Source: an uncultured Ulvibacter sp. (GTDB taxonomy: Bacteria > Bacteroidota > Bacteroidia > Flavobacteriales > Flavobacteriaceae). Taken from it: 64,000 bases of DNA. The stretch covers positions 1-64,000 of the forward strand of contig CALIAF010000016.1 of the NCBI GenBank assembly GCA_938041335.1. The letters run 5' to 3'. The translations under genes were made by a program, and so were the position numbers. The notes beneath the pieces were generated by a model. The model was not told the origin of the DNA. It saw only the letters and a list, made by a program, of their open reading frames with translations, and made no database searches. Of this stretch, positions 1 through 64,000 are shown in pieces (position 1 is the first letter of the stretch; every line of letters starts with the position of its first letter).

Positions 1-1218
1 GAGAATGGATGTGGCGAAGATGGAATGTTCACCAGCACCCCACCAGCAGCAGATATGAGTATTTGTTTAAGTGGCAGCATCGCATTAACCTATAGTGCAG
101 ACGATGGATGTACCGATGATACTGTAACAGCTACTTTTAGCTGGACAGCAGATACAACACCTCCGGTAATTAATAATCTGCCAGTGGTTGAAACACTTTG
201 TAATGACTCATTCCCTGCAATATTATACGCAGACTGGACTGATAATTGCGCAACTGGAGGAACAATTTCAGCGACTCCATCAAATATTACGACCGTGGGT
301 TGTGTTCAAACTGCAGACTATGTATTTGTTGCAGAAGATGATTGTGACAATATGGATATACAAACGATAACAGTTGAGCGTGAGTTTGATTTCTATGAAA
401 ATTGCGAAACCGCCTTTGGAAGATTAAGTTCAGAAAACTTACCATCTCAATGTTTCTTGGATGATAATGATTATAATTTTAATCGATGGGGTTGGACCAA
501 TTATATTGCCGAAGAAGGCGTGTATATAATGGAATTATGGGCCGGAGCTGCACATTGTGATATTTCTAAAGGAGATTATGTAGGAACCGTAACAGTTACA
601 TACAGTGGTGGTTTAGTAGATGTTGAGTACAATCTTGTAGGTGATTTTGTAATGAATTCAGCGCATATAAACATCAGTTGTGATAAATATCCAACTAAAC
701 CAAATGGTACTATTACGGTTGCTCCATGGCAATATAACTTCAACCTTGGTTCATTAGATTACGTTACGAATTATACCTTGGAAGATGTTGAAGTACATGG
801 ACCATTCTGGATTATTGCTCACGCCGTAACTTGCACCCAGAAGTGTAGTTGTTCTTTATCTAATGACGAAGGTGGATCTCAAATTTCTGAGGAAGATGTA
901 ATAGATTGTGTTAATCCTAGTGTTACCCGACCTCGAAGTGGTGATTTAGGATTAGATTGGAATTTAGATTTTACGGTATATCCAGTGCCATTTAAAAAAG
1001 ATATAAATGTGCAGTATGTTTTAGATTATGATACTGAAATTAAGATTCAAATATTCGATATAAGAGGAAGGTTAGTAAAAGAGCTAACTAGCGATTACAT
1101 TGTAGGTACAAATGGAGTAACCAATGTGGACTTGGAGGCCATTAGTAGTCCGGTGTTATTTGTAAAGGTTATAACAAAGTACGGAGTTGGGATGGAAAAA
1201 ATAATTTCAGCGAAGTAA
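1..1218 (+). CDS. C-terminal part of a large secreted HYR-like repeat protein with T9SS sorting domain (5' truncated)
   Basis: The frame is open from base 1, so this is the last 405 residues of a protein starting upstream of the window; the ATG at 25 is internal. The N-terminal part has Cys-containing beta-sandwich-like repeats ending in FVAEDDCDN, as in HYR-like adhesin repeats. A middle Cys-rich module containing RWGWTN and AGAAHCDISKG follows; I recognise it from secreted flavobacterial proteins but cannot name it. The last ~80 residues (VYPVPF, then IFDIRGRLVKEL, ending MEKIISAK) match a type A C-terminal domain for secretion and anchoring by the type IX system. The protein is therefore probably surface-attached or released. 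Its enzymatic role, if any, lies outside the window. Confidence 0.8.
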   Translation, partial: ENGCGEDGMFTSTPPAADMSICLSGSIALTYSADDGCTDDTVTATFSWTADTTPPVINNLPVVETLCNDSFPAILYADWTDNCATGGTISATPSNITTVGCVQTADYVFVAEDDCDNMDIQTITVEREFDFYENCETAFGRLSSENLPSQCFLDDNDYNFNRWGWTNYIAEEGVYIMELWAGAAHCDISKGDYVGTVTVTYSGGLVDVEYNLVGDFVMNSAHINISCDKYPTKPNGTITVAPWQYNFNLGSLDYVTNYTLEDVEVHGPFWIIAHAVTCTQKCSCSLSNDEGGSQISEEDVIDCVNPSVTRPRSGDLGLDWNLDFTVYPVPFKKDINVQYVLDYDTEIKIQIFDIRGRLVKELTSDYIVGTNGVTNVDLEAISSPVLFVKVITKYGVGMEKIISAK

Positions 1219-1241
1219 ATCAAATAATTGATATATAATAT

Positions 1242-1264
1242 AAGGAGGGCATATCGCCCTCCTT
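1242..1264. terminator. Bidirectional hairpin between convergent genes
   Basis: A perfect 9-bp stem (AAGGAGGGC / GCCCTCCTT) with a 5-base loop lies between the stop of the T9SS-domain gene and the stop of rlmH on the opposite strand. The T-run is short on both sides. The convergent position supports a shared terminator. Confidence 0.65.
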
Positions 1265-1266
1265 TA

Positions 1267-1740
1267 TTAATTATGATGATACGGCTCATTTTTCAAAATA
1301 GTAAACCCACGATAGATTTGCTCAACAACAAATAACCGAACCATTTGATGACTAAAAGTCATGGATGATAATGATACTTTTCCGTTTGCTCTTGTATAGA
1401 TTTCTTCGCTAAAACCATAAGGACCTCCAATTACGAAGATTAGGTTTTTAAGACCACTATTCATATGCTTTTGCAGGTATTGACTAAACTGGACAGAGCT
1501 AAATGCCTTTCCCTTTTCGTCTAGTAATATCAGGGCATCAGACGTTTGAGTACGTTTTAAAATCTCTTCGCCTTCTAAATGTTTTTGTTGTGCTTCGCTT
1601 AGATTTTTTGCTTTCTTAATATCTGGGATGATTTCTAATGTAAACGACACATAATGTTTTAATCGTTTTATATACACCTCGGTGAGTTCGATTAATTTTT
1701 TATCGTCTGTTTTGCCAATGGCGATGAGGGTGATTTTCAT
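1267..1740 (-). CDS. rlmH: 23S rRNA (pseudouridine-1915 N3)-methyltransferase RlmH
   Basis: This is a 157-aa SPOUT methyltransferase, the usual size for RlmH, which methylates pseudouridine 1915 in helix 69 of 23S rRNA using SAM. Family signatures are LLDEKG (72-77), the SAM-binding-knot segment IGGPYGF (104-110), LSSMTFSHQ (124-132), EQIYRG (140-145) and the typical C-terminus NEPYHHN. An in-frame codon 10 residues upstream extends the ORF to 1770. I chose the ATG at 1740 because RlmH proteins begin directly with MKI-type sequence before the first beta strand. It is a single gene, convergent with the secreted-protein gene and divergent from nadC. Confidence 0.95.
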   Translation of the reverse strand: MKITLIAIGKTDDKKLIELTEVYIKRLKHYVSFTLEIIPDIKKAKNLSEAQQKHLEGEEILKRTQTSDALILLDEKGKAFSSVQFSQYLQKHMNSGLKNLIFVIGGPYGFSEEIYTRANGKVSLSSMTFSHQMVRLFVVEQIYRGFTILKNEPYHHN

Positions 1741-1848
1741 AAAGAGTATACTGGAGGCATAAAAATACAAATAATGCCAATGTAGAGCGCTTATTGTCTT
1801 TCATTCTTCAATATATTTAAAGTATTTTTACTAAAATTATCAATTACA

Positions 1849-2706
1849 ATGATTTCAGAAAAACAGTTTAGGAAAGAAATAGATATTACAATTGCAAATG
1901 CTATACGTGAAGATATAGGTGATGGAGATCATAGCTCGCTAGCGTGTATTCCAGAAGAGGCGCAAGGTAAAGCCAAATTGTTAGTGAAAGATGACGGGAT
2001 TATTGCGGGAATAGAATTTGCAAAACAAGTGTTTGATTATGTAGACCCGGGACTTAAAATAGATGTGAAAATTGAAGACGGAAGCCCTGTAAAATATGGC
2101 GATATCTGTTTTTATGTAGAAGGAAATTCGCAATCTATATTAAAGGCAGAGCGATTAGTGCTTAATGCGATGCAGCGTATGAGTGCGATTGCGACAAAAA
2201 CCAATGAATATGTAAAGTTACTTGAAGGCACTAAAACTAAAATTCTAGATACTCGTAAAACTACACCCGGAATTCGTGCCTTAGAAAAATGGGCAGTAAA
2301 AATAGGAGGAGGAGAAAACCATCGTTTTGCATTATATGATATGATTATGCTTAAGGATAATCATATAGATTTTTGTGGTGGCATTACAAAAGCGATAGAA
2401 ACAACTGTAGATTATCTAGAAGTGAATCAACTCGATTTAAAAATTATAGTTGAGGCTCGTAATCTAGAAGAAATAAGAGAAATTTTATCTACAAGTGGCG
2501 TCTATAGAATATTAATAGACAATTTTGATTATAAAGACACGCGTAAAGCGATAGATTTAATAGAAGATCAATGCCTAACAGAAAGCAGTGGTGGCATCAC
2601 ATTAGATACCGCTAGGCATTATGCAGAATGTGGTGTAGATTATATCTCTAGTGGTGCGTTAACACATTCTGTTTATAATATGGACCTAAGTCTAAAGGCG
2701 GTGTAG
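1849..2706 (+). CDS. nadC: Nicotinate-nucleotide pyrophosphorylase (quinolinate phosphoribosyltransferase)
   Basis: This 285-aa protein has normal NadC length. NadC converts quinolinate and PRPP to nicotinate mononucleotide, CO2 and PPi in de novo NAD synthesis, in the cytosol. Signatures are EDIGDGDHSS (21-30), DTRKTTPG (134-141), GGGENHR (153-159), MLKDNH (167-172) and a later VEARN. Residues in the R/K/H-rich central segment bind quinolinate and PRPP in characterised homologues. Its stop overlaps the GTG start of the downstream YihY gene by one base, so the two are probably translationally coupled. nadA and nadB are not in the window. Confidence 0.96.
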   Translation: MISEKQFRKEIDITIANAIREDIGDGDHSSLACIPEEAQGKAKLLVKDDGIIAGIEFAKQVFDYVDPGLKIDVKIEDGSPVKYGDICFYVEGNSQSILKAERLVLNAMQRMSAIATKTNEYVKLLEGTKTKILDTRKTTPGIRALEKWAVKIGGGENHRFALYDMIMLKDNHIDFCGGITKAIETTVDYLEVNQLDLKIIVEARNLEEIREILSTSGVYRILIDNFDYKDTRKAIDLIEDQCLTESSGGITLDTARHYAECGVDYISSGALTHSVYNMDLSLKAV

Positions 2707-3635
2707 TGAGCGAGCCTATAGCAGAAAATAACACTAATATTCCCGTAGTTAAGCACATTATTAAATGGAGCCGTAAAATTAAAATACCCGGACTTAAAGG
2801 GCTCACGGTTTATCAATTGGTAAGTATTTATGGGACTGGTATAATAAAAGGTTCATTCTCGCCACGTGCGAGTTCAATAGCCTATAGTTTTTTTGTTGCG
2901 CTATTTCCTTTCTTGCTATTTATATTAAACTTAATTCCATACATTAATATTGAAGGCTTTCAAACTAAGTTTTTAATTTTAATAGAAGAAGCACTGCCTC
3001 CACAAACAGCAGATTTGTTTTATCCGGTAATTGCAGATATCGCCGTAAACCCGCGGGGTGGTTTGCTTTCATTTGTGATTATTTTATCCCTTTTTTTAGC
3101 GGCAAACGGTGTCAACGCTACATTTAGTGCGTTTGAAAACTCTTATTATGTTACCCTGAATCGCGGTTTTTTTATGCAATATGCGGTTGCATTTGTTGTA
3201 TCATTACTTTTGGCATTGTTGTTGCTTATTACGGTAATAGTAATCGTCTATGGAGAGTTTTTGATCAAAGATTTAACAGGACGAGAATATATAGAGAATG
3301 ATCTTTTTTGGATCTCTCTATTGCAAATTACGGTCTTTGTAGTAATGGTATATGTAGCAGTATCGACGCTGTATTATTTTGGCACAAAAGAAGGAAGACA
3401 AACAAGATTCTTTTCTCTAGGTGCCTTAATAACCACCTTGCTCTTTATTTTGACGACGTACTTTTTTGGTATATACATAGAGAATTTCTCTACATATAAC
3501 GAATTATATGGGTCACTAGGAGCATTGTTGATAATGATGTTATATATTTGGATCAACTCAAATCTTTTATTATTAGGATTTGAGCTTAACATTGCCTTAA
3601 AAAGGCCTGACTTAAAACGTAACTTAATTAACTAA
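2706..3635 (+). CDS. YihY/BrkB-family inner-membrane protein
   Basis: This 309-aa protein has about six hydrophobic helices (roughly residues 65-85, 120-140, 150-180, 200-225, 235-255 and 270-295). It carries YihY-family features: RASSIAYSFFVALFPFLLF near residues 58-76, a central AANGVNATFSAFENSYYV segment and a late YGSLGALLIMMLYIW segment. The family was once called RNase BN in error and its biochemical role is not firmly known. It starts with GTG in a 1-base overlap with the nadC stop, a pairing consistent with an operon rather than a functional link. Confidence 0.88.
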   Translation: MSEPIAENNTNIPVVKHIIKWSRKIKIPGLKGLTVYQLVSIYGTGIIKGSFSPRASSIAYSFFVALFPFLLFILNLIPYINIEGFQTKFLILIEEALPPQTADLFYPVIADIAVNPRGGLLSFVIILSLFLAANGVNATFSAFENSYYVTLNRGFFMQYAVAFVVSLLLALLLLITVIVIVYGEFLIKDLTGREYIENDLFWISLLQITVFVVMVYVAVSTLYYFGTKEGRQTRFFSLGALITTLLFILTTYFFGIYIENFSTYNELYGSLGALLIMMLYIWINSNLLLLGFELNIALKRPDLKRNLIN

Positions 3636-3648
3636 ATTTAAAACAAAA

Positions 3649-4212
3649 ATGAAAAATTTAATTTTCCTCGTAGTAGCAATTGTATCTGTAAATATGGCAG
3701 TAGCCCAAACACAGGTAGGTGAAGTGACTTTACCAAACAGCCTTAATTTTAGTAAGCAAGAGCTTGTACTTAACGGTACTGGAATCCGTAAAAAAGCAAT
3801 GTTGCTTAAATTATATTCTGCTGGACTATACTTGCCTACAACATCTAGTGATGCACAAGCAATCATGGGATCTGAGAATACTATGGCAATACGTCTAGTG
3901 ATCACTTCTAGTTTTGTGAGTAGCGATGCAATGAGCGACGCAGTAGCAGATGGTTTTGAAGCTTCTACAGGGGACAATACGGCGCCAATAGCTGATGAGA
4001 TTAAAACCTTTATTACATTTTTCAGTGATGAAATTGTAGAAGGTGACGTTTTTGATATCACGAATCAAAACGGAACTGGTGTTGTAGTTTATAAAAACAA
4101 AAAGGAACTTGGTGTTATTAGTAACTCAAAATTCAAGAAAGCATTATTTGGAATCTGGTTAGGAAAGGACCCAGTAGATAGCAAGCTTAAGAAAGGCCTG
4201 TTAGGTAAATAA
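3649..4212 (+). CDS. Secreted chalcone-isomerase-like domain protein
   Basis: This 187-aa protein has a signal peptide (MKNLIFLVVAIVSVNMAVAQ; predicted cleavage after AQ). The mature part matches bacterial chalcone-isomerase-like proteins: a KxxLVLNGTGIRKK beta strand, LKLYSAGLYLP, a central FxSSDAMSDAVADGFE helix and C-terminal FKKALFGIWLGKDPVDSKLKKGLLG. Bacterial members are periplasmic, not flavonoid enzymes; fatty-acid binding has been proposed for the fold, and no catalytic role is established. It is followed one base later by a DUF2147 gene, so the two are probably co-transcribed and both exported. Confidence 0.85.
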   Translation: MKNLIFLVVAIVSVNMAVAQTQVGEVTLPNSLNFSKQELVLNGTGIRKKAMLLKLYSAGLYLPTTSSDAQAIMGSENTMAIRLVITSSFVSSDAMSDAVADGFEASTGDNTAPIADEIKTFITFFSDEIVEGDVFDITNQNGTGVVVYKNKKELGVISNSKFKKALFGIWLGKDPVDSKLKKGLLGK

Positions 4213-4213
4213 G

Positions 4214-4639
4214 ATGAAGCAATTTATAGCAATAGTAGCCATTGTATTACTAAGTTTTACGGCAACGGCTCAAGATGTCTTCGGAAAATGGAAAACCATT
4301 GACGATGTATCTGGAGAGGCAAAATCAATCATAGAAATCTATGAGCGTGACGGTAAAGTGTTCGGGAAAATAGTAAAAATCTTAAACGAAGCACATAAAG
4401 ATGATTTATGTACGGAGTGCACTGGCAAAGACAAGGATAAGCCAATTGTTGGACTAGAACTTCTTAGAGGTTTAGAAAAAGATGGTGATACCTATGAAGA
4501 TGGAAAGATAATCGATCCAGAAAACGGAAAGGATTATAAGTGCTATATAGAACTTGAAGACAAGAATAAACTAAAAGTTAGAGGCTATATTGGTTTCTCC
4601 CTTTTAGGTAGAACGCAATACTGGCATAGAGTCGAATAG
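4214..4639 (+). CDS. Secreted DUF2147-type protein
   Basis: This 141-aa protein has a signal peptide (MKQFIAIVAIVLLSFTATAQ). The mature domain shows DUF2147 hallmarks: FGKWKTIDD near the start, EIYERDGKVFGKIVKI, two Cys in LCTECTGKDKDKP that could pair, GLELLRGL, DGKIIDPENGKDYKC and a C-terminal LLGRTQYWHRVE. The family adopts a lipocalin-like beta-barrel in the envelope and its ligand is unknown to me. It begins one base after the chalcone-isomerase-like gene and is followed by a strong hairpin, closing this small operon. Confidence 0.85.
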   Translation: MKQFIAIVAIVLLSFTATAQDVFGKWKTIDDVSGEAKSIIEIYERDGKVFGKIVKILNEAHKDDLCTECTGKDKDKPIVGLELLRGLEKDGDTYEDGKIIDPENGKDYKCYIELEDKNKLKVRGYIGFSLLGRTQYWHRVE

Positions 4640-4660
4640 TATTACTTCTAAAATAATAAT

Positions 4661-4696
4661 AAGCGACAATCATTCATTTGATTGTCGCTTTTTTTG
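4661..4696 (+). terminator. Rho-independent terminator after the DUF2147 gene
   Basis: The stem AAGCGACAATCA / TGATTGTCGCTT (12 bp, perfect) with a short ATTCATT-type loop is followed by a run of T. It lies 21 bases after the DUF2147 stop and before priA. Confidence 0.9.
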
Positions 4697-4775
4697 TGGC
4701 CGAAATGTTCATAAATTAAAGCCACTAAATTTTTGATATCAATTAGGCTTGAGTAATTTCACAGTTAGAAATTCA

Positions 4776-7250
4776 ATGCCATTGTACTTTATAGATGTTA
4801 TTCTCCCAATCCCTCTTAAACAAACGTTTACGTACTCCGTAAATAAGGATGAGGCTGCGTTTTTAAAACAAGGTTTTCGGGTGGCAGTTCCTTTTGGGAA
4901 ATCTAAAGTCTACACAGCCATTGTATATCAAGTACACGACCAGGCTCCTCAAGGTTATGAGACTAAATCTATTGATCATATTCTTGATGAAGAAGCAATT
5001 ATAACAAAGCAACAGATGGCCCACTGGCAATGGATGGCATCTTATTATATGTGTACATTGGGCGAAGTAGTGAAAGCAGCTTTGCCAAGCGCCTTTTTAT
5101 TAGAAAGCGAAACTAAAATCACTTTATGCTTAGATAATAAAACGGCTGCCGACCTTCAAGAAATAGAAACGAACTTAACAGACGAGCAATTCTTGATTTT
5201 TGAAGCCCTGCAAGCCCAGCCAGTTTTAAATATTAATGACCTGCGTGCTATATTGAATAGAAGTAATGTTGTGAAAGTAATGCAACAATTAATTGATAAA
5301 GATGTAATTGCGGTTGAAGAAGAACTTACAGAAAAATATACCCCAAAGTTAAGACGTTACGTAAAACTTAAAAAAGAGTACTCAGAAGAAGCCTCATTGA
5401 GGACTTTGCTAGAAACACTAGAAAGAGCGCCAAAACAGAAAACCGTATTAATGACCTTATTTATGCTTGAAGGACAAAGTGCGAAACCTGTGGATACCGT
5501 GAGTTTACAAAAGAAAAGCGCGACTACTTCTTCAGTGTTAAAAGCTTTAATTGATAAAGGCATTCTCGAAGAATATTTTATTCAAAAAGATCGTGTAGCA
5601 TATGAAGGAGCTGATGCTGAGGCAACCAAAAAGTTATCAAATGCTCAAGAGACTGCCTTAAGTGAGATGAAGGTGGCGTTTCAGAAACATGAAATAGTAT
5701 TATTACATGGCGTTACGTCTAGTGGGAAGACAGAGGTGTATGTAAAACTCATAGAGCAAAATATCAAAGAAGGAAAGCAAGTACTATATATGCTGCCAGA
5801 GATTGCCTTAACGACACAGTTAATCTCCAGATTGCAGCATTATTTTGGAGAGCTCGTATCTGTCTACCATTCTAAATACACATTAAACGAGCGCGTAGAA
5901 GTCTGGAATAATGTGAAGGATAGCAAGCCTAAGGCACAAATTATACTCGGGGCTCGTTCTTCTATTTTCTTACCATTTTCAAATCTTGGATTGATCATCG
6001 TTGATGAAGAACATGAACCTTCTTTTAAGCAATATAGCCCTGCACCACGTTATCATGGTCGCGATAGTGCGATAGTATTAGCGTCTATGCATAATGCTAA
6101 AACAGTGTTAGGATCGGCCACACCCTCATTAGAATCATTTTACAATGCCAAGACAGGCAAATATGGTTTGGTTACCTTATCTAAGCGGTATAATGACGTG
6201 CTCATGCCAGAAATAGAATTGGTGGATATAAGAGACAAGTATCGCAAAAAGAACATGACGGGCCACTTTAGTGATCGTCTGATAGAAGAAATAAAGATAA
6301 TTTTGGAACAAGGAGAACAAGTAATCCTTTTTCAGAATAGACGCGGATTTTCTCCTGTTATAGAATGTACTACTTGTGGGACGTCACCACAATGTCCTAA
6401 TTGTGATGTGAGTTTAACGTTTCATCAATATAAAAATGAATTGCGTTGCCATTATTGCGGCTACCATATGGGTATGCCAAAGGCCTGCGTGGCTTGTGGT
6501 AGCGAAACACTTGACGATAAAGGTTTTGGTACTGAGCAAATAGAAGCAGAGGTAAAGGCACTTTTTCCTGAACATCAGGTGGCGCGTATGGATCAAGATA
6601 CCACTAGAGGAAAACATGCCTACGCAAAGCTAATAGACAAACTAGAGAACCAAGAAATTGACATCCTTATAGGAACACAAATGGTGGCTAAGGGATTAGA
6701 TTTTAGAAATGTACGATTGGTGGGTGTTTTAAACGCTGACAACTTGCTTAATTTTCCAGATTTTAGAGCTCATGAACGTAGTTTTCAATTACTGCAGCAA
6801 GTAGCGGGTAGAGCAGGTAGAACAGAAAAAAGAGGGAAGGTCATTATACAGAGTTACAATCCTTTGCATCAGATTTTACAACAGGTAAGCCAAAACGATT
6901 ATGGCGCTATGTATACCGAGCAAACTGAAGAGCGGTATCAGTTTAAGTACCCGCCTTATTACAGGATGATTAAGATTACTTGTAAGGATAAAAACTTTCA
7001 GAAATTGGATAAAGCAGCATTTTGGTTTGGTACCGCACTGCGTACACAGTTAAAAGAAAATGTTTTAGGGCCAGAGCCACCGCCGGTTTCAAGAATACGT
7101 AATTTTTATATCACGAATATTCTTGTGAAGATTCCAAAAGAACAATCGCTGTCTAAAACGAAAAAGGTGATAGATGCCGTGAGTCGCAGTTTTAATGGGA
7201 TAAAAGATTTCTCTTCGGTACGGATTATTATTGATGTTGATAATTATTAG
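4776..7250 (+). CDS. priA: Primosomal replication restart helicase PriA
   Basis: The protein is 824 aa from the ATG at 4776. A TTG nine codons upstream is also possible, but PriA proteins begin with a segment like YFIDVILPIPL, favouring the ATG. PriA recognises stalled forks and D-loops and reloads DnaB. Order: N-terminal 3'-DNA-binding domain (FTYSV, RVAVPFGKSKVYTA), winged helix, DEAH-type helicase with Walker A GVTSSGKTE (~312-320) and DEEH (~409-412), a zinc-binding insertion with CxxC pairs (~530-580: CTTC, CPNC, CHYC, CVAC), and motif VI QVAGRAGR (~675). All catalytic motifs are intact. It stands alone, bounded by terminators. Confidence 0.96.
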   Translation: MPLYFIDVILPIPLKQTFTYSVNKDEAAFLKQGFRVAVPFGKSKVYTAIVYQVHDQAPQGYETKSIDHILDEEAIITKQQMAHWQWMASYYMCTLGEVVKAALPSAFLLESETKITLCLDNKTAADLQEIETNLTDEQFLIFEALQAQPVLNINDLRAILNRSNVVKVMQQLIDKDVIAVEEELTEKYTPKLRRYVKLKKEYSEEASLRTLLETLERAPKQKTVLMTLFMLEGQSAKPVDTVSLQKKSATTSSVLKALIDKGILEEYFIQKDRVAYEGADAEATKKLSNAQETALSEMKVAFQKHEIVLLHGVTSSGKTEVYVKLIEQNIKEGKQVLYMLPEIALTTQLISRLQHYFGELVSVYHSKYTLNERVEVWNNVKDSKPKAQIILGARSSIFLPFSNLGLIIVDEEHEPSFKQYSPAPRYHGRDSAIVLASMHNAKTVLGSATPSLESFYNAKTGKYGLVTLSKRYNDVLMPEIELVDIRDKYRKKNMTGHFSDRLIEEIKIILEQGEQVILFQNRRGFSPVIECTTCGTSPQCPNCDVSLTFHQYKNELRCHYCGYHMGMPKACVACGSETLDDKGFGTEQIEAEVKALFPEHQVARMDQDTTRGKHAYAKLIDKLENQEIDILIGTQMVAKGLDFRNVRLVGVLNADNLLNFPDFRAHERSFQLLQQVAGRAGRTEKRGKVIIQSYNPLHQILQQVSQNDYGAMYTEQTEERYQFKYPPYYRMIKITCKDKNFQKLDKAAFWFGTALRTQLKENVLGPEPPPVSRIRNFYITNILVKIPKEQSLSKTKKVIDAVSRSFNGIKDFSSVRIIIDVDNY

Positions 7251-7271
7251 AATTCCTTTTCGTTATAGTAT

Positions 7272-7318
7272 AAAAAAAAATCCTTTCTACGGAAATTTTA
7301 AAATTTCAGAAGAAAGGA
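7272..7318 (-). terminator. Terminator of the LytTR regulator gene
   Basis: The stem TCCTTTCT / AGAAAGGA encloses an inner palindrome (GAAATTTT / AAAATTTC). Read on the minus strand it is followed by nine T (the A-run at 7272-7280), as expected for a terminator of the minus-strand gene. It may also stop priA transcription. Confidence 0.75.
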
Positions 7319-7341
7319 TGTTTCATATTGTTTGAGAAAAT

Positions 7342-8055
7342 TTAGCTTCTCATAGTAGATGCAAGTGCTTCTACTAGTTGTGTTTTTCTGTTTCTACTTA
7401 GAGGTAATTGTTCTGTATCTAGCTCAATTACTTTACTGTTATAACGCTCTACTTTATCAAGGTTAACAATGTATGATTTGTGTATGCGCAAAAAGCGATC
7501 TGTTGGCAATAGTGCCTCAAAGGCTTTCATTGTTGATAAGACTACGAGTGCATCATGTTCTGTGACAAGTTTTACGTAATCTCCTAAAGCCTCAATATAT
7601 CTAAGTTCATTAAGAAATACCTTACGTTTTTTAAGATTACTTTTAACAAAGATGAAATCTTCATCATCAAAACCATCATCATTCTTTAATTTAAAGTTTG
7701 TGAGTGCTTTGTGTACTGCATTTAAGAAACGCTCCTTAGAGATAGGTTTTCTTAAATAATCTACAGCGTCATAATCAAAGGCTTTAAAAGCATATTTTGT
7801 TTTTCCGGTCACAAAAATAATCTGTGGTTTTGCGGTAAGATCATCAAGTAAGTCAAATCCAGATAGAATAGGCATTTCGATATCGAGGAAAATCAAATCA
7901 ATTTCTGTAGTGGCGAGTCCCATTTTTGCTTCAATAGCATTATTGTACTCTGCAACTACCTGCAAAGAGGGATGATTTTCTATTAATTTAACAATAGAGA
8001 GTCGCTGTAAGGTAGAATCATCAACAACAGCACATTTTAAAAGCGGTTTATCCAC
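7342..8055 (-). CDS. LytTR-family DNA-binding response regulator
   Basis: This 237-aa protein starts with GTG at 8055. An N-terminal receiver domain has the acidic pair VDD (11-13), phospho-acceptor Asp58 in LIFLDIEMP, and a conserved Lys in YLRKPI. The C-terminal half is a LytTR domain (about 130-235: FIFVKS, YIEALGDYVKL, FLRIHKSYIVNL, LPLSRNRK), which binds DNA through beta strands. It belongs to the AlgR/AgrA/LytR type usually paired with a histidine kinase of the His_kinase/YesM class. No kinase is adjacent, so it is an orphan here. It is divergent from the rpsF operon. Confidence 0.92.
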   Translation of the reverse strand: MDKPLLKCAVVDDSTLQRLSIVKLIENHPSLQVVAEYNNAIEAKMGLATTEIDLIFLDIEMPILSGFDLLDDLTAKPQIIFVTGKTKYAFKAFDYDAVDYLRKPISKERFLNAVHKALTNFKLKNDDGFDDEDFIFVKSNLKKRKVFLNELRYIEALGDYVKLVTEHDALVVLSTMKAFEALLPTDRFLRIHKSYIVNLDKVERYNSKVIELDTEQLPLSRNRKTQLVEALASTMRS

Positions 8056-8077
8056 GATTTAATAGGTTTAGGTAGTA

Positions 8078-8108
8078 CAATTATAGTTAAAATATCGATG
8101 AACGGCAA
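8078..8108 (-). promoter_or_regulatory. Possible promoter of the LytTR gene
   Basis: On the minus strand, TTG (8106-8108), 20 bases, then TATAATTG (8078-8085; 7 of 8 matches to TAnnTTTG) lies 22 bases before the GTG start. This fits the Bacteroidota -33/-7 pattern with one mismatch. Confidence 0.4.
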
Positions 8109-8206
8109 GTATTTTGTATTTTTATCGTAAAAATCATCCATTTCATCTTTTAATCGATACTAATGTAACATTGATTGTAAGGTTAATTAATTAGTGATTG
8201 GGTGGT

Positions 8207-8236
8207 TTGTTAATTAAATAAAATGTAGTATTTTTG
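8207..8236 (+). promoter_or_regulatory. Promoter of the rpsF-rpsR-rplI operon
   Basis: TTG (8207-8209), exactly 19 bases, then TATTTTTG (8229-8236) is a perfect match to the Bacteroidota housekeeping promoter TTG-N19-TAnnTTTG. Transcription should begin near 8240, giving a leader of about 50 bases. Confidence 0.8.
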
Positions 8237-8240
8237 CACG

Positions 8241-8261
8241 CTCTTGGCAAAGTGCTAAGAG
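8241..8261 (+). promoter_or_regulatory. 5'-terminal leader hairpin of the rpsF operon mRNA
   Basis: CTCTTGGCA pairs with TGCTAAGAG (9 bp including one G-U) around an AAG loop. It would sit at or within a few bases of the predicted 5' end of the mRNA. It may stabilise the transcript or be a ribosomal-protein operator. It lacks an obvious CCG bulge of the described S6:S18 leader motif, so that assignment is uncertain. Confidence 0.45.
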
Positions 8262-8289
8262 ATTAATCCAATATTAAAGATTTATATTT

Positions 8290-8628
8290 ATGAATCAATA
8301 TGAAACTGTTTTCATCTTAAATCCCGTTTTATCTGATGATCAGATAAAGGAAACAGTGAAGAAATACGAAGATATTCTTGTTTCTGGAGGTGCTAAGATG
8401 ATATCAAAAGAGGATTGGGGGCTTAAAAAGTTAAGCTACGCCATCCAACACAAAAAGAGTGGTTTTTATCACTTAATGGAATACACCGTACCAGGTGAAG
8501 TTATCAATGAGCTGGAAGTAGCTTTTAGACGTGACGAGCGAGTTATGCGTTACCTAACTGTAAGGTTAGATAAGCATGCAATTGCTTGGGCAGAAAGAAG
8601 ACGAATCCGCGATAAAAAAACAGCATAA
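8290..8628 (+). CDS. rpsF: 30S ribosomal protein S6
   Basis: This 112-aa protein is typical of bacterial S6. It opens with MNQYETVFILNPVLSDDQI and contains the WGLKKLSYAIQHKKSGFYHLM core and the RRDERVMRYLTVRL segment. S6 binds S18 on the platform of the 30S subunit. It is first in the rpsF-rpsR-rplI operon (3-base gap to rpsR), with a strong promoter and a leader hairpin upstream. Confidence 0.97.
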   Translation: MNQYETVFILNPVLSDDQIKETVKKYEDILVSGGAKMISKEDWGLKKLSYAIQHKKSGFYHLMEYTVPGEVINELEVAFRRDERVMRYLTVRLDKHAIAWAERRRIRDKKTA

Positions 8629-8631
8629 GAT

Positions 8632-8928
8632 ATGGCATCTATTCAAGAACAAGCAAAAGGAAAAAAAGACGGAGAGATCAGATATCTTACTCCTCTTAAT
8701 ATAGAGACAGCAAAGCAAAAGAAGTACTGCCGTTTTAAAAAGTCTGGTATTAAGTACGTAGACTACAAAGATGGTGAATGGCTTTTACGTTTTGTAAACG
8801 AACAAGGAAAATTATTGCCTAGAAGATTGACAGGTACTTCTTTAAAGTATCAGCGTAAAGTTGCTGTTGCTGTAAAAAGATCTCGTCACCTAGCTTTAAT
8901 GCCTTACGTAACAGATTTATTAAAATAA
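8632..8928 (+). CDS. rpsR: 30S ribosomal protein S18
   Basis: This 98-aa protein contains the S18 core: [18 protein letters not shown], then [19 protein letters not shown] and [17 protein letters not shown]. It has a longer N-terminus than E. coli S18 (75 aa), as is usual in this phylum. It forms a heterodimer with S6, whose gene is immediately upstream, and binds the 16S central domain. Confidence 0.97.
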
Positions 8929-8941
8929 AAACAAGATACAG

Positions 8942-9397
8942 ATGGAAGTTATATTAAAAAATGACGTTGAAAATCTTGGTTTTACAGATGATACTGTAAT
9001 CGTAAAGAATGGATACGGACGTAATTATTTGATCCCACAAGGTCACGCAGTATTAGCTACTGTTTCTGCAAAGAAAGTACTTGCAGAAAAGCTAAAGCAA
9101 CGTGCTTATAAGGAGAAGAAAATAGTAGAAGAAGCTCAAAAGCAAGCAGATAAGCTTACAGGAATTGAGATGAAACTTACTGCCAAAACTGGCGAAGGAG
9201 ATAAATTATTTGGTTCTATTACTAATGCAGATGTCGCTGAGGCGTTGGCAAAAGAAGGTGTAGAGATCGAAAAGAAATTTATATCTGTTGCTGGTGGAAA
9301 CATCAAAAGAACTGGACAGTACGATGCTAGCATCCGTTTCCATAGAGACGTTGTTGCAACCCTTACTTTTGACGTTGTAGCAGAAGCTAAAAAATAA
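8942..9397 (+). CDS. rplI: 50S ribosomal protein L9
   Basis: This 151-aa protein has the two-lobed L9 layout. The N-terminal rRNA-binding domain (MEVILKNDVENLGFTDD, then VKNGYGRNYLIPQGHA) is joined by a long charged helix (about 45-75) to a C-terminal domain (LFGSITNADVAEAL, ending DVVAEAKK). It is third gene of the ribosomal operon, 13 bases after rpsR, followed by a terminator hairpin. Confidence 0.97.
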   Translation: MEVILKNDVENLGFTDDTVIVKNGYGRNYLIPQGHAVLATVSAKKVLAEKLKQRAYKEKKIVEEAQKQADKLTGIEMKLTAKTGEGDKLFGSITNADVAEALAKEGVEIEKKFISVAGGNIKRTGQYDASIRFHRDVVATLTFDVVAEAKK

Positions 9398-9418
9398 GTT
9401 TCTTATTACATACAATAC

Positions 9419-9448
9419 AAGCCTTTCTCTTTTGAGGAAGGCTTTTTT
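9419..9448 (+). terminator. Rho-independent terminator after rplI
   Basis: The stem AAGCCTTTCTC / GAGGAAGGCTT (one mismatch) with a short T-rich loop is followed by a T-run. It lies just before the next gene at 9463. Confidence 0.85.
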
Positions 9449-9462
9449 ATTAAAATAGCATT

Positions 9463-9933
9463 ATGAAATACTCCAGACTTACTAAAGAACAGTTTGAAGA
9501 ACTACACCAAGAATTCATTAACTTTTTAGCAACCCAGTCTATCACGGCAGATGAGTGGACAGAGATCAAGCGTCTTAAACCAGAAGTGGCAGAAGAAGAA
9601 CTTGATGTTTTTAGCGACCTCGTTTGGGAAGGGGTGCTTTCTAAAGCCACCTATCTTGAGAATATGAGCCCGCAGCAGTTGTTTCTGTTTCAGGTAGAAT
9701 CAACTCAAATGAGTTTGATCTCTTTAAAGATTAACAACGCTGATATTGATATCACTACGGCAGAAGGTTATGCTTGGCTCCAGAAAAATTATATGGACGA
9801 TAGTGTAGATTTCTTTACCTCAGAGAAGGCGTTTTCTGAAGACAAGCAGTTTGATATCTTTAGTTTAATTAGGCAAGGTGCCGTTATTACAAAAGGAAGT
9901 CTGTACCAGTTTTTTGAGCGTTTTGTAGGGTAG
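9463..9933 (+). CDS. Conserved flavobacterial protein of unknown function (DUF6495-like)
   Basis: This 156-aa, acidic, soluble protein has no signal peptide or membrane segment. It is mostly helical by appearance, with MKYSRLTKEQFEELHQEF at the start, a central EVAEEELDVFSDLVWEGVL segment, MSPQQLFLFQVE and a C-terminal GSLYQFFERFVG. I recall similar proteins after rplI in flavobacterial genomes, annotated as a domain of unknown function (I believe DUF6495, not verifiable here). No function can be assigned. It is separated from rplI by a terminator. Confidence 0.75.
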   Translation: MKYSRLTKEQFEELHQEFINFLATQSITADEWTEIKRLKPEVAEEELDVFSDLVWEGVLSKATYLENMSPQQLFLFQVESTQMSLISLKINNADIDITTAEGYAWLQKNYMDDSVDFFTSEKAFSEDKQFDIFSLIRQGAVITKGSLYQFFERFVG

Positions 9934-10010
9934 GGTTTAGCTTATGCGAAAATTTGCCGAGTTTGATATTTGTTAGACTACTTGAATAATTTCAGATACT
10001 CTAATCGAAT

Positions 10011-11522
10011 TTATTCTAAATTTCTTCTCACAATTTCTTCTCCCGTTTGATCAAAATATTCAGAAATAATCTTCTGCCATAATACCATTCCATTTTCAGA
10101 ATTGGAAAATAGCACTAAACCTCTCTTCGAGTTAGGAAGTATGATTGCAATAGCTTTTGTTCCAGAATCACCACCAGTATGCATTAAAGCAAATTCATTA
10201 TTATGTAGTTCAGTTAATAGCTGCATTCCTAAATTACGATCAATCCCCTTTTTTTCATTGACTTGAGGCTTTAGAAACTCTAAATATAAGTCATCTGATA
10301 AACCAGCTCCGTTCATAATATAAATCATGAATTTAGCATAATCATTTGTGGTGGTCATTAAATTAGCCGCAGCATTGGCTTCGTGATATTTATTATAAAA
10401 TATTGGCTTTCCATTTTCATCGTGCTCTATCGCAAAGTCATTCTCATTTATTTCTGGTGTCCAATAAAAATGTGTGTCATTCATATCTAATGGTTGAAAT
10501 AATATTTCTTCTGCTATTTGTTCGAATGGTTTTTTTATTTTCCTTTCAATAGCTTTTCTTAAATACTCAAAACCTTCACCAGAATATTGAAACTTAGTAC
10601 CTGGTTCAAATTCAAAAGTTAATTTATTGTCATCGTTTAAGTATCTCCAATTTGGGAATCCAGATTGTTGTGATAAAATATGTCTTGTGGTCAGCTTACT
10701 TAAAAAAGAATGATCTTTAATGTCAGGGTCTGTATAATATTCTGAAAGAGATTCATCCAATTGTAAATCTCCATTTTCAATTAATTTTAATGCAATTAAT
10801 GCAGCAACAGGTTTTGTAAGGGATGCAACTTTGTAAATTGTATTAGTAGATACTGGGACACCTTGTTTTTGAACACCAAAGGCACGCACTTGTTTAAGAG
10901 TTCCGTTCTCGATATATCCAATAGCTATAGAAGGTATATTGTGTTGCTTTAGTAAGTTTTCTATTTTAGTGTCAGAATCAAATAGGGGTAAAGGAGCATT
11001 GGCTTCAAATTTTAATCCATAGTCTTTATTTGGTTCTTTATGATCGTAGCTCAACACTCTAGAGAGTTTCCATGCACCATTTTCTAAGTTCCATAAGGAT
11101 GTAAATTTCGCAATATTTGTGAGATGCATTTCTTTATTAGGCTCCTTGATATAAAATAGGTGAATTCCCTTTTGAAGAGCTCCATAAATTTCACCATTAT
11201 TCTTTAAAGGAAAGACTTCTAGACTTTCTTCAACTACTTTTCTTATTGGTTTCCTATCTGGATTAGAGCAAAGACTTTCTCTGTAGTCTTTAAAAAATTG
11301 TTCTCTGTTTGAGATACCGTTTACATCGTGATAAAATTCAAAGTCTTTTGGAATATAGGTTTCTAAAAGATCAAAATTACATTTATTGAAAGTTTCCTCA
11401 AAAAACAAACTATCTGTTTTTTTAAGCTGTATAAAAAGCTCAGAGTCTTTAGAGATTTGCGCGTGACCGCTAATAGAAAAAAGTGTAGATAACAGTATTA
11501 ATAGTAAGCAAAAATGTTTCAT
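10011..11522 (-). CDS. Secreted serine hydrolase (beta-lactamase/PBP4* fold) with N-terminal NTF2-like domain
   Basis: The protein is 503 aa from the ATG at 11522; the longer frame begins with TTG three codons upstream. A signal peptide (MKHFCLLLILLSTLFSISGHAQ) precedes an NTF2/SnoaL-like region (~30-155; LETYIPKDFEFYHDVNG, LWNLENGAWKLSRVLSYDH). The C-terminal ~320 residues are a class C beta-lactamase-like hydrolase: SLTK (nucleophile Ser and Lys, ~230), YSG (~311) and HTGGDSG (~447). The family includes D-aminopeptidases, esterases and inactive relatives, so the substrate is unknown. It lies downstream of an XRE regulator gene on the same strand, with an 11-bp tandem repeat in the gap. Confidence 0.88.
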   Translation of the reverse strand: MKHFCLLLILLSTLFSISGHAQISKDSELFIQLKKTDSLFFEETFNKCNFDLLETYIPKDFEFYHDVNGISNREQFFKDYRESLCSNPDRKPIRKVVEESLEVFPLKNNGEIYGALQKGIHLFYIKEPNKEMHLTNIAKFTSLWNLENGAWKLSRVLSYDHKEPNKDYGLKFEANAPLPLFDSDTKIENLLKQHNIPSIAIGYIENGTLKQVRAFGVQKQGVPVSTNTIYKVASLTKPVAALIALKLIENGDLQLDESLSEYYTDPDIKDHSFLSKLTTRHILSQQSGFPNWRYLNDDNKLTFEFEPGTKFQYSGEGFEYLRKAIERKIKKPFEQIAEEILFQPLDMNDTHFYWTPEINENDFAIEHDENGKPIFYNKYHEANAAANLMTTTNDYAKFMIYIMNGAGLSDDLYLEFLKPQVNEKKGIDRNLGMQLLTELHNNEFALMHTGGDSGTKAIAIILPNSKRGLVLFSNSENGMVLWQKIISEYFDQTGEEIVRRNLE

Positions 11523-11599
11523 TGGTATCAATTAGAATTATGTGTGATTGAATGACACAAAATTCTGAAATCTTTAAGACGCGATACATAAAAACAACC

Positions 11600-11630
11600 C
11601 GACAATATTACGACAATATCCCGACAGAAT
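11600..11630. repeat. Three direct repeats at 11-bp spacing upstream of the serine hydrolase
   Basis: GACAATAT at 11601-11608 and 11612-11619 and GACAGAAT at 11623-11630, each preceded by C, recur every 11 bases (one helical turn). The array ends at the stop codon of the XRE gene, 78 bases from the hydrolase start. This suits an operator for cooperative binding by a regulator. Confidence 0.5.
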
Positions 11631-12166
11631 TATAAAAAGCTGAAATTCAACTTAATACGAAGTTGTTTTTTTTTGTCTAATGACATTGTATTTAGGAGAA
11701 TAATGCAAATATTTAGCAATAACGAAACTATTAATACGATTAAAGTCAACTTGTTTTCTTGAGAAAACACCTTACCAATAAAAGGGCTTAGAAGAAAAAT
11801 TACAGCAGTGAGTATCGTCCATATTATTTGAACAGAAACAATTTGTTTAGTAATTTCATTTGCTTCTTTTTTCCAGAACATTATTAGTAAAGGAACCACA
11901 ATATTGGCCAATGGGATAATAACGAAAGGTAAAGATGAAAGGTTAATTAGTTTAATGAGCTTATAATTAATAGAAGGTTCATTTGTGTCTTCAGTTAATT
12001 GATATCTAGGAATATTTAGCGCTTGTGATAATGCATTTAAACTATGACCTTTTAGAGTAGTACCCGCCTCAAATCTTTGTATGGTTCTAATAGATAGCCC
12101 AGATTTTTCTGCTAACTCCTCTTGAGTTAGATTTAGTTTTTCCCGATACTTCGTTAATTTTGACAT
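11630..12166 (-). CDS. XRE-family transcriptional regulator with C-terminal membrane segments
   Basis: This 178-aa protein has an N-terminal Cro/C1-type helix-turn-helix (about 4-57: YREKLNLTQEELAEKSGLS, IRTIQRFEAGTTLKG, LNALSQALNI). A linker follows, then three hydrophobic segments (about 75-95, 105-128 and 137-160), so it is probably membrane-bound. Similar HTH-plus-membrane proteins are common in Bacteroidota, usually without known ligands. It is upstream of, and co-directional with, the serine hydrolase gene. The spacing (107 bases) and the repeats in the gap suggest control of that gene, which is an inference. Confidence 0.85.
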   Translation of the reverse strand: MSKLTKYREKLNLTQEELAEKSGLSIRTIQRFEAGTTLKGHSLNALSQALNIPRYQLTEDTNEPSINYKLIKLINLSSLPFVIIPLANIVVPLLIMFWKKEANEITKQIVSVQIIWTILTAVIFLLSPFIGKVFSQENKLTLIVLIVSLLLNICIILLNTMSLDKKKQLRIKLNFSFL

Positions 12167-12195
12167 CTTAAGTATTAAGTAATAATACGAGAACC

Positions 12196-14022
12196 TTAAG
12201 CCAGCGACTGCATTTCCACCAAACTATGATAAACCCCTTTCTTAGCCAATAACTCCTCGTGCTTGCCTTGCTCGACAATCTCTCCTTTACTTAGCACCAC
12301 AATATTGTCTGCTTTCTGGATGGTAGAAAGACGGTGTGCGATGACAAGCGAAGTTCTATTTTTCATCATATTCTCTAAAGCTTGTTGAACTAAACGTTCA
12401 CTTTCTGTATCTAGGGCAGAGGTAGCCTCATCGAGAATCATGATCGGTGGATTTTTAAGCACCGCACGTGCAATACTTAAACGTTGTTTTTGCCCACCAC
12501 TAAGTTTGTTACCACTATCACCAATGTTTGTATGTATGGTTTCTGGTAAGTCTTTTACAAACTCCCAGGCATTTGCAATTTTTAATGCCTCAAGCATCTC
12601 TTGTTCTGTGGCATCTGGTTTACCAACTAATAAGTTTTCTTTAATAGTGTCATTAAATAGAATAGAGTCTTGTGTTACAAGTCCCATAAGACCTCGTAGC
12701 GAAGCCTGTGTGATGTTCTTTACATTATCCCCATCTATCGTTATGCCGCCTTCATTCACGTCGTAGAATCGCGTCACAAGGTTGGCAATGGTACTTTTTC
12801 CACTACCGCTTTGTCCAACTAATGCAACTGTTTCTCCTTTTTTTACGTTTAATGAAAAGTTCTTTAACACATACTCATCTTGATATTTGAATGAGATGTT
12901 GTCAATGGATAATTGCGTATCAAATTTTGTTTTGCTCTTTGCGTTTGGTGCGTCTGTTATTGTGGATGGTGTTTCTAATATTTCTAGTACACGTTCTGCA
13001 GCAGCGTTACCTTTCTTTACGCCGTAGCTTGCCTTACTTATTGCCTTTGCTGGTGTTAGAATATTATAGGCTAGACCCATATATACGATAAAGGCGGCAG
13101 GTTCTAATGTGCCATCAATTAATACCATACGACCACCAAACAGTAATAAAACGCCAATCACGGCAATCCCTAAAAACTCACTTGTAGGCGAGGCCAAGTT
13201 TTGACGATTTAATAATCCATTCGAATACTTGTAATAACGAGATGTAGAATCTTGAAATTTTTTATTGAATATAGACTGTGCGTTAAATCCTTTAATGATT
13301 TTTAATCCGCTTAACGTTTCCTCAAGAACAGAAAGAAAGAAGCCTTGTTCTTCTTGTACCTGATGTGATTTCTTTTTTAACGTTTTTCCAATCTTCGAAA
13401 TAATAAAACCAGAAACTGGAATAAAAATGAAAACAAATAAGGTCAATTTAGCGCTTATGGTGAGCATAATGATAATCGTAAACAAAATCATTAATGGCTC
13501 TCGCACCACCAACTCTAAAATAGATAAAAATGAAGATTGAATGACTTGCACATCACTCGTCATACGCGACATGGTATCTCCTTTTCTTTTTTCTGAATAG
13601 AAAGAAATAGGCAAGTCTAATGTTTTAAGGTACAGCGCATTTCTAATGTCTTTTAAAACGCCATTGCGTAAAAATGTAATGAACCACATCGCGAGATATC
13701 CAAAAAAATTTTTTAATAAAAATGTAGCGATTACAACTCCTATCATATAGATCAGCACCTTCATTTCGCCTATCTCTGCTACTTGTTGTGTGAGGTAGTA
13801 GTTAAGGTTTCCTTCCAGATAATCTCCAATTTCTAGAAACCCAGAATAGGCTGGAGCTTCGGTTATAGGTTCTTTATCATCAAACAACACCTTTAGCATT
13901 GGCATTAATGATACAAAGGCTAAACTCCCAAAAAGCGCGTAGAATACATTGGCTATAATGTTTCCGTAGGCATACTTTTTATAAGGTTTTGCAAAGGCCC
14001 ATATTTTTTTAATGTATTCCAA
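12196..14022 (-). CDS. ABC transporter, fused membrane and ATPase domains (MsbA/lipid exporter type)
   Basis: This 608-aa half-transporter has an ABC type 1 membrane domain (~15-330, six helices; YSEKRKGDTMSRMTSDV coupling segment) and a nucleotide-binding domain. The latter has Walker A GQSGSGKST (~402), the TQDSILFNDTIKENLL Q-loop region, signature LSGGQKQR, Walker B IMILDEATSALD and the switch VIAHRLSTI. All ATPase motifs are intact. The layout matches homodimeric MsbA-like exporters of lipid A-core or other amphiphiles in the inner membrane; the substrate cannot be deduced from sequence alone. It lies downstream of the phosphoglucomutase gene, separated by a palindromic repeat. Confidence 0.92.
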   Translation of the reverse strand: MEYIKKIWAFAKPYKKYAYGNIIANVFYALFGSLAFVSLMPMLKVLFDDKEPITEAPAYSGFLEIGDYLEGNLNYYLTQQVAEIGEMKVLIYMIGVVIATFLLKNFFGYLAMWFITFLRNGVLKDIRNALYLKTLDLPISFYSEKRKGDTMSRMTSDVQVIQSSFLSILELVVREPLMILFTIIIMLTISAKLTLFVFIFIPVSGFIISKIGKTLKKKSHQVQEEQGFFLSVLEETLSGLKIIKGFNAQSIFNKKFQDSTSRYYKYSNGLLNRQNLASPTSEFLGIAVIGVLLLFGGRMVLIDGTLEPAAFIVYMGLAYNILTPAKAISKASYGVKKGNAAAERVLEILETPSTITDAPNAKSKTKFDTQLSIDNISFKYQDEYVLKNFSLNVKKGETVALVGQSGSGKSTIANLVTRFYDVNEGGITIDGDNVKNITQASLRGLMGLVTQDSILFNDTIKENLLVGKPDATEQEMLEALKIANAWEFVKDLPETIHTNIGDSGNKLSGGQKQRLSIARAVLKNPPIMILDEATSALDTESERLVQQALENMMKNRTSLVIAHRLSTIQKADNIVVLSKGEIVEQGKHEELLAKKGVYHSLVEMQSLA

Positions 14023-14054
14023 TATTGCTATGTTTATTTTTATTAGGTTAATTG

Positions 14055-14082
14055 TTGCCTTCGACTGCGCTCAGGATGACAT
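14055..14082. repeat. Palindromic-repeat-family unit (TCGACTGCGCTCAGGATGACA type)
   Basis: The unit CCTTCGACTGCGCTCAGGATGACA lies between the phosphoglucomutase stop and the ABC transporter start. Related copies occur at 15911-15940 and 60636-60785. The members share the arms TGTCA...CTGAGC...TCGAAG in either orientation. Confidence 0.6.
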
Positions 14083-14096
14083 TTGATTGAGTTTTA

Positions 14097-15812
14097 CTAG
14101 TTTAAATTTAATTGCTTTTTAATTCCCTTTATCTTGTTGTCTAAGACTAGGGTGGCATCGTTCTTTTTGTCTGTTGTCACACTCAAATAAAATTTGATCT
14201 TAGGCTCTGTTCCACTCGGTCTTGCTGCTATTTTACTTCCATCTTCTGTGTAATAGATAAGTACATTAGACTTAGGCACTTCTATTTTATCTACGGTGTT
14301 TTTTACGGTGTCCTTCGCTTCACTAGTCAAGTAGTCTTCTATTCTAATGACCTTACTACCGTTGATTTCAGTAAATGGATTTTCTCTTAATTGCTTTAGT
14401 ATTTGTGCAATTTCTTCTGCTCCTTTTTTTCCTTTTTTAACAATAGAGAGGAGTTGTTCTTGATAATACCCAAATTCTTCTTGGATGTTATTAAAGTAAT
14501 CTAATAAGGTATTTCCATTTTCTTTTTCTATGGCTGCAATCTCGCAGGCCAATAGGGTAGCGGTAACTGCATCTTTATCTCTCACAAAATCTCCTACCAT
14601 ATAGCCAAAACTTTCTTCGCCTCCACCTACTAAGTCAAGCTCTGGAAAGTCTTCTACCATTTTTGCAATCCACTTAAAACCAGTAAGCCCTTCTTTATAA
14701 ATAACACCAAATTTTTCTGCAATCTTCTTAATCATTGGTGTTGATACAATAGTAGATGCAATAAAGTGCTTAGGGTTGAGTGCGTTTTGTTCTTTTAATT
14801 GAGCTAACAGGAAGTACGTTTTGATCGCCATGGCTTGATTTCCATTAATGATGGTCATATGACCATCTGCATCTCGAACCGCAATACCTAAACGGTCGCA
14901 ATCTGGATCTATACCTATCACAATATCTGCACCTTCTTTATTAGCCAACGCAATTGCCATAGACAATGCTTCGGGCTCTTCTGGGTTTGGAGAAACCACC
15001 GTTGGAAAATCTCCATCCGGGGCTTCTTGTTCTTTGACGATGCTTACATTGGTATAGCCAGCATCTTTTAGTACTCGTGGAATCATGGTTATAGATGTTC
15101 CATGTAAAGAGGTAAACACGACTTTAAGGTTTTCGCGCAAGCTATTATCTTTTACTTTACATCCATTTTTTAATGAGGCTGCGGCAAAAGCATCATCTAT
15201 TTCTTGGTCAATGCCTGTAATGAGTGATGCATCTCCGTTAAAGTTAATCTCACTATAATCTAAAGCGTTTATAATATTAATAATGGCTCCATCTTGTGGC
15301 GGCACTAATTGCCCGCCATCTTGCCAGTATACCTTATATCCATTATACTCTGGCGGGTTGTGTGATGCCGTGAGTACGATACCACAATGGCAATCTAAAT
15401 GTTTTACCGCAAAAGATAGTTCTGGAGTAGGGCGGAGGTCAGTAAAGAGATATACTTCTATCCCGTTTGCAGAAAATACATCTGCTACTACTTGCGCTAA
15501 CTCTTTGCTGTTATGTCTGCAATCATAGGCTATGGCAACCTTTAAAGTGTCCGATGGAAACTGCGTTTTTAGATAGTTTGAAATACCCTGTGTGTTTTTA
15601 CCTAAGGTATATTTATTAATACGATTGTCACCTACGCCCATCACACCGCGCATACCTCCTGTACCAAAAGCTAGTGATTTGTAAAAACTATCTTCTAGCC
15701 CGTCAGGATCACGAGCAATCATTTCTTTTATTTTGGCTTGGGTGTCTTTATCAAAAGTTGGGGTGAGCCAGGTGTTTACTTTTTCTAAAATATTTGGGTC
15801 AATATAAATCAT
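14097..15812 (-). CDS. Phosphoglucomutase/phosphomannomutase family protein (phospho-sugar mutase)
   Basis: This 571-aa alpha-D-phosphohexomutase interconverts hexose 1- and 6-phosphates, supplying sugar nucleotides for cell wall and polysaccharides. The four domains show the substrate-positioning GTGGMRG near the start, active-site [13 protein letters not shown] (phospho-Ser, ~150), metal loop DPDCDR (~300), sugar-specificity loop GGGEESFGY (~395) and phosphate-binding [12 protein letters not shown] (~528). The length and the GxGGxRG motif fit the PGM2-like bacterial group. It has its own predicted promoter. It may feed the polysaccharide locus at 32-57 kb, though it is not linked to it. Confidence 0.93.
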
Positions 15813-15831
15813 GTTGGTGCTTAATTTTATG

Positions 15832-15864
15832 CAAAAATACGAGATAAAAAGGTACGATTTACAA
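15832..15864 (-). promoter_or_regulatory. Promoter of the phospho-sugar mutase gene
   Basis: On the minus strand, TTG (15862-15864), 22 bases, then a perfect TATTTTTG -7 element (15832-15839) lies 19 bases before the start codon. The spacing is slightly longer than the usual 19. Confidence 0.55.
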
Positions 15865-15910
15865 TGTTAGATGTACGATTTTTTAATTTGGGAATATTGA
15901 GGCGATAACT

Positions 15911-15940
15911 ATTGTCAGTCTGAGCGCAGTTGAAGACAAT
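15911..15940. repeat. Palindromic-repeat-family unit
   Basis: The segment starts ATTGTC and ends GACAAT, and contains CTGAGCGCAGTTGAAG. It is the same family as 14055-14082, in the opposite orientation. It lies in the 283-base gap between the mutase and the GT2 gene, which holds nothing else I recognise apart from the mutase promoter. Confidence 0.55.
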
Positions 15941-16095
15941 GAAACATAGTGACCATTAGGCAATGGCTAGCAAATTATAGTAACTAGTTTACGATTTGAT
16001 TATCTTGAATTTTATAAGCACTACTAAAAACTGCGTTGAGTAACTTTAAATACTAAAACGTATTTTTCAAATAACGATCAGTGCGATAAAGGCTA

Positions 16096-17037
16096 CTATA
16101 GCGTCTCTCTGATAATATAATCTGTTGTGTTTTTCTTTGTTCTTAAGATGAGTTCGCCAAGAAAGCCCGCTAAGAAAAGCTGGGTACCTAGTATCATTGC
16201 TGTAAGTGCAATGTAGAATTCTGGACGGTCTGTGATAAGACGTCCCGATTGATTAATAAATAGTTTGTCTATCCCTAAGTACAAGGCAAAACAGAATCCA
16301 ATAAATAGCATGACGGCTCCCCAAGCGCCAAAAAGGTGCATAGGTCGCTTACCAAAACTTGAAATAAACCAGATGGTAATCAAATCTAGAAAGCCACGTA
16401 CAAAACGTTCTGCGCCAAATTTGGTTTCCCCATATTTACGGGCTTGATGCTGTACCACTTTTTCACCAATGTTGGCAAAACCAGCGTTTTTAGCCAAAAC
16501 AGGGATATAACGATGCATTTCTCCTGTGACTTCTATGGTTTTGATTACTTCATTGCGATAGGCTTTTAGTCCGCAATTGAAGTCATTGAGTTGTACGCCA
16601 GATGTTTTTCTTGCGGCAAAGTTGAAGAGTTTTGAAGGCAAATTTTTACCTATCAATGGATCAAAGCGTTTTTTCTTCCATCCAGAAACAAGGTCATATT
16701 TCTCCTCTGTAATCATTTTATATAAGTCAGGTATCTCTTCTGGATTGTCCTGAAGGTCCGCATCCATGGTAATCACGACCTCACCTTGTGCCATGGCAAA
16801 GCCGGCATGTAAGGCTTGAGATTTTCCGAAGTTCTTTAAAAACCGAATTCCTTTTACTTGGACGTGCTCTTTTTTTAAAGATGTGATTATCTCCCAGGAG
16901 CTGTCTGTACTACCATCGTCTATAAAAATGACTTCATATAAAAGACCATTGGATTGCAATGTTTTTGCAATCCAATGGTATAATTCTTTTAATGATTCCT
17001 CCTCGTTGAGTAGGGGAATGATGATAGATAAGTTCAT
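16096..17037 (-). CDS. Family 2 glycosyltransferase with two C-terminal membrane helices (DPM1/GtrB-like)
   Basis: This 313-aa protein has an N-terminal GT-A domain: LSIIIPLLNEEESL, IFIDDGSTDSSW (~38-49), TMDADLQDNPEE (~90-101) and a DFNCGLKAYR segment. Two hydrophobic C-terminal helices follow (~232-255 and 270-295), as in GtrB/ArnC/dolichyl-phosphate sugar synthases that load a sugar from a nucleotide onto a polyprenyl phosphate. Substrate specificity is unknown. Its start codon abuts the stop of the DUF4199 gene with no gap, so the two are translationally coupled. I know this pairing from other Bacteroidota. Confidence 0.92.
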   Translation of the reverse strand: MNLSIIIPLLNEEESLKELYHWIAKTLQSNGLLYEVIFIDDGSTDSSWEIITSLKKEHVQVKGIRFLKNFGKSQALHAGFAMAQGEVVITMDADLQDNPEEIPDLYKMITEEKYDLVSGWKKKRFDPLIGKNLPSKLFNFAARKTSGVQLNDFNCGLKAYRNEVIKTIEVTGEMHRYIPVLAKNAGFANIGEKVVQHQARKYGETKFGAERFVRGFLDLITIWFISSFGKRPMHLFGAWGAVMLFIGFCFALYLGIDKLFINQSGRLITDRPEFYIALTAMILGTQLFLAGFLGELILRTKKNTTDYIIRETL

Positions 17038-17571
17038 TTATTCTAAATGTGCTGGCTTTTCTACTTTCATTATAAGACCTGCAATTAAAGCGATTATAAA
17101 GCCAAAAAATAGCGACGCTATAATACCCATGGCAGCCATTACTCCAGGACTAACCATTTTTTCTGTTATTGATAGTGCCATCTCCATCTGCTCTTCTGGC
17201 ATATTTGGATTTTGCTCTATCATATCTGCGCTGGCTTTTTCCATAATATTTGCCGCAAATTCTGGTTCAATTACGGTAGTAAATAATAAATTAAATATAA
17301 CCCCTATAATACCTGCTATAAGTGCAGTAGCTAATCCTACTTTTAAGGCTTCTCCTAGCGATAAAAATCCGCCATTATCCCCTTTATATGTTTTGATTGC
17401 ATAAACGATACACCCTAACATAATTACAAAGCTTAATACGCCTTGCCACCAGGGTTGCTCATATGTTTGTCCCATTGCATATACGATTACAGATAGCAGC
17501 ACTGATACTAGTCCTAGAATTAGCCCGTATTGCATGGCTACTTTTTTTACAGATCCTTTTTCGGTTTCCAT
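17038..17571 (-). CDS. DUF4199-family membrane protein
   Basis: This 177-aa protein has four hydrophobic segments (about 13-32, 37-57, 76-100 and 145-168) and a soluble loop rich in Glu and Met (EKASADMIEQNPNMPEEQME). The sequence FLSLGEALKVGLATALIAGIIG matches the DUF4199 core. No function is established. It is first gene of a two-gene operon with the GT2 transferase, so it may be an accessory membrane protein for that enzyme (inference from coupling). Confidence 0.82.
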   Translation of the reverse strand: METEKGSVKKVAMQYGLILGLVSVLLSVIVYAMGQTYEQPWWQGVLSFVIMLGCIVYAIKTYKGDNGGFLSLGEALKVGLATALIAGIIGVIFNLLFTTVIEPEFAANIMEKASADMIEQNPNMPEEQMEMALSITEKMVSPGVMAAMGIIASLFFGFIIALIAGLIMKVEKPAHLE

Positions 17572-17606
17572 TTTGTTGATTTTAATTGGTTCGTTAGGTT
17601 AGTAAA

Positions 17607-17614
17607 CAAATGTA
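17607..17614 (-). promoter_or_regulatory. -7 element upstream of DUF4199-GT2
   Basis: On the minus strand, TACATTTG is a perfect TAnnTTTG match, 35 bases before the start codon. No TTG is seen at the right distance, so it is a partial promoter match. The rest of the gap to 17900 shows nothing I recognise. Confidence 0.35.
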
Positions 17615-17913
17615 GTAAAATGTTACGGGACTGCTTCGTTTTTTATGGCTTGTTCTCTCGCTATGTGTATTTAAGATAGTTAAATTGGTTGCCCCACAAG
17701 AGCTGCGCTACAGGAATCACGAACCAAGACGTATTGTTAGTATTACTTCGGAAATAGGATACACTTGAAAATTACTTGTGATATTGATTTATAACTTATA
17801 CCCAATCCTCTCTAAATCTCTCAAAGCCTGCTTATTTTGGCGTAAGCAAAATTGATATTGACCCCCCTATTTATAGTTGCTGAAATTTAAAGCAAAAAAA
17901 ATAAAGTATTGTG

Positions 17914-17943
17914 TTGTCATTTTAGTAATAATACTTAAATTTG
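17914..17943 (+). promoter_or_regulatory. Promoter of rpmE2
   Basis: TTG (17914-17916), exactly 19 bases, then TAAATTTG (17936-17943) is a perfect Bacteroidota-type promoter. A short imperfect hairpin (17949-17972; GCAT/ATGC and CCG/CGG pairs) lies at the predicted 5' end of the transcript. Confidence 0.75.
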
Positions 17944-17991
17944 CACTCGCATTTCCGAAAGGTCGGTGATGCTATTTTAAAAGAATAAAAG

Positions 17992-18291
17992 ATGAAAAAA
18001 GGTATCCATCCAGAAAATTATAGATTAGTAGCATTTAAAGACATGTCAAACGACGAGGTTTTTTTAACTAAATCTACAGCAAATACAAAAGAAACAATTG
18101 AGGTTGATGGTGTTGAGTATCCTGTTGTAAAAATGGAAATCTCAAGAACGTCTCACCCATTTTATACAGGAAAATCTAAACTTATCGATACTGCAGGACG
18201 TATTGACAAGTTTAAGAACAAGTATGCAAAATTTAAGAAGCCTGTTGCTGTTGCAGCACCGGTAGAAGTTGCGGCAAAAGAAGAAGAATAA
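17992..18291 (+). CDS. rpmE2: 50S ribosomal protein L31 type B
   Basis: This 99-aa protein opens [20 protein letters not shown] and has the L31 core ([16 protein letters not shown], then [13 protein letters not shown]). No CxxC zinc motif is present, which marks the zinc-independent type B form. The C-terminus has a Pro/Ala/Val/Glu-rich tail (about 80-99) longer than in many homologues. It is monocistronic, with its own promoter and terminator. Confidence 0.95.
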
Positions 18292-18359
18292 TCTTTGCAA
18301 GGCATCTATTTAGGTTAAGGATTTTTTCTTATCTCTAGATTGAATTTTAAAAATATAGA

Positions 18360-18393
18360 CAAGCCTTTGGTTTTTACCGAGGGCTTTTTTTTT
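18360..18393 (+). terminator. Terminator after rpmE2
   Basis: AAGCCTTTGGT pairs with ACCGAGGGCTT (with G-U/wobble pairs) around a T-rich loop, followed by nine T. Confidence 0.75.
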
Positions 18394-18447
18394 GCCTTCG
18401 ATACATCCCGTAATAATTTTAAGTATGTAATATATATTATAGAAAAC

Positions 18448-18477
18448 TTGGTACATTTAACTTCTATTAAAAATTTG
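18448..18477 (+). promoter_or_regulatory. Possible promoter of the rhomboid gene
   Basis: TTG (18448-18450), 19 bases, then AAAATTTG (18470-18477; 7 of 8 matches). It ends 7 bases before the ATG, implying a very short leader. Confidence 0.35.
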
Positions 18478-18484
18478 ACACTAT

Positions 18485-19132
18485 ATGCCACCCATAGATA
18501 TCGCCGTGCTTGTTATTATTGCAGCAAACCTATTCATCTCTATTAAAGGGTTTAGTGATTTTTCTTTCTTTGAAAAATACAAATTCAATATTGCTGGAAT
18601 AAGAAAAGGTGAGCATTTAAGAATGTTCTCTTCGGGGTTTTTACACGGAAATTACACGCATTTGCTTTTTAATATGCTGACCCTGTACTTTTTTGCAGGT
18701 GTTGTGATTGATAACTTAGGCACACCTAAGTTTGTAATTATCTATGTGGCAAGTTTGCTCTTAGGGAGTTTGCTTTCTTTTTATTTTCATAAAGATGAAT
18801 ATCATTATAGTGCCATAGGAGCCAGTGGTGCAGTAACTGGAATTTTATATGCCGCCATACTTTTTGCTCCAAATAGTACACTACAATTGTATTTTATAGT
18901 AGATATTCCTGCTTGGCTTTTTGGTATTGCCTATTTGCTATATTCCATTTACGGGATGAAAAATAGAATAGGTAATATTGGGCATGATGCGCACTTTGGA
19001 GGGGCGATTGCAGGTTATATATTGACCTTAGCATTTGCACCGTGGATTATTAATCAAGAAACGTGGATTGTAGTGCTGCTAGCGATACCAATACTGCTTT
19101 TGTTTATGCTCCATAAGTTAGGGAAGCTATAA
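18485..19132 (+). CDS. Rhomboid-family intramembrane serine protease
   Basis: This 215-aa protein has about six membrane helices. Catalytic signatures are intact: HGNYTHLLFNM (~54-64) in the second helix region, the nucleophile Ser in GASGAVTG (~111-118) and the His in HDAHFGGAIAGY (~166-177). Rhomboids cleave membrane proteins within or near the bilayer; the substrate is unknown. A promoter-like TTG-N19-AAAATTTG ends only 7 bases before the ATG, so the transcript may be nearly leaderless. It converges on the TlpA-like gene. Confidence 0.92.
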   Translation: MPPIDIAVLVIIAANLFISIKGFSDFSFFEKYKFNIAGIRKGEHLRMFSSGFLHGNYTHLLFNMLTLYFFAGVVIDNLGTPKFVIIYVASLLLGSLLSFYFHKDEYHYSAIGASGAVTGILYAAILFAPNSTLQLYFIVDIPAWLFGIAYLLYSIYGMKNRIGNIGHDAHFGGAIAGYILTLAFAPWIINQETWIVVLLAIPILLLFMLHKLGKL

Positions 19133-19179
19133 GATTTCAGAAATTATTAAAGAAGCACTTACTCACTAAAATTAAAAAG

Positions 19180-19208
19180 AAATTCCATCTCAAAATGAAA
19201 TGGAATTT
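19180..19208. terminator. Hairpin between convergent rhomboid and TlpA-like genes
   Basis: AAATTCCAT pairs with ATGGAATTT around an 11-base loop. It is AT-rich and has no clear T-run, but the convergent position suggests transcription ends here. Confidence 0.4.
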
Positions 19209-19234
19209 GCACTAGTAGGATCATACTTGGTAAG

Positions 19235-20347
19235 CTAGTCTAACAAACTCCCTATTCTATTGCCTAGTGCTTGGCCTCTTAGATTTTTGTCTATTATCTT
19301 TCCATTTTCATCTAATAAAAATGTGGCTGGTATAGATCGTACGTTATACTGCTGCGCAATCGGGTCTTGCCAAAACTGAAGGTTTGATACGTGATACCAG
19401 TCCATGTTATCATCTTCAATTGCTTTTAACCATCGTTCTTTCTGGCCTTTACGATCTAGTGAAACACTAATGATATTTAACCCTTTATCATGGTATTTTT
19501 CGTAGACCGCCACTACATTTGGGTTTTCTAATCTACAAGGCTTGCACCAAGATGCCCAGAAATCAATTATAGTATATTTTCCTAATGCATCATCAAGTGA
19601 CAGCATTTCTCCTTCTGGTGTAGGAGCTGTAAATTTAGGAGCATCACCGCCCACAGCAGATTTAGCTAATGCCGTTACCGAAGCCTTAATTTTTGATACT
19701 TGTGGTGTTTTACTAATTTTAGGGGACAGGTTATTTACGGCGGCTAATGCCTTGTCTGCTGTGATTTCTCTTTTCCGGAGCATTTCAGAAATTAGCATAA
19801 CACTAAAAAGCGCGTTTGGATTTTCTTCAATGTAGTTTAATTTTACATTTTTTTCTTTACCCACGTCCATTCTGTTCAGTTGTTGCAACTGCAACATGGC
19901 GTCAGAGTCATTAGCGGCACGAGCGACTTTAATAGCTTCTGAACGTTCTTTTCGTGAATTTGCAATTGCATTAAGATCGTTTTGAAATGCACTGTAACTA
20001 TCATTTTGAGGGCTACCTTTTACCGTAGATGCCTCGATGCTGTCTTTGTAAATGCTTGCTTTTAGATTGCTATTCTCAGGGAAATAGTAGATCATTTTAT
20101 TCGTGTAATCTGGCTTTATATAGTTCATGCCAGCAGTTTCTGTTTTTGGGTAGGACGCAGAAAACTTCCCGTTTTGAATGATTAATGTATCAATAGGTGT
20201 AGGCTGATTATTGGCGTCTAATTGGTAAATATAGACTCTTGCACCATCTGGATATCCAATGGCAGTACCATCTAGATTATATGTATTAGAATTGTCTGCA
20301 CAACTGATTAATAATAAGAGGCTACAGAGAGATAATATATATTTCAT
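19235..20347 (-). CDS. TlpA-like lipoprotein: DUF4369 domain plus thioredoxin-fold oxidoreductase
   Basis: This 370-aa protein has a lipoprotein signal (MKYILSLCSLLLLISC; lipobox LLISC). The N-terminal half resembles DUF4369 (beta strands, GARVYIYQLD, PIDTLIIQNGKFSASYP). A helical spacer follows (~130-225). The C-terminal AhpC/TSA-thioredoxin domain begins at APKFTAPTPEGEML and has active-site WCKPC (~262-266), SVSLDRKG and cis-Pro SIPATFLLD. It is probably a periplasm-facing thiol-disulfide reductase anchored to a membrane. The partner is unknown; no ccd/dsbD gene is nearby. Confidence 0.9.
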   Translation of the reverse strand: MKYILSLCSLLLLISCADNSNTYNLDGTAIGYPDGARVYIYQLDANNQPTPIDTLIIQNGKFSASYPKTETAGMNYIKPDYTNKMIYYFPENSNLKASIYKDSIEASTVKGSPQNDSYSAFQNDLNAIANSRKERSEAIKVARAANDSDAMLQLQQLNRMDVGKEKNVKLNYIEENPNALFSVMLISEMLRKREITADKALAAVNNLSPKISKTPQVSKIKASVTALAKSAVGGDAPKFTAPTPEGEMLSLDDALGKYTIIDFWASWCKPCRLENPNVVAVYEKYHDKGLNIISVSLDRKGQKERWLKAIEDDNMDWYHVSNLQFWQDPIAQQYNVRSIPATFLLDENGKIIDKNLRGQALGNRIGSLLD

Positions 20348-20366
20348 AACGTAATATTGATTTTTA

Positions 20367-20396
20367 CAAAAATATAGAATTTAAAATAGTGATGAA
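20367..20396 (-). promoter_or_regulatory. Promoter of the TlpA-like gene
   Basis: On the minus strand, TTC (20394-20396), 19 bases, then a perfect TATTTTTG (20367-20374) lies 19 bases before the start codon. It has one mismatch at -33. Confidence 0.45.
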
Positions 20397-20484
20397 CGGG
20401 TTTGCTAAAATTTGTTAAATAGCCGCGTGTTCTCATTAAAGCGATGTAATATTGCTATATTGAGGTATTATAAGAATTATTAAG

Positions 20485-22851
20485 ATGATGACAAAAGGCG
20501 AATTTCCATTTAAGATTAAGGTTGGGTTTAAAAAATTATTAGAACAGTATGAAGCGCTAGCAAGTTCTGATAATGAGATTGTTGCTCATAAGGCAAAGAG
20601 TATATTAGCTTATGCTAAACAAGACCCTCGTATCGTTGATGGATTTGACTCTGTGGAGCAATTAAGCGAGCAAGAAGAGCTCATAGAAAAAATCACAGAA
20701 GACCTCTTTACCTCTGTATTAGAGCATAACGAAATTAAATTTGCGACATTACCTTTTCAAGAGTTTGTACTAAAATCTACACAACGTTATAAGAATATTA
20801 TAAAAGGCGCAAATGAGGATTTTGTGCCGCATATCAAGAATTTTGATGAAAACCATTTTTATATTATGGGATGTAGTATTATTCTCAATTTGTATTATGG
20901 GCTTCAGTTAGATTTTAGAAGGCCATTTTATTATGAGATTCCAGATGGTACGGGTCTCAATAAAACCTATCGTCTTATTTATAATGCCGATTTTGTAGAA
21001 ATTGAAAAAACAAAGAAGGCTTTAGAAATAACAGATGATGATGTTGCAGATTTACTAGACAATTTTGATAATATTGCCATGTGGAAGGAAAAATTTCCAC
21101 CTCAAAGTTGGGTGTTTAAAGGTTTTATTATGGCAACAATGATAGATGTGACTGCAGATGCTTCTATCTCAAATTTTAAAACATTTTTATTAAAACAGGA
21201 CAATCTTGAGCCTGCTCTTATAAGTGAAATAGAGGAAATCTATCAGAGGATTTTCGGCCTTCCAGAATTACAAGTTGGGTTTGTTGATTTTAATGAAGAA
21301 GACGAAACCTTTGAGCGCTTGCATTATAAAGAGATGAAAAGTTATATACTTGAAGATAAAGAGTCTCAGGGAAGCAAGGAAGCATTGTGTGATAGATCGT
21401 ACCACACATTATTTGAGAAAAACGAGTTTTATTGTATTTCAGATACAGAGCGGTATCATAAATTATATCCTAAAAACGTCTTATATAAAAAACTATTAGA
21501 TCAAGGAATTAAAAGCGCCATTCTAGCGGCAGTTGTTCAAGATGGAAATCTTATAGGCTTGTTAGAGTTGGCTAGTTTTTCTCCTAGAAAACTTAATAGT
21601 ATCAATGCAAATAAATTAAAAGACATCATGCCTTTTCTGGAAGATGCTGTTATTAGAGCAAAAAAAGCTAAAGAAAACGAGTTAGAGCTTATTATACAAG
21701 AAGAATGCACGTCCATACATACAAGTGTGCATTGGAAATTTAGAAAAGAAGCGAAGCGCTATTTAGCGGCGATGACGCAGAACAATCCGGTTATTTTTAG
21801 AGAGGTGGTTTTTGAGGATGTGTATCCTTTATATGGACAAATGGATATTAAAGGGTCTTCTACTGCCAGGAATAGTGCGACTGTTTTAGACCTGAAGCAT
21901 CAACTTACTCGCATTGAATCAATTATCACAAACATCTCGAAAATAGAGAAGCTTCCTATTTATGATCAAATAAAGTTTCGGATAAAAACGTATTTGGAAG
22001 AGATGCTTGATGACTTGCAAGTAGACAGCGAGCGACAGGTGTTAATTTTTGTTCAAACAGAAATTATACCGCTCTTTGTTCATTTAAGAAAAAAGAATAA
22101 GGATCTAAAAACACTCATAGACGCTTATTATGAAGAAGTAGATCAAAGTACAGGACTTATTTATAAGCATCGTAAAGATTATGATGAAACGGTGATGATG
22201 ATTAACAAGCGTATGGCCGCAATACTTGATAAGAAGCAAATTGAAGCCCAAAAAATGTATCCGCATTACTACGAACGTTATAAAACGGATGGAGTAGAGC
22301 ATAGCCTCTACATAGGCGAATCTATAACTAAGAAAAACAGTTTTCATAAAGTGTACTTGTACAACCTTCGTTTATGGCAATTGCAAGCCATGTGCGAAAT
22401 GGAGAACCAATATTATAAACTGAAAGAAAATATGGCGGTAGAGCTGGATGTGGCCTCTATGATTTTAGTTTTTAATACATCACTTTCATTACGATTTAGA
22501 ATGGATGAAAAACGCTTTGACGTGGATGGCACTTACAATGCACGTTATGAAGTTGTAAAGAAAAGAGTAGACAAGGCAAATATAAAAGGTACAAATGAGC
22601 GCGCTACGCAAGCTGGAAAAATAACAATAATTTACTCGCAAGAAGAGGACGAGTTAGAATACAGAAGATACATAGGTTTCTTACAAACTATGAAGCAACT
22701 AGACGATGATCTAGAGTTGTTGGATCTCCAAGATTTACAAGGGGTTACAGGTCTAAAGGCTTTAAGAATAAGTGTTTTGTATTCTAAAGGAAAAGAAAAT
22801 GCAAAAGAATACTACACCTATGAAGACCTAGTAGAAAGTATTAATGAGTAA
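20485..22851 (+). CDS. Large GAF-domain-like protein of unknown function
   Basis: This 788-aa soluble protein has no signal peptide. A helical N-terminal part (~1-250; includes FKIKVGFKKLLEQYEALA) precedes a region resembling a GAF sensor domain (~285-405; CDRSYHTLFEKNEFYCISD, then IKSAILAAVVQDGNLIGLLELAS). A long mainly helical C-terminal part follows, with YLAAMTQNNPVIFREVVFEDVYPLYGQ-like text split over ~430-470. I recognise this type from other Flavobacteriaceae but know no function. It has no HTH, kinase or cyclase motif that I can see. It ends 5 bases before the stop of the convergent HD-PycTM gene. Confidence 0.75.
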   Translation: MMTKGEFPFKIKVGFKKLLEQYEALASSDNEIVAHKAKSILAYAKQDPRIVDGFDSVEQLSEQEELIEKITEDLFTSVLEHNEIKFATLPFQEFVLKSTQRYKNIIKGANEDFVPHIKNFDENHFYIMGCSIILNLYYGLQLDFRRPFYYEIPDGTGLNKTYRLIYNADFVEIEKTKKALEITDDDVADLLDNFDNIAMWKEKFPPQSWVFKGFIMATMIDVTADASISNFKTFLLKQDNLEPALISEIEEIYQRIFGLPELQVGFVDFNEEDETFERLHYKEMKSYILEDKESQGSKEALCDRSYHTLFEKNEFYCISDTERYHKLYPKNVLYKKLLDQGIKSAILAAVVQDGNLIGLLELASFSPRKLNSINANKLKDIMPFLEDAVIRAKKAKENELELIIQEECTSIHTSVHWKFRKEAKRYLAAMTQNNPVIFREVVFEDVYPLYGQMDIKGSSTARNSATVLDLKHQLTRIESIITNISKIEKLPIYDQIKFRIKTYLEEMLDDLQVDSERQVLIFVQTEIIPLFVHLRKKNKDLKTLIDAYYEEVDQSTGLIYKHRKDYDETVMMINKRMAAILDKKQIEAQKMYPHYYERYKTDGVEHSLYIGESITKKNSFHKVYLYNLRLWQLQAMCEMENQYYKLKENMAVELDVASMILVFNTSLSLRFRMDEKRFDVDGTYNARYEVVKKRVDKANIKGTNERATQAGKITIIYSQEEDELEYRRYIGFLQTMKQLDDDLELLDLQDLQGVTGLKALRISVLYSKGKENAKEYYTYEDLVESINE

Positions 22852-22856
22852 AAAGA

Positions 22857-24083
22857 TTAACCAGCAGTTTCGGTTACTATATTACTTACTTCTTTTACAG
22901 TTTGTTCACTAATCCCAAAAGATATAGCAAAGGCAAGAATAGATATCACAATCCCAATCACAAAGATAGTATAGGTAATTCGTAAAATGCGATATTTTCT
23001 GTCCAGCACTTTTCCTAGAAAATATAAATCTTTTGTGAGTGAAGAATACACATAGTCTTTATCTTTAATAAGCTCATCTATTGCCCATTGAAATTGGGAG
23101 AGTTCCATTTTGTGAAAGTTTCCGAAGAACGTTAGATTCACTGTTTTGTTCTCAACGTCCTCTTTGGTAAATTCACCTCTAGTCACGTTTGGTCTAGTGG
23201 CAATTACAGCAAGGACCATCGTTACAGTAGATGATACCACAAAAATAGCTGTTGGCCATACTAAAAACGGGTTCGTATCAAGTTTAGAAAGAAGGTTTGC
23301 AAGTACTACGGAAATAATAATGGCATTTACAGATAGTAAAATATTGGCTTTGGTGTCTGCTATATCACTTAGCTTAATGTGATTACGTAATGCAACACGG
23401 TAAAAAGTCTGTATGCCTCGTTCTGGACTATTATTTTTAGCCTCGGCCTTATACTGTGCTTTCATTCGCTCTTTCTTGAACGATTTTTTTTCTTTTTTCT
23501 TAGCTTTTAATAAGTTGGATAGGTTTTTTTCTTTATTAGATTGCCAGTTTTTTAATGCATATTTAGAATAGTATTGATGTTTTTTAGACAGCACTTCTAT
23601 ATTCTCATCACGCCATTCTGAAGCGGTATATTCTTTTACACCTTGTAAATGATACTCTTGTCTTAAAAAATCACTCGCCTCATCAAAATAGTCTTTGGCA
23701 AAATGCGATGCGTCTGCATCACGAATCATTTCTTCTAATCTTCCTTCTGGATGGCCTTTAAATTTGGTTGCCATAATACAGGCTGCGACCCCTTGAATAA
23801 TATCATCAGCAATTTTTTGTTCTTTCAGAAAAGCAGTGGCAATGATCACCCCTTCTTCTTCATGACCTTCTTTAGTAACCGTATACCCCGTATCATGCAA
23901 TAATGCAGCCAGTTGCAGAATGGTTGCATCTTTAACATTAATTTCAGAATTTTCAATTATTTCATTTATACTTTTGTATACGCGTTTAGAATGCGTATAG
24001 TTGTGGTAAGTAAAGGTGTTAGGCAGTTTTTCTTTAAAGAGATTTAAGATAAAATCATCTGCCTTTTGTACTATATCAGTCAT
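22857..24083 (-). CDS. HD-domain phosphohydrolase fused to a PycTM (DUF5706, Pycsar-effector-like) membrane domain
   Basis: This 408-aa protein has an N-terminal HD domain with likely metal ligands H31, H63-D64 (LLHDTGY), H74 and D122/D124 (IRDADASH). A very basic stretch follows (~193-212). The C-terminal ~180 residues match the Pycsar-effector membrane family: RNHIKLSDIADTKANILL, two hydrophobic helices (~247-267 and 275-296), FFGNFHKMEL (~319-328), LYFLGKVLD and a last helix (~368-390). In Pycsar defence, such proteins respond to cyclic pyrimidines. No uridylate/cytidylate cyclase is nearby, and an HD fusion could instead hydrolyse a nucleotide. A stand-alone paralogue lies at 59358-59936. 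Confidence 0.88.
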   Translation of the reverse strand: MTDIVQKADDFILNLFKEKLPNTFTYHNYTHSKRVYKSINEIIENSEINVKDATILQLAALLHDTGYTVTKEGHEEEGVIIATAFLKEQKIADDIIQGVAACIMATKFKGHPEGRLEEMIRDADASHFAKDYFDEASDFLRQEYHLQGVKEYTASEWRDENIEVLSKKHQYYSKYALKNWQSNKEKNLSNLLKAKKKEKKSFKKERMKAQYKAEAKNNSPERGIQTFYRVALRNHIKLSDIADTKANILLSVNAIIISVVLANLLSKLDTNPFLVWPTAIFVVSSTVTMVLAVIATRPNVTRGEFTKEDVENKTVNLTFFGNFHKMELSQFQWAIDELIKDKDYVYSSLTKDLYFLGKVLDRKYRILRITYTIFVIGIVISILAFAISFGISEQTVKEVSNIVTETAG

Positions 24084-24208
24084 AAGTTACTTAAATTGAC
24101 AAACAATTTACAAAAAATACAACGGAGAGAATTTTCTGAAGTAGAAAATTAACACCATTATAACTTTTATTGTTTAGCGATCGGATTTCTATCCCATATT
24201 ATCGGTAC

Positions 24209-27200
24209 ATGAAAAACAAAAATATACTTTTTCTATTTCTACTTTTTATGCTATCTGCCTGTGCTTCGTATGCACCTCAATATAAGAATGCCGAAGCCAA
24301 TGTTTCTTTTCCAACCCACAAAGAAGTGGCTACGCAATTTTATTTAATAGGCGATGCAGGAAAGTCTCCTTTAGGCGGAATGAGTAAAGGGTTAATAGCT
24401 GCGAAAGCAGGAATAGCTGCGGATAATAATAAAAATGATTATGCCATTTATTTAGGAGATAACATTTACCCAGAAGGGATGCCAAGAAAGGGGGATGAAG
24501 AGCGCAAGTATGCTGAGAACCATCTTGATGGTCAATTAAAAACAGTTCAAGAATTTGCTGGTACAACTTATTTTATTCCAGGAAATCATGATTGGTATAA
24601 TAACGGTTTAGAGGGATTGTCAAGAGAACAAGAATATTTGATAGAAAAGTCAGGCAATCCAGAAATTTTTCAACCTATGAATGGGTGTCCCTTGAAAAGT
24701 ATTTCGGTGAATGATGATATTCAAATCATTATTATTGACAGCCAATGGTATCTAGAAGACTGGAACTCAGATCCAAATATTAATAAAAGTTGTGAGATTA
24801 AATCTCGTGAAAAGTTTTTTATTGAGATTGAATTAGAAATTAGAAAAAACAGGAACAAAACGATTCTGTTTGCCATGCACCACCCTATGTATACTCACGG
24901 AACTCACGGTGGTTATTATAGGCTCAGCAAACACTTATATCCATTTCAGAATAAAGTGCCCATGCCGCTCTTGGCATCACTTATCACTCAAGTGAGAACT
25001 CAAGGTGGTGTCTCAGTACAAGACAGATACAATGAGTTGTATAATAAGTTAATGATTAAACTTGGGGCAATTGCAAAAAAGCATCCTCGACTCATTTTTG
25101 CGTCAGGACACGAGCATTCCTTGCATCATATTGAGAAAGATGGGTTGATACAAATTCAATCTGGGAGTGCCTCAAAAGAGTCTGCTGGCGCCTTAGGCGA
25201 TGGAGGCGAATTTAGTTATGGAGGGCATGGTTTTGCTGTGATGACTGTTTTTAAAGACGGATCTTCTTGGGTACGTTATTTTGGAGTAGAAGATGGGAGT
25301 ACACCCAAACTACTTTTCGAAAAAGAAGTCTTTCCACCTCGAAAAAAAATAGAAACACCCAATCTACCTTATACATTTGAAAACGAAAAGACTACTCCTA
25401 TTTATACCAATGATAGTATTACAGAACTGTCTTTTTTTAATACCGTTTGGGGATCTAAATATAAAGAAGTGTACACTACACCTGTAAGGGCAAAAGTGGC
25501 TTCACTAGATTCTTTGTTTGGTGGAGTGACGGTAATCAATGAAAATAGTACTTTAGACTATAAAGCACTGCAATTAAAAGACGCCAATGGTAATCTGTAC
25601 CGAATGCGATCTTTAGTAAAAAATTCATTTAAGTTTAAAGAAAGGTTAAACAATAAAACAGCCATTACAGTAGATGAAGATGGCGAAACTAATAGTATTG
25701 AAAACTTAGATCCTACAGAACGCGACATTTCTTTTTATACCGCTTCGCATCCATATGGGGCCATGGCGCTACCAGTGCTCGCAAGTAAAATAGCTATTTT
25801 TCAAACAAAGCCCGTTTTGTATTATGTGCCTAAACAACATAAATTAGGGAGATATAATGACCTTTTTGGCGACCAGCTTTATTTGATCTCCCTGGAGCCA
25901 AACGAGAAAAGCGTTGGGGTTAGTGCCTTTAAATATCCCAATGATATAGAAACGACAGATGATATTTTAATTAAATTAAGAAAAAGTGGAAAGATTGGTG
26001 TTGATGAGCCTAACTATATTAAATCGCGACTTTTTGATATGCTTGTCGGAGATTGGGATCGTGAGCAGGACAGATGGCGCTGGGCAGAATATTACAATGC
26101 AGATAGTTTAAATGTATTTGTTCCCATCCCTAAAAATAGAGATGATGCCTTTGCAAGTTTTGAAGGCAATATTTTGGATGTGGCAAGCTCTATCTTCGGA
26201 AATACAACACAACGTCACACATATAGCGACAACCTAATAGATTTAAAATGGTTTAATAAGGAAGGAATCATTTTTGACCGGGCTTTACTGCATCGTGCTG
26301 GTAGAAACCAATGGAACTTTATAGCAAAACAAATTCAAACCGCATTGACAGATGAAGTTATTGATGAGGCTTTTAATGAAATACCACCCGAAGTTCGAGA
26401 CGAGACCCTTTCAGAAATAAAAATGCATCTAAAAGCAAGAAGAGATAACCTTCTAAAAATTGCTGATCGTTATTATAACCTATTGGCAACCTTACAGAGT
26501 ATTGAAGCCACAGATAAAGATGATAGTATTGAAGTGACAAGACTACCTGATGGTATAACGAGCGTGAAAATCTTTAGGAGTTATGAGGATCAATCCTCAA
26601 AAATGCTTGTAGAACGATTATTTAATAGTGACGATACAAAAGAACTCTGGATTTATGGGCTTGATGGCAACGACACTTTTATTCTAAAGAACGCCAATGA
26701 AAATGATACTAAAGGGAGGCTTGTTTTTATAAGATTAATAGGCGGTCATGGCAATGATGTGTTTGATATAAAAGAGGGTAAAAGAACAAAAGTATACGAC
26801 CATGATTCCTTGGAGAATACGGTTTTGCAAAAAGATGATGCCAATTTTAGGATGACAGACATCTATGCTTTTAATACCTATGACTACCGTAAACAAATAG
26901 ACAAAACGAATGATCTTTCTGGCGCGATGAGCTACAACCCTGACGATGGGATTAAAACAGGGTTACAATATTATTTTCAGAAAGACGGTTTTCAACGTAA
27001 TCCTTTTAGTTTTAGGCATACATTTAATGGTGCTTATTATGGAGACACACATAGTTTTGATTTTAAATATTCTGGAGAGTATGCAAACATTAGAGATGCC
27101 AAAAACATTAATTACAGCTTATACGTAACTAGCCCGAACTATATAGAAAATTATTTTGGCTACGGAAATGAAACAAACAACACACAAGACCAGGAAGGTT

Positions 27201-27940
27201 ATGATGCTAATCGCGTTAAAATACAAAAGATTAATGCCAGTGTGGGATTGTTAAAAAATAGCCCGTTTGGCAGTTTTTTTAAAACACAGTTGTCTTTTAA
27301 AACGTATAAAGTAACTGGTGATTTTTCTTTTAGCTTACCCACAACTAGTGAGTTTGAAATTGATGACACTAGTTTTTTTGGCTCTTACGAGGGTATTTAT
27401 AGTTACCGGAGTTTTGATGATGCAACCAACCCTACCTTAGGGATGCTATTTGATTTTAATCCGGGTATCACAACTAATATCAAGGATATTGGCAGAACTT
27501 TTGGGTATTTAAACACAAGACTTGGCTTTTATAATTCTCTAACTACAAATAGTAAACTGGTTTTAAAAACAAATGTGAGTGGGCAGTTTAACTTCGGAAA
27601 TAGGTTTGAGTTTTACCAAGGAGTGAAACTTGGTGGAGCAACGGGCTTAAGAGCATTTAGAGAAGAACGATTTACAGGTAAATCTGCCTTAGTTGGTAAT
27701 GCAGATTTGAGATATAGCTTTGATGCTTTTAATGTAGGTCTCATTCCCTTACAAATAGGAATTTTTGGTGGTGCAGATTTAGGTCGTGTCTGGATACCAA
27801 GTAGGCTTTCAGAAAAATGGCATAATGGTTATGGTGGCGGTTTATGGATTAATGGCCCTGGCGGTTTACACGGGAATTTTAATGCCTTTACCACAACAGA
27901 AAGTACTCGAGTTACTTTTGGCCTTGGGTTTAAGTTTTAA
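24209..27940 (+). CDS. Giant lipoprotein: calcineurin-like phosphoesterase, CotH-kinase-like region and Omp85-type barrel (complete metal site)
   Basis: The protein is 1243 aa from the ATG at 24209; the frame extends 13 codons upstream without a signal. A lipobox (MLSAC) follows the signal peptide. The N-terminal metallophosphoesterase has all metal-binding blocks: GDAG (~47), GDNIYPEG (~80), GNHDW (~126), MHHPMYTHG (~223) and GHEH (~301). The middle contains YRMRSLVKN (~460) and LVGDWDREQDRWRW followed by PKNRDDAF (~612-645), resembling the catalytic segment of CotH-type kinases. The C-terminal ~340 residues form an Omp85-like barrel with GLRAFREERF (~1146) and terminal Phe. It converges on a paralogue at 28014-31649. 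Overall role unknown. Confidence 0.85.
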   Translation: MKNKNILFLFLLFMLSACASYAPQYKNAEANVSFPTHKEVATQFYLIGDAGKSPLGGMSKGLIAAKAGIAADNNKNDYAIYLGDNIYPEGMPRKGDEERKYAENHLDGQLKTVQEFAGTTYFIPGNHDWYNNGLEGLSREQEYLIEKSGNPEIFQPMNGCPLKSISVNDDIQIIIIDSQWYLEDWNSDPNINKSCEIKSREKFFIEIELEIRKNRNKTILFAMHHPMYTHGTHGGYYRLSKHLYPFQNKVPMPLLASLITQVRTQGGVSVQDRYNELYNKLMIKLGAIAKKHPRLIFASGHEHSLHHIEKDGLIQIQSGSASKESAGALGDGGEFSYGGHGFAVMTVFKDGSSWVRYFGVEDGSTPKLLFEKEVFPPRKKIETPNLPYTFENEKTTPIYTNDSITELSFFNTVWGSKYKEVYTTPVRAKVASLDSLFGGVTVINENSTLDYKALQLKDANGNLYRMRSLVKNSFKFKERLNNKTAITVDEDGETNSIENLDPTERDISFYTASHPYGAMALPVLASKIAIFQTKPVLYYVPKQHKLGRYNDLFGDQLYLISLEPNEKSVGVSAFKYPNDIETTDDILIKLRKSGKIGVDEPNYIKSRLFDMLVGDWDREQDRWRWAEYYNADSLNVFVPIPKNRDDAFASFEGNILDVASSIFGNTTQRHTYSDNLIDLKWFNKEGIIFDRALLHRAGRNQWNFIAKQIQTALTDEVIDEAFNEIPPEVRDETLSEIKMHLKARRDNLLKIADRYYNLLATLQSIEATDKDDSIEVTRLPDGITSVKIFRSYEDQSSKMLVERLFNSDDTKELWIYGLDGNDTFILKNANENDTKGRLVFIRLIGGHGNDVFDIKEGKRTKVYDHDSLENTVLQKDDANFRMTDIYAFNTYDYRKQIDKTNDLSGAMSYNPDDGIKTGLQYYFQKDGFQRNPFSFRHTFNGAYYGDTHSFDFKYSGEYANIRDAKNINYSLYVTSPNYIENYFGYGNETNNTQDQEGYDANRVKIQKINASVGLLKNSPFGSFFKTQLSFKTYKVTGDFSFSLPTTSEFEIDDTSFFGSYEGIYSYRSFDDATNPTLGMLFDFNPGITTNIKDIGRTFGYLNTRLGFYNSLTTNSKLVLKTNVSGQFNFGNRFEFYQGVKLGGATGLRAFREERFTGKSALVGNADLRYSFDAFNVGLIPLQIGIFGGADLGRVWIPSRLSEKWHNGYGGGLWINGPGGLHGNFNAFTTTESTRVTFGLGFKF

Positions 27941-28013
27941 AATATTGTTATTTAAATAAGCTCCAATGTAGGTCGTTTGGAAAAGGGAATTTTTTGCTTA
28001 GATCGATTCCAAT

Positions 28014-31000
28014 TTAAAAACCAAAACCAAACCCTACTTGAACCTGGGCTCCTTCTGTACTAGTAAAATACCCTACATTTAACCCAAAGCTATTAAGACC
28101 GCTTACCCAAAGGCCGCCACCTTGAGAAGTGTGCCAAATGTCGCTATCCTCACTATCTAGCCAAACGCGCCCGTAATCAAAACCACCAAATATTCCATAA
28201 TTAATAGGGATTACAGAGGTAACTATTTTACCTATCCTTAGGTTTAGATCACTGGTTTGATAGAGATAGGACGCTCCCGTAAATCGCTCATCACGAAAAC
28301 CTCTTAAGCCATTAGTTCCGCCTATGCTTGGTGCATGGTAAAAGAAATATTCGTTACCAAAATTGGTTTTAGCCTCTACTAATGTGCTAAGAACAAGATT
28401 ACCAGACGGAATTAGTTTTTGCTTCACACCCACTTGAGCACTCGCATACCCAAAGTTATAGTTTTCTAGTGCTATGTTGCTTTTGTACCCCAAAGTAGCT
28501 CCTAGATATAGTGCGCGAGTAGGGAAGTCTGCCGCATCTTGATTTTTATATTCTCCGGCTACCTCACCACCTATATAATTTTGACGTTCTAGAAGTCCTG
28601 TTTGGCCAAAATTAGTTTCACTAAATAACCTATCTGCGTCATCTTCTATTTCCCAAGATTCAAAAATACCTTTCACTTTAAAATGTTTAGATGCGATACC
28701 AATATCTCCAATTATTTGTTCTGTTCTAGCTCTGTTAAACTCTATGTCTACTGCGTCATCATCGTAAGTTGTTTCGTTACCAGCGCCAAAAAAGTTTTTA
28801 GCATATCCATTATTTGTTGTGTATACTCCAACTTCTAGATTCCAATTAGGAAATACATTTGCAAAAACTCCGTCATAGTCAAGCTCAATAGCATTTGTTT
28901 GCGTAAAGTAATTGAAACTTAAAGTATGTTGGTATCTAAAGGGGTTTCCGTTAAATCCATAGTTGGTATAGGTGTCGGTTGCACCAAAAAATAATCCATC
29001 ATCTCTTCTAAAACCTATAGATGGAAGTATTATGTTATTGTTTTCTTTAAAGTATCTCCAGTGCCAGGTGTTTGTTTCATACCTATTTGTTAACTGTGTT
29101 GCTGGTTTTTTACCTTCAATAGTTATTTTTTCGTGTCTCCAATCATATACTTTTACTTTTTTGCAATTTTCTATTTCAAATTCATCTTTGCCATAACCAC
29201 CTATGAGTCTTACTTTAATTTCTTTAGTACCTTCATTACCCTTTACAATAAAGGTGTCATTGTCGTCCAAGCCATAGAGCCATATCTCTTTTGTGTCTTT
29301 CTTATTAAAAGTTCTATTGTAGAATATTTTATTTGTTTCGTTTTTCAACTTGCGCTCAATGGTTACTTGGGTTATGCCGTCTGCCATTCTAGTGATAGTA
29401 AACAAATCATCCTTATTGGTCCCGTGAACGGAAACAATTTCATCCATCCGTTTTCCGTATGTCTGGGCAATAGATACGAGGTTTTTGAGTCTTCCTTTTA
29501 AATGATTTTTGATAGCATTAGCACTTTCATCTTGTACTTCAATAGGGATATTTTTAAATGCCTCTTCAATCAAGGCATCCGTCATATTATTTTGAATTGC
29601 TTCTGCCTCTTCCATCCAGACAGAATGGTCATATTTGTTAAGAATGGCTCGGTCTAGATTATTTCCTTCGCCATTAAACCACTTTATATTTGGTATCTCA
29701 GCATCATAAGATTGCCAGAAACGCACATCTGGCAATACCAATTGTATTAAAGGTATCGCAATACCATCAAATTTTGAAAAAGCCGCATCTCTATCTCGAG
29801 GAATGGGAATAAACCTAATGTCATCATCATTCACTTTATATTGTGCCCAGCGCCATTGGTCGTTATGCCTATCCCAGTCACCTATGAGCATATCAAAAAT
29901 ACGTGCGCGGATAAACGCTCTTTGGTCTAAACTATATTTTTCATCTTCTTTTAATTTTTCAAAAACATCTGTTGTGCTTTCAAACTGCTCGATCTTGCCT
30001 TTAACATCTGGGTTTGCTCTATTATATCCTTCAAAATCTTTTTGTTCGTTATTAGCTCTTTCTTCTATAAAGTATAATTGATCACCATATTCATTGCCCA
30101 AAAGTTCAAAACCTGGCTGTTTTGGTAAATAGTACAATTGTGTGTTTGCATGATTAACCTTTGCCGAAGCTGCCAGCGGATTAATCACTAACTGCATATA
30201 TGGATGGGTCGTACTAAAGAAATCATAAATAGCTGTTTCTGCAAAACTACCTTTGTAGTTTTCTTCATTAAAAGCAAGTCCTTTTATTTTATAACGTAAA
30301 AATTTTAACGCATTCTTTTCTAGTCCACGCATGGCATACTCTCTGCCATCTGCATCTGCAAGTCTTGCAGAAAAGGACTGGTGACCTCCACCTTTTTGGG
30401 TAATAACGAGTGGTGATTCCATCTGTTCTAAGACACCCACCGGCGCTGTAACAGATCTGCCAAAGTACTCCCGGTATCTCTTTCCCCAAATAAAATTATA
30501 GATACCAGATTTATTTAGTTTTTCTTCATCATTGGTAATTGGGATTGTTTTTGTTCCTTCTGAAATATTAGGAGCATCAAACTTAGCTATATTTGGTGTT
30601 TTCAATGCTGCAGTAACGCTCATGGTCTTATGGTTATCCTCGGTAATAAATGAAACAGAGGAGCTACCATCGCTGTAATATTTCAGGACTGCAAAACCTT
30701 GTTGTCCTTGTGCAAATTGACCTTCATATTCTAAGATACCACCAGCGGCAGTAATATTATCTTTAGATCTGTGAACACCGGATGTATTTCCCATCGCACC
30801 ACTAATTATTTGATGTACGCCGCCTCCTGTAAGGTATTGTAAGCTAGGGTCATGCCCAGATACGATAGTTACCCTGTCTAATTCTTGTGCAAATGCTGCA
30901 ACTAAAATCCGGAGCTCATTGTAGCGATCAAAGTTTCCGAAGGCAGGGGAGAAGCCGCCTAGACCCCGATTATATTTCCCATTATTAAACACAGGATGAT

Positions 31001-31649
31001 GCATTACAATCACTAAGTTTTTATTGCGAGCAGATTTAATGTAGCCTTCTAGTACTTCAGTAAATCTTCTGCGTGTTACAATATCAATACATTTTCTATT
31101 GATGTCTTCTACGCGGTCCCAGTCTGAGATATACCAATTAGAATCTACAAAAAGAACGGCGAGGTCATCATTAATATCATTATAGTCTAGCGGGCATACA
31201 TTATTTGGACGTACAGAGGTTCGTTTTAAATCTTTATCTTTAATATAATTTTCTATCCATTCAATGTCTTTGGTCTTTTTACTGGACCATTCGTTTTCTC
31301 CTAGATTGAAAATTGTTTTCCCTTTAAAATCTTTTAAGATATTCAACTGAGACTCTAGTTGGTTTGCTCTTGAAGCTTTGCTATCTGTATCTTTATTTAG
31401 TATATCTCCTGTAAAAAGGAGCGTGCTCTTTTTTGGGGCCGAAGCTAATTCTGTTTGCAGTTTCTGTAGCACATTTTGAGAGACATTACCATTGCCCTGG
31501 CCGCCAGCGATAAAAAAGGTGTGGATTGCTTCTGGCGTTTGATTAATCAATTGTAATTCTGAGGATTGCTGCGTTTTTTTAGTTGCACAACTGGTAATAA
31601 GTATTGCTAATGCAAAGATGAAATATCGGTGAATGGTATATATTTTCAT
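28014..31649 (-). CDS. Paralogous giant lipoprotein: degenerate phosphoesterase, CotH-kinase-like region and Omp85-type barrel
   Basis: The protein is 1211 aa from the ATG at 31649, with lipobox ITSC. It has the same architecture as the convergent gene at 24209-27940, but the phosphoesterase metal blocks are altered. GDAG is GGQG, GDNIYPEG is GDILNKD, GNHDW is GENEW and GHEH is GHDP; MHHPVF is kept. It is therefore probably catalytically dead in that domain. The CotH-like signature is more canonical: LIGDWDRHNDQWRW, then RFIPIPRDRDAAF (~585-617). The C-terminal barrel has GLRGFRDERF (Omp85 L6-type motif) and ends GFGFGF. It sits next to the polysaccharide locus, divergent from its promoter. 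Confidence 0.85.
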   Translation of the reverse strand: MKIYTIHRYFIFALAILITSCATKKTQQSSELQLINQTPEAIHTFFIAGGQGNGNVSQNVLQKLQTELASAPKKSTLLFTGDILNKDTDSKASRANQLESQLNILKDFKGKTIFNLGENEWSSKKTKDIEWIENYIKDKDLKRTSVRPNNVCPLDYNDINDDLAVLFVDSNWYISDWDRVEDINRKCIDIVTRRRFTEVLEGYIKSARNKNLVIVMHHPVFNNGKYNRGLGGFSPAFGNFDRYNELRILVAAFAQELDRVTIVSGHDPSLQYLTGGGVHQIISGAMGNTSGVHRSKDNITAAGGILEYEGQFAQGQQGFAVLKYYSDGSSSVSFITEDNHKTMSVTAALKTPNIAKFDAPNISEGTKTIPITNDEEKLNKSGIYNFIWGKRYREYFGRSVTAPVGVLEQMESPLVITQKGGGHQSFSARLADADGREYAMRGLEKNALKFLRYKIKGLAFNEENYKGSFAETAIYDFFSTTHPYMQLVINPLAASAKVNHANTQLYYLPKQPGFELLGNEYGDQLYFIEERANNEQKDFEGYNRANPDVKGKIEQFESTTDVFEKLKEDEKYSLDQRAFIRARIFDMLIGDWDRHNDQWRWAQYKVNDDDIRFIPIPRDRDAAFSKFDGIAIPLIQLVLPDVRFWQSYDAEIPNIKWFNGEGNNLDRAILNKYDHSVWMEEAEAIQNNMTDALIEEAFKNIPIEVQDESANAIKNHLKGRLKNLVSIAQTYGKRMDEIVSVHGTNKDDLFTITRMADGITQVTIERKLKNETNKIFYNRTFNKKDTKEIWLYGLDDNDTFIVKGNEGTKEIKVRLIGGYGKDEFEIENCKKVKVYDWRHEKITIEGKKPATQLTNRYETNTWHWRYFKENNNIILPSIGFRRDDGLFFGATDTYTNYGFNGNPFRYQHTLSFNYFTQTNAIELDYDGVFANVFPNWNLEVGVYTTNNGYAKNFFGAGNETTYDDDAVDIEFNRARTEQIIGDIGIASKHFKVKGIFESWEIEDDADRLFSETNFGQTGLLERQNYIGGEVAGEYKNQDAADFPTRALYLGATLGYKSNIALENYNFGYASAQVGVKQKLIPSGNLVLSTLVEAKTNFGNEYFFYHAPSIGGTNGLRGFRDERFTGASYLYQTSDLNLRIGKIVTSVIPINYGIFGGFDYGRVWLDSEDSDIWHTSQGGGLWVSGLNSFGLNVGYFTSTEGAQVQVGFGFGF

Positions 31650-31937
31650 ATTTAAACTCAATTTATGTAAAAGTAATGAAGCTTTGGCGGGTAAAAGAAT
31701 GCTTTCAGAATATTTTAAAAGTGCTTTGCCTTAATTTTTTTTGATGCCCTAACAATTTTAAAAGGTGTTTTTTAGGAGTATTTATTCTTAAAAAATGCAC
31801 GGATGAAGGATTTCAAAGTATTTATTGGCATTATCTTGCGATATCAACGACAAAACGCTGCTAATTATCGAAAGCAATGGCACATGTAAAAAGTGGTCTT
31901 AAAGGCAATAAACACGCTATTTAAACAATTATTAATA

Positions 31938-31971
31938 TTGACTTATTTCTTCATAAGATTTTCTATATTTG
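31938..31971 (+). promoter_or_regulatory. Promoter of the polysaccharide locus
   Basis: A perfect -7 TATATTTG (31964-31971) is preceded by TTG (31938-31940) at 23 bases, longer than the usual 19. It gives a leader of about 60 bases before the Wza-like gene. The rest of the 386-base gap (31650-32035) holds no gene or structure that I recognise. Confidence 0.55.
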
Positions 31972-32035
31972 CACAGATTTTTAAAGCCTATTTAAGGTAA
32001 TAATAATCAGTATGTATTCATAAGAATTTATAAAA

Positions 32036-34456
32036 ATGGTTACAAAGTATACTAGTATTAAAACGTTTTTCAGTTTTATCATTTTGTTTTTTATTACTGT
32101 AGCTTCGATTGATGCTCAATCACTTCCGAGTAATATAGATGGTATTAGTAATGATGAGTTACAAAGTTATTGGACACAAGCAAAGGCTCAGGGTTACACA
32201 ATGGACCAGATTAAAGCGGTTGCTTCTAGTAAAGGTGTTTCTTCAGACCAGATAGCGGCTTTTGAAGAGCGTATATCTTCCATGGGTGCCTCTGCTGTTG
32301 GCGTACAAGGAGATCAAATAGATACAAACCTAGGAGTGTCAGACTCCAATTCATTTGGATTTACTGGTTCTGAGATATCCGCTCCATCTAATGACGACCC
32401 ACTGTTTGGGTACGCCTTTTTTAATAACCAAAACATCACGTTTACACCTAACTTGAACTTAGCAACTCCAAGAAATTATGAATTAGGACCTGGAGATGAA
32501 CTAGTTGTTAATGTTTGGGGTGCGGCAGAAAACACATATTCTTTATTTATTGATAGGGAGGGAGCATTACGCATTCCGAATGTAGGACCTGCATTTGTCA
32601 GTGGTATGTCTTTAGATGAGGCAACTACGGTAATTATTAATAAACTTAAACGGGTATATGGTGGCATTGATGCGCCTGCAAACAGCCCGTATAAGGTAAA
32701 TATTAGTTTGAGTCTTGTTAATGCAAGATCTGTCCAGGTAAATATTATTGGGGAAGTTAAAGTGCCGGGTACCTATACCTTAAGTTCACTTTCTACGGTA
32801 TTAAATGCTCTTTATGCTGCTGGAGGCCCTACAAAAGAAGGGACGTTTAGAGAAATAAAATTGGTTAGAAATGGCGAAGAAGTTTCTACTTTTGACGTGT
32901 ATCAGTATTTAATTAATGGTTCTCAAAAAGGAAATAAAACGGTAAAAGATCAGGATGTTATTATTGTATCTCCTTATGAATCCCGGATATCTATTTCGGG
33001 TGCTGTGAAGCGACCTGGAATCTATGAGTTGTTGGATAACGAAGACTTTGGTGATCTTCTTAAATATGTAAGTGGCTTTAAGTCTACGGCATTTAAAGAT
33101 CGCTTTATATTAAACAGAATTAAAGGAGATCGACGTATTTTAAAAGAAATTACATACAATAATATGTTAAGCGAAAAACTCCAATCTGGAGATCGTTTAA
33201 CAGTAAATGGCATTATTGATGAATATGAAAATAAAATTACTATAAGTGGTGCTGTATATAGGCCAGGTGATTATCCTTACACAGAAGGGCTAACTATTAA
33301 AGATTTGGTTTTAAAAGCTTCAGGCCTTACAAGGACGGCTTTTCAAGATCGTGGGATCATCTATAGACGAAATTCTAAAATTGATAAATTTACAATGCAG
33401 TTTTCTCTAAGAGGCGCAATGAATGGAACAGAAAATTTCATTTTACAACCTAATGACGAAGTGCGAGTATTTGATGCAGACACTTTTCAGAGTGACTACA
33501 CGGTTAGTATTACTGGTTCTGTAAGAAATCCAAATTCTTTCGAGTACTTTGATGGAATCACAATACAAGATTTAATACTTCGAGCGGGAGGTTTTACAGA
33601 TTCTGCTAACAATCAAAAGATTGATATTTACAGATTCATTGGGGATGATGATTTTGAAACTTTATCAGAATCGATTACCGTTTCTGCAAGTGGACAATTT
33701 GATACCGAAACAAACGAACCCTATCTTTTAAAAGCAAAAGACCGAATTTCTGTAAGAAGTCTTAAGGGCTACAATGACCAAAAACAAGTGAGAATTGAGG
33801 GAGAGGTTAATTATCCTGGTGCTTATTTAGCGGAATTTAATGGGGAAAGAATATCTAGCTTTATTAAAAGAGCTGGTGGTTTATCTCCTTATGCTTTTGA
33901 ACAAGGCGCAACATTAGTGCGTATTAATCCATTTTATAAAGATGATGCACAAGAGTTGACCACAGAGGTAGTAAATGAGAACACGGCCTCAAATTTAGCC
34001 CTCAATAATAAAAAAGAATTTAGAGTAGGTATCAACCTTTCTGAAATTTTAGGTAAAAATGGAGATGCTTCAAAATCTAATTTAGTTTTAAAAACTGGAG
34101 ATAGAATTATTGTTCCTTCCATAAAAGAAACGATTAAGACAGAAGGCGAGTTGTTTATTCCTTCATTAATAAGATATGAAGACGATTGGACCTTAAAAGA
34201 TTATATAGATAGGTCTGGTGGTTTTGGAGAAAAAGCCAAGAAGTCTAAGACCTATGTGGTCTATGCAAATGGAGATATACGCTCTACAAAACGCTTTTTG
34301 TTTTTCAAAAGCTATCCCGAAATTGAGCCTGGGGCAATTATTCTTGTTCCAAAGAAAATGCCAAAGGAGAGTTTATTCAGTTTAAAAGAAGCAATAAGTG
34401 CAGGTACCGGAGTTACTGCCCTAGCATTATTAATTGATAGATTGCTAGATAAATAG
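32036..34456 (+). CDS. Polysaccharide export outer-membrane protein with multiple SLBB domains (Wza-like)
   Basis: This 806-aa protein has a signal peptide ending SIDAQ. A helical region (~35-90) precedes the polysaccharide-export domain (YELGPGDELVVNVWGAAE, ~146-163). At least five SLBB-like modules follow, each near a phrase like GAVKRPGIYEL, GAVYRPGDYPYTEG, GSVRNPNSFEYFDG, GEVNYPGAYLAEFNG or GELFIPSLIRYED. A possible C-terminal membrane helix (~782-800) follows. Wza-family proteins form the exit channel for capsule or EPS. It is more than twice as long as E. coli Wza because of the repeated SLBB modules, as is common in Bacteroidota. It is first gene of the locus. Confidence 0.92.
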   Translation: MVTKYTSIKTFFSFIILFFITVASIDAQSLPSNIDGISNDELQSYWTQAKAQGYTMDQIKAVASSKGVSSDQIAAFEERISSMGASAVGVQGDQIDTNLGVSDSNSFGFTGSEISAPSNDDPLFGYAFFNNQNITFTPNLNLATPRNYELGPGDELVVNVWGAAENTYSLFIDREGALRIPNVGPAFVSGMSLDEATTVIINKLKRVYGGIDAPANSPYKVNISLSLVNARSVQVNIIGEVKVPGTYTLSSLSTVLNALYAAGGPTKEGTFREIKLVRNGEEVSTFDVYQYLINGSQKGNKTVKDQDVIIVSPYESRISISGAVKRPGIYELLDNEDFGDLLKYVSGFKSTAFKDRFILNRIKGDRRILKEITYNNMLSEKLQSGDRLTVNGIIDEYENKITISGAVYRPGDYPYTEGLTIKDLVLKASGLTRTAFQDRGIIYRRNSKIDKFTMQFSLRGAMNGTENFILQPNDEVRVFDADTFQSDYTVSITGSVRNPNSFEYFDGITIQDLILRAGGFTDSANNQKIDIYRFIGDDDFETLSESITVSASGQFDTETNEPYLLKAKDRISVRSLKGYNDQKQVRIEGEVNYPGAYLAEFNGERISSFIKRAGGLSPYAFEQGATLVRINPFYKDDAQELTTEVVNENTASNLALNNKKEFRVGINLSEILGKNGDASKSNLVLKTGDRIIVPSIKETIKTEGELFIPSLIRYEDDWTLKDYIDRSGGFGEKAKKSKTYVVYANGDIRSTKRFLFFKSYPEIEPGAIILVPKKMPKESLFSLKEAISAGTGVTALALLIDRLLDK

Positions 34457-34462
34457 ACTAGT

Positions 34463-35539
34463 ATGAAAGACGATATTAAATTAGTTTTGAGTTATGTTAA
34501 AGCATTTTTTTTAAAGAAAAGATTCATTTACCTAACTGTTGGTTTCTTTATTTTAATAGGAATTTTCACAGCTATTTTTACACCTAAAAGCTATCAATCA
34601 AGCACCAGTTTTTTAACTCAAATGTCTAGTGATTCTGGAATGGGTAGTGGATTAAAAAGCATTGCAAGTTTAATAGGATTAAGTGTAGGTAAGAAAGCTG
34701 AATCTAAAGATTTACCTGTTTTCTTATACCCAAAAATAATGAATAGTCTCGAGTATCAACGTGAGATTATGCAAACTAAGATTAACGTTGCGGGATTAGA
34801 TTCTAGTGTAACTTTAAAAGACTATTATACATCAATACAATCACCAGATGTGGTGACTACAGTGAAAAAATACACTTTAGGCTTACCAAGTCTAATACTT
34901 GCAAAATTTAGACCTAAGAGAGAAACATCAGGTGTACGAATAGATTCTCTTGAATATGTTTCTGCTGAAGAAATAATGCTCATAAATAAATTAAGAACCG
35001 ATGTTATATTTGGTGTTGATGAGTTTGACGGGACCATAACGATTAGTGCTACAATGCCTGAGAATATTGCGGCAACACAAGTAACTGAAAACGCCAAAAA
35101 CATATTGCAAAAGAAAATTATTGAGTATAGAATAGCAAAAGCTCAAGAGCGTTTTAAGTTTATTGATTCCCAATATAATGTAAAAAGAGATGAGTTTTTT
35201 GCTGCTCAGGGGGCATTAGCTAGATATTCTGATAGGAATATGTTTAATAACACTCGAACTTCTTTAGTAAGAAAACAACAATTAGAGAATGAATATAGCC
35301 TTGCTTATCAAGTGTATTCTGAGCTAGAAAGTCAACGTATTCGTGAGAGTATTAACCTAAATGAAGATACTCCTGTATTCACTACAATACAACCGGCAAT
35401 TGTGCCATTAGAGCCATTAAATGGAAATCCAGTGGTTATTGTTTTAAAATTTATGGCTATAGGATTTATTGCTTCAATATTTTTATATGTAATCATATTA
35501 ATGTGGAGGTTTTTAAAAAACATGTACAAGTCAATTTAA
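34463..35539 (+). CDS. Polysaccharide chain-length/co-polymerase protein (Wzz-like, no kinase domain)
   Basis: This 358-aa protein has an N-terminal membrane helix (~19-40, followed by FTPKSYQSSTSFL) and a C-terminal one (~328-350). The periplasmic part between them is coiled-coil-rich (FKFIDSQYNVKRDEFFAAQGALARY). A Pro-rich motif just before the second helix (IQPAIVPLEPLNGNP) is typical of Wzz/PCP proteins. PCPs set chain length and couple polymerisation to export. No Wzc tyrosine-kinase domain is fused, and none is encoded in the window. It starts 6 bases after the Wza-like gene. Confidence 0.9.
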   Translation: MKDDIKLVLSYVKAFFLKKRFIYLTVGFFILIGIFTAIFTPKSYQSSTSFLTQMSSDSGMGSGLKSIASLIGLSVGKKAESKDLPVFLYPKIMNSLEYQREIMQTKINVAGLDSSVTLKDYYTSIQSPDVVTTVKKYTLGLPSLILAKFRPKRETSGVRIDSLEYVSAEEIMLINKLRTDVIFGVDEFDGTITISATMPENIAATQVTENAKNILQKKIIEYRIAKAQERFKFIDSQYNVKRDEFFAAQGALARYSDRNMFNNTRTSLVRKQQLENEYSLAYQVYSELESQRIRESINLNEDTPVFTTIQPAIVPLEPLNGNPVVIVLKFMAIGFIASIFLYVIILMWRFLKNMYKSI

Positions 35540-35552
35540 CATAATCATCGCT

Positions 35553-36338
35553 GTGGAAATATTAAAAATTGCAATTACTGCTGCTATTAAAGCAGGAGAG
35601 AAAATAATGGAAATCTATACTACTGCAGACTTTAATATTGAGATTAAAGCTGATGATTCTCCTTTAACAATAGCAGATAGAGAAGCAAATGATGTTATCA
35701 TGAGCTTTTTAAAAAATACATATCATCCTATAATTAGTGAAGAGAATAAACAAACTGATTATGGTACACGTAAAAAATGGGATTCTTGTTGGATCGTAGA
35801 TCCATTAGATGGTACTAAAGAGTTTATCAAAAGAAATGGGGAGTTTACCGTAAATATCGCACTTGTTGAGAATAATATTCCGACTCTAGGTATCATTTAT
35901 GTGCCAGTTACAAAAGTGCTCTATTTTACTAAGGATGGAAAATCATTTAAAATTACTTTATCTGATCTTTCTGTGTCTGTTGATGAAATTATCGCAAAAT
36001 CTACTCAGATACATGTGGCTTCGTCAATAACAGAACCGGTTAAAATAGTTGGTAGTAGATCTCATTTAAATGAAGATACTCAAAACTTTATTGATGCTAT
36101 TAAAAATGATAAAAATGTAGAGATTGTCTCTAAGGGGAGTTCTTTAAAGTTTTGTTTAGTGGCTGAAGGTACCGCTCATTACTATCCTAGATTTGCTCCT
36201 ACTATGGAATGGGACACAGCAGCGGGACAAGCAATATGTCAGTGTGCCGGCGCTAAGGTGATTAATCAGGATACTCAGCAACCATTACTTTACAATCGCG
36301 AAAATTTATTGAATCCTTATTTTTTGGTTACTATATAA
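35553..36338 (+). CDS. cysQ: 3'(2'),5'-bisphosphate nucleotidase
   Basis: This 261-aa protein starts with GTG and belongs to the inositol-monophosphatase-like, Mg-dependent, Li-sensitive superfamily. It carries SEENKQ (metal Glu region), the signature WIVDPLDGTKEF (~80-91) and a C-terminal EWDTAAGQAI (~219-228). CysQ removes the 3' phosphate from PAP, the by-product of sulfotransferases. In this locus, with PAPS-synthesis genes and two sulfotransferases, it would recycle PAP and prevent product inhibition. One base separates it from the DUF2061 gene. Confidence 0.94.
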   Translation: MEILKIAITAAIKAGEKIMEIYTTADFNIEIKADDSPLTIADREANDVIMSFLKNTYHPIISEENKQTDYGTRKKWDSCWIVDPLDGTKEFIKRNGEFTVNIALVENNIPTLGIIYVPVTKVLYFTKDGKSFKITLSDLSVSVDEIIAKSTQIHVASSITEPVKIVGSRSHLNEDTQNFIDAIKNDKNVEIVSKGSSLKFCLVAEGTAHYYPRFAPTMEWDTAAGQAICQCAGAKVINQDTQQPLLYNRENLLNPYFLVTI

Positions 36339-36339
36339 G

Positions 36340-36783
36340 ATGAGCGAAGCAAAACAGGAGTCACATATTAGAAGTATTGTTAAGGGCATATCTTGGCGAC
36401 TAGTTGCTACAGTTGATACGGTGCTTGTTGTGCTGTTAGTTACTTGCTTATTTGATGAATGTAGTTTAGAACTAGCGGGAATGATAGCTGGTGCAGAGTT
36501 TATCATAAAATTATTAATTTACTATGTTCACGAAAGAATATGGCAGAATTTTAGAAAAGATAAAGAAGTCACTCAAAAAAGAACATTAATAAAATCTCTT
36601 TCTTGGCGCGCTGTTGCAACTTCAACTACTTTTTTAATTTCTGGTTATATGTTAGATAGTTTTACAGAAATAGCCTTGTTTATAGCTGTTACAGAACTTT
36701 TTACTAAGTTCGTTTTATATTATTTTCATGAGCGACTTTGGTTGAAAATTCCTTTAGGGGATTTTAGAAAAAAATTTAAATAA
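36340..36783 (+). CDS. Tandem DUF2061 membrane protein in the PAPS module
   Basis: This 147-aa protein consists of two copies of the same ~65-residue unit. The first has GISWRLVATVDTVL, a hydrophobic helix, AGAEFIIKLLIYYVHERIW; the second has SLSWRAVATSTTFLI, a helix, AVTELFTKFVLYYFHERLW. Four membrane segments are expected. DUF2061 proteins often accompany cysteine/sulfate-activation genes, but no activity is known to me. The position between cysQ and cysC (1 and 8 base gaps) ties it to sulfate activation or transport here. No other sulfate transporter is in the locus. Confidence 0.88.
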   Translation: MSEAKQESHIRSIVKGISWRLVATVDTVLVVLLVTCLFDECSLELAGMIAGAEFIIKLLIYYVHERIWQNFRKDKEVTQKRTLIKSLSWRAVATSTTFLISGYMLDSFTEIALFIAVTELFTKFVLYYFHERLWLKIPLGDFRKKFK

Positions 36784-36791
36784 ATTTTGCT

Positions 36792-37397
36792 ATGCAAGAA
36801 AATGTAATTCCGCACGACTTTTTAGTCAGTAAAGAAGACAGAGAAGGACTACTCAAACAGAAAGGCCTATTATTATGGTTTACAGGTTTGTCGGGTTCTG
36901 GAAAGTCTACGATAGCAAATGCAGTAGAGAAAATGCTGTTTGATAAAGGTTTTAAAACCTATGCGCTTGATGGCGATAATGTAAGGAAGGGTATCAATAA
37001 TAATCTTACTTTTTCACCTGATGATAGGAAAGAAAATATAAGAAGAATAGCAGAGGTGGCTAATTTGATGCTTGATGCAGGACTATTGGTTACCGCCTCT
37101 TTTGTGTCACCCTATAAAATTGATAGAGAAAACATTAGAAATATTGTTGGAAACAATACCTTTGTTGAGATTTTTGTGAATACTCCTTTAGAAGAATGTG
37201 AAAGACGTGATGTAAAAGGATTATATGCAAAAGCGAGAAAAGGAGAAATCCTAAATTTTACTGGAATTAACGCTCCGTATGAGGCGCCAGAAAATCCAGA
37301 TATTGAGATTGATACCACTGAAACTAGTATAACAGAAAGTGTGGATCTTGTATTTAACCTAATCGAAAATAAAATAAAATTACCTAATAATGAGTAA
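36792..37397 (+). CDS. cysC: Adenylylsulfate (APS) kinase
   Basis: This 201-aa protein, standard for stand-alone APS kinase, phosphorylates APS to PAPS. Features are P-loop WFTGLSGSGKSTIA (~29-42), LDGDNVRKGINNNLTF, DDRKENIRRIAEVA, the ASFVSPYKIDRENIR segment, FVEIFVNTPLEECERRDVKGLY and ENPDIEIDT. All are intact. The gene overlaps cysD by 8 bases. Production of PAPS, with sulfotransferases a few genes away and no PAPS reductase (cysH), points to sulfation rather than cysteine synthesis. Confidence 0.96.
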   Translation: MQENVIPHDFLVSKEDREGLLKQKGLLLWFTGLSGSGKSTIANAVEKMLFDKGFKTYALDGDNVRKGINNNLTFSPDDRKENIRRIAEVANLMLDAGLLVTASFVSPYKIDRENIRNIVGNNTFVEIFVNTPLEECERRDVKGLYAKARKGEILNFTGINAPYEAPENPDIEIDTTETSITESVDLVFNLIENKIKLPNNE

Positions 37398-38295
37398 ATA
37401 TTACCTCAATTATCTTGATGAATTAGAGTCTGAAGCAATTTATATTTTGCGTGAAGTATGGGCTCAATTTGATAATCCAGTAATCATGTTTTCTGGAGGA
37501 AAAGACTCTATATTGTTAACACACTTAGCAAAAAAAGCATTTTTCCCTTCAAGAATACCTTTTCCATTAATGCACGTTGATACGGGGCATAACTTTCCTG
37601 AAACAATTCAATTTAGGGATGACCTTATTAAAGAGTTTGGTTGTCAACTTATTGTAGGTTCTGTACAGGAATCTATTGATCAAGGAAGAGTAGCCGAAGA
37701 AAAAGGTAAAAATGCAACGCGTAATGCTTTGCAAATTACTACGCTGCTTGATGCTATAGAAAGCAATAAGATTGATTGTGCCATAGGTGGAGGGCGTCGT
37801 GATGAAGAGAAAGCAAGAGCAAAAGAACGTTTCTTCTCGCACAGAGATGATTTTGGACAATGGAACCCAAAGAACCAACGACCAGAATTATGGAATATCT
37901 TAAATGGGAAACATTTTGAAGGAGAACACTTTAGAGCTTTCCCTATAAGTAACTGGACAGAGATGGATGTATGGAATTACATAAAACGTGAAAATATTGC
38001 TATACCGTCATTATATTTTGCACACGAACGTGAGGTGGTATGGAGAAGTGATTCTTGGATTCCAGTATCAGAATTTTTGATACTAGAAGAAGGAGAAAAG
38101 GTAGAAACTAAAAAGATACGTTTTAGAACCTTAGGAGATATTACCATTACAGGGGGTATGGAATCTGATGCCGATACTTTAGAGAAAATTGCTAATGAAG
38201 TCTCTACTATGCGTAAGACAGAACGTGGTAATAGAACAGATGATAAAAGATCTGAAAGTGCCATGGAAGACAGAAAACGCCAAGGTTATTTTTAA
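37390..38295 (+). CDS. cysD: Sulfate adenylyltransferase subunit 2
   Basis: This 301-aa protein is the usual length. It is the ATP-pyrophosphatase subunit that forms APS from ATP and sulfate with CysN. It contains the PP-loop FSGGKDSI (~35-42), LMHVDTGHNFPET, GGRRDEEKARAKERFFSHRD, PISNWTEMDVWNYI and the C-terminal KTERGNRTDDKRSESAMEDRK segment split around 277-297. All are typical of CysD. It overlaps cysC and precedes cysN by 50 bases. Confidence 0.97.
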   Translation: MSKYYLNYLDELESEAIYILREVWAQFDNPVIMFSGGKDSILLTHLAKKAFFPSRIPFPLMHVDTGHNFPETIQFRDDLIKEFGCQLIVGSVQESIDQGRVAEEKGKNATRNALQITTLLDAIESNKIDCAIGGGRRDEEKARAKERFFSHRDDFGQWNPKNQRPELWNILNGKHFEGEHFRAFPISNWTEMDVWNYIKRENIAIPSLYFAHEREVVWRSDSWIPVSEFLILEEGEKVETKKIRFRTLGDITITGGMESDADTLEKIANEVSTMRKTERGNRTDDKRSESAMEDRKRQGYF

Positions 38296-38345
38296 CAGTA
38301 CGTTTCCGAAGCAATAAAAAAAGATTAAAATTTTAAATACTAAGA

Positions 38346-39602
38346 ATGCAACTAGATAATAATCAATTATTACGTTTTACAACCGCAGGTAGTGTAGATG
38401 ACGGGAAGAGCACTTTAATAGGTAGATTACTTTATGATAGTAAATCTATTTTTGAGGATCAACTTGAGTCTATTGAAAATACAAGCGCAAAAAAGGGACA
38501 CGAAGGGGTAGATTTAGCTTTGTTTACAGATGGATTAAAGGAAGAAAGAGAGCAAGGTATTACCATTGATGTTGCGTATAGATATTTTACTACACCTAAG
38601 CGTAAATTTATTATTGCAGATACTCCAGGTCATATTCAGTATACCAGAAATATGGTAACAGGAGCTTCTACTGCAAACGTGGCATTGATTCTAATAGATG
38701 CGCGTCACGGTGTTATTGAGCAAACAAGAAGACATGCTTTTATAGCTTCTTTATTACAGATACCTCATTTGATTGTGTGTATTAATAAAATGGATTTAGT
38801 TGATTTTTCTGAAGAAAGATACAATGAAATTATTGCTCAATTTGAAGAATTTTCCTCTAAGCTACTAGTAAAGGATATTAGGTTTTTACCTATTAGTGCT
38901 TTACTAGGCGATAATGTGGTTAATGCCTCTGAAAACATGAAATGGTTTAAAGGTGCACCAATGCTTCATACCCTAGAAACAATGCACATTAGTAGTGATA
39001 TTAATAAAATAGATGCACGTTTTCCAGTACAAACTGTACTACGACCGCAACGTGATGGTTTTATTGATTACAGAGGGTATGCAGGTAGAGTAGCAAGTGG
39101 TATTTTTAGACCCGGAGATGAAGTTACGGTTATGCCGTCTGGATTTACATCAAAAATTAAATCTATTGATACTTTTGAGTCTACTGTAGATGAAGCATTT
39201 GCTCCTATGTCTGTTTCTATTACTTTAGAAGATGATATAGATGTGAGTAGGGGTGATATGATAGTTAGAAATAACAACAAGCCAGAACCTAAACAAGAAT
39301 TTGATGCGATGCTTTGCTGGTTAAATAATGAAACAGCAAAACCTCGCGCTAAATACACAATTTGTCATACTTCTAATGACCAGAAGTCAATGATTAAAGA
39401 AGTACGTTATAAAGTAGACGTGAATAGCTACAATAGAATTGAAGATGATAAAGACCTTAACATGAACGATATTGCTCGTGTTACTATTAAAACAACAAGG
39501 CCTTTAATGATTGATGAATATCGGGATAATAGGGTGACTGGTAGTTTTATTTTAGTGGATGATGCAACCCACGAGACTGTTGCTGCTGGAATGATTTTAT
39601 AG
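38346..39602 (+). CDS. cysN: Sulfate adenylyltransferase subunit 1 (GTPase)
   Basis: This 418-aa GTPase of the EF-Tu class drives APS synthesis by GTP hydrolysis in complex with CysD. It has G1 GSVDDGKST (15-23), G2 EREQGITIDVAYRYF, G3 DTPGH, G4 NKMDLV and G5-like PISAL, followed by two beta-barrel domains. It lacks a fused CysC kinase domain, consistent with the separate cysC upstream. The next gene is a sulfotransferase 31 bases downstream. Confidence 0.97.
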   Translation: MQLDNNQLLRFTTAGSVDDGKSTLIGRLLYDSKSIFEDQLESIENTSAKKGHEGVDLALFTDGLKEEREQGITIDVAYRYFTTPKRKFIIADTPGHIQYTRNMVTGASTANVALILIDARHGVIEQTRRHAFIASLLQIPHLIVCINKMDLVDFSEERYNEIIAQFEEFSSKLLVKDIRFLPISALLGDNVVNASENMKWFKGAPMLHTLETMHISSDINKIDARFPVQTVLRPQRDGFIDYRGYAGRVASGIFRPGDEVTVMPSGFTSKIKSIDTFESTVDEAFAPMSVSITLEDDIDVSRGDMIVRNNNKPEPKQEFDAMLCWLNNETAKPRAKYTICHTSNDQKSMIKEVRYKVDVNSYNRIEDDKDLNMNDIARVTIKTTRPLMIDEYRDNRVTGSFILVDDATHETVAAGMIL

Positions 39603-39633
39603 TTCTAAATTTTTATTTTTATTAATTGATACG

Positions 39634-40539
39634 ATGAAGAATAAAAATTCTATAGTCATTTTAGGTTTTGGTCGCTCTGGTACTACTTGGATTTCAGATA
39701 TAGTTTCTAAAATGCTAGGAGGACTTATTCTCTTTGAGCCTTTTCACCCTGCTGTTTACAATAAAGCGAAGGAAAGTTGCTATCATAATGCAACAAATCC
39801 AGATCTTTTAAAGGATATAAGTAAGCATACAGATATCTTTTTAGAAAAAGGGATAAAAGATAAATGGTTATTGAGAAACCATTTGTCGTCTAATCTTAAT
39901 GAAGTAAGCGATTTTTTTGTTTCTGAAGTATGGAAAAATTGTGCTGTAATAGGCTATAAGTCCATTAGACAGAACTTTATGATCCCTTGGATATATGAGA
40001 ATGTATCTTCAAAAATAGTTTATCTAAAGAGAGATATTCTTTCTGTTGTATCATCTTGTGTAAGAAGAAAACAGTTTTGGGAGGAGTTTGGATTTGATTT
40101 TCATGAAGAAAAATTTTTAAAAGAAACCTTGCAGAGTAGTAAGTATGCTTTTTTAAATACTGAAAAATTGACTTTATTATATTCTTCTTTAGACAAAGAC
40201 TATCTTAAAATGGCCTTTATTTGGGTGGTTACACATATAATAGTTGAAAGAGAACTCACAGAAAAAAACATCCCGTTATTTCATTATAAGGATTTTTATA
40301 TTAATCCTTATGAAGCTACCGCTCAACTTGCAGAATATCTAGAAGTAAATAAAACTAAAATACATCCATCCTATATTTTTACCCCGTCTATGTTAACCTT
40401 GCGTACTTTTCATAAAGAGGCAGATGATTTTTCTAGTGAGGAAGATTCTTTAGCTGTTTTCTGGAAAGATACGCTAGATGAAACAATGGTTTTAGAAATA
40501 CTAAATATGGAAGAAGAGATTAATGCATTAACATCTTAG
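39634..40539 (+). CDS. Sulfotransferase (first of two in the locus)
   Basis: This 301-aa protein has an N-terminal PAPS 5'-phosphosulfate-binding loop, LGFGRSGTTWISDIV (~9-23), then LFEPFHP. The 3'-phosphate-binding segment IVYLKRDILSVVSS (~128-141) contains the conserved Arg and Ser. The general fold is that of P-loop sulfotransferases, which move sulfate from PAPS to a hydroxyl or amine. Placed directly after cysN and before Wzx, it probably sulfates the polysaccharide or its lipid-linked repeat unit. No signal peptide is seen, so it should act in the cytosol, where PAPS is made. Confidence 0.88.
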   Translation: MKNKNSIVILGFGRSGTTWISDIVSKMLGGLILFEPFHPAVYNKAKESCYHNATNPDLLKDISKHTDIFLEKGIKDKWLLRNHLSSNLNEVSDFFVSEVWKNCAVIGYKSIRQNFMIPWIYENVSSKIVYLKRDILSVVSSCVRRKQFWEEFGFDFHEEKFLKETLQSSKYAFLNTEKLTLLYSSLDKDYLKMAFIWVVTHIIVERELTEKNIPLFHYKDFYINPYEATAQLAEYLEVNKTKIHPSYIFTPSMLTLRTFHKEADDFSSEEDSLAVFWKDTLDETMVLEILNMEEEINALTS

Positions 40540-40548
40540 TGAAATACA

Positions 40549-41994
40549 TTGATTGAAAAAAAATTATTAAAATCAGCATTTAAATGGCAGGTCTTAAACA
40601 TAAGTCTTCAAGCTATTCTGCAATTTACTTTTATTTACATCAGCGCTCGTGTTTTACCTAAAGAGGTACATGGAGCTTTTGCAATTTTAAATGCCTTAAT
40701 TTTTGTGATGACCATATCTTCTGAAGGAGGTGTAAGTTCTGCATTGATACAGCGCAAGACGGTAAACGATAAGCACGTTAGTATCGCGTTTTATATTACC
40801 GTACTCATAAGTACAGTATTATTTATCGCCATTTTCTTTACAGCAGGCTTTATTTCAGATTTTTATGATCAAAAAATCGCTGTAGATGAGATACGATGGG
40901 CTTCTTTTGTATTCGTGTTAATGGCTTTGGGTAAGGTGTCAGAATCATATTTAATTAAATATTTTAAGTATAAAGAGTTATTTATCTCTAAGAATGTGAG
41001 CTTCTTGATAGGTAATATTATTGGTGTCTATATTTTTGCAACATTAGGTTTTGGTATTTATGCATTGATTTACGGTTTTATAATCACTCAAAGTATCAAT
41101 ACTGGAATCTACTATTTCTTTTATAGACACTCCTTAAAATTTGATTGGGGTAAAAAGGAGTTTAATGAGTTATTTTACTTTGGGTCTAGTTTCACATTAT
41201 TAAGAGTAGTAAATTATTTAAGCTCGCAAGTAGATAAACTACTTATAGGAAAGTTTTATTCGGTTACAGCACTTTCAATTTATGAGAAAGGGCAGTATAT
41301 TTCAAAAATGCCTGCAAAATATGTAGGGAATACTATTGATTCGTTAATGTTCTCTGCATTTTCAAAAATAGAGGATACCGTTAAAAAAGGAAATTATTTT
41401 TTACTGATCTCCGCTGGGATATTGTTTTCTGGACTTTATTTTGCCTGTTTGTTTTTCTTTAATTCAGACCTTATTGTCTCTATTATACTTGGGGATAATT
41501 GGTTAGATACAGTGCCTTATTTGCAATTATTGTCTATTTCTATACCCGCTATTTTGTTAGCACGATTAGGAGATGTTGTTGTGCGTTCAGAAAATAAGAT
41601 GTTTAAATCTTTACCAGTTAAACTAGCGTTTTTAATATTAATTATAGCTAGTATTTACGTCTTTAAAGATAGCGAGCTTCTTTTTGTAACTGCTGTAGTT
41701 GTTGGTTGTTATTGGCTTCACGGGGCTGCGATGTTCGTACTCTCTATAATTTTATTAAAGTCTAATCCATTAAAATTTATTAAACTCTATGCACTAATCT
41801 TAGTGTTAACCCTATTATTAATTCTGAAATATTCTAGTATTGATTTATTAGGGCTTTCTAATATATACAAGATAATATTCAATATTCTTACAGATCTTGT
41901 TTTATTATTGGGTGTTGGGTTGTTGTTCCGAAAAAACCCGTTTGTGATTAAAATCAAAAACGCGGTTTTAGACTTGCTCAAGAAAAAATTATAA
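40549..41994 (+). CDS. Polysaccharide repeat-unit flippase (Wzx-like, MATE/MOP superfamily)
   Basis: This 481-aa protein starts with TTG and has about 12-14 hydrophobic helices. It shows flippase features such as SSEGGVSSALIQRKTVND near residues 65-80, YFGSSFTLLRVVNYLSSQVDKLLIGKFYS split around 205-235, and YEKGQYISKMP. It should flip the undecaprenyl-linked repeat unit across the inner membrane. It is the only Wzx candidate in the window and partners Wzy (45016) and Wzz-like (34463) proteins. It lies between the two sulfotransferase genes. Confidence 0.9.
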   Translation: MIEKKLLKSAFKWQVLNISLQAILQFTFIYISARVLPKEVHGAFAILNALIFVMTISSEGGVSSALIQRKTVNDKHVSIAFYITVLISTVLFIAIFFTAGFISDFYDQKIAVDEIRWASFVFVLMALGKVSESYLIKYFKYKELFISKNVSFLIGNIIGVYIFATLGFGIYALIYGFIITQSINTGIYYFFYRHSLKFDWGKKEFNELFYFGSSFTLLRVVNYLSSQVDKLLIGKFYSVTALSIYEKGQYISKMPAKYVGNTIDSLMFSAFSKIEDTVKKGNYFLLISAGILFSGLYFACLFFFNSDLIVSIILGDNWLDTVPYLQLLSISIPAILLARLGDVVVRSENKMFKSLPVKLAFLILIIASIYVFKDSELLFVTAVVVGCYWLHGAAMFVLSIILLKSNPLKFIKLYALILVLTLLLILKYSSIDLLGLSNIYKIIFNILTDLVLLLGVGLLFRKNPFVIKIKNAVLDLLKKKL

Positions 41995-41995
41995 G

Positions 41996-42847
41996 ATGAA
42001 TCAAAAAAAGAACTCTTTAATATATATAGCAGGATATGGGCGCAGTGGCTCAACATTACTATCAATGTTGTTAAATACAATACCAAACGTTTATAACTTA
42101 GGCGAACTTGATAATCTATTTACTGTAGATGAAGCAACATTATCAGAATTTTGGAAACAGAAAAAAGAATTGGCATTAGCTGGTAATGGCTTGAAAGAGA
42201 ATTCTAAAGTTCGATTTTCAGGGATTAGCTGGTTTTTCAAAAAACAAAAGGGTGGCAATCTTTTTAAAAAATATTGGTCACCTGTTATGGCGGGTATTCA
42301 TGAAGAGATTAACCCATTAGCGTTGATTGATGCATCAAAGACCACAAACGCTACCTTTATGAGGCCCTATTTCTACAACAGTATTGGTGATGGGGTAAAG
42401 GTGATACATTTGGTGCGTGATTTATCAGGAGTAGTTCAATCTTTCACAAAGGGGCAAAATTCTTCAAACTCTAAAGAGTTGAAAAAAGCTAAATTGGGAG
42501 GTGCATATAGAGCAATTTTTAACTGGACGGTAACTAATGTTTTAACTTCATTGTTCTACAAGCGTGTATTAGGAAAGAAAGATTATTACCTTTTATCGTA
42601 CCACGATTTGATGAATGATTATGAGGGTGAAATGAATAAATTACTAAACTTTCTTGATTTAAAATCTAATAAAGAATTATTTCAGGATGACATTACTTTG
42701 CATAATGATATTAGTTTTTCTGGAAATAGAGTGCGATTAAATAAATCAGTAACCATAAAGCCTTACCCTAAAAGTAAAATCAATGGCTTTGTTGGAATTT
42801 TGATATCTTTGGCCTCTGGGTTTACTAAGCTTTTTGTACGTCATTAA
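41996..42847 (+). CDS. Sulfotransferase (second of two in the locus)
   Basis: This 283-aa protein has the 5'-phosphosulfate loop IAGYGRSGSTLLSMLL (~11-26), then NLGELDNLF. The 3'-phosphate segment is VIHLVRDLSGVVQS (~136-149), and YYLLSYHDLMNDYEGEMNKLL gives the usual downstream helix. It has only weak overall similarity to the protein at 39634, so the two probably sulfate different positions or sugars. It starts one base after the Wzx stop. Confidence 0.88.
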   Translation: MNQKKNSLIYIAGYGRSGSTLLSMLLNTIPNVYNLGELDNLFTVDEATLSEFWKQKKELALAGNGLKENSKVRFSGISWFFKKQKGGNLFKKYWSPVMAGIHEEINPLALIDASKTTNATFMRPYFYNSIGDGVKVIHLVRDLSGVVQSFTKGQNSSNSKELKKAKLGGAYRAIFNWTVTNVLTSLFYKRVLGKKDYYLLSYHDLMNDYEGEMNKLLNFLDLKSNKELFQDDITLHNDISFSGNRVRLNKSVTIKPYPKSKINGFVGILISLASGFTKLFVRH

Positions 42848-42951
42848 ACTAAATCATATCAATAATAATGGCACGGTTATTATACAATAATCTGCAAGAA
42901 TATATGGATAGTTTTTTATTAAAGTATATCCTAAAATTAAATAATAAGTTT

Positions 42952-43833
42952 ATGTGGAGAATTTTGTTTTTGTTTTTTACAATAACACTAAGTGCTCAAA
43001 GTAGCACTAATACGTGTTTATTGTCAATTAAAGATTATGGTGCCAAATTAGATGGTACAACAGATGATAGTAAAGCGATAATGTCTTCCTTAGCAGATTT
43101 AGGATATGCCTTTATCCCAAACGATAATGAAGGTGCGGTAATCAAAAAAACTATTATTTTAAGTAATGGTCAAAAAATATTTGGTTCGAGTAGAGCGAGT
43201 AAAATTATTAGTCGTGTTAATCCCGGTAATGCCGCAATTAAGATAAATGACATACCATTTTCTGGAGATGCACTCATTAATGATCTAACACTAGATATTA
43301 AAACAAATTCCATTGGTATTCATATCGTTGAAAGTAGAAATGTTTTTGTCGAGAATATATTTATAAATGGAAATAATAAATGCACTCAAGGAGTTATTAT
43401 TGATGGTGGATTAGAGAAGGGAAGTGCCTGGAATCAAATGATAAAATATACGATTTTACGTTGTGATGTTGGTCTTGAAATTAGTTCTCGAACCAAAAGA
43501 AACTGGAGTAATCGTAACTATATAGGCTTTGGTATTATTCAATCTTGCAAAGTTGCAGTAAAATTAGATCGTGCAAATACGAATAAAATAGAGGCAAATC
43601 CTCAAGGTAGTGGTGTAGCATTTCAATTGATAAATTCGCACCACAATAGATTTGAGTCTTTCACCGAAAATTCTAGTTCATTTGATATTGAGATAGATAG
43701 CATATGTAGACAAAATACTTTTGTTGGAGAATTTTCGCCTTCAAAAATATCAGATAAAGGAAAGGATAACAATTTTTCTCTTTCTAAGAAAAGGACTAAA
43801 ATGTACTATGATAGGGTAAACGATAATAAATAA
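42952..43833 (+). CDS. Secreted right-handed beta-helix protein (pectate-lyase/GH28-like fold)
   Basis: The protein is 293 aa from the ATG at 42952, chosen because it gives a clean signal peptide (MWRILFLFFTITLSAQS); the frame runs 28 codons further upstream. The mature start SIKDYGAKLDGTTDDSKAI is the classic opening of the Pectate_lyase_3/GH28-type beta-helix. Repeated short coils follow (FGSSRASKIIS, NDLTLDIKTNSIGIHI, NVFVENIFINGNNK). Catalytic residues cannot be assigned. Such proteins in EPS loci may be lyases, hydrolases, epimerases or structural; the predicted location is periplasmic or extracellular. Confidence 0.82.
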   Translation: MWRILFLFFTITLSAQSSTNTCLLSIKDYGAKLDGTTDDSKAIMSSLADLGYAFIPNDNEGAVIKKTIILSNGQKIFGSSRASKIISRVNPGNAAIKINDIPFSGDALINDLTLDIKTNSIGIHIVESRNVFVENIFINGNNKCTQGVIIDGGLEKGSAWNQMIKYTILRCDVGLEISSRTKRNWSNRNYIGFGIIQSCKVAVKLDRANTNKIEANPQGSGVAFQLINSHHNRFESFTENSSSFDIEIDSICRQNTFVGEFSPSKISDKGKDNNFSLSKKRTKMYYDRVNDNK

Positions 43834-43844
43834 AAGTATTAAAC

Positions 43845-44966
43845 ATGAAAAAAACATTGCACGTTGCAAATGTTGCAGTAATGATTCACACTTTTAGGTT
43901 TCAATTATTGTTAGCATTACAAAGAAAAGGATATGAGATTCACATTGCTGGTGCTTCAACAAATCCAGATTTAATAGCAGACTTTGAGAAGGCAGGATTT
44001 ATTTTTCACGAGATACCTATAGAGAGAGGTCTTAACATTACTAACGCCATTAAGTGTACTCTAATGATGCGTAAGCTTATAAAAAAGCACAAGTTTGATA
44101 TTGTGCACACAAACACTCCTACAGGAGGTATGATAGGCCGAATGGGAGCCTATTTAGGTGGTCAAAAGAAAATATATCATACTACAGCGGGTTTCTATTT
44201 TCACGAGAACATGAGTCCTAAGAAATATAAATTCTACAGTGGTATTGAAAAATATCTGGCAAAAAAGACACATATTTTATTTTCTCCTAATAAAGAAGAT
44301 ATTGCGACTTGTCACAAGCTCAATATCAAACCTAAAGACGAAATCGTGTATTGTGGTCCTTCTGGGGTTAAACTTGATAGATATAATATTTCAGAAAAAG
44401 AAAATAGTAGAACCCAGCTTTGTAAAGAATTAAAACTAACCGAAGATACATTTATCATAGGCTCAGTAGGTAGATTAGTCTGGGAAAAAGGTTTTAAAGA
44501 GTTTATTGATACGATGGCTCTTATTAATAAAACAAACAAGAAAACTGTGGCGGTATGTGTGGGACGAGGACCACAGGATCAAGAAATTCTTGATTACGCT
44601 AAATTAAAGGAGGTAAGTAACATTATCTTTGTTGGATTTACTCGTGAAGTTCCTAGATACCTCTTAGGTTTTGATCTTTTCCTTTTCCCATCACATAGAG
44701 AGGGTTTTCCAATAGCAACATTAGAGGCTATGGCAGCAGAAACTCCAGTAGTAGCTTTTGATATTAGAGGATGCAGAGAATCAATAGTAGAAGGGGAGAC
44801 AGGATATATTGTGCCTTTTAAGGATACAATGACGATGCACAAAAGGGTTGTAGAACTAATAGATGATTCAGACTTACTATTTAAAATGGGAATACAAGGT
44901 AGGCAAAGAGTTATTGATAACTTCACAAAAGTACATCACGTAGAAAAACAACTCCCTTATTATTAA
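43845..44966 (+). CDS. Family 4 glycosyltransferase (GT-B fold)
   Basis: This 373-aa protein has an N-terminal domain with MIHTFRFQLLLALQRKGYEIHIAG and FDIVHTNTPTGGMIGRMGAY, as in PglA/WcaL-like GT4 enzymes. The C-terminal donor-binding domain has IGSVGRLVWEKGFKEFI, VGRGPQD, VGFTREVP and the nucleotide-sugar motif SHREGFPIATLEAMAAETPV (EX7E type, ~285-304). It is cytosolic or membrane-associated and adds a sugar to the lipid-linked repeat unit. It is the only conventional glycosyltransferase in the locus, which is unusually few. Confidence 0.93.
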   Translation: MKKTLHVANVAVMIHTFRFQLLLALQRKGYEIHIAGASTNPDLIADFEKAGFIFHEIPIERGLNITNAIKCTLMMRKLIKKHKFDIVHTNTPTGGMIGRMGAYLGGQKKIYHTTAGFYFHENMSPKKYKFYSGIEKYLAKKTHILFSPNKEDIATCHKLNIKPKDEIVYCGPSGVKLDRYNISEKENSRTQLCKELKLTEDTFIIGSVGRLVWEKGFKEFIDTMALINKTNKKTVAVCVGRGPQDQEILDYAKLKEVSNIIFVGFTREVPRYLLGFDLFLFPSHREGFPIATLEAMAAETPVVAFDIRGCRESIVEGETGYIVPFKDTMTMHKRVVELIDDSDLLFKMGIQGRQRVIDNFTKVHHVEKQLPYY

Positions 44967-45015
44967 TTAAGGGATACCTAGTATATTTAATTATCTTAAA
45001 TAAAAACAGTGTTCC

Positions 45016-46332
45016 ATGAGTGGATTTTTAACAAAACATAATATCGATTTACAGAGCACGACCTTGTTCTTGTTTTTCGTTTTTGTGCTGTTTATTACTC
45101 CTAATATACCAATGCCTTCTGGTGCCTTAGGTCCTATTGGCCCCATAACTTATATCTTACTTACAGGAATGTTTTTTGTTTTTACAAAAAAGTACAATCC
45201 TGAAATCACTAGAAGCAGATACTTTAGATATTACTTATTTCTATCTTTTATTATTATTTTATCGGATCTACTTAATTTGATGCTCTATAATTTTAGCACC
45301 GAGATTAAATTTTTAATGATTCGGGTACTAAACTTTTTTATAGTTCTAGTCTTTGCACAGATGATGATTGTACAAAACATGAAATCAGGTTTGTATGAAA
45401 TCCATCCCTTTTTGCTCAAGGTTTTTGTTTGGAGTATTTATTTTATTGCAATCATACTTTTTGGACAAGCTTTAGGTATTATCACTTTTGGAGAGGTTTA
45501 TCCAGGTAGAACCTATTTTGGTTTACCACTTCCATTTAATAAGCCTGTAGGGCTTACAGAGCTTAGTGACGGGAAGCTAGGGATTATTATAGCGCCTATT
45601 ATTTTTCTGGCACTATTAGCAAAGAATAATAAAATAAGAATTATAAAGATGAAATGGCCATATTTTGTAACCGTGTTGTTTACACTTTTGCTATTTATAA
45701 TGCAATCAAGAAGTGCGTATGTTGGGCTATTTACAGGGTTAATTGCATTTGTGTTACTCTACCCATCAAAAAAGGTGCGATACTTTTTTGTAGGAGGTGG
45801 AATTGTATTTTTACTCTTCTTATGGATAACAGGTATTCTTTCTTTTATTATTGGAGGTCTTGTAGGAGAAGGGATTTATGCTACTAACGTCAACTCTAGA
45901 AATATTGTTTTGTTTCACGCAATTGATATGTTTAAAGAGTCGCCAGTATGGGGGGTGGGTCACGCAGCGCTTGTGCTGCAGAATAGAATATACGATGACG
46001 TTTCTGGGTTAGGTTCGCATAATTTATTTGCAGATCAACTGGGAAGTGGGGGATTAATATCTTTCTTACCTTTTATGGCTATATTCTTTATGTTTTTTTA
46101 TTATTCCCTAAAGCTTTACTTTATTGGTTTAAAACTAAATAAAATGAAACAAGTTGGTTTTGCAATTTGGTTAATAGCATCTATGATTTACATCATAACA
46201 GAGTTGTTCTTTTATAGAGGGTTCTATAATGAATATGTATGCTTGTTCTTTACATTTGGGATAATAGCTTGCTTAAATTATACTATTTTGCGTAAGGAAC
46301 TAGATGAATTTAATTTAAAAGCCAAGCATTAA
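45016..46332 (+). CDS. O-antigen ligase/polymerase-type membrane protein (probable Wzy)
   Basis: This 438-aa protein has about 10-12 hydrophobic helices. A large extracytoplasmic loop (~300-345) contains MFKESPVWGVGHAAL, GLGSHNLFADQLGSGGLI, the Wzy_C/WaaL signature with the conserved His in SHNLF. WaaL ligases share the motif, but linkage to wzx and wzz-like genes favours a Wzy polymerase. Sequence alone does not separate the two. The GS(H)N motif is intact. Confidence 0.88.
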   Translation: MSGFLTKHNIDLQSTTLFLFFVFVLFITPNIPMPSGALGPIGPITYILLTGMFFVFTKKYNPEITRSRYFRYYLFLSFIIILSDLLNLMLYNFSTEIKFLMIRVLNFFIVLVFAQMMIVQNMKSGLYEIHPFLLKVFVWSIYFIAIILFGQALGIITFGEVYPGRTYFGLPLPFNKPVGLTELSDGKLGIIIAPIIFLALLAKNNKIRIIKMKWPYFVTVLFTLLLFIMQSRSAYVGLFTGLIAFVLLYPSKKVRYFFVGGGIVFLLFLWITGILSFIIGGLVGEGIYATNVNSRNIVLFHAIDMFKESPVWGVGHAALVLQNRIYDDVSGLGSHNLFADQLGSGGLISFLPFMAIFFMFFYYSLKLYFIGLKLNKMKQVGFAIWLIASMIYIITELFFYRGFYNEYVCLFFTFGIIACLNYTILRKELDEFNLKAKH

Positions 46333-46379
46333 TAACAGACTTATATACATAGAAGGATTAGTCTCTTAAAACATTATTT

Positions 46380-47198
46380 ATGAATCGTTATTTTTTTGTT
46401 CCAGGTAATAAAATTCACAAAATCCCGTCGTTATCAAAATTTAATATTGATACTATTATCATTGATTTAGAAGACGCGGTAAAATTTTCTGAACGAGCTG
46501 AAATTGTAGCACAGTTGATAGCGCAAAAGGAGGCACTTCAACAACATTTTATCAGGGTGCCACTTCACTCAAGCGATGATAAAATGGACCTGACTATTTT
46601 AGAAAATCTTGTTCATGGTGGTTTTACTAATTTTGTTTTTCCGAAATTAGAAACAAAGAAAGATGTAACTATTTTGTTTGATACTTTTCCAGATGTAGCT
46701 TTTAAGGCTATACTGCTAGTAGAAACTCCTTCATTATTTTTTGATGCTAGAGAAGTATTGCTTACTTATAAAAAGTATTTTTGTGGTTTAGGTTTTGGTA
46801 GTCACGATATAATGACAGAGATTGGAGGGGCCCATACCTTGAAGAATTTAGAATACCCAAGAATGCAAATGCTATATTTAGCTAAAGCTTGTAAAGTTGA
46901 AGCTATAGATATAGCATCTATGGAACTTAAAAATGAATCCATTTTGCAAGAAGAAATTATTGATGGTTTCTCTAAGGGGTTTGATGCAAAACTCTTTATT
47001 CACCCTTGGCAGCTAGAAGTAGCAGATAATGCTCCTTTATACACTGATAAAGACCAAGAATGGGCACAAAATGTTTTAGAAGCATTGAGTACTGTAGCAA
47101 ATGATGGCGAATTTAATCCAAGAATTATTAATGGTCAAATAATAGAGCGGCCTCATTTAAATAAAGCAAAAAAAATAATAAAATATTTTAAGAAATGA
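46380..47198 (+). CDS. HpcH/HpaI (CitE-like) aldolase/CoA-ester lyase, divergent member
   Basis: This 272-aa TIM-barrel protein opens NRYFFVPGNKIHKI. Active-site blocks of CitE/malyl-CoA lyase relatives are recognisable: IIDLEDAV (~28-35), IRVP (~59-62), LLVETPS (~114-120), GFGSHDIM (~140-147) and LFIHPWQLE (~205-213). The GSHD and FIHP forms differ from the canonical GSED/LHP forms of the paralogue at 47656. It is probably a C-C lyase or synthase acting on a CoA thioester and oxo-acid. It overlaps the MaoC gene by 4 bases. It is unusual in a polysaccharide locus. Confidence 0.87.
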   Translation: MNRYFFVPGNKIHKIPSLSKFNIDTIIIDLEDAVKFSERAEIVAQLIAQKEALQQHFIRVPLHSSDDKMDLTILENLVHGGFTNFVFPKLETKKDVTILFDTFPDVAFKAILLVETPSLFFDAREVLLTYKKYFCGLGFGSHDIMTEIGGAHTLKNLEYPRMQMLYLAKACKVEAIDIASMELKNESILQEEIIDGFSKGFDAKLFIHPWQLEVADNAPLYTDKDQEWAQNVLEALSTVANDGEFNPRIINGQIIERPHLNKAKKIIKYFKK

Positions 47199-47653
47199 AA
47201 CCAAGCAACTTAGGTAATTATTATGACGCGTTTGTAGTAGGAGAAACCGTTAAACACTCCTTGTCAAAAACAATATTTGAAAGTGACAACAACTTTTTTA
47301 GCTTACTTACTATGAATCATCATCCGGTTCATTTGAGTTTAGAACATGTTAAAGAGCATCAACACGGGCAAATTTTAGTAGTAGGAACACTAGTTTTTAG
47401 TATTGCCGTAGGTGTAACCGTTCCAGACATTAGTGGCAAAGCGATAGCAAATTTGGAGTATGAAAGTGTAAAGCATTTAGCTCCGGTTTTTATTAATGAT
47501 ACCATAAGGTCAGAAACTCAAATATTAGATAAATGGCTAACTAAATCAAATCCTAACCGAGGAATAGTATATGTAGAGACCATTGCCTACAACCAGAACG
47601 ATATAGCGGTGTTATCGTTTAGAAGAAAAGTTTTAATTCCAAAAAATGCTTAA
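47195..47653 (+). CDS. MaoC-like (hot-dog fold) acyl-CoA hydratase/dehydratase
   Basis: This 152-aa, single hot-dog domain protein contains SLLTMNHHPVHLSLEH (~37-52), the TMNxxPxH form of the hydratase-2 motif found in MaoC/mesaconyl-CoA hydratase relatives. GTLVFSIAVGVTVPDISG forms the central helix region, and VFINDTIRSETQILDKW follows. The hydratase motif usually continues H-x-D; here it is H-L-S, a possible change in specificity. It is sandwiched, with 4-base overlap and 2-base gap, between two CitE-like lyases, implying a three-step CoA-ester route. Confidence 0.88.
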   Translation: MKPSNLGNYYDAFVVGETVKHSLSKTIFESDNNFFSLLTMNHHPVHLSLEHVKEHQHGQILVVGTLVFSIAVGVTVPDISGKAIANLEYESVKHLAPVFINDTIRSETQILDKWLTKSNPNRGIVYVETIAYNQNDIAVLSFRRKVLIPKNA

Positions 47654-47655
47654 TT

Positions 47656-48543
47656 ATGAATGATTATTTATTTAGAAGCTTCTTATTTGTGCCAGCGCAC
47701 ATAGATAAATTATTAATAAGTGCAACAAAGGCGAAAGCAGATGCATTTCTATTTGATATAGAAGATTCTGTACAACCAGAGTATAATAAGCAAGTAGCTC
47801 GTGATAAACTGGTAGATTACATAAAAAGAGGGGATTTTGATAACGCTCCAGCCTTCGTAAGAGTTAATGATCGTGAAAGTGGTCATCTATTAAAAGATCT
47901 TATGTCATTAACCATTGATGGTATTGAAGGGTTTATGTACCCAAAATCTAAAAGAGGCGAAGACATTTATTTCTTTGATAAATTGTTAGAGACTATAGAA
48001 TATGAAAAAGGTATCGCTATCGGTACATTTAAAATAATACCTCTTATTGAGACCACATCTGCTGTTTTACATGTAGAAGAAATTTGCAGAGCTTCACCTC
48101 GTGTGGTTGCTGTGGCTTATGGTTCAGAAGATTTTGTTTCAGATTTAGAAGGAATACACGATGAAGAACATCTTAGTCTTTTTATGCCTAGAGCTAAGAT
48201 TGCTATGGCCGGTAGAGCAGTAGGTATTCCGCCTATAGACACCGTTCACGTTCGTGTAAAAGACCTTGAAGATCTTGAAGTAAACCTTAAACTTTCTAGA
48301 AAACTTGGCTTTGAAGGGATGATGGCGTTGCATCCTATGGAGTTACCTCTTATTCATCAATATTACAGTCCTTCAGATGAAGAAATAGCGCATTCAAAAG
48401 AGATTATTGAATCAGATATTAAAGCGCGAGAGAGTGGAGTAGGAGTTGCTATTATTAATGGGAAATTTATTGGTCCACCGTTCGTAGCAAAAGCAAATAA
48501 AATTTTGAAAAAAGACAGGCTTATTAAAAACAGGCATAAATAG
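47656..48543 (+). CDS. HpcH/HpaI-family CoA-ester lyase (CitE/malyl-CoA lyase-like)
   Basis: This 295-aa protein has more canonical CitE/Mcl features than the gene at 46380: RSFLFVPAHIDK, FDIEDSVQPE (~34-43; metal acidic residues), FVRVND, IPLIETTSAV (~132-141), AYGSEDFVSDL (~154-164), GMMALHPMELPL (~223-234) and a C-terminal GKFIGPPFVAKANKIL cap segment. Relatives cleave or form malyl-CoA, methylmalyl-CoA or citramalyl-CoA. With MaoC upstream it could make or process a hydroxy-dicarboxylyl-CoA, which the adjacent NeuD/PglD-type transferase might use. The product is not deducible. Confidence 0.9.
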   Translation: MNDYLFRSFLFVPAHIDKLLISATKAKADAFLFDIEDSVQPEYNKQVARDKLVDYIKRGDFDNAPAFVRVNDRESGHLLKDLMSLTIDGIEGFMYPKSKRGEDIYFFDKLLETIEYEKGIAIGTFKIIPLIETTSAVLHVEEICRASPRVVAVAYGSEDFVSDLEGIHDEEHLSLFMPRAKIAMAGRAVGIPPIDTVHVRVKDLEDLEVNLKLSRKLGFEGMMALHPMELPLIHQYYSPSDEEIAHSKEIIESDIKARESGVGVAIINGKFIGPPFVAKANKILKKDRLIKNRHK

Positions 48544-48601
48544 TAAAAACAGATTATTTACTGTTTTCTGAAATAGTATAAATTCAGCACATTTTAGTTA
48601 T

Positions 48602-49264
48602 ATGAAAAAGAAGGTTATTATGATTGGGGGCATAGGTACTGCGGTTAATATCGCGGAACAAATGCAAAATGCGATAGATCACTTTGGTTTAAAGGACGAA
48701 TTTTTAGGCTTTGCCTTTGATGATGAAAATTTTGGTGACGAGATAAATGGATTTCCTATTCTTAGTAAAACAAGAGAAGCATGGGATAAATATGGCAAGC
48801 ATAACGATGTCTATTTTATGTATCAGTTATACCGCCCAGATAAAATTAAAGAACGTTCTGGATGGATACCCCAATTTAAGGTGCCTACAGAGCGATACTA
48901 TAATTTTATCCACCCAACTGCAGTAATATGTAGGAGTGCAAAAATGGGTTATGGGAATGCAATACAAGCAGGTACAGTCTTAGGCTCAAACGTGCATATG
49001 GGAAATCACAATACATTTAATTCTAATGTATTGTATGGTCACGATACAAAAATGGGTGATCACAATTTTTTTGCAGGCCATTCTCTAATTGGTAGTAATA
49101 TTAAAATGGGAAGTTTTGTGTTTCTAGGACTAAATGCAGCTTTAAACAATCAAATTACCGTAGGTGATAATGTTATGATTGGTATGGGATCTAACGTTAT
49201 TAAGTCTTTAGAACCAAATCAATTAGTTATTGGTACACCTGCTAAATTTATTAAAGCCTTATAA
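48602..49264 (+). CDS. NeuD/PglD-type sugar acyltransferase (left-handed beta-helix)
   Basis: This 220-aa protein has the NeuD/PglD layout. An N-terminal Rossmann-like nucleotide-sugar-binding domain (KKVIMIGGIGTAVNIAEQM, FLGFAFDD, FPIL) precedes hexapeptide repeats (~108-215) forming a left-handed beta-helix, with GHDTKMGDHNFFAGHSLIG in the His active-site area, ending VIGTPAKFIKAL. PglD uses acetyl-CoA to N-acetylate the 4-amino group of UDP-4-amino sugars. It is flanked by CoA-ester genes and a PglC-like transferase, so its acyl donor may be acetyl-CoA or the product of the upstream trio. Confidence 0.9.
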   Translation: MKKKVIMIGGIGTAVNIAEQMQNAIDHFGLKDEFLGFAFDDENFGDEINGFPILSKTREAWDKYGKHNDVYFMYQLYRPDKIKERSGWIPQFKVPTERYYNFIHPTAVICRSAKMGYGNAIQAGTVLGSNVHMGNHNTFNSNVLYGHDTKMGDHNFFAGHSLIGSNIKMGSFVFLGLNAALNNQITVGDNVMIGMGSNVIKSLEPNQLVIGTPAKFIKAL

Positions 49265-49266
49265 TC

Positions 49267-49917
49267 GTGTATAAACATTTTTTTAAGCGAGTTATAGACA
49301 TAGCAATTTCAATAACGGTCTTGTTGGTTTTTAGTCCAATACTACTAGTGGTGAGCATTGTGCTATATATTAGTAATGATGGTGCCATATTTTTCACACA
49401 AACCAGAGTGGGAAAAAATGATACGTTGTTCAAGCTTGTTAAGTTCAAGTCAATGAATGATAAGAAAGATGAAAATGGAGAACTTTTAAAAGATGTAGAA
49501 AGACTAACTAAGTTTGGATTATTTATTAGAAAAACATCCTTAGACGAGTTGCCCCAAGTCTTCAATATACTTAAGGGTCAAATGAGTGTAGTAGGCCCAA
49601 GGCCTTTATTAGTAGAATATCTGCCTTATTATAATGAACATCATAAGCGCAGACACGAGGTTAAGCCAGGAATAACAGGGCTTGCACAAGTTAATGGACG
49701 TAATGGACTTACATTTGGTCAACGTTTTGATTATGATGTAGCCTACGTAGATAGCTTTAACTTTATAAAAGATGTGGTTATTTTATTCCAAACCTTTGCA
49801 AAGTTTTTTAAAAAGAGCGAAATTTCAATTGGTAGACCCATGTCAGAAGTTGATGATATTGGGATTACAAAGGGGCTAGCTTCTCATTATTTTAATACAG
49901 AGAAAGATGAAGAATAA
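49267..49917 (+). CDS. Initiating sugar-phosphate transferase (PglC/WcaJ C-terminal type), first copy
   Basis: This 216-aa protein starts with GTG. It has an N-terminal re-entrant membrane helix (FFKRVIDIAISITVLLVF), the substrate loop FFTQTRVGKNDTLFKLVKFKSM, the catalytic Asp-Glu dyad in SLDELPQVFNILKGQMSVV (Asp in LDELPQ, ~97-102) and GPRPLL, then VKPGITGLAQVNGRN. These enzymes move a sugar phosphate from UDP-sugar to undecaprenyl phosphate. Directly after the PglD-like gene, it is a candidate to use a UDP-diacylated amino sugar. A second copy lies at 52008. Confidence 0.94.
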   Translation: MYKHFFKRVIDIAISITVLLVFSPILLVVSIVLYISNDGAIFFTQTRVGKNDTLFKLVKFKSMNDKKDENGELLKDVERLTKFGLFIRKTSLDELPQVFNILKGQMSVVGPRPLLVEYLPYYNEHHKRRHEVKPGITGLAQVNGRNGLTFGQRFDYDVAYVDSFNFIKDVVILFQTFAKFFKKSEISIGRPMSEVDDIGITKGLASHYFNTEKDEE

Positions 49918-50950
49918 AGAGTTTGGATCTTATTTTTCACTAGAAACTAATCAAAATTGGTTTGTAGATAGTAAAAATGAGCAACCTCTTATTAATGATG
50001 ATATCGCCCTTTGCATCTCTGGGAGAACAGCCATATTTGGTATTCTTAAAATGGGAATTCTTAAAAATGGTTGGGAACGAGTGTATTTTCCACAGTATTA
50101 TTGTCATGAGGTAGTAGATTTTCTTCAAGATCTGCCCATAGAGATTTGCTATTATAGCTTTAATCCATTTATGGATAACGACATCGGGCATGCTTTTATA
50201 GATGAGAAAACCAGTGTTATAGTTAACGTGGATTATTTTGGTATAACACATGTTCCTATTTCAAATATAAACAACGCCGTAATTATAGATGACATAACTT
50301 ACTCTATACTTTCTTTTACCTCTAGTACTGCGGCATATTGTTTTGCTTCATTACGAAAAGAGTTACCAGTACCAGCCGGTGGGTTTTGTTTTAGCCCAGC
50401 GGGACACGAATTACCTAGTTTTGTGCACAGTGCTCAAGCAGATTCGCTTATTGAAAATAGCTTAATAGCTATGACGATGAAAAAAACTTACCTTGATGGG
50501 AACAAAGTGGATAAAGAAGAGTTTAGAAAACTATATGCTTTTTCTGAGGAGGGTTTTACAAATACAATGCTAGAGGATGGTGCCTTGCCTATAAAAGCCT
50601 TGCAAGTTCTTAAAAAACTTAATGTTTCAGAAATCATAAAACAGAAACACATAAATATCACACAAATATTAAATACGCTTTCTGATAACTTGACCCCTTT
50701 CTGTTTTAACAAAACATCTTCTGGCTTTGGCTTAGTCTTATATTTTGATGACAAAACTTTACGCGATAGTTTTAGACAAGCGTTGGTGCAAGCTAAAATT
50801 TACCCTGCCATATTATGGCCAGAACAGCGGCATAAAGAAAGTATAAAAAATGCAGATCAAATGCTTTTTGTGCACGTAGATTATCGCTACAATACAGATG
50901 ATATTGATTACATTTGCACCACGCTAGAAACAATAGATTATGAAATTTGA
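49907..50950 (+). CDS. Atypical PLP-fold protein related to DegT/DnrJ/EryC1 aminotransferases
   Basis: This 347-aa protein has features of the fold-type I PLP family: CISGRTAIFGIL (cofactor-phosphate region, ~36-47), VYFPQYYCHEVVDFL, DYFGI, VIIDDITYSIL (Asp for the pyridine N) and CFASLRKELPVPAGGF (~143-158), where Lys is expected to hold PLP. The SLRKxxPxPxGG form differs from the usual SFxxxKxxTxGxGG of DegT. It is annotated as hypothetical or DegT-like in similar loci as far as I recall. It overlaps the genes on both sides by 11 bases, suggesting tight coupling with the FemAB/GNAT-like gene downstream. Confidence 0.72.
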   Translation: MKNKEFGSYFSLETNQNWFVDSKNEQPLINDDIALCISGRTAIFGILKMGILKNGWERVYFPQYYCHEVVDFLQDLPIEICYYSFNPFMDNDIGHAFIDEKTSVIVNVDYFGITHVPISNINNAVIIDDITYSILSFTSSTAAYCFASLRKELPVPAGGFCFSPAGHELPSFVHSAQADSLIENSLIAMTMKKTYLDGNKVDKEEFRKLYAFSEEGFTNTMLEDGALPIKALQVLKKLNVSEIIKQKHINITQILNTLSDNLTPFCFNKTSSGFGLVLYFDDKTLRDSFRQALVQAKIYPAILWPEQRHKESIKNADQMLFVHVDYRYNTDDIDYICTTLETIDYEI

Positions 50951-51971
50951 AATACTAGATATTAATGCTCAAAAACAATTGTGGATTGATACTCTTAAAA
51001 AATGTAATAATTATGATTTTTATCATACTGCAACCTATCACAGTATTGAGGAGAATGAACACAGTTCTAGACTTTTTGTAGCCAGTGATGACTCTCAAAC
51101 CCTAGCATTACCTTTGGTAATAAGAGAAATTGAAGGCACAGATTTTAGAGATGCTACATCGGTTTATGGGTATGCTGGTCCAGTTGCTTCGGAAGATATG
51201 AGTCAAATAAAGAGTATTCTTTTAGATTTCTTTAGACAAGAACTAAAAAGCTTTTTTACAGAACAAAATATTGTAAGTGTTTTTTCACGGTTACATCCAC
51301 TTATTGATATCGGTGACTTTTTTAATGATTTTGGTCAAGAAGTACCGCTCAATAAAACAGTTTCTATTGATATTACATTGACGGTTGATGAACAACGCAG
51401 TAAATATAGAAAGTCCAATAAATATGAGATTAACCAATTAAAGAAAAAAGGTTTTGAGGTTATAGAAGCTACCAGCGATGCAGATATAGATGAGTTTATA
51501 CAGATATATACTGAAAATATGGAACGGGTTATGGCCACCAAAAACTATTTCTTTAGTAAAGAATATTTTTATAACTTTCTTAAAAACGAAGAATTTAAAA
51601 ATGTACTTCTTCTAGCTAAAAAAGATGAAACTACGGTAGCAGGTGCAATATTTACGGTTAGTAATGATATTATGCAATATCATCTCGCAGGAACCTCAGA
51701 GGCTTTCCTAAAAGAAACACCAATGAAACTTATTCTTGATCAAGCAAGATTAATAGCAAATGATTTAGATTTAAAATACCTGCATTTGGGAGGAGGAATA
51801 ACAAGTAAAGATACGGATGGACTTTTTAGATTTAAGTCTGGATTTTCAGACAGTTTTTATAGATTTTCGGTATGGAACTATATACATAGCCAAGAACAGT
51901 ATGACACCCTTGTAGCAAAGGTTAAAGCAGATCCAGAAAGTAGTTTTTTTCCTTTATATAGATCTGTATAA
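50940..51971 (+). CDS. FemAB/GNAT-like acyltransferase (Acetyltransf_6 type)
   Basis: This 343-aa protein has two GNAT-like halves as in FemAB/BioF2-like proteins. DFYHTATYHSIEENEHSSRLF and LPLVIREIEG lie in the first half. SKYRKSNKYEINQLKKKGFEV, the YLLLAKKDETTVAGAIFTV-like strand (~223-241), YHLAGTSEAF and YLHLGGGITSKDTDGLFRFKSGF (split over 280-305) lie in the second. Relatives transfer aminoacyl or acyl groups. With the PLP-fold gene that overlaps it, it may make and attach an amino-linked substituent. The substrate is unknown. Confidence 0.8.
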   Translation: MKFEILDINAQKQLWIDTLKKCNNYDFYHTATYHSIEENEHSSRLFVASDDSQTLALPLVIREIEGTDFRDATSVYGYAGPVASEDMSQIKSILLDFFRQELKSFFTEQNIVSVFSRLHPLIDIGDFFNDFGQEVPLNKTVSIDITLTVDEQRSKYRKSNKYEINQLKKKGFEVIEATSDADIDEFIQIYTENMERVMATKNYFFSKEYFYNFLKNEEFKNVLLLAKKDETTVAGAIFTVSNDIMQYHLAGTSEAFLKETPMKLILDQARLIANDLDLKYLHLGGGITSKDTDGLFRFKSGFSDSFYRFSVWNYIHSQEQYDTLVAKVKADPESSFFPLYRSV

Positions 51972-52007
51972 AAGATAGGATTTAATAAAGTTTAAATACA
52001 ATCAAAA

Positions 52008-52571
52008 TTGCAAAAACGAATCTTTGATATCGCCATTAGTTTAATAGGTTTACTATTAATATGGCCGTTTTTAATTTTGTTGGTATTGTCTAGTGCAATT
52101 GATACTGCGTCTTGGGGCGTCTTTATCCATAACCGAATAGGTAAAAATGCAAAATCTTTTAAAGTGTTTAAAATTAGAACACTTCATAAAAGAAGTGGTA
52201 AAATATCTTTCTTCGGAAATTTTATAAAAAAGCATAAGTTAGATGAACTACCGCAGCTAATTAATGTATTGTTGGGACAGATGAGTATGGTAGGACCAAG
52301 ACCAGACGTGGCAGGATATTATGACCAGTTAGAGGGTGAGGCTAAGAGAATTCTTGATTTAAAACCAGGCATTACAAGCTTAGCCGCATTAAAATATTAT
52401 GATGAAAATGAAACACTTTTAAATGCTGAAGATCCTATAGCATTTAATGATGAAACAATATTTCCAGATAAGGTAAAAATGAATTTGTATTACCATAACA
52501 ATAATACTATATTAGGTGATATGAAGATTATTTATCAGACAATAATTAGAGTGATACTTAGAAATAGTTAA
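52008..52571 (+). CDS. Initiating sugar-phosphate transferase (PglC-like), second and shorter copy
   Basis: This 187-aa protein starts with TTG. It has the membrane-helix start (KRIFDIAISLIGLLLIWPFLI), the loop FIHNRIGKNAKSFKVFKIRTL, the catalytic dyad in HKLDELPQLINVLLGQMSMV and GPRPDV, then LKPGITSLAALKYYDENETLL. It is shorter and has a distinct C-terminus from the copy at 49267, so it probably acts on a different UDP-sugar or serves a second glycan. It is followed 5 bases later by a DegT aminotransferase, resembling the PglC/PglE arrangement. Confidence 0.92.
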   Translation: MQKRIFDIAISLIGLLLIWPFLILLVLSSAIDTASWGVFIHNRIGKNAKSFKVFKIRTLHKRSGKISFFGNFIKKHKLDELPQLINVLLGQMSMVGPRPDVAGYYDQLEGEAKRILDLKPGITSLAALKYYDENETLLNAEDPIAFNDETIFPDKVKMNLYYHNNNTILGDMKIIYQTIIRVILRNS

Positions 52572-52576
52572 AATAT

Positions 52577-53725
52577 ATGGAAAAATCTAAAATTTACCTT
52601 TCTTCACCACATATGGGTGGTACAGAAGAAAAGTATGTGAAAGAAGCATTTGATACGAATTGGATAGCGCCATTGGGACCTAATGTAAATGGGTTTGAAG
52701 CGTCAATAGAGTCGTATCTTGGAGCATCTAAAAACGTAGCTGCCTTGTCTTCTGGAACTGCAGCAATACACCTAAGTTTAATTATATTAAATGTTAAACG
52801 AGGGGACGAGGTATTATGTCAATCTATGACTTTTTCTGCATCGGCTAATCCTATTTTGTATCAAGGAGCTACTCCAGTTTTTATAGATTCTGAAATGGAT
52901 ACTTGGAACATGTGCCCAGTTCAATTGGAAAAAGGAATTAAAAATAGAATGGATGCTGGAGTAAAGCCAAAAGCAATAATCATTGTGCATCTTTATGGAA
53001 TGCCTTGTAATATTTCAGAACTAAAAAGAGTGGCAGATAGATACTCAATCCCAATCGTGGAAGACAGTGCAGAAGCATTGGGTAGTACATATAAAGGGGC
53101 TAAGTGCGGTACTTTTGGCGACTTTTCAATTTTATCATTTAATGGTAATAAGATAATTACAACCTCTGGCGGAGGCGCAATTGTATGTAAGAATGTTGAT
53201 CTAAAAAATAAAGCAGTATTTCTGGCCACACAGGCTAGAGATCAAGCGCCTCATTATCAACATAGTGAGATAGGGTATAATTATAGAATGAGCAACATTA
53301 CAGCAGGTATAGGTCGCGGTCAAATGGAGGTATTAGATAAGCACGTTGGATTAAGACGTGATATGAATGTGTTCTACCAAGATTTATTTGCAACAATAAA
53401 AGGCGTGATGGTTTTTAAAGAACCTTCAAGTGATTATTTCTCAAACCATTGGTTATCTTGCATTCTAATTGATGAAGCCATTGCTGGTTTTAACCGAGAA
53501 GATGTAAGGCTTGCATTAGAAGAAGAAAATATAGAAGCGAGACCATTATGGAAGCCAATGCATTTGCAGCCTATTTTCAAGAACTATGCTTACTTTGGTA
53601 ATGGAGTATCTGATTCGTTATTTCGGGATGGCCTTTGTTTGCCATCTGGATCTAACTTAACTGAAGAAGATAGACTAAGGATTAGTGCAGCTATTATGAA
53701 TATTATTAAAAAACAAACATTATAA
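52577..53725 (+). CDS. DegT/DnrJ/EryC1/StrS-family sugar aminotransferase (PglE-like)
   Basis: This 382-aa protein opens KIYLSSPHMGGTEEKYVKEA and WIAPLGPNVNGFE, typical of PglE/PseC-type aminotransferases. It has SSGTAAIHLSL (~57-67), VEDSAEALGS (PLP-binding Asp, ~161-170), the Lys in SFNGNKIITTSGGG (~186-199), GYNYRMSNITAGIGRGQM and EARPLWKPMHLQP. It should aminate a UDP-4-keto-6-deoxy sugar from the downstream WbpM/PglF-like dehydratase, giving a UDP-4-amino sugar for the PglD-like acyltransferase. Confidence 0.94.
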   Translation: MEKSKIYLSSPHMGGTEEKYVKEAFDTNWIAPLGPNVNGFEASIESYLGASKNVAALSSGTAAIHLSLIILNVKRGDEVLCQSMTFSASANPILYQGATPVFIDSEMDTWNMCPVQLEKGIKNRMDAGVKPKAIIIVHLYGMPCNISELKRVADRYSIPIVEDSAEALGSTYKGAKCGTFGDFSILSFNGNKIITTSGGGAIVCKNVDLKNKAVFLATQARDQAPHYQHSEIGYNYRMSNITAGIGRGQMEVLDKHVGLRRDMNVFYQDLFATIKGVMVFKEPSSDYFSNHWLSCILIDEAIAGFNREDVRLALEEENIEARPLWKPMHLQPIFKNYAYFGNGVSDSLFRDGLCLPSGSNLTEEDRLRISAAIMNIIKKQTL

Positions 53726-53727
53726 AC

Positions 53728-55677
53728 TTGGGAATTTCAGATAGAATAAAGAAAAAATTATACGAAGGGGATAATAAGCTCAGTCTTCTAGATCAACGAT
53801 ATCTCCCGAGATGGATCGTAGTTTTGATAGATTTGGCTCTACTTTTTATTTCGCAACTTATCGTTTATGCCATAATCGAAAATTCTCAGGTTAATTTTAA
53901 AGTCGAGATTTCACTTTTAGCACAATCTGCTATCGTCCTTGGAATTAACCTAATTTGGTTTGTCATATTAAAAACATATGCAGGTATCATAAGACATTCT
54001 ACATTTACAGATGTATTTAAACTCGCATCTTCTTCGTTTGCCACCGCAGCAACCGTATTTATTCTAAGCACTCTTTATAATGCTCTTGCGGGAGATAAAG
54101 TATTTATTACCACATCAATAATACTGTACATGTTTATTTCCTTTACAATTTTATTATTGTTCAGGTTAGCGGTTAAAGAGTCATATATGTTTTTAAAGAA
54201 TGCCGCAGCTGGTAGTTTTAAAAAGCGTGTCGCCATCTTAGGAATAGATGACTATACCATTTCATTGGCCCGAGCATTAAGCACAGAGAAAGAATCTACA
54301 TTTAAGTTAATAGGATTTCTTACGAAACACTATAATTCTAAAAACTTAAAAATAATGGGAAAACCTGTTATTCCTGTATTAGATAGTATCACAGAGAGCA
54401 TTAAAGATTATAATATAGAGGGAATTTTACTTACTGGTGATTATCTAAAAGGAGTCGAGAAAAATGAAGTGATTGAAGAATGTCTTGCAAATGGCTTAGA
54501 AATTTTTAATGTTCCTAGTTTAGAAAAATGGAATAAAAAAGAAGATATTAAGCAGCAAATAAAACCAATCCAGATTGAAGATCTATTAGAGCGAAACCCA
54601 ATTAAAATAGACAATGATCTGATAAGAAGGGATATAGAAAATAGAACAATTTTAGTGACAGGAGGTGCAGGATCAATAGGTAGTGAGATTGTACGGCAAA
54701 TAGCCAAATTTAAACCAAAATTACTTGTCATACTAGATCAGGCAGAATCTGCTTTACACGAATTAGAACTTTTTTTACTACAGAATCATCCTTCGTTACA
54801 GTTTATTACAGAGCTCGCTAACATAAGTAACATGTATCGATTAGAGATGTTGTTTAATAAATATCAATTTGAGATTGTCTATCACGCAGCAGCCTATAAA
54901 CACGTTCCACTTATTGAAAGAAACCCACATGAAGCAATTTATGTTAATGTATTAGGTACCGTAAATTTAGCCGTGCTATCGGCTAGTAATAAAGTAGATA
55001 AGTTTGTGATGATTTCTACAGATAAAGCGGTAAATCCTACAAATGTTATGGGTGCTTCTAAGCGTGCCGCAGAAATGTATGTGCAATCATTGCAGCACAG
55101 TTCAAATAATTTAGGTACACGCTTTATTACAACTCGCTTCGGAAATGTGCTAGGTTCAAATGGATCTGTTATACCTCACTTTAGAAAGCAAATATCACAA
55201 GGAGGACCAGTAACCGTAACGCATAAGGATATTATTAGATATTTTATGACAATTCCTGAAGCTTGCCAGTTAGTTTTACAAGCAGGTACAATGGGCAATG
55301 GTGGTGAGATTTATGTTTTTGATATGGGGAAACCGGTGAAAATTTTAGATCTAGCAAAAAAGATGATTCAATTATCAGGATTAGAACCATATGAAGATAT
55401 TGATATCAAAATTACAGGATTGAGGCCTGGTGAAAAACTATATGAGGAGCTAATAAGTGATAGCTCAACATCATTACCTACACACCACCCAAAAATTATG
55501 ATTTCAAAAGTACCAACAGGTGAATTTGATACGGTAAAAGTAAAAGTAAAAGAGATTATTAAATACGCAACACGATATAACGATCATAACGTTGTAAAGC
55601 TTTTAAAAGAACTAGTTCCAGAATATAAAAGTGAAAATTCTAAATTTGAAAAACTAGACACTCCATCAAAGAACTAA
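53728..55677 (+). CDS. Nucleotide-sugar 4,6-dehydratase of the WbpM/PglF/CapD type
   Basis: This 649-aa membrane protein starts with TTG. Four N-terminal hydrophobic helices (about 28-50, 63-85, 97-118, 130-147) precede a Rossmann-like region (~168-280) and the catalytic SDR domain: TGGAGSIGSEIVRQ (~309-322), YHAAAYKHVPLIE, STDKAVNPTNVMGASKRAAE (~438-457; Met replaces the usual Tyr of the YxxxK motif, as normal in this subfamily) and TRFGNVLGSNGSVIP. It converts UDP-GlcNAc to the 4-keto-6-deoxy sugar at the inner membrane. It completes a bacillosamine/QuiNAc4N-type set. Confidence 0.94.
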   Translation: MGISDRIKKKLYEGDNKLSLLDQRYLPRWIVVLIDLALLFISQLIVYAIIENSQVNFKVEISLLAQSAIVLGINLIWFVILKTYAGIIRHSTFTDVFKLASSSFATAATVFILSTLYNALAGDKVFITTSIILYMFISFTILLLFRLAVKESYMFLKNAAAGSFKKRVAILGIDDYTISLARALSTEKESTFKLIGFLTKHYNSKNLKIMGKPVIPVLDSITESIKDYNIEGILLTGDYLKGVEKNEVIEECLANGLEIFNVPSLEKWNKKEDIKQQIKPIQIEDLLERNPIKIDNDLIRRDIENRTILVTGGAGSIGSEIVRQIAKFKPKLLVILDQAESALHELELFLLQNHPSLQFITELANISNMYRLEMLFNKYQFEIVYHAAAYKHVPLIERNPHEAIYVNVLGTVNLAVLSASNKVDKFVMISTDKAVNPTNVMGASKRAAEMYVQSLQHSSNNLGTRFITTRFGNVLGSNGSVIPHFRKQISQGGPVTVTHKDIIRYFMTIPEACQLVLQAGTMGNGGEIYVFDMGKPVKILDLAKKMIQLSGLEPYEDIDIKITGLRPGEKLYEELISDSSTSLPTHHPKIMISKVPTGEFDTVKVKVKEIIKYATRYNDHNVVKLLKELVPEYKSENSKFEKLDTPSKN

Positions 55678-55682
55678 ACTAA

Positions 55683-57008
55683 ATGAATCTTAAAGGAACA
55701 TTAGCTATATTTTTTATTGCTGGGTTTATCAGTCAATTGGCATTTGCGCAAGAGATCGAAGTAAATGCAGATGCTACAATAACAGGATTTGTTTCTGGGG
55801 ATGAAGCTTTGCCGTTCTGGTTATATTCAAATACTACAAGTAAAATAGATGCTAGCACAAACTATGCTGCAGATGCTGGATTAAATGCAAGCTATACCTT
55901 TAAAAACAATCACACCTTAGATGTTGGAGCAATACTTCAATACAACGATGGTCTTGACGCAGAAGTAAAGCGTAATGAATTATATGCAAAATACAGTACT
56001 CCATCATTCTCTATAACTGCTGGAGCTAAAGCAGAAGATGAATTACAATATGGTCTATCTACTAGTAATAAAAACTTTCAGATGTCTAGAAATGCTAGAC
56101 CGTTTCCTGGTGTGAGTATTAAAACAGAAAAACCAATCGTACTATCAGAAAATTGGAGTTTTGAAGCAGAATTAGCACATTATGAGTTAAATGACGATCG
56201 TATTGTAGAAGGTTCGCGTGTACATCATAAAATGCTACAACTTAATTATAATGTAAACAAAGATCATCGTTTCTCGATTGCTATTCGTCATTACGCAATG
56301 TGGGGAGGTAAAAGTCAACTCACAGGCAACAAGCAGCCAACTAGACTTAGTGATTTTTTTAAAATATTTATTTCCCAAAGAGGAGACGAAGAAGCATCAA
56401 GCAATGATCAAAATAATGCTTTGGGTAACCATTTAGGGAGCTTTAACTTTGCCTATGATTTTAATACAGATGCGGGTAAGTTCTCTTTGTATCATAATCA
56501 CCCTTTTGAAGATGGTTCTGGTAGTGGGTTTAAAAATTTTCCAGATGGTATCTGGGGCTTATACCTTGCACCAGATGATGTATGGGCGGTAAAAGGAATC
56601 TTATATGAGTTTGTTGAGACTAGTGATCAAAGTGGGGCCCTAGGGCGCTCTGGGAGAGATAATTATTTTAATAATAGAGTCTATAGATCAGGATGGACCT
56701 ATGACGGAAACACGATTGGTATTCCTTTTATCGTGGTCCCTGGAAATACAAGAGTAACAGCGCATCATTTAGGTGTTTTTATGCAAGTGAAGCGTTTTGA
56801 TATAGCAAGTAAAGTAAGTTATGTTGAGAATAAAGGAACTTATTTCACACCGTTCGATCCAACGCAAAAAGGGTATTATACCATGCTTAATACGACTTAT
56901 AATACCCCTAAGTATGGGTCAATATCAATATTAACGGGATTTGATGCAATATCTTCAGTAAAAAATAAATACGGAATTGGTCTTCAATATTCTTATAAAA
57001 TTGAATAG
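55683..57008 (+). CDS. Wzi-family capsule-assembly outer-membrane protein
   Basis: This 441-aa protein has a signal peptide ending AFAQ. The mature protein is a beta-barrel by appearance: many alternating strands with aromatic ends, INxRxxYxxx-like segments and a terminal YGIGLQYSYKIE. Wzi matches include FWLYSNTTSKID near the start and KNFQMSRNARPFPGVSIKTE. Wzi holds capsular polysaccharide at the cell surface, so at least part of the product of this locus probably stays attached as capsule. It is the last clearly related gene of the locus. Confidence 0.88.
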   Translation: MNLKGTLAIFFIAGFISQLAFAQEIEVNADATITGFVSGDEALPFWLYSNTTSKIDASTNYAADAGLNASYTFKNNHTLDVGAILQYNDGLDAEVKRNELYAKYSTPSFSITAGAKAEDELQYGLSTSNKNFQMSRNARPFPGVSIKTEKPIVLSENWSFEAELAHYELNDDRIVEGSRVHHKMLQLNYNVNKDHRFSIAIRHYAMWGGKSQLTGNKQPTRLSDFFKIFISQRGDEEASSNDQNNALGNHLGSFNFAYDFNTDAGKFSLYHNHPFEDGSGSGFKNFPDGIWGLYLAPDDVWAVKGILYEFVETSDQSGALGRSGRDNYFNNRVYRSGWTYDGNTIGIPFIVVPGNTRVTAHHLGVFMQVKRFDIASKVSYVENKGTYFTPFDPTQKGYYTMLNTTYNTPKYGSISILTGFDAISSVKNKYGIGLQYSYKIE

Positions 57009-57058
57009 CAAAAAATGAAGCGTTAATTTGTCAAATCTAATCACATCAAAAACATTCA

Positions 57059-58627
57059 TTGAGCACCCTTGTCCAAATATCCATACTACCTCATAAGCAA
57101 GAAGATTTAGACTACATTTTAGAGTTAGCTCTAGAAAAGGCTAAGATGAGACGCAAGGATATTATAGATTGGCGTATTCGTAAAAGATCCATAGACGCAC
57201 GTAGAAAACCGGTAAAGCTCAACTTGCAAATAGCGTTTTATCATACAGAAGATGATAAGAAACCACCAAGCGAATTTATTTCCCAAAATGTAACAAATAG
57301 CCAAGAGGTAGCAATCATTGGTTCAGGACCTGCAGGTCTTTTTGCAGCCTTGAGAGCAGTAGAGGCGGGTTTAAAGCCCATTATCTTTGAACGAGGTAAA
57401 GATGTCAGAGAACGCCGCAGAGATCTTGCTGCGATTAACAAAGAACATATTGTCAATCCAGAATCTAATTATTGTTTTGGGGAAGGGGGAGCAGGCACTT
57501 ACAGTGACGGTAAACTATATACTAGAAGTAAAAAAAGAGGGAACGTATTAAAATCACTAGAATGGTTTACTTTTTTTGGCGCAGATGAAGATATTTTAAT
57601 TGAATCTCATCCACACATCGGTACCAATAAACTTCCAAAGATTATTTCGACCATGCGCGAAGCTATTATAGAAGCCGGGGGAGAAGTTCATTTTAATAGT
57701 AAACTTACCGATCTTAATATTTCCGACGGAAATATTAAGGGTATCACCATTAATGATTCTAAAGAATACGCTTTTGACAATGTGATACTAGCCACAGGTC
57801 ATAGCGCACGAGACATCTTTTATTTGCTACATAAACATAATATTAAGATAGAAGCAAAGCCTTTTGCAATAGGAGTGAGGATAGAGCACCAGCAGGAGTT
57901 AATAGACTATATTCAATATCATGGAGACTGTGATAACTCGTTTTTGCCACCAGCGTCTTATGCCTTGGTAGAACAAGTTGAAGGGATGGGTGTGTATTCA
58001 TTTTGTATGTGTCCTGGTGGAATAATCGCACCGTGTGCCACAGAACAAGAAGAAGTGGTAACAAATGGATGGAGTCCAAGTAAACGTAATAATCCTTATG
58101 CAAATTCTGGAATCGTAGTGAGCGTGTCGCCAGAAGATTTACCCAATTATACGCCAGGAGATCCTTTTGTTTGTTTAGACTTTCAGAAAAAAGTAGAGCG
58201 TGATTGTTGGGTCGCAGCTGGGAAAACTCAAAAGGTTCCGGCACAACGTATGCAGGATTTTATTGATGGAAAAGTATCAGAAGATTTTCCAAAAACATCT
58301 TACCAACCTGGTATAACGGCAGTAGATTTAAATAAAGTGTTACCAGATATAATAGCACGTCGTTTAAAGAAAGCTTTTATCGCTTTTGGTAAAAAGATGA
58401 GAGGTTACAACTCTAATGATGCTGTATTGCATGCGCCAGAAAGTAGAACTTCTTCGCCAGTCTCTATTCCTAGAGATACAATGACATTAGAGCATATAGA
58501 AGTTAAAGGCTTATACCCTTGTGGTGAAGGAGCAGGCTATGCTGGCGGGATAATATCTGCTGCCATAGATGGAATTAATTGTGTAGATGCGATTGCCTTA
58601 AAACTTGCTAATTCTAATCCAGAGTAG
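57059..58627 (+). CDS. FAD-dependent oxidoreductase of the COG2509 type
   Basis: This 522-aa protein starts with TTG; the next in-frame ATG would cut the N-terminal domain. An N-terminal region (~1-75; ILPHKQEDLDYILELALEKAK, WRIRKRSIDARRKPV) precedes the FAD-binding GSGPAGLFAALRAVEAG (~92-108), GEGGAGTYSDGKLYTRSK, VILATGHSARDIF and a C-terminal YPCGEGAGYAGGIISAAIDG. I know this class only as uncharacterised FAD-dependent dehydrogenases. It is 50 bases downstream of the Wzi gene on the same strand, so read-through is possible, but a link to polysaccharide synthesis is not implied. Confidence 0.88.
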   Translation: MSTLVQISILPHKQEDLDYILELALEKAKMRRKDIIDWRIRKRSIDARRKPVKLNLQIAFYHTEDDKKPPSEFISQNVTNSQEVAIIGSGPAGLFAALRAVEAGLKPIIFERGKDVRERRRDLAAINKEHIVNPESNYCFGEGGAGTYSDGKLYTRSKKRGNVLKSLEWFTFFGADEDILIESHPHIGTNKLPKIISTMREAIIEAGGEVHFNSKLTDLNISDGNIKGITINDSKEYAFDNVILATGHSARDIFYLLHKHNIKIEAKPFAIGVRIEHQQELIDYIQYHGDCDNSFLPPASYALVEQVEGMGVYSFCMCPGGIIAPCATEQEEVVTNGWSPSKRNNPYANSGIVVSVSPEDLPNYTPGDPFVCLDFQKKVERDCWVAAGKTQKVPAQRMQDFIDGKVSEDFPKTSYQPGITAVDLNKVLPDIIARRLKKAFIAFGKKMRGYNSNDAVLHAPESRTSSPVSIPRDTMTLEHIEVKGLYPCGEGAGYAGGIISAAIDGINCVDAIALKLANSNPE

Positions 58628-58730
58628 TCATTTGCGATACTATTTTTTTTAACATTTTATTCACTAATTCTCCTTTGCAATTAATGCCTTAGCTGCTCAA
58701 ACTGCCTTATCTTTGTTTGAGTATTTTGTT

Positions 58731-59219
58731 ATGATAGAAAAAATTATCTATATGTTTTTATGGAGTATTTCTCCTTTGGGCGAGGCCAAAGTAGGAATAC
58801 CTTATGGCTTGGCTCCGTATGGGGATCCAGAACAAAAAATGAATATTTATTTAGTTTTCGGAATATGCTTTATTGCAAACATTTTAGTTTTCCCATTGAT
58901 GATGTTCTTTTTAGAACGTATAAATAAATACCTAATGCAATGGCGATTTTATAGAAAAATTGCGATCAAATTGGCCTTAAGAGCGAAGTATGGTTCTAAA
59001 GAAAAAATAAAAAAATACGGATATTTCGGATTGATATTTTTTGTAGGCCTTCCTATTCCAGGGACTGGTGTCTATGTAGGGACCATGGCGACTTATATAC
59101 TTAATCTAGATAGACAGAAGGCCTTTTGGGCTAATGCAGTAGGGATTTTCTTTTCTTCTGTTATTGTTTGGGGAGGTACAATTTTAGGAAAAGATTTAGT
59201 TCAACATTTATTTAGTTAG
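58731..59219 (+). CDS. Small membrane protein of the COG2426/Sm_multidrug_ex family
   Basis: The protein is 162 aa from the ATG at 58731; a TTG six codons upstream is also open. The SPLGEAKVGIPYGLA motif near the N-terminus and GLPIPGTGVYVGTMATYILN (~104-123) are family signatures. About four hydrophobic segments are seen. The family has been called a putative small multidrug export protein on weak grounds; its role is unknown. Its 3' end overlaps by 8 bases the end of a convergent 48-aa ORF at 59212-59358. Confidence 0.87.
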   Translation: MIEKIIYMFLWSISPLGEAKVGIPYGLAPYGDPEQKMNIYLVFGICFIANILVFPLMMFFLERINKYLMQWRFYRKIAIKLALRAKYGSKEKIKKYGYFGLIFFVGLPIPGTGVYVGTMATYILNLDRQKAFWANAVGIFFSSVIVWGGTILGKDLVQHLFS

Positions 59220-59358
59220 CATTTTTATCTTTTATCATCTCTTTAAGACGTTCTCTGCGAAGCTCCTTTTCACTCTTTACTTTGTTTTTCTTTTGAGCCA
59301 TGAGCCTAGAATGCTTTGCCTTATTCTTTGTGTTTTTCTCTTTTCCTTTTTTACCCAT
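59212..59358 (-). CDS. Small basic protein (48 aa) translationally coupled to the PycTM gene
   Basis: This is an ORF of 48 codons whose ATG (59358-59356) overlaps the TAA stop of the PycTM gene as TAATG, the classic coupling arrangement. The product begins MGKKGKEKNTKNKAKHS, continues RLMAQKKNKVKSEKELR and ends KEMIKDKNAN. About 40% of its residues are Lys or Arg, and no membrane helix is seen. No family is known to me. It could be a nucleic-acid- or membrane-surface-binding peptide, or a chance ORF; the TAATG overlap and codon sense favour a real gene. Its end overlaps the convergent exporter-like gene by 8 bases. Confidence 0.55.
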   Translation of the reverse strand: MGKKGKEKNTKNKAKHSRLMAQKKNKVKSEKELRRERLKEMIKDKNAN

Positions 59359-59936
59359 TATACAACGGGGTAGCCATGAATATAAAAAGCAACAACATAA
59401 CTAATAATAGAAATGACAACACCGAAAATGAGTAAGGTGTAGGTGAAATTTAATAGCCTAAATTTTTTATCAAGTACTTTTCCTAAAAAGTATAAATCTG
59501 TGGTCAGCATTTTATAAATTTCTGCTGTATCCTCCTGCATATACTTAACGGCCCACTCATAATCTGCAAGTTCCATTTTGTGAAAATTGCCAAAGAATGC
59601 TAAATTTACTTTATGCTCCTTTACCGCTTCTTTATCAAAAGCTCCTGTACTTAACTTTGGCATGGTCGTCATAATGGATAATATCATTGTCAAAACCATA
59701 AAAAACAAAAATATGGACATTGGTATTATAATATAACCGTCAAAGTCTGCTTTAAAAATTTTGGAACTACCAGTCAATACAGCAGAAATAATCAAAGCAC
59801 AAACAGCCAGAATAATATTTGCCTTCCTGTCTGCAATAGCACTTAACTGAATATGATTACGTTCTGCGATCATATAAAAATTTTGGATTGCTTTTTCAGA
59901 ATACTTCTCTGCTTCTAATGTAGTGACTTGCGACAA
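59358..59936 (-). CDS. Stand-alone PycTM (DUF5706, Pycsar-effector-like) membrane protein
   Basis: This 192-aa protein aligns along its length with the C-terminal half of the HD fusion at 22857-24083. Shared segments are RNHIQLSAIADRKANIIL (~27-44), FFGNFHKMELADYEWA (~111-126) and LYFLGKVLDKKFR (~146-158), with three hydrophobic helices (~41-60, 69-92, 162-186). Known PycTM effectors disrupt the membrane when cCMP or cUMP is made by a neighbouring cyclase during phage infection. No cyclase gene is in the window. The next gene is a coupled small basic ORF. A housekeeping membrane role is equally possible. Confidence 0.85.
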   Translation of the reverse strand: MSQVTTLEAEKYSEKAIQNFYMIAERNHIQLSAIADRKANIILAVCALIISAVLTGSSKIFKADFDGYIIIPMSIFLFFMVLTMILSIMTTMPKLSTGAFDKEAVKEHKVNLAFFGNFHKMELADYEWAVKYMQEDTAEIYKMLTTDLYFLGKVLDKKFRLLNFTYTLLIFGVVISIISYVVAFYIHGYPVV

Positions 59937-60059
59937 ATTAAATTAGCTTTTGATTTTGAAGAATAAAGATACAATTGTTTTTCGAAGAATAGATGCAAAT
60001 TACTTTGGTACGACAATTGTTAATATTATCACAATATTCACAATTAATACTATTGACAT

Positions 60060-60617
60060 ATGAAAAATTTTAGATCAAGTCCAGAAGTGAATGCAGGGAG
60101 TATGGCAGACATTGCATTCTTATTATTAATTTTCTTTTTAGTAAGTACCACAATTCCAAAAGATAAAGGAATTGCGAGGTCAATACCCAAAAAATGCCTC
60201 CCTGGCGAACCGTGCAGTATAGAAATGAACGAACGCAATATCTTATTAATAGCCGCAAATAATGCGGGAGAGTTGTTTGTAAATAAAGAACTAATGGAGT
60301 ATAAAGACTTACAAAAAACAATCACAGACTTTATAGATAACAATGGCGACAATAGTTGTGGGTATTGCGATGGTGCAAAGGATAAAGAGGCTTCAGATAA
60401 CCCTAATCTAGCCGCTATCTCTATAGATGTGCAAGCGACAGCACCTTATAGATACTTTATCACCATACAAGATGAAATTACTAAAAGCTATATGGTATTA
60501 CGTACGCATTATGCAAAATCTACCTTTGATAAAACACTAGAAGAACTCACAGTAGCAGAGCTCAAAGAAGTAAAAGATGCCTATCCATTTAGGATTAGTG
60601 AGGCAAAGATTAATTAA
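60060..60617 (+). CDS. ExbD/TolR-family proton-channel subunit, with Cys insertions
   Basis: This 185-aa protein opens MKNFRSSPEVNAGSMADIAFLLLIFFLVST: a short cytosolic N-terminus and one membrane helix with the conserved Asp (in SMADIAF, residue 17), as in ExbD. The periplasmic part is longer than usual and carries a Cys pair (KKCLPGEPCS) and a CGYC (SCGYCDGAKD), which could form disulfides. ExbD works with ExbB to power TonB. No exbB or tonB is in the window, so it is an orphan here. Confidence 0.9.
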   Translation: MKNFRSSPEVNAGSMADIAFLLLIFFLVSTTIPKDKGIARSIPKKCLPGEPCSIEMNERNILLIAANNAGELFVNKELMEYKDLQKTITDFIDNNGDNSCGYCDGAKDKEASDNPNLAAISIDVQATAPYRYFITIQDEITKSYMVLRTHYAKSTFDKTLEELTVAELKEVKDAYPFRISEAKIN

Positions 60618-60635
60618 AATTTAAAGTATAAAATA

Positions 60636-60785
60636 CTTTGTCACATTGAGCTTGTCGAAGTGCATTCCAGAATAACTAAGCATTAATTGAACTTTGCTAT
60701 AAGTTGTCCTTCGACAGGCTCAGGATGACAGTTATATTTTATAGATCTATCTATATTTTGTCACACTGAGCTTTTCGAAGAGCAT
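60636..60785. repeat. Cluster of three palindromic-repeat-family arms
   Basis: Three related arms lie in the 208-base gap between convergent genes: TTGTCACATTGAGCTTGTCG (from ~60638), CCTTCGACAGGCTCAGGATG (from 60709) and TTGTCACACTGAGCTTTTCG (from ~60758). Arms 1 and 2 are inverted and could pair around a loop of about 45 bases. Arm 3 repeats arm 1. The same core occurs at 14055-14082 and 15911-15940. They may act as terminators or be mobile REP-like units. Confidence 0.7.
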
Positions 60786-60825
60786 TACCAAAACCAACGT
60801 CAAAAGACCAAAGTCAAACGATCAC

Positions 60826-62112
60826 TTACTCCTGCCCATACTTACCAGAATAACGCTTCCATAATTCGGTCTGGTGTGTTTCTAAAGAAACCGCTCTACC
60901 ATCAATGAATGCCTGAGTTAAAACGTTGGTTCTCATATCTAAAGCATCACCTTCACTTACAAAGAACGTAGCACTTTTACCTACTTCTAATGTTCCGTAC
61001 ATATCATCAATACCTAATATTTTTGCTGTGTTTCCAGTGATTAATTGTAAAGCAGTCTCTTTATCCATTCCTTGACCCACTACTTGACCTGCATAAAAAG
61101 GCAAGTTTCTGGTTTGAAAATTAGAGGCATCTGCATTTTGTAAACCAACTAATACGCCAGCGTCTGCTAATAACTTAGGCAATTTATAAGGCATATCATA
61201 GTCGTCATCTGCTCGTGATGGCAAGTTATGCGTGTGCTGCACAAGAACAGGGACATTATTTGTTTTTAAAAATCCTGTGATTTTATGCGCTTCGTAACCA
61301 CCAATGATAACTACAGAAGAAACACCTGCTTCTTTAGCTGTAGTGACAGCATCTATAATTTCTTTTTCGCTATCTGCATAGATATATAATTTTTTATCAC
61401 CGTTAAAAAGTCCTTGCATCGCTTTGTAAGCTTCATTTGCTACCGCCGTATTAGTATATGCCTTACTACTTAACATGTAATTTTTTATTTCAGAAACCTG
61501 CTTTGCATAATCCTTGTTAGGCGAATAACCACGGGGCTCACCAATCCACCAACGTCCGCGTCTAAAACTTCCTGGCCAATGTAAGTGAATACCATCATCC
61601 ATTTTTATCGCTGCGTCTTCCCAGTTCCATGCGTCAAATTGAACAATGGTGCTTGATCCCGAAATACGACCGCCTTGTGGTGCAATCTGTCCTAGTAAAA
61701 CGCCATTGGGGCGCAAACTTTCAATGACTTTACTTTCTGCATTGTAAGCGATGATACTCCTAATATTTGGAATGTATTCACCCAATTCATCCTCGTCATC
61801 ACTGGCTCTCACGGCATTTACTTCTATAAGTCCTAATGATTTTGCTGGTGCGATAAAGCCAGGGTAAATGTGCTTACCTGTTCCATCAATCATTTTACCC
61901 GCCTTTCGGGTGCTTCCCTCGCCAATGGCTGTGATTTTGCCATCTTCAAAAATAAGATGCCCGTTGTTGATGACGTTCCCATTTCCGAGGTGATAGGTGC
62001 CACCATTTACAATGAGCACTTCACTTTGTGTATCGCCAGGTGTTTGTTGTGCCAATAGGGTAGTGGCTGCCATAAACACGAAAGCTGTTAGTATGTTATA
62101 TATGATTTTCAT
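60826..62112 (-). CDS. Secreted amidohydrolase-family protein (shorter, single-domain)
   Basis: This 428-aa protein has a signal peptide ending LLAQQ. It is an imidazolonepropionase/amidohydrolase-like protein: LIVNGGTYHLGNG and HLIFEDGKITAIGEGS at the start, MIDGTGKHIYPGFIAP, a barrel core with YIYADSEKEIIDAVTTAKEAG, VLVQHTHNLPSRADDDYD, and a C-terminal IDDMYGTLEVGKSATFFVSEGDALDMR segment (split). The first metal motif HxH (here YPGFIAPAKS) is missing, so metal binding and activity are doubtful. It lies downstream of the larger two-domain amidohydrolase, probably as an operon. Confidence 0.87.
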   Translation of the reverse strand: MKIIYNILTAFVFMAATTLLAQQTPGDTQSEVLIVNGGTYHLGNGNVINNGHLIFEDGKITAIGEGSTRKAGKMIDGTGKHIYPGFIAPAKSLGLIEVNAVRASDDEDELGEYIPNIRSIIAYNAESKVIESLRPNGVLLGQIAPQGGRISGSSTIVQFDAWNWEDAAIKMDDGIHLHWPGSFRRGRWWIGEPRGYSPNKDYAKQVSEIKNYMLSSKAYTNTAVANEAYKAMQGLFNGDKKLYIYADSEKEIIDAVTTAKEAGVSSVVIIGGYEAHKITGFLKTNNVPVLVQHTHNLPSRADDDYDMPYKLPKLLADAGVLVGLQNADASNFQTRNLPFYAGQVVGQGMDKETALQLITGNTAKILGIDDMYGTLEVGKSATFFVSEGDALDMRTNVLTQAFIDGRAVSLETHQTELWKRYSGKYGQE

Positions 62113-62215
62113 ATTTTGATATTTTAAAAAGACTGTTAATTACTTTAGTCTAGAATTTTTAGTTTAATATTCCGCTTCTAGAAACGCAGCGTTCTCACTT
62201 CTCATAGTGCAGCGG

Positions 62216-64000
62216 TTAATGTACGCTATCACAATGTAAATGAACCTTATCCTTTTTCATTGGTGCTCTTTTCTTGCCGCCTTTCCCGCCTTTATCTGTA
62301 AGCATCATATTAATAAGCTTAGTTCGTTCTTGCTTAATAGCGGCGCGTTTCACTTTGTCTTGCTCTAAATCAAAATAGGTGCGACCTTCAATAATAGTCT
62401 TCTCTGCTTTTGCATAAACAGATAAAGGATGATCTGTCCATAACACGAGATCTGCATCTTTACCTTCTTTGATACTACCCACACGATTATCAATGTGGAG
62501 TAATTTTGCAGGATTAATCGTTACCATCTTCCAAGCTTCTTCTTCACTCATTCCTCCATATTTAACCGTCTTTCCGGCCTCTTGGTTTAAACGTCTAGAC
62601 ATCTCTGCATCATCGCTATTAATAGCAGTGACAACACCTTGCTTTGCCATAATCGCGGCGTTGTAAGGGATCGCATCATTCACTTCATATTTATAAGCCC
62701 ACCAATCACTAAAAGTAGATCCGCCTACTCCGTGCTCTACCATCTTGTCTGCTACCTTGTATCCTTCAAGAATGTGTGTAAACGTATTCACTCTAAAGTT
62801 AAAACGTTCTGCCACTTTCATTAACATATTGATCTCGCTTTGTACATAACTGTGGCAGCTAATGTAGCGTTCGCCATTTAGTATTTCGGCAATAACCTCC
62901 ATCTCTTCGTCATATCTATAATTGCCCGTTTTTTTAGCGGCTTGATATTCTACCGCTCTATTAAAGTAGCTGACAAACATTTGTTCGACACCCATACGCG
63001 TCTGTGGGAAACGACTATAGCTCTCCCAGTTAGACTGCTTTACGTTTTCACCAAGGGCAAATTTGATAAACTTAGGGCTATTGTCATAGATCATATTTGC
63101 TGCTGGCTCGCCCCATTTCATTTTAATGATAGCAGAACGACCACCTATTGGATTTGCAGAACCGTGCAATATTTGAGCAGAAGTAACACCTCCTGCAAGA
63201 TTGCGATAGATATCTACGTCTTCGTAATCTACCACATCTTCAATAGTTACCTCTGCAGTAGAGTTGTGTCCGGCCTCATTCACGGCTAACGTAGCGATAT
63301 GCGTATGTTCATCTATCACACCTGCAGTCAAATGTTTTCCAGTGGCATCGATTACTGTAGCATCACCTACAGATAAATTTTCACCTATTTTAGTAATTTT
63401 CCCATTTTTAACAAGGACGTCCGTTTCTGCTAGAACACCAGCGTTTTCACCAGTCCAAACGGTAGCGTTTTTAAACAACATCGTTTGCTGTTTTGGTTGT
63501 GTCACATTTCCGTAGCCCACATTAGGGTAAGTAATGGGCATCATTTCTGGGGCTTCATTAGCATCTTTGTCTTTCTTTTCTTCTTCGGAAAAGCCATTGG
63601 TTTGTACTGCCGTGAAGTTGCTGTCATTTCCGTTAGGTAATAAAAGTCGCCCAGAAAAACTAGTGCCGTCCTTTGGAATAACACCTGTTGTTCTGTATAC
63701 TTCTTTAGTTGTTTCATCTGTAAACGAAAGCGACATCCAGTTATCTGCATAAGTAAATTTTGAAGGAAATGAAATGGTATCCATTTTTACTTCAGACTTG
63801 GGCGAGGTAGCATCACCACTTATTTTTAGGTTGTAGGTTCTACCTGCGGCTGTCATCGTATAGTCACCTCTAATGTCCTTTTGGTTTTTATCATTTAAGA
63901 CATTTTTTCTTCCTTGCACCCAATTTTCATGAATTACAGTTCCATTTTCAAATAAAGGGCCCGAAGTCACTAAAAAGTTGGCATAGCGACCATTCTGCAG
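62216..64000 (-). CDS. Large amidohydrolase-family protein (5' truncated by window end)
   Basis: The frame stays open to base 64000, so at least 594 residues, with the N-terminus beyond the window. The first part (NFLVTSGPLFENGTVIHENWVQG) resembles the end of one amidohydrolase module and a beta domain. A second, complete module follows: ATVWTGENAGVLAETDVLVKNG, metal motif AGVIDEHTHIA (HTH), SCHSYVQSEI, FTHILEGYKVA, INSDDAEMSRRL and IKEGKDADLVLWTDHPLS. This one has the metal ligands intact, unlike the downstream protein. It is probably a secreted, two-module ~1000-aa protein with unknown substrate. A basic tail (GGKGGKKRAPMKKDK) ends it. Confidence 0.88.
   Translation of the reverse strand: MQNGRYANFLVTSGPLFENGTVIHENWVQGRKNVLNDKNQKDIRGDYTMTAAGRTYNLKISGDATSPKSEVKMDTISFPSKFTYADNWMSLSFTDETTKEVYRTTGVIPKDGTSFSGRLLLPNGNDSNFTAVQTNGFSEEEKKDKDANEAPEMMPITYPNVGYGNVTQPKQQTMLFKNATVWTGENAGVLAETDVLVKNGKITKIGENLSVGDATVIDATGKHLTAGVIDEHTHIATLAVNEAGHNSTAEVTIEDVVDYEDVDIYRNLAGGVTSAQILHGSANPIGGRSAIIKMKWGEPAANMIYDNSPKFIKFALGENVKQSNWESYSRFPQTRMGVEQMFVSYFNRAVEYQAAKKTGNYRYDEEMEVIAEILNGERYISCHSYVQSEINMLMKVAERFNFRVNTFTHILEGYKVADKMVEHGVGGSTFSDWWAYKYEVNDAIPYNAAIMAKQGVVTAINSDDAEMSRRLNQEAGKTVKYGGMSEEEAWKMVTINPAKLLHIDNRVGSIKEGKDADLVLWTDHPLSVYAKAEKTIIEGRTYFDLEQDKVKRAAIKQERTKLINMMLTDKGGKGGKKRAPMKKDKVHLHCDSVH

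Follow-up and report, generated by a model that had tools for sequence, protein, structure and literature searches.

The locus described here raises the question of why two neighbouring genes should each encode a phosphatase-like domain, a kinase-like domain and an Omp85-type barrel in a single chain, with a different site departing from consensus in each. The window, the whole 64,000-nucleotide stretch of DNA analysed, comes from an uncultured Ulvibacter sp. and carries the two genes in convergent orientation, both with intact open reading frames. P0001 (24209..27940, forward strand; 1243 aa) is a lipoprotein composed of a purple-acid-phosphatase-like domain, an atypical kinase-like domain, a β linker and an Omp85 barrel, and P0002 (28014..31649, reverse strand; 1211 aa) follows the same plan with a degenerate phosphatase site and a consensus kinase site. 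The proteins align over 1264 columns with 32% identity (E = 0) and are thus paralogues, as proposed in an earlier account of this DNA, referred to here as the sequence-only reading, which had described two lipoproteins of about 1200 aa with a common three-part plan; the motifs it quoted (the phosphatase blocks of each protein, GDWDR and RDxAF) are present. The lipobox cysteine of P0001, C18 (24260..24262, forward strand), is at a position conserved in 112 of the 113 members aligned.

The convergent arrangement itself is local. Recurrence of the pair across the Flavobacteriaceae, which the sequence-only reading had named as a check, is not borne out: a P0002-clade orthologue adjoins another family gene in only 2 of 7 sampled genomes (G000 and G213, among the matches listed), and the convergent pair was rejected as the conserved unit. 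At one further locus (L022) a P0002-clade gene is also convergent with a P0001-type gene, and at another (L026) an additional family gene lies between the two. Conservation across the family extends instead to the way in which the two sites are shared out and to a neighbouring gene encoding an HD-PycTM protein.

At the N-terminal end of each protein is a phosphoesterase domain (P0001 residues 40–370, 24326..25318, forward strand; P0002 residues 39–354, 30588..31535, reverse strand), which scores 34.5 bits against PF00149 in P0001 and 19.4 bits in P0002, below the cut-off of 21.5. All seven dinuclear-metal ligands are present in P0001 (D49, D84, Y87, N126, H225, H301 and H303), compared with three of seven in P0002, and the motifs GDAG, GDN, GNHDW and GHEH of the former read GGQG, GDIL, GENEW and GHDP in the latter. 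Despite this loss, the predicted structure of P0002 keeps the purple-acid-phosphatase fold (Z of 26.8 with PDB 2bq8, and 26.3 with GAP50). The phosphoesterase assignment of the sequence-only reading is supported, as is a degenerate site in P0002. Judged by its residues, P0002 is a pseudo-phosphatase and P0001 its partner with an intact phosphatase site.

Following the phosphoesterase domain is the kinase-like domain, delimited in P0001 by the predicted fold (residues about 425–765, 25481..26503, forward strand; the C-terminal limit fits kinase-only relatives of 423 aa) and in P0002 by alignment with P0001 and the model (residues about 399–741, 29427..30455, reverse strand). Direct sequence searches of this domain were uninformative: a PDB search with P0001 returned only Nop58 (E 0.76), a profile search gave enterochelin esterase (E 0.87) and nothing useful, and the Pfam matches of 64 members included no family that was consistent or relevant. 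Structure prediction was therefore used instead, yielding a model (pLDDT 81, pTM 0.83) for which the best VIA-align matches, PI4KII (Z 14.7) and CotH (Z 14.2; PDB 5jda, 254 aligned residues, 4.0 Å), were tied, with PI4KII, HipA and CtkA spanning Z of 11–15 and CtkA and HipA leading the Foldseek matches. The middle part is thus predicted to have the kinase fold that had been supposed for it. FAM20 was not among the 50 VIA-align matches listed, which has no bearing on relatedness.

Profile comparison with CotH extends over 152 columns, covering the catalytic-loop and W-D blocks, and scores 45.7, whereas none of 60 column-shuffled decoys exceeds 19.75; by this alignment the domain is remotely homologous to CotH. 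The suggested likeness to CotH therefore holds for fold and profile and fails for the family model, PF08757 being unmatched in both proteins at a maximum E of 10 (with HMMER filters dropping most matches above 0.1) and the pair not being among the four PF08757 places in its own genome. HipA was rejected as the closest sequence relative, as its profile score (23.7, with decoys up to 20.1) is about that of the phosphatase-domain control (22.9), although it is among the top Foldseek matches.

The catalytic-loop motif of P0002, GDWDRHNDQWRW (29847..29882, reverse strand), matches the consensus GDWDRHxDQWRW; that of P0001 is GDWDREQDRWRW (26048..26083, forward strand). Downstream is the second block, with consensus PRDRDxxF, which reads PRDRDAAF in P0002 and PKNRDDAF in P0001 (26129..26152, forward strand), where N643 aligns with the Asp of the CotH W-D block. 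Conservation of these blocks, which the sequence-only reading had made its test, is strong: among 113 aligned members, the pair included, G614, R618 and W623 are kept in 113, D617 in 112, and R644 and D645 in 110, columns too nearly invariant for GDWDR and RDxxF to be chance. Of 241 proteins, 237 have D617. At position 643 the P0001 clade stands apart, with Asp in 2 of its 29 rows, compared with 196 of the 197 other phosphatase-bearing rows. These residues would correspond to the catalytic-loop Asp and, going by the profile alignment, to the Asp of DFG. The presumed β3 Lys position is occupied by Arg (R467) in all 226 rows with a phosphatase domain; Arg in place of this Lys is unusual for an ATP kinase.

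The distribution of the two sites was scored in 241 proteins with a length of 750 aa or more, drawn from 293 proteins (258 after merging those with identical last 250 residues) that mix separately fetched loci with whole genomes. Both sites were intact in 133; the phosphatase was degenerate and the kinase consensus in 57; the phosphatase was intact and the kinase changed in 34; 15 had no phosphatase domain scored (these include cut or broken genes, such as L070 and L166); and only 2, of the 226 phosphatase-bearing proteins, were changed at both. P0001 belongs to a clade of 29 members altered at three kinase positions, 622, 619 and 643: residue 622 is never Q in the clade and is Q in 197 of 197 others, and residue 619 is never H and is E in 27 of the 29. 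The proposed division into one active and one pseudo-phosphatase was therefore right about the degenerate site of P0002 and told half the story, as the phosphatase-intact partner carries an altered kinase site. Degeneration in the pair is complementary, with P0001 departing from consensus at three kinase positions. Whole-domain divergence agrees with the site states, the kinase domain being better kept where the phosphatase degrades.

These observations bear on whether the domain transfers phosphate at all. A kinase-fold module that merely binds nucleotide or a phospho-ligand, with a regulatory effect on phosphatase or barrel, would account for the Arg at the β3 position and for P0001-clade changes that are uniform, not random, and in their residues resemble remodelling more than decay; Fam20A and Fam20C, as far as the accessible descriptions go, provide a precedent for a pseudokinase paired with a kinase. 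Against such a pseudokinase are the retention of D617 and, outside the P0001 clade, of D643, the alignment of both blocks with CotH, and the better preservation of the domain beside a degraded phosphatase, and we consider it somewhat unlikely.

Copy number is associated with site state. The genome set comprised 82 genomes, one weak match (G190, 3.8e-17) having been left out; copies were counted without the kinase-only genes (about 423 aa), five short rows all proved to be locus-end pieces of P0001-type genes already counted (5/5), and as the matches listed reach E of about 1e-34, all full-length copies should be included. Among the matches listed, both sites are intact in 54 of 57 single-copy genomes, and each of the 25 multi-copy genomes has exactly one copy with an intact phosphatase, the site that duplicates usually lose. 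In a tree of 117 rows built without the site columns, for which many duplicates and tandem copies were omitted or reduced to one row, the phosphatase changed state at least eight times (in two cases the change is a single row with 6 of 7 ligands) and the kinase core three times. Among phosphatase-intact copies, kinase change arose in the P0001 clade and in L284, and with so few origins the independence of these changes is weak; a sign test on independent pairs was uninformative (p = 1).

That small number speaks for selection being simply relaxed on duplicates, a redundant domain being lost and the two domains having unrelated jobs, as do the usual loss of the phosphatase and a doubly reduced paralogue (L091), in the genome that holds P0001 and P0002, with no phosphatase, D617N and a barrel still kept. 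Counting likewise against a sharing-out of sites is G216, in which the phosphatase-intact copy has D617N and H619R and the other copy D615N and R644W. Loss of a redundant domain fits the data; unrelated jobs are spoken against, indirectly, by the single intact phosphatase in every multi-copy genome, the rarity of double-site change and the occurrence, in several families of the phylum, of chains that combine both domains. This explanation is, on balance, unlikely.

Connecting the kinase-like domain to the barrel is a linker (P0001 residues 766–900, 26504..26908, forward strand), all-β in both models and, in that of P0001, without a POTRA-like helix pattern. The barrel of P0002 (residues 869–1211, 28017..29045, reverse strand) is predicted to have 16 long strands, with Z of 26.0 for TamA (PDB 4n74) and 26.1 for BamA (PDB 8bo2); that of P0001 (residues 905–1243, 26921..27937, forward strand) was placed by alignment with it. 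Loop 6 of Omp85 superfamily members, which joins strands 11 and 12, contains an RG(F/Y)-like motif, and the counterparts here are GLRGFRDERFTG in P0002, between model strands 11 and 12, and GLRAFREERFTG in P0001, with R1148 kept in 113 of 113 aligned members. The barrel is of Omp85 type by predicted structure rather than by the NCBIfam model (Omp85_fam), for which the two barrels score 45.6 and 54 bits, far under the cut-off of 200; the earlier assignment survives on fold and not on that score. Omp85 members lacking POTRA domains are described in the accessible text of PMC4104836.

In surface-exposed lipoproteins of Bacteroidota the lipobox Cys is followed by an acidic signal for export. A lipobox pattern was found in 116 of 225 full-length proteins, of which 83 have no D/E at positions +2 to +6 and 33 have one, and three kinase-only relatives (423 aa) start with an apparent membrane anchor; a location in the periplasm would suit these sequence features no less well than the surface export supposed in the sequence-only reading. 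They also weigh, together with the conserved lipobox Cys and without being decisive, against a secretion device in which the barrel exports its own enzyme domains to act outside or on other cells. The position of the barrel C-terminal to those domains, the patatin-like PlpD discussed in PMC4104836, for which such transport has been proposed, in so far as its accessible text goes, and the CotH-family places elsewhere in the genome point the other way, and we regard such a device as decidedly unlikely.

Divergent from P0001 is the gene for an HD phosphohydrolase-like and PycTM protein (HD-PycTM; 22857..24083, reverse strand), a conserved neighbour of the family, and convergent with that gene is one for a 788-aa protein without a Pfam match (20485..22851, forward strand), relatives of which are present in 54 of 79 fetched loci. 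Of 100 family genomes, 81 have an HD-PycTM gene, usually in divergent orientation, and all 81 also carry a member of the P0001/P0002 family. For 81 of 83 HD-PycTM copies the nearest family gene is no more than 12 kb away, the family places used here including one kinase-only gene and one contig-end fragment. Counting against this linkage in a sample of the phylum are five genomes with HD-PycTM relatives and no P0001/P0002 family, and 7 of 53 family-positive genomes without a PycTM relative.

The neighbour matches PF18967 (PycTM) at 127 bits and the PADLOC PycTM/2TM effector models. Membership of Pycsar was rejected, as no cyclase was found among nine nearby proteins scanned (window positions 18485–24083 and 32036–37394), the two PF00211 places of the genome being on other contigs. 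Defence genes are usually patchy in distribution. Those effector matches would suit an anti-phage system in which PycTM is the effector and the barrel protein senses phage at the surface, as would the weak similarity of the kinase part, in 41 of 64 members, to PDC-M03A, a PADLOC candidate (best 1.3e-6). The lack of a cyclase among the scanned neighbours and the regular co-occurrence of HD-PycTM with the family make such a system very improbable.

We therefore favour, with a probability of roughly 55%, a device that adds and removes phosphate in the envelope and can have these two activities split over paralogues, with HD-PycTM probably in the same pathway. The predicted folds, the site residues, the association of site state with copy number, the divergence of the domains and the linkage are its observed basis. 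The lipidated N-terminus and the apparently POTRA-less 16-strand barrel would anchor both domains at the outer membrane, most likely facing the periplasm. Where a single protein carries both sites, as in most genomes, its kinase-like domain being of the atypical PI4KII/CotH/HipA type, it would add phosphate to and remove it from the same envelope target. After duplication the jobs would be shared out, P0002 keeping the canonical kinase site beside a pseudo-phosphatase, and P0001 the phosphatase beside a remodelled kinase site that is probably inactive or regulatory. HD-PycTM, presumably in the inner membrane, may couple this device to a cytoplasmic nucleotide signal.

To our knowledge, reversible phosphorylation outside the cytoplasm has rarely been described in Gram-negative bacteria. 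The sharing-out of sites among paralogues, as if one two-job enzyme had been split between two proteins, is a natural experiment suggesting that both sites are functional, and the linkage supplies a concrete partner and hints at a non-defence role for a domain known from phage defence. That the whole constitutes a new form of Bacteroidota envelope signalling, an Omp85-borne kinase/phosphatase switch, whole or split, with nucleotide coupling through HD-PycTM, is a tentative proposal that we hold at less than even odds.

In the literature searched, no kinase-fold domain on an Omp85 barrel was found, nor any work joining Omp85 with CotH, PycTM with an HD domain, or metallophosphoesterase, TamA and Flavobacterium; work joining Omp85 with purple acid phosphatase concerned, to judge by titles, only plastids, plants or organelle targeting. 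A Riemerella metallophosphoesterase (Niu et al. 2021), listed among T9SS effectors in the accessible part of a review, was considered as a possible characterised homologue and set aside. Closest by description is the Omp85 'Metallo' subfamily of Heinz and Lithgow (2014; PMC4104836), which likewise joins an Omp85-type barrel to an N-terminal PF00149 domain; that grouping was already made there, the accessible main text calls PF00149 a metalloprotease domain and uses the word 'kinase' 0 times, and its accessible passages mention neither site degeneration nor an HD-PycTM neighbour. With Pycsar (PycC and PycTM) the neighbour shares the PycTM domain, which is here fused to HD and paired with a barrel protein, with no cyclase among the scanned neighbours. 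Fam20A and Fam20C are, in the accessible descriptions, also paralogous extracytoplasmic kinase-fold proteins, one with an altered site, but are eukaryotic and have neither phosphatase nor barrel. The CotH spore-coat kinases share the fold and can be aligned by profile across the catalytic loop and W-D block; the present family differs in having no PF08757 match, in its GDWDRHxDQWRW motif and in the Omp85 barrel that is part of its chain. The atypical kinases PI4KII, HipA and CtkA, which are among the best fold matches, have, as far as we know, no barrel and no lipobox, and the PI4KII loop DRxxDxW is similar to the catalytic loop of the family. With purple acid phosphatase (TRAP/ACP5) P0002 shares a fold, which here forms one chain with a kinase-like part and a barrel of the outer membrane, and GAP50, a degenerate purple-acid-phosphatase member serving as an anchor, offers a parallel to P0002.

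The two long lipoprotein genes for which the sequence-only reading proposed paralogy and a common plan are intact ORFs, P0001 (24209–27940, + strand, 1243 aa) and P0002 (31649–28014, − strand, 1211 aa), with 32% identity over 1264 columns. In a Pfam search PF00149 lies above the cut-off in P0001 and slightly below it in P0002. Two further relatives are encoded in the same genome, one of 1205 aa on contig 31 and one of 875 aa on contig 24 (locus L091, 5799–8426, − strand), the latter keeping the barrel, lacking a phosphatase domain and carrying D617N (P0001 numbering for all family proteins). D617N is also present in its sister-species counterpart (L302), and both proteins look kinase-dead. Directly beyond P0002 (32036–38295) are SLBB/Poly_export (polysaccharide export), inositol-monophosphatase-family, DUF2061 and APS kinase genes.

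The middle part had been taken as CotH-like. Neither protein has a sequence match to CotH (PF08757), and the four PF08757 places elsewhere in the genome are separate from the pair; the likeness stands through the predicted kinase fold and a profile match. The AlphaFold model of P0001 residues 381–903 (64-row input alignment; pLDDT 81, pTM 0.83) was compared with the PDB by Foldseek, where CtkA leads (E 1.8e-5), followed by HipA and HipT entries. Aligned with VIA-align, where rows differing by 1 or less in Z count as ties, it matches PI4KII beta (Z 14.7, 247 aligned, 4.1 Å), CotH 5jda (Z 14.2, 254 aligned, 4.0 Å) and CtkA (Z 13.0). The phosphatase and barrel matches come from the P0002 model (pLDDT 78.7, pTM 0.69), which resembles human purple acid phosphatase (Z 26.8), GAP50 (Z 26.3) and BamA/TamA (Z 26); its predicted barrel, in which 16 long strands were counted and strands 11 and 12 are joined by the GLRGF loop, supports the Omp85 assignment for this protein.

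Against the CotH alignment, the family kinase-part profile scored 45.7 (E 2.2e-5, probability 76%) over 152 columns confined to the C-terminal half, with 60 column-shuffled decoys reaching at most 19.75 and the phosphatase, linker and barrel controls 22.9, 17.0 and 10.1. The test does not separate HipA (23.7) from the controls, since the phosphatase scores almost the same. Judged by eye, GDWDRH falls over the CotH catalytic loop and D643 over the Asp of the CotH W-D motif. CotH is described in a review as retaining residues matching PKA D166, N171 and D184 without a DFG motif (PMC12189002); from the profile alignment we infer D643 to be the DFG equivalent. On likeness to CotH, sequence profiles agree with the fold matches.

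The motif residues are nearly invariant among 113 aligned members, and the kinase-like domain occurs in 53 of 148 genomes of a phylum sample. Four layouts were seen among the relatives looked at: phosphatase, kinase and barrel (about 1240 aa); kinase, linker and barrel (about 870 aa); kinase and linker with a signal peptide or lipobox recognized by eye (about 500–570 aa); and a lone kinase behind what looks like an N-terminal membrane anchor (423 aa). These layouts show the kinase-like domain to be a separable unit of envelope-directed proteins. The kinase-only ORFs of 423 aa (L126, L127 and L128) end in a CFxC motif, and one distant genome (G072) has a cluster of three kinase-plus-linker genes (L125, 6126–11151). 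Weak matches to the PADLOC candidate PDC-M03A were found in 41 of the 64 kinase domains of alignment A1 (best E 1.3e-6).

Site states were assigned to 241 proteins with a length of 750 aa or more, from seven phosphatase metal-ligand positions (D49, D84, Y87, N126, H225, H301 and H303) and ten kinase positions. Both sites are intact in 133, the phosphatase is degenerate beside a consensus kinase in 57, the kinase is changed beside an intact phosphatase in 34, and both are changed in two (L226 and L242); the remaining 15 have no phosphatase domain, with the kinase consensus in 10 and changed in 5. Of the 59 phosphatase-degenerate rows, 2 keep six ligands, 5 keep five and 52 keep four or fewer. 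The proposal of one active and one pseudo-phosphatase covers half of the pattern, as the phosphatase-intact P0001 clade has an altered kinase site. This clade supplies 29 of the 34 kinase-changed rows, four of the other five having a single change. Position 619 is E in 27/29 clade rows versus H in 194/197 others; at 622 the clade has H, R, Y or K (29/29) versus Q in 197/197; and 643 is N in 24/29 and D in 2/29 versus D in 196/197. D617 and R618 are retained in all 29. Changes as uniform as these suggest that the site was remodelled, perhaps for a regulatory role, and did not simply drift.

Among 100 Flavobacteriaceae genomes, 83 matched P0002 and members were scored in 82. Both sites are intact in 54 of 57 single-copy genomes, the exceptions having 6/7 ligands (G197), no phosphatase and a degenerate kinase (G199), or an incomplete phosphatase part with a phosphatase fragment on a different contig (G237). 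Exactly one copy has 7/7 ligands in 25/25 multi-copy genomes. A phosphatase-bearing, kinase-changed copy occurs in 12 genomes, 11 of which, including all ten of P0001 type, also have a consensus copy. In the exception, G216, the phosphatase-intact copy has D617N and H619R, and the other has D615N and R644W with D617, D643 and D645 retained, which looks like a second, partial instance of site sharing-out. On a 117-row tree built after removal of the scored columns, phosphatase state changed at least eight times, two of them single rows with 6/7 ligands, and kinase-core state three times; a paired sign test on site states was uninformative.

Whole domains were compared in pairs, not independent of one another, with barrel identity 0.35–0.75. 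Phosphatase and kinase identities are equal in both-intact proteins (0.524 and 0.527, 1705 pairs); in the P0001 clade they are 0.634 and 0.548, the phosphatase being more conserved in 97.9% of 384 pairs. The order is reversed in three phosphatase-degenerate groups (0.534 versus 0.599, 27 pairs; 0.463 versus 0.530, 45 pairs; 0.465 versus 0.635, 611 pairs). Both sister-species orthologue pairs agree with this group-level constraint (P0001, phosphatase 0.801 and kinase 0.754; P0002, 0.766 and 0.880).

Divergent from P0001 is the gene for an HD-PycTM protein (22857–24083, − strand; PF18967 127 bits, PF01966 32.5 bits), in which HD residues H31, H63-D64, D122 and D124 show at most one deviation across 62 aligned proteins. 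Relatives occur at 66 of 79 fetched loci; counting the window there are 68 ORFs, of which 60 are divergent, with a median gap of 57 bases. Among the 13 loci without one, the upstream flank is short in four and complete in nine. Full-length HD-PycTM (E below 1e-90) is present in 81 of the 100 genomes, all with the family; 17 have neither, two of these with weak HD-only matches, and G199 and G190 have a degenerate or weak family match only. Because many genomes without both are small, genome reduction may contribute to the joint absence. All but two of the 83 HD-PycTM genes have a family gene within 12 kb, the exceptions being in G166 and G234, and 73 of these 81 are divergent. In the phylum sample, 46 of the 53 genomes with the family also have a fused or PycTM-only relative, and 37 of 55 such genes have a family kinase domain within 15 kb; five genomes without the family have such a gene too. 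Of the seven that have the family and no PycTM, two carry an HD-only gene within 2 kb of the family kinase domain. In the genome from which the window comes, about 50 bases separate the third paralogue from the end of a PycTM-only match. A PycTM-only protein in the window (59358–59936, − strand), 28 kb from P0002, is 48% identical to HD-PycTM residues 215–392, and in G212 an HD-PycTM match lies about 190 bases from a 423-aa kinase-only-type gene. A 788-aa protein (20485–22851, + strand) matches no Pfam or NCBIfam model at E 0.01. It has relatives at 54 of 79 fetched loci, and 56/56 ORFs (window included) run in the same direction as the family gene closest to them.

We read the family as a putative envelope phosphatase–kinase device, which would be attached to the outer membrane by lipid anchor and barrel. 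HD-PycTM would couple the device to a cytoplasmic nucleotide, a step drawn solely from gene linkage and domain names. According to PMC11224242, PycTM acts as a receptor and disrupts the membrane upon cyclic pyrimidine binding. Surface export of the soluble domains, as first proposed, is the less favoured possibility. Acidic residues are usually absent after the lipobox Cys, where recognized, and C160 and C195, each conserved in 110/113 members, might at a guess form a disulfide; owing to these features and the apparently anchored kinase-only relatives, we favour extracytoplasmic, periplasm-facing domains.

In the literature searched we found no prior report of the kinase-like domain, the site sharing-out or the HD-PycTM link. 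An Omp85 class with PF00149, there termed a metalloprotease domain, was described in 2014 as 'Metallo' in a paper whose main text does not use the word kinase (PMC4104836). The P0001/P0002 family resembles this class in joining an N-terminal PF00149-type domain to an Omp85-type barrel.
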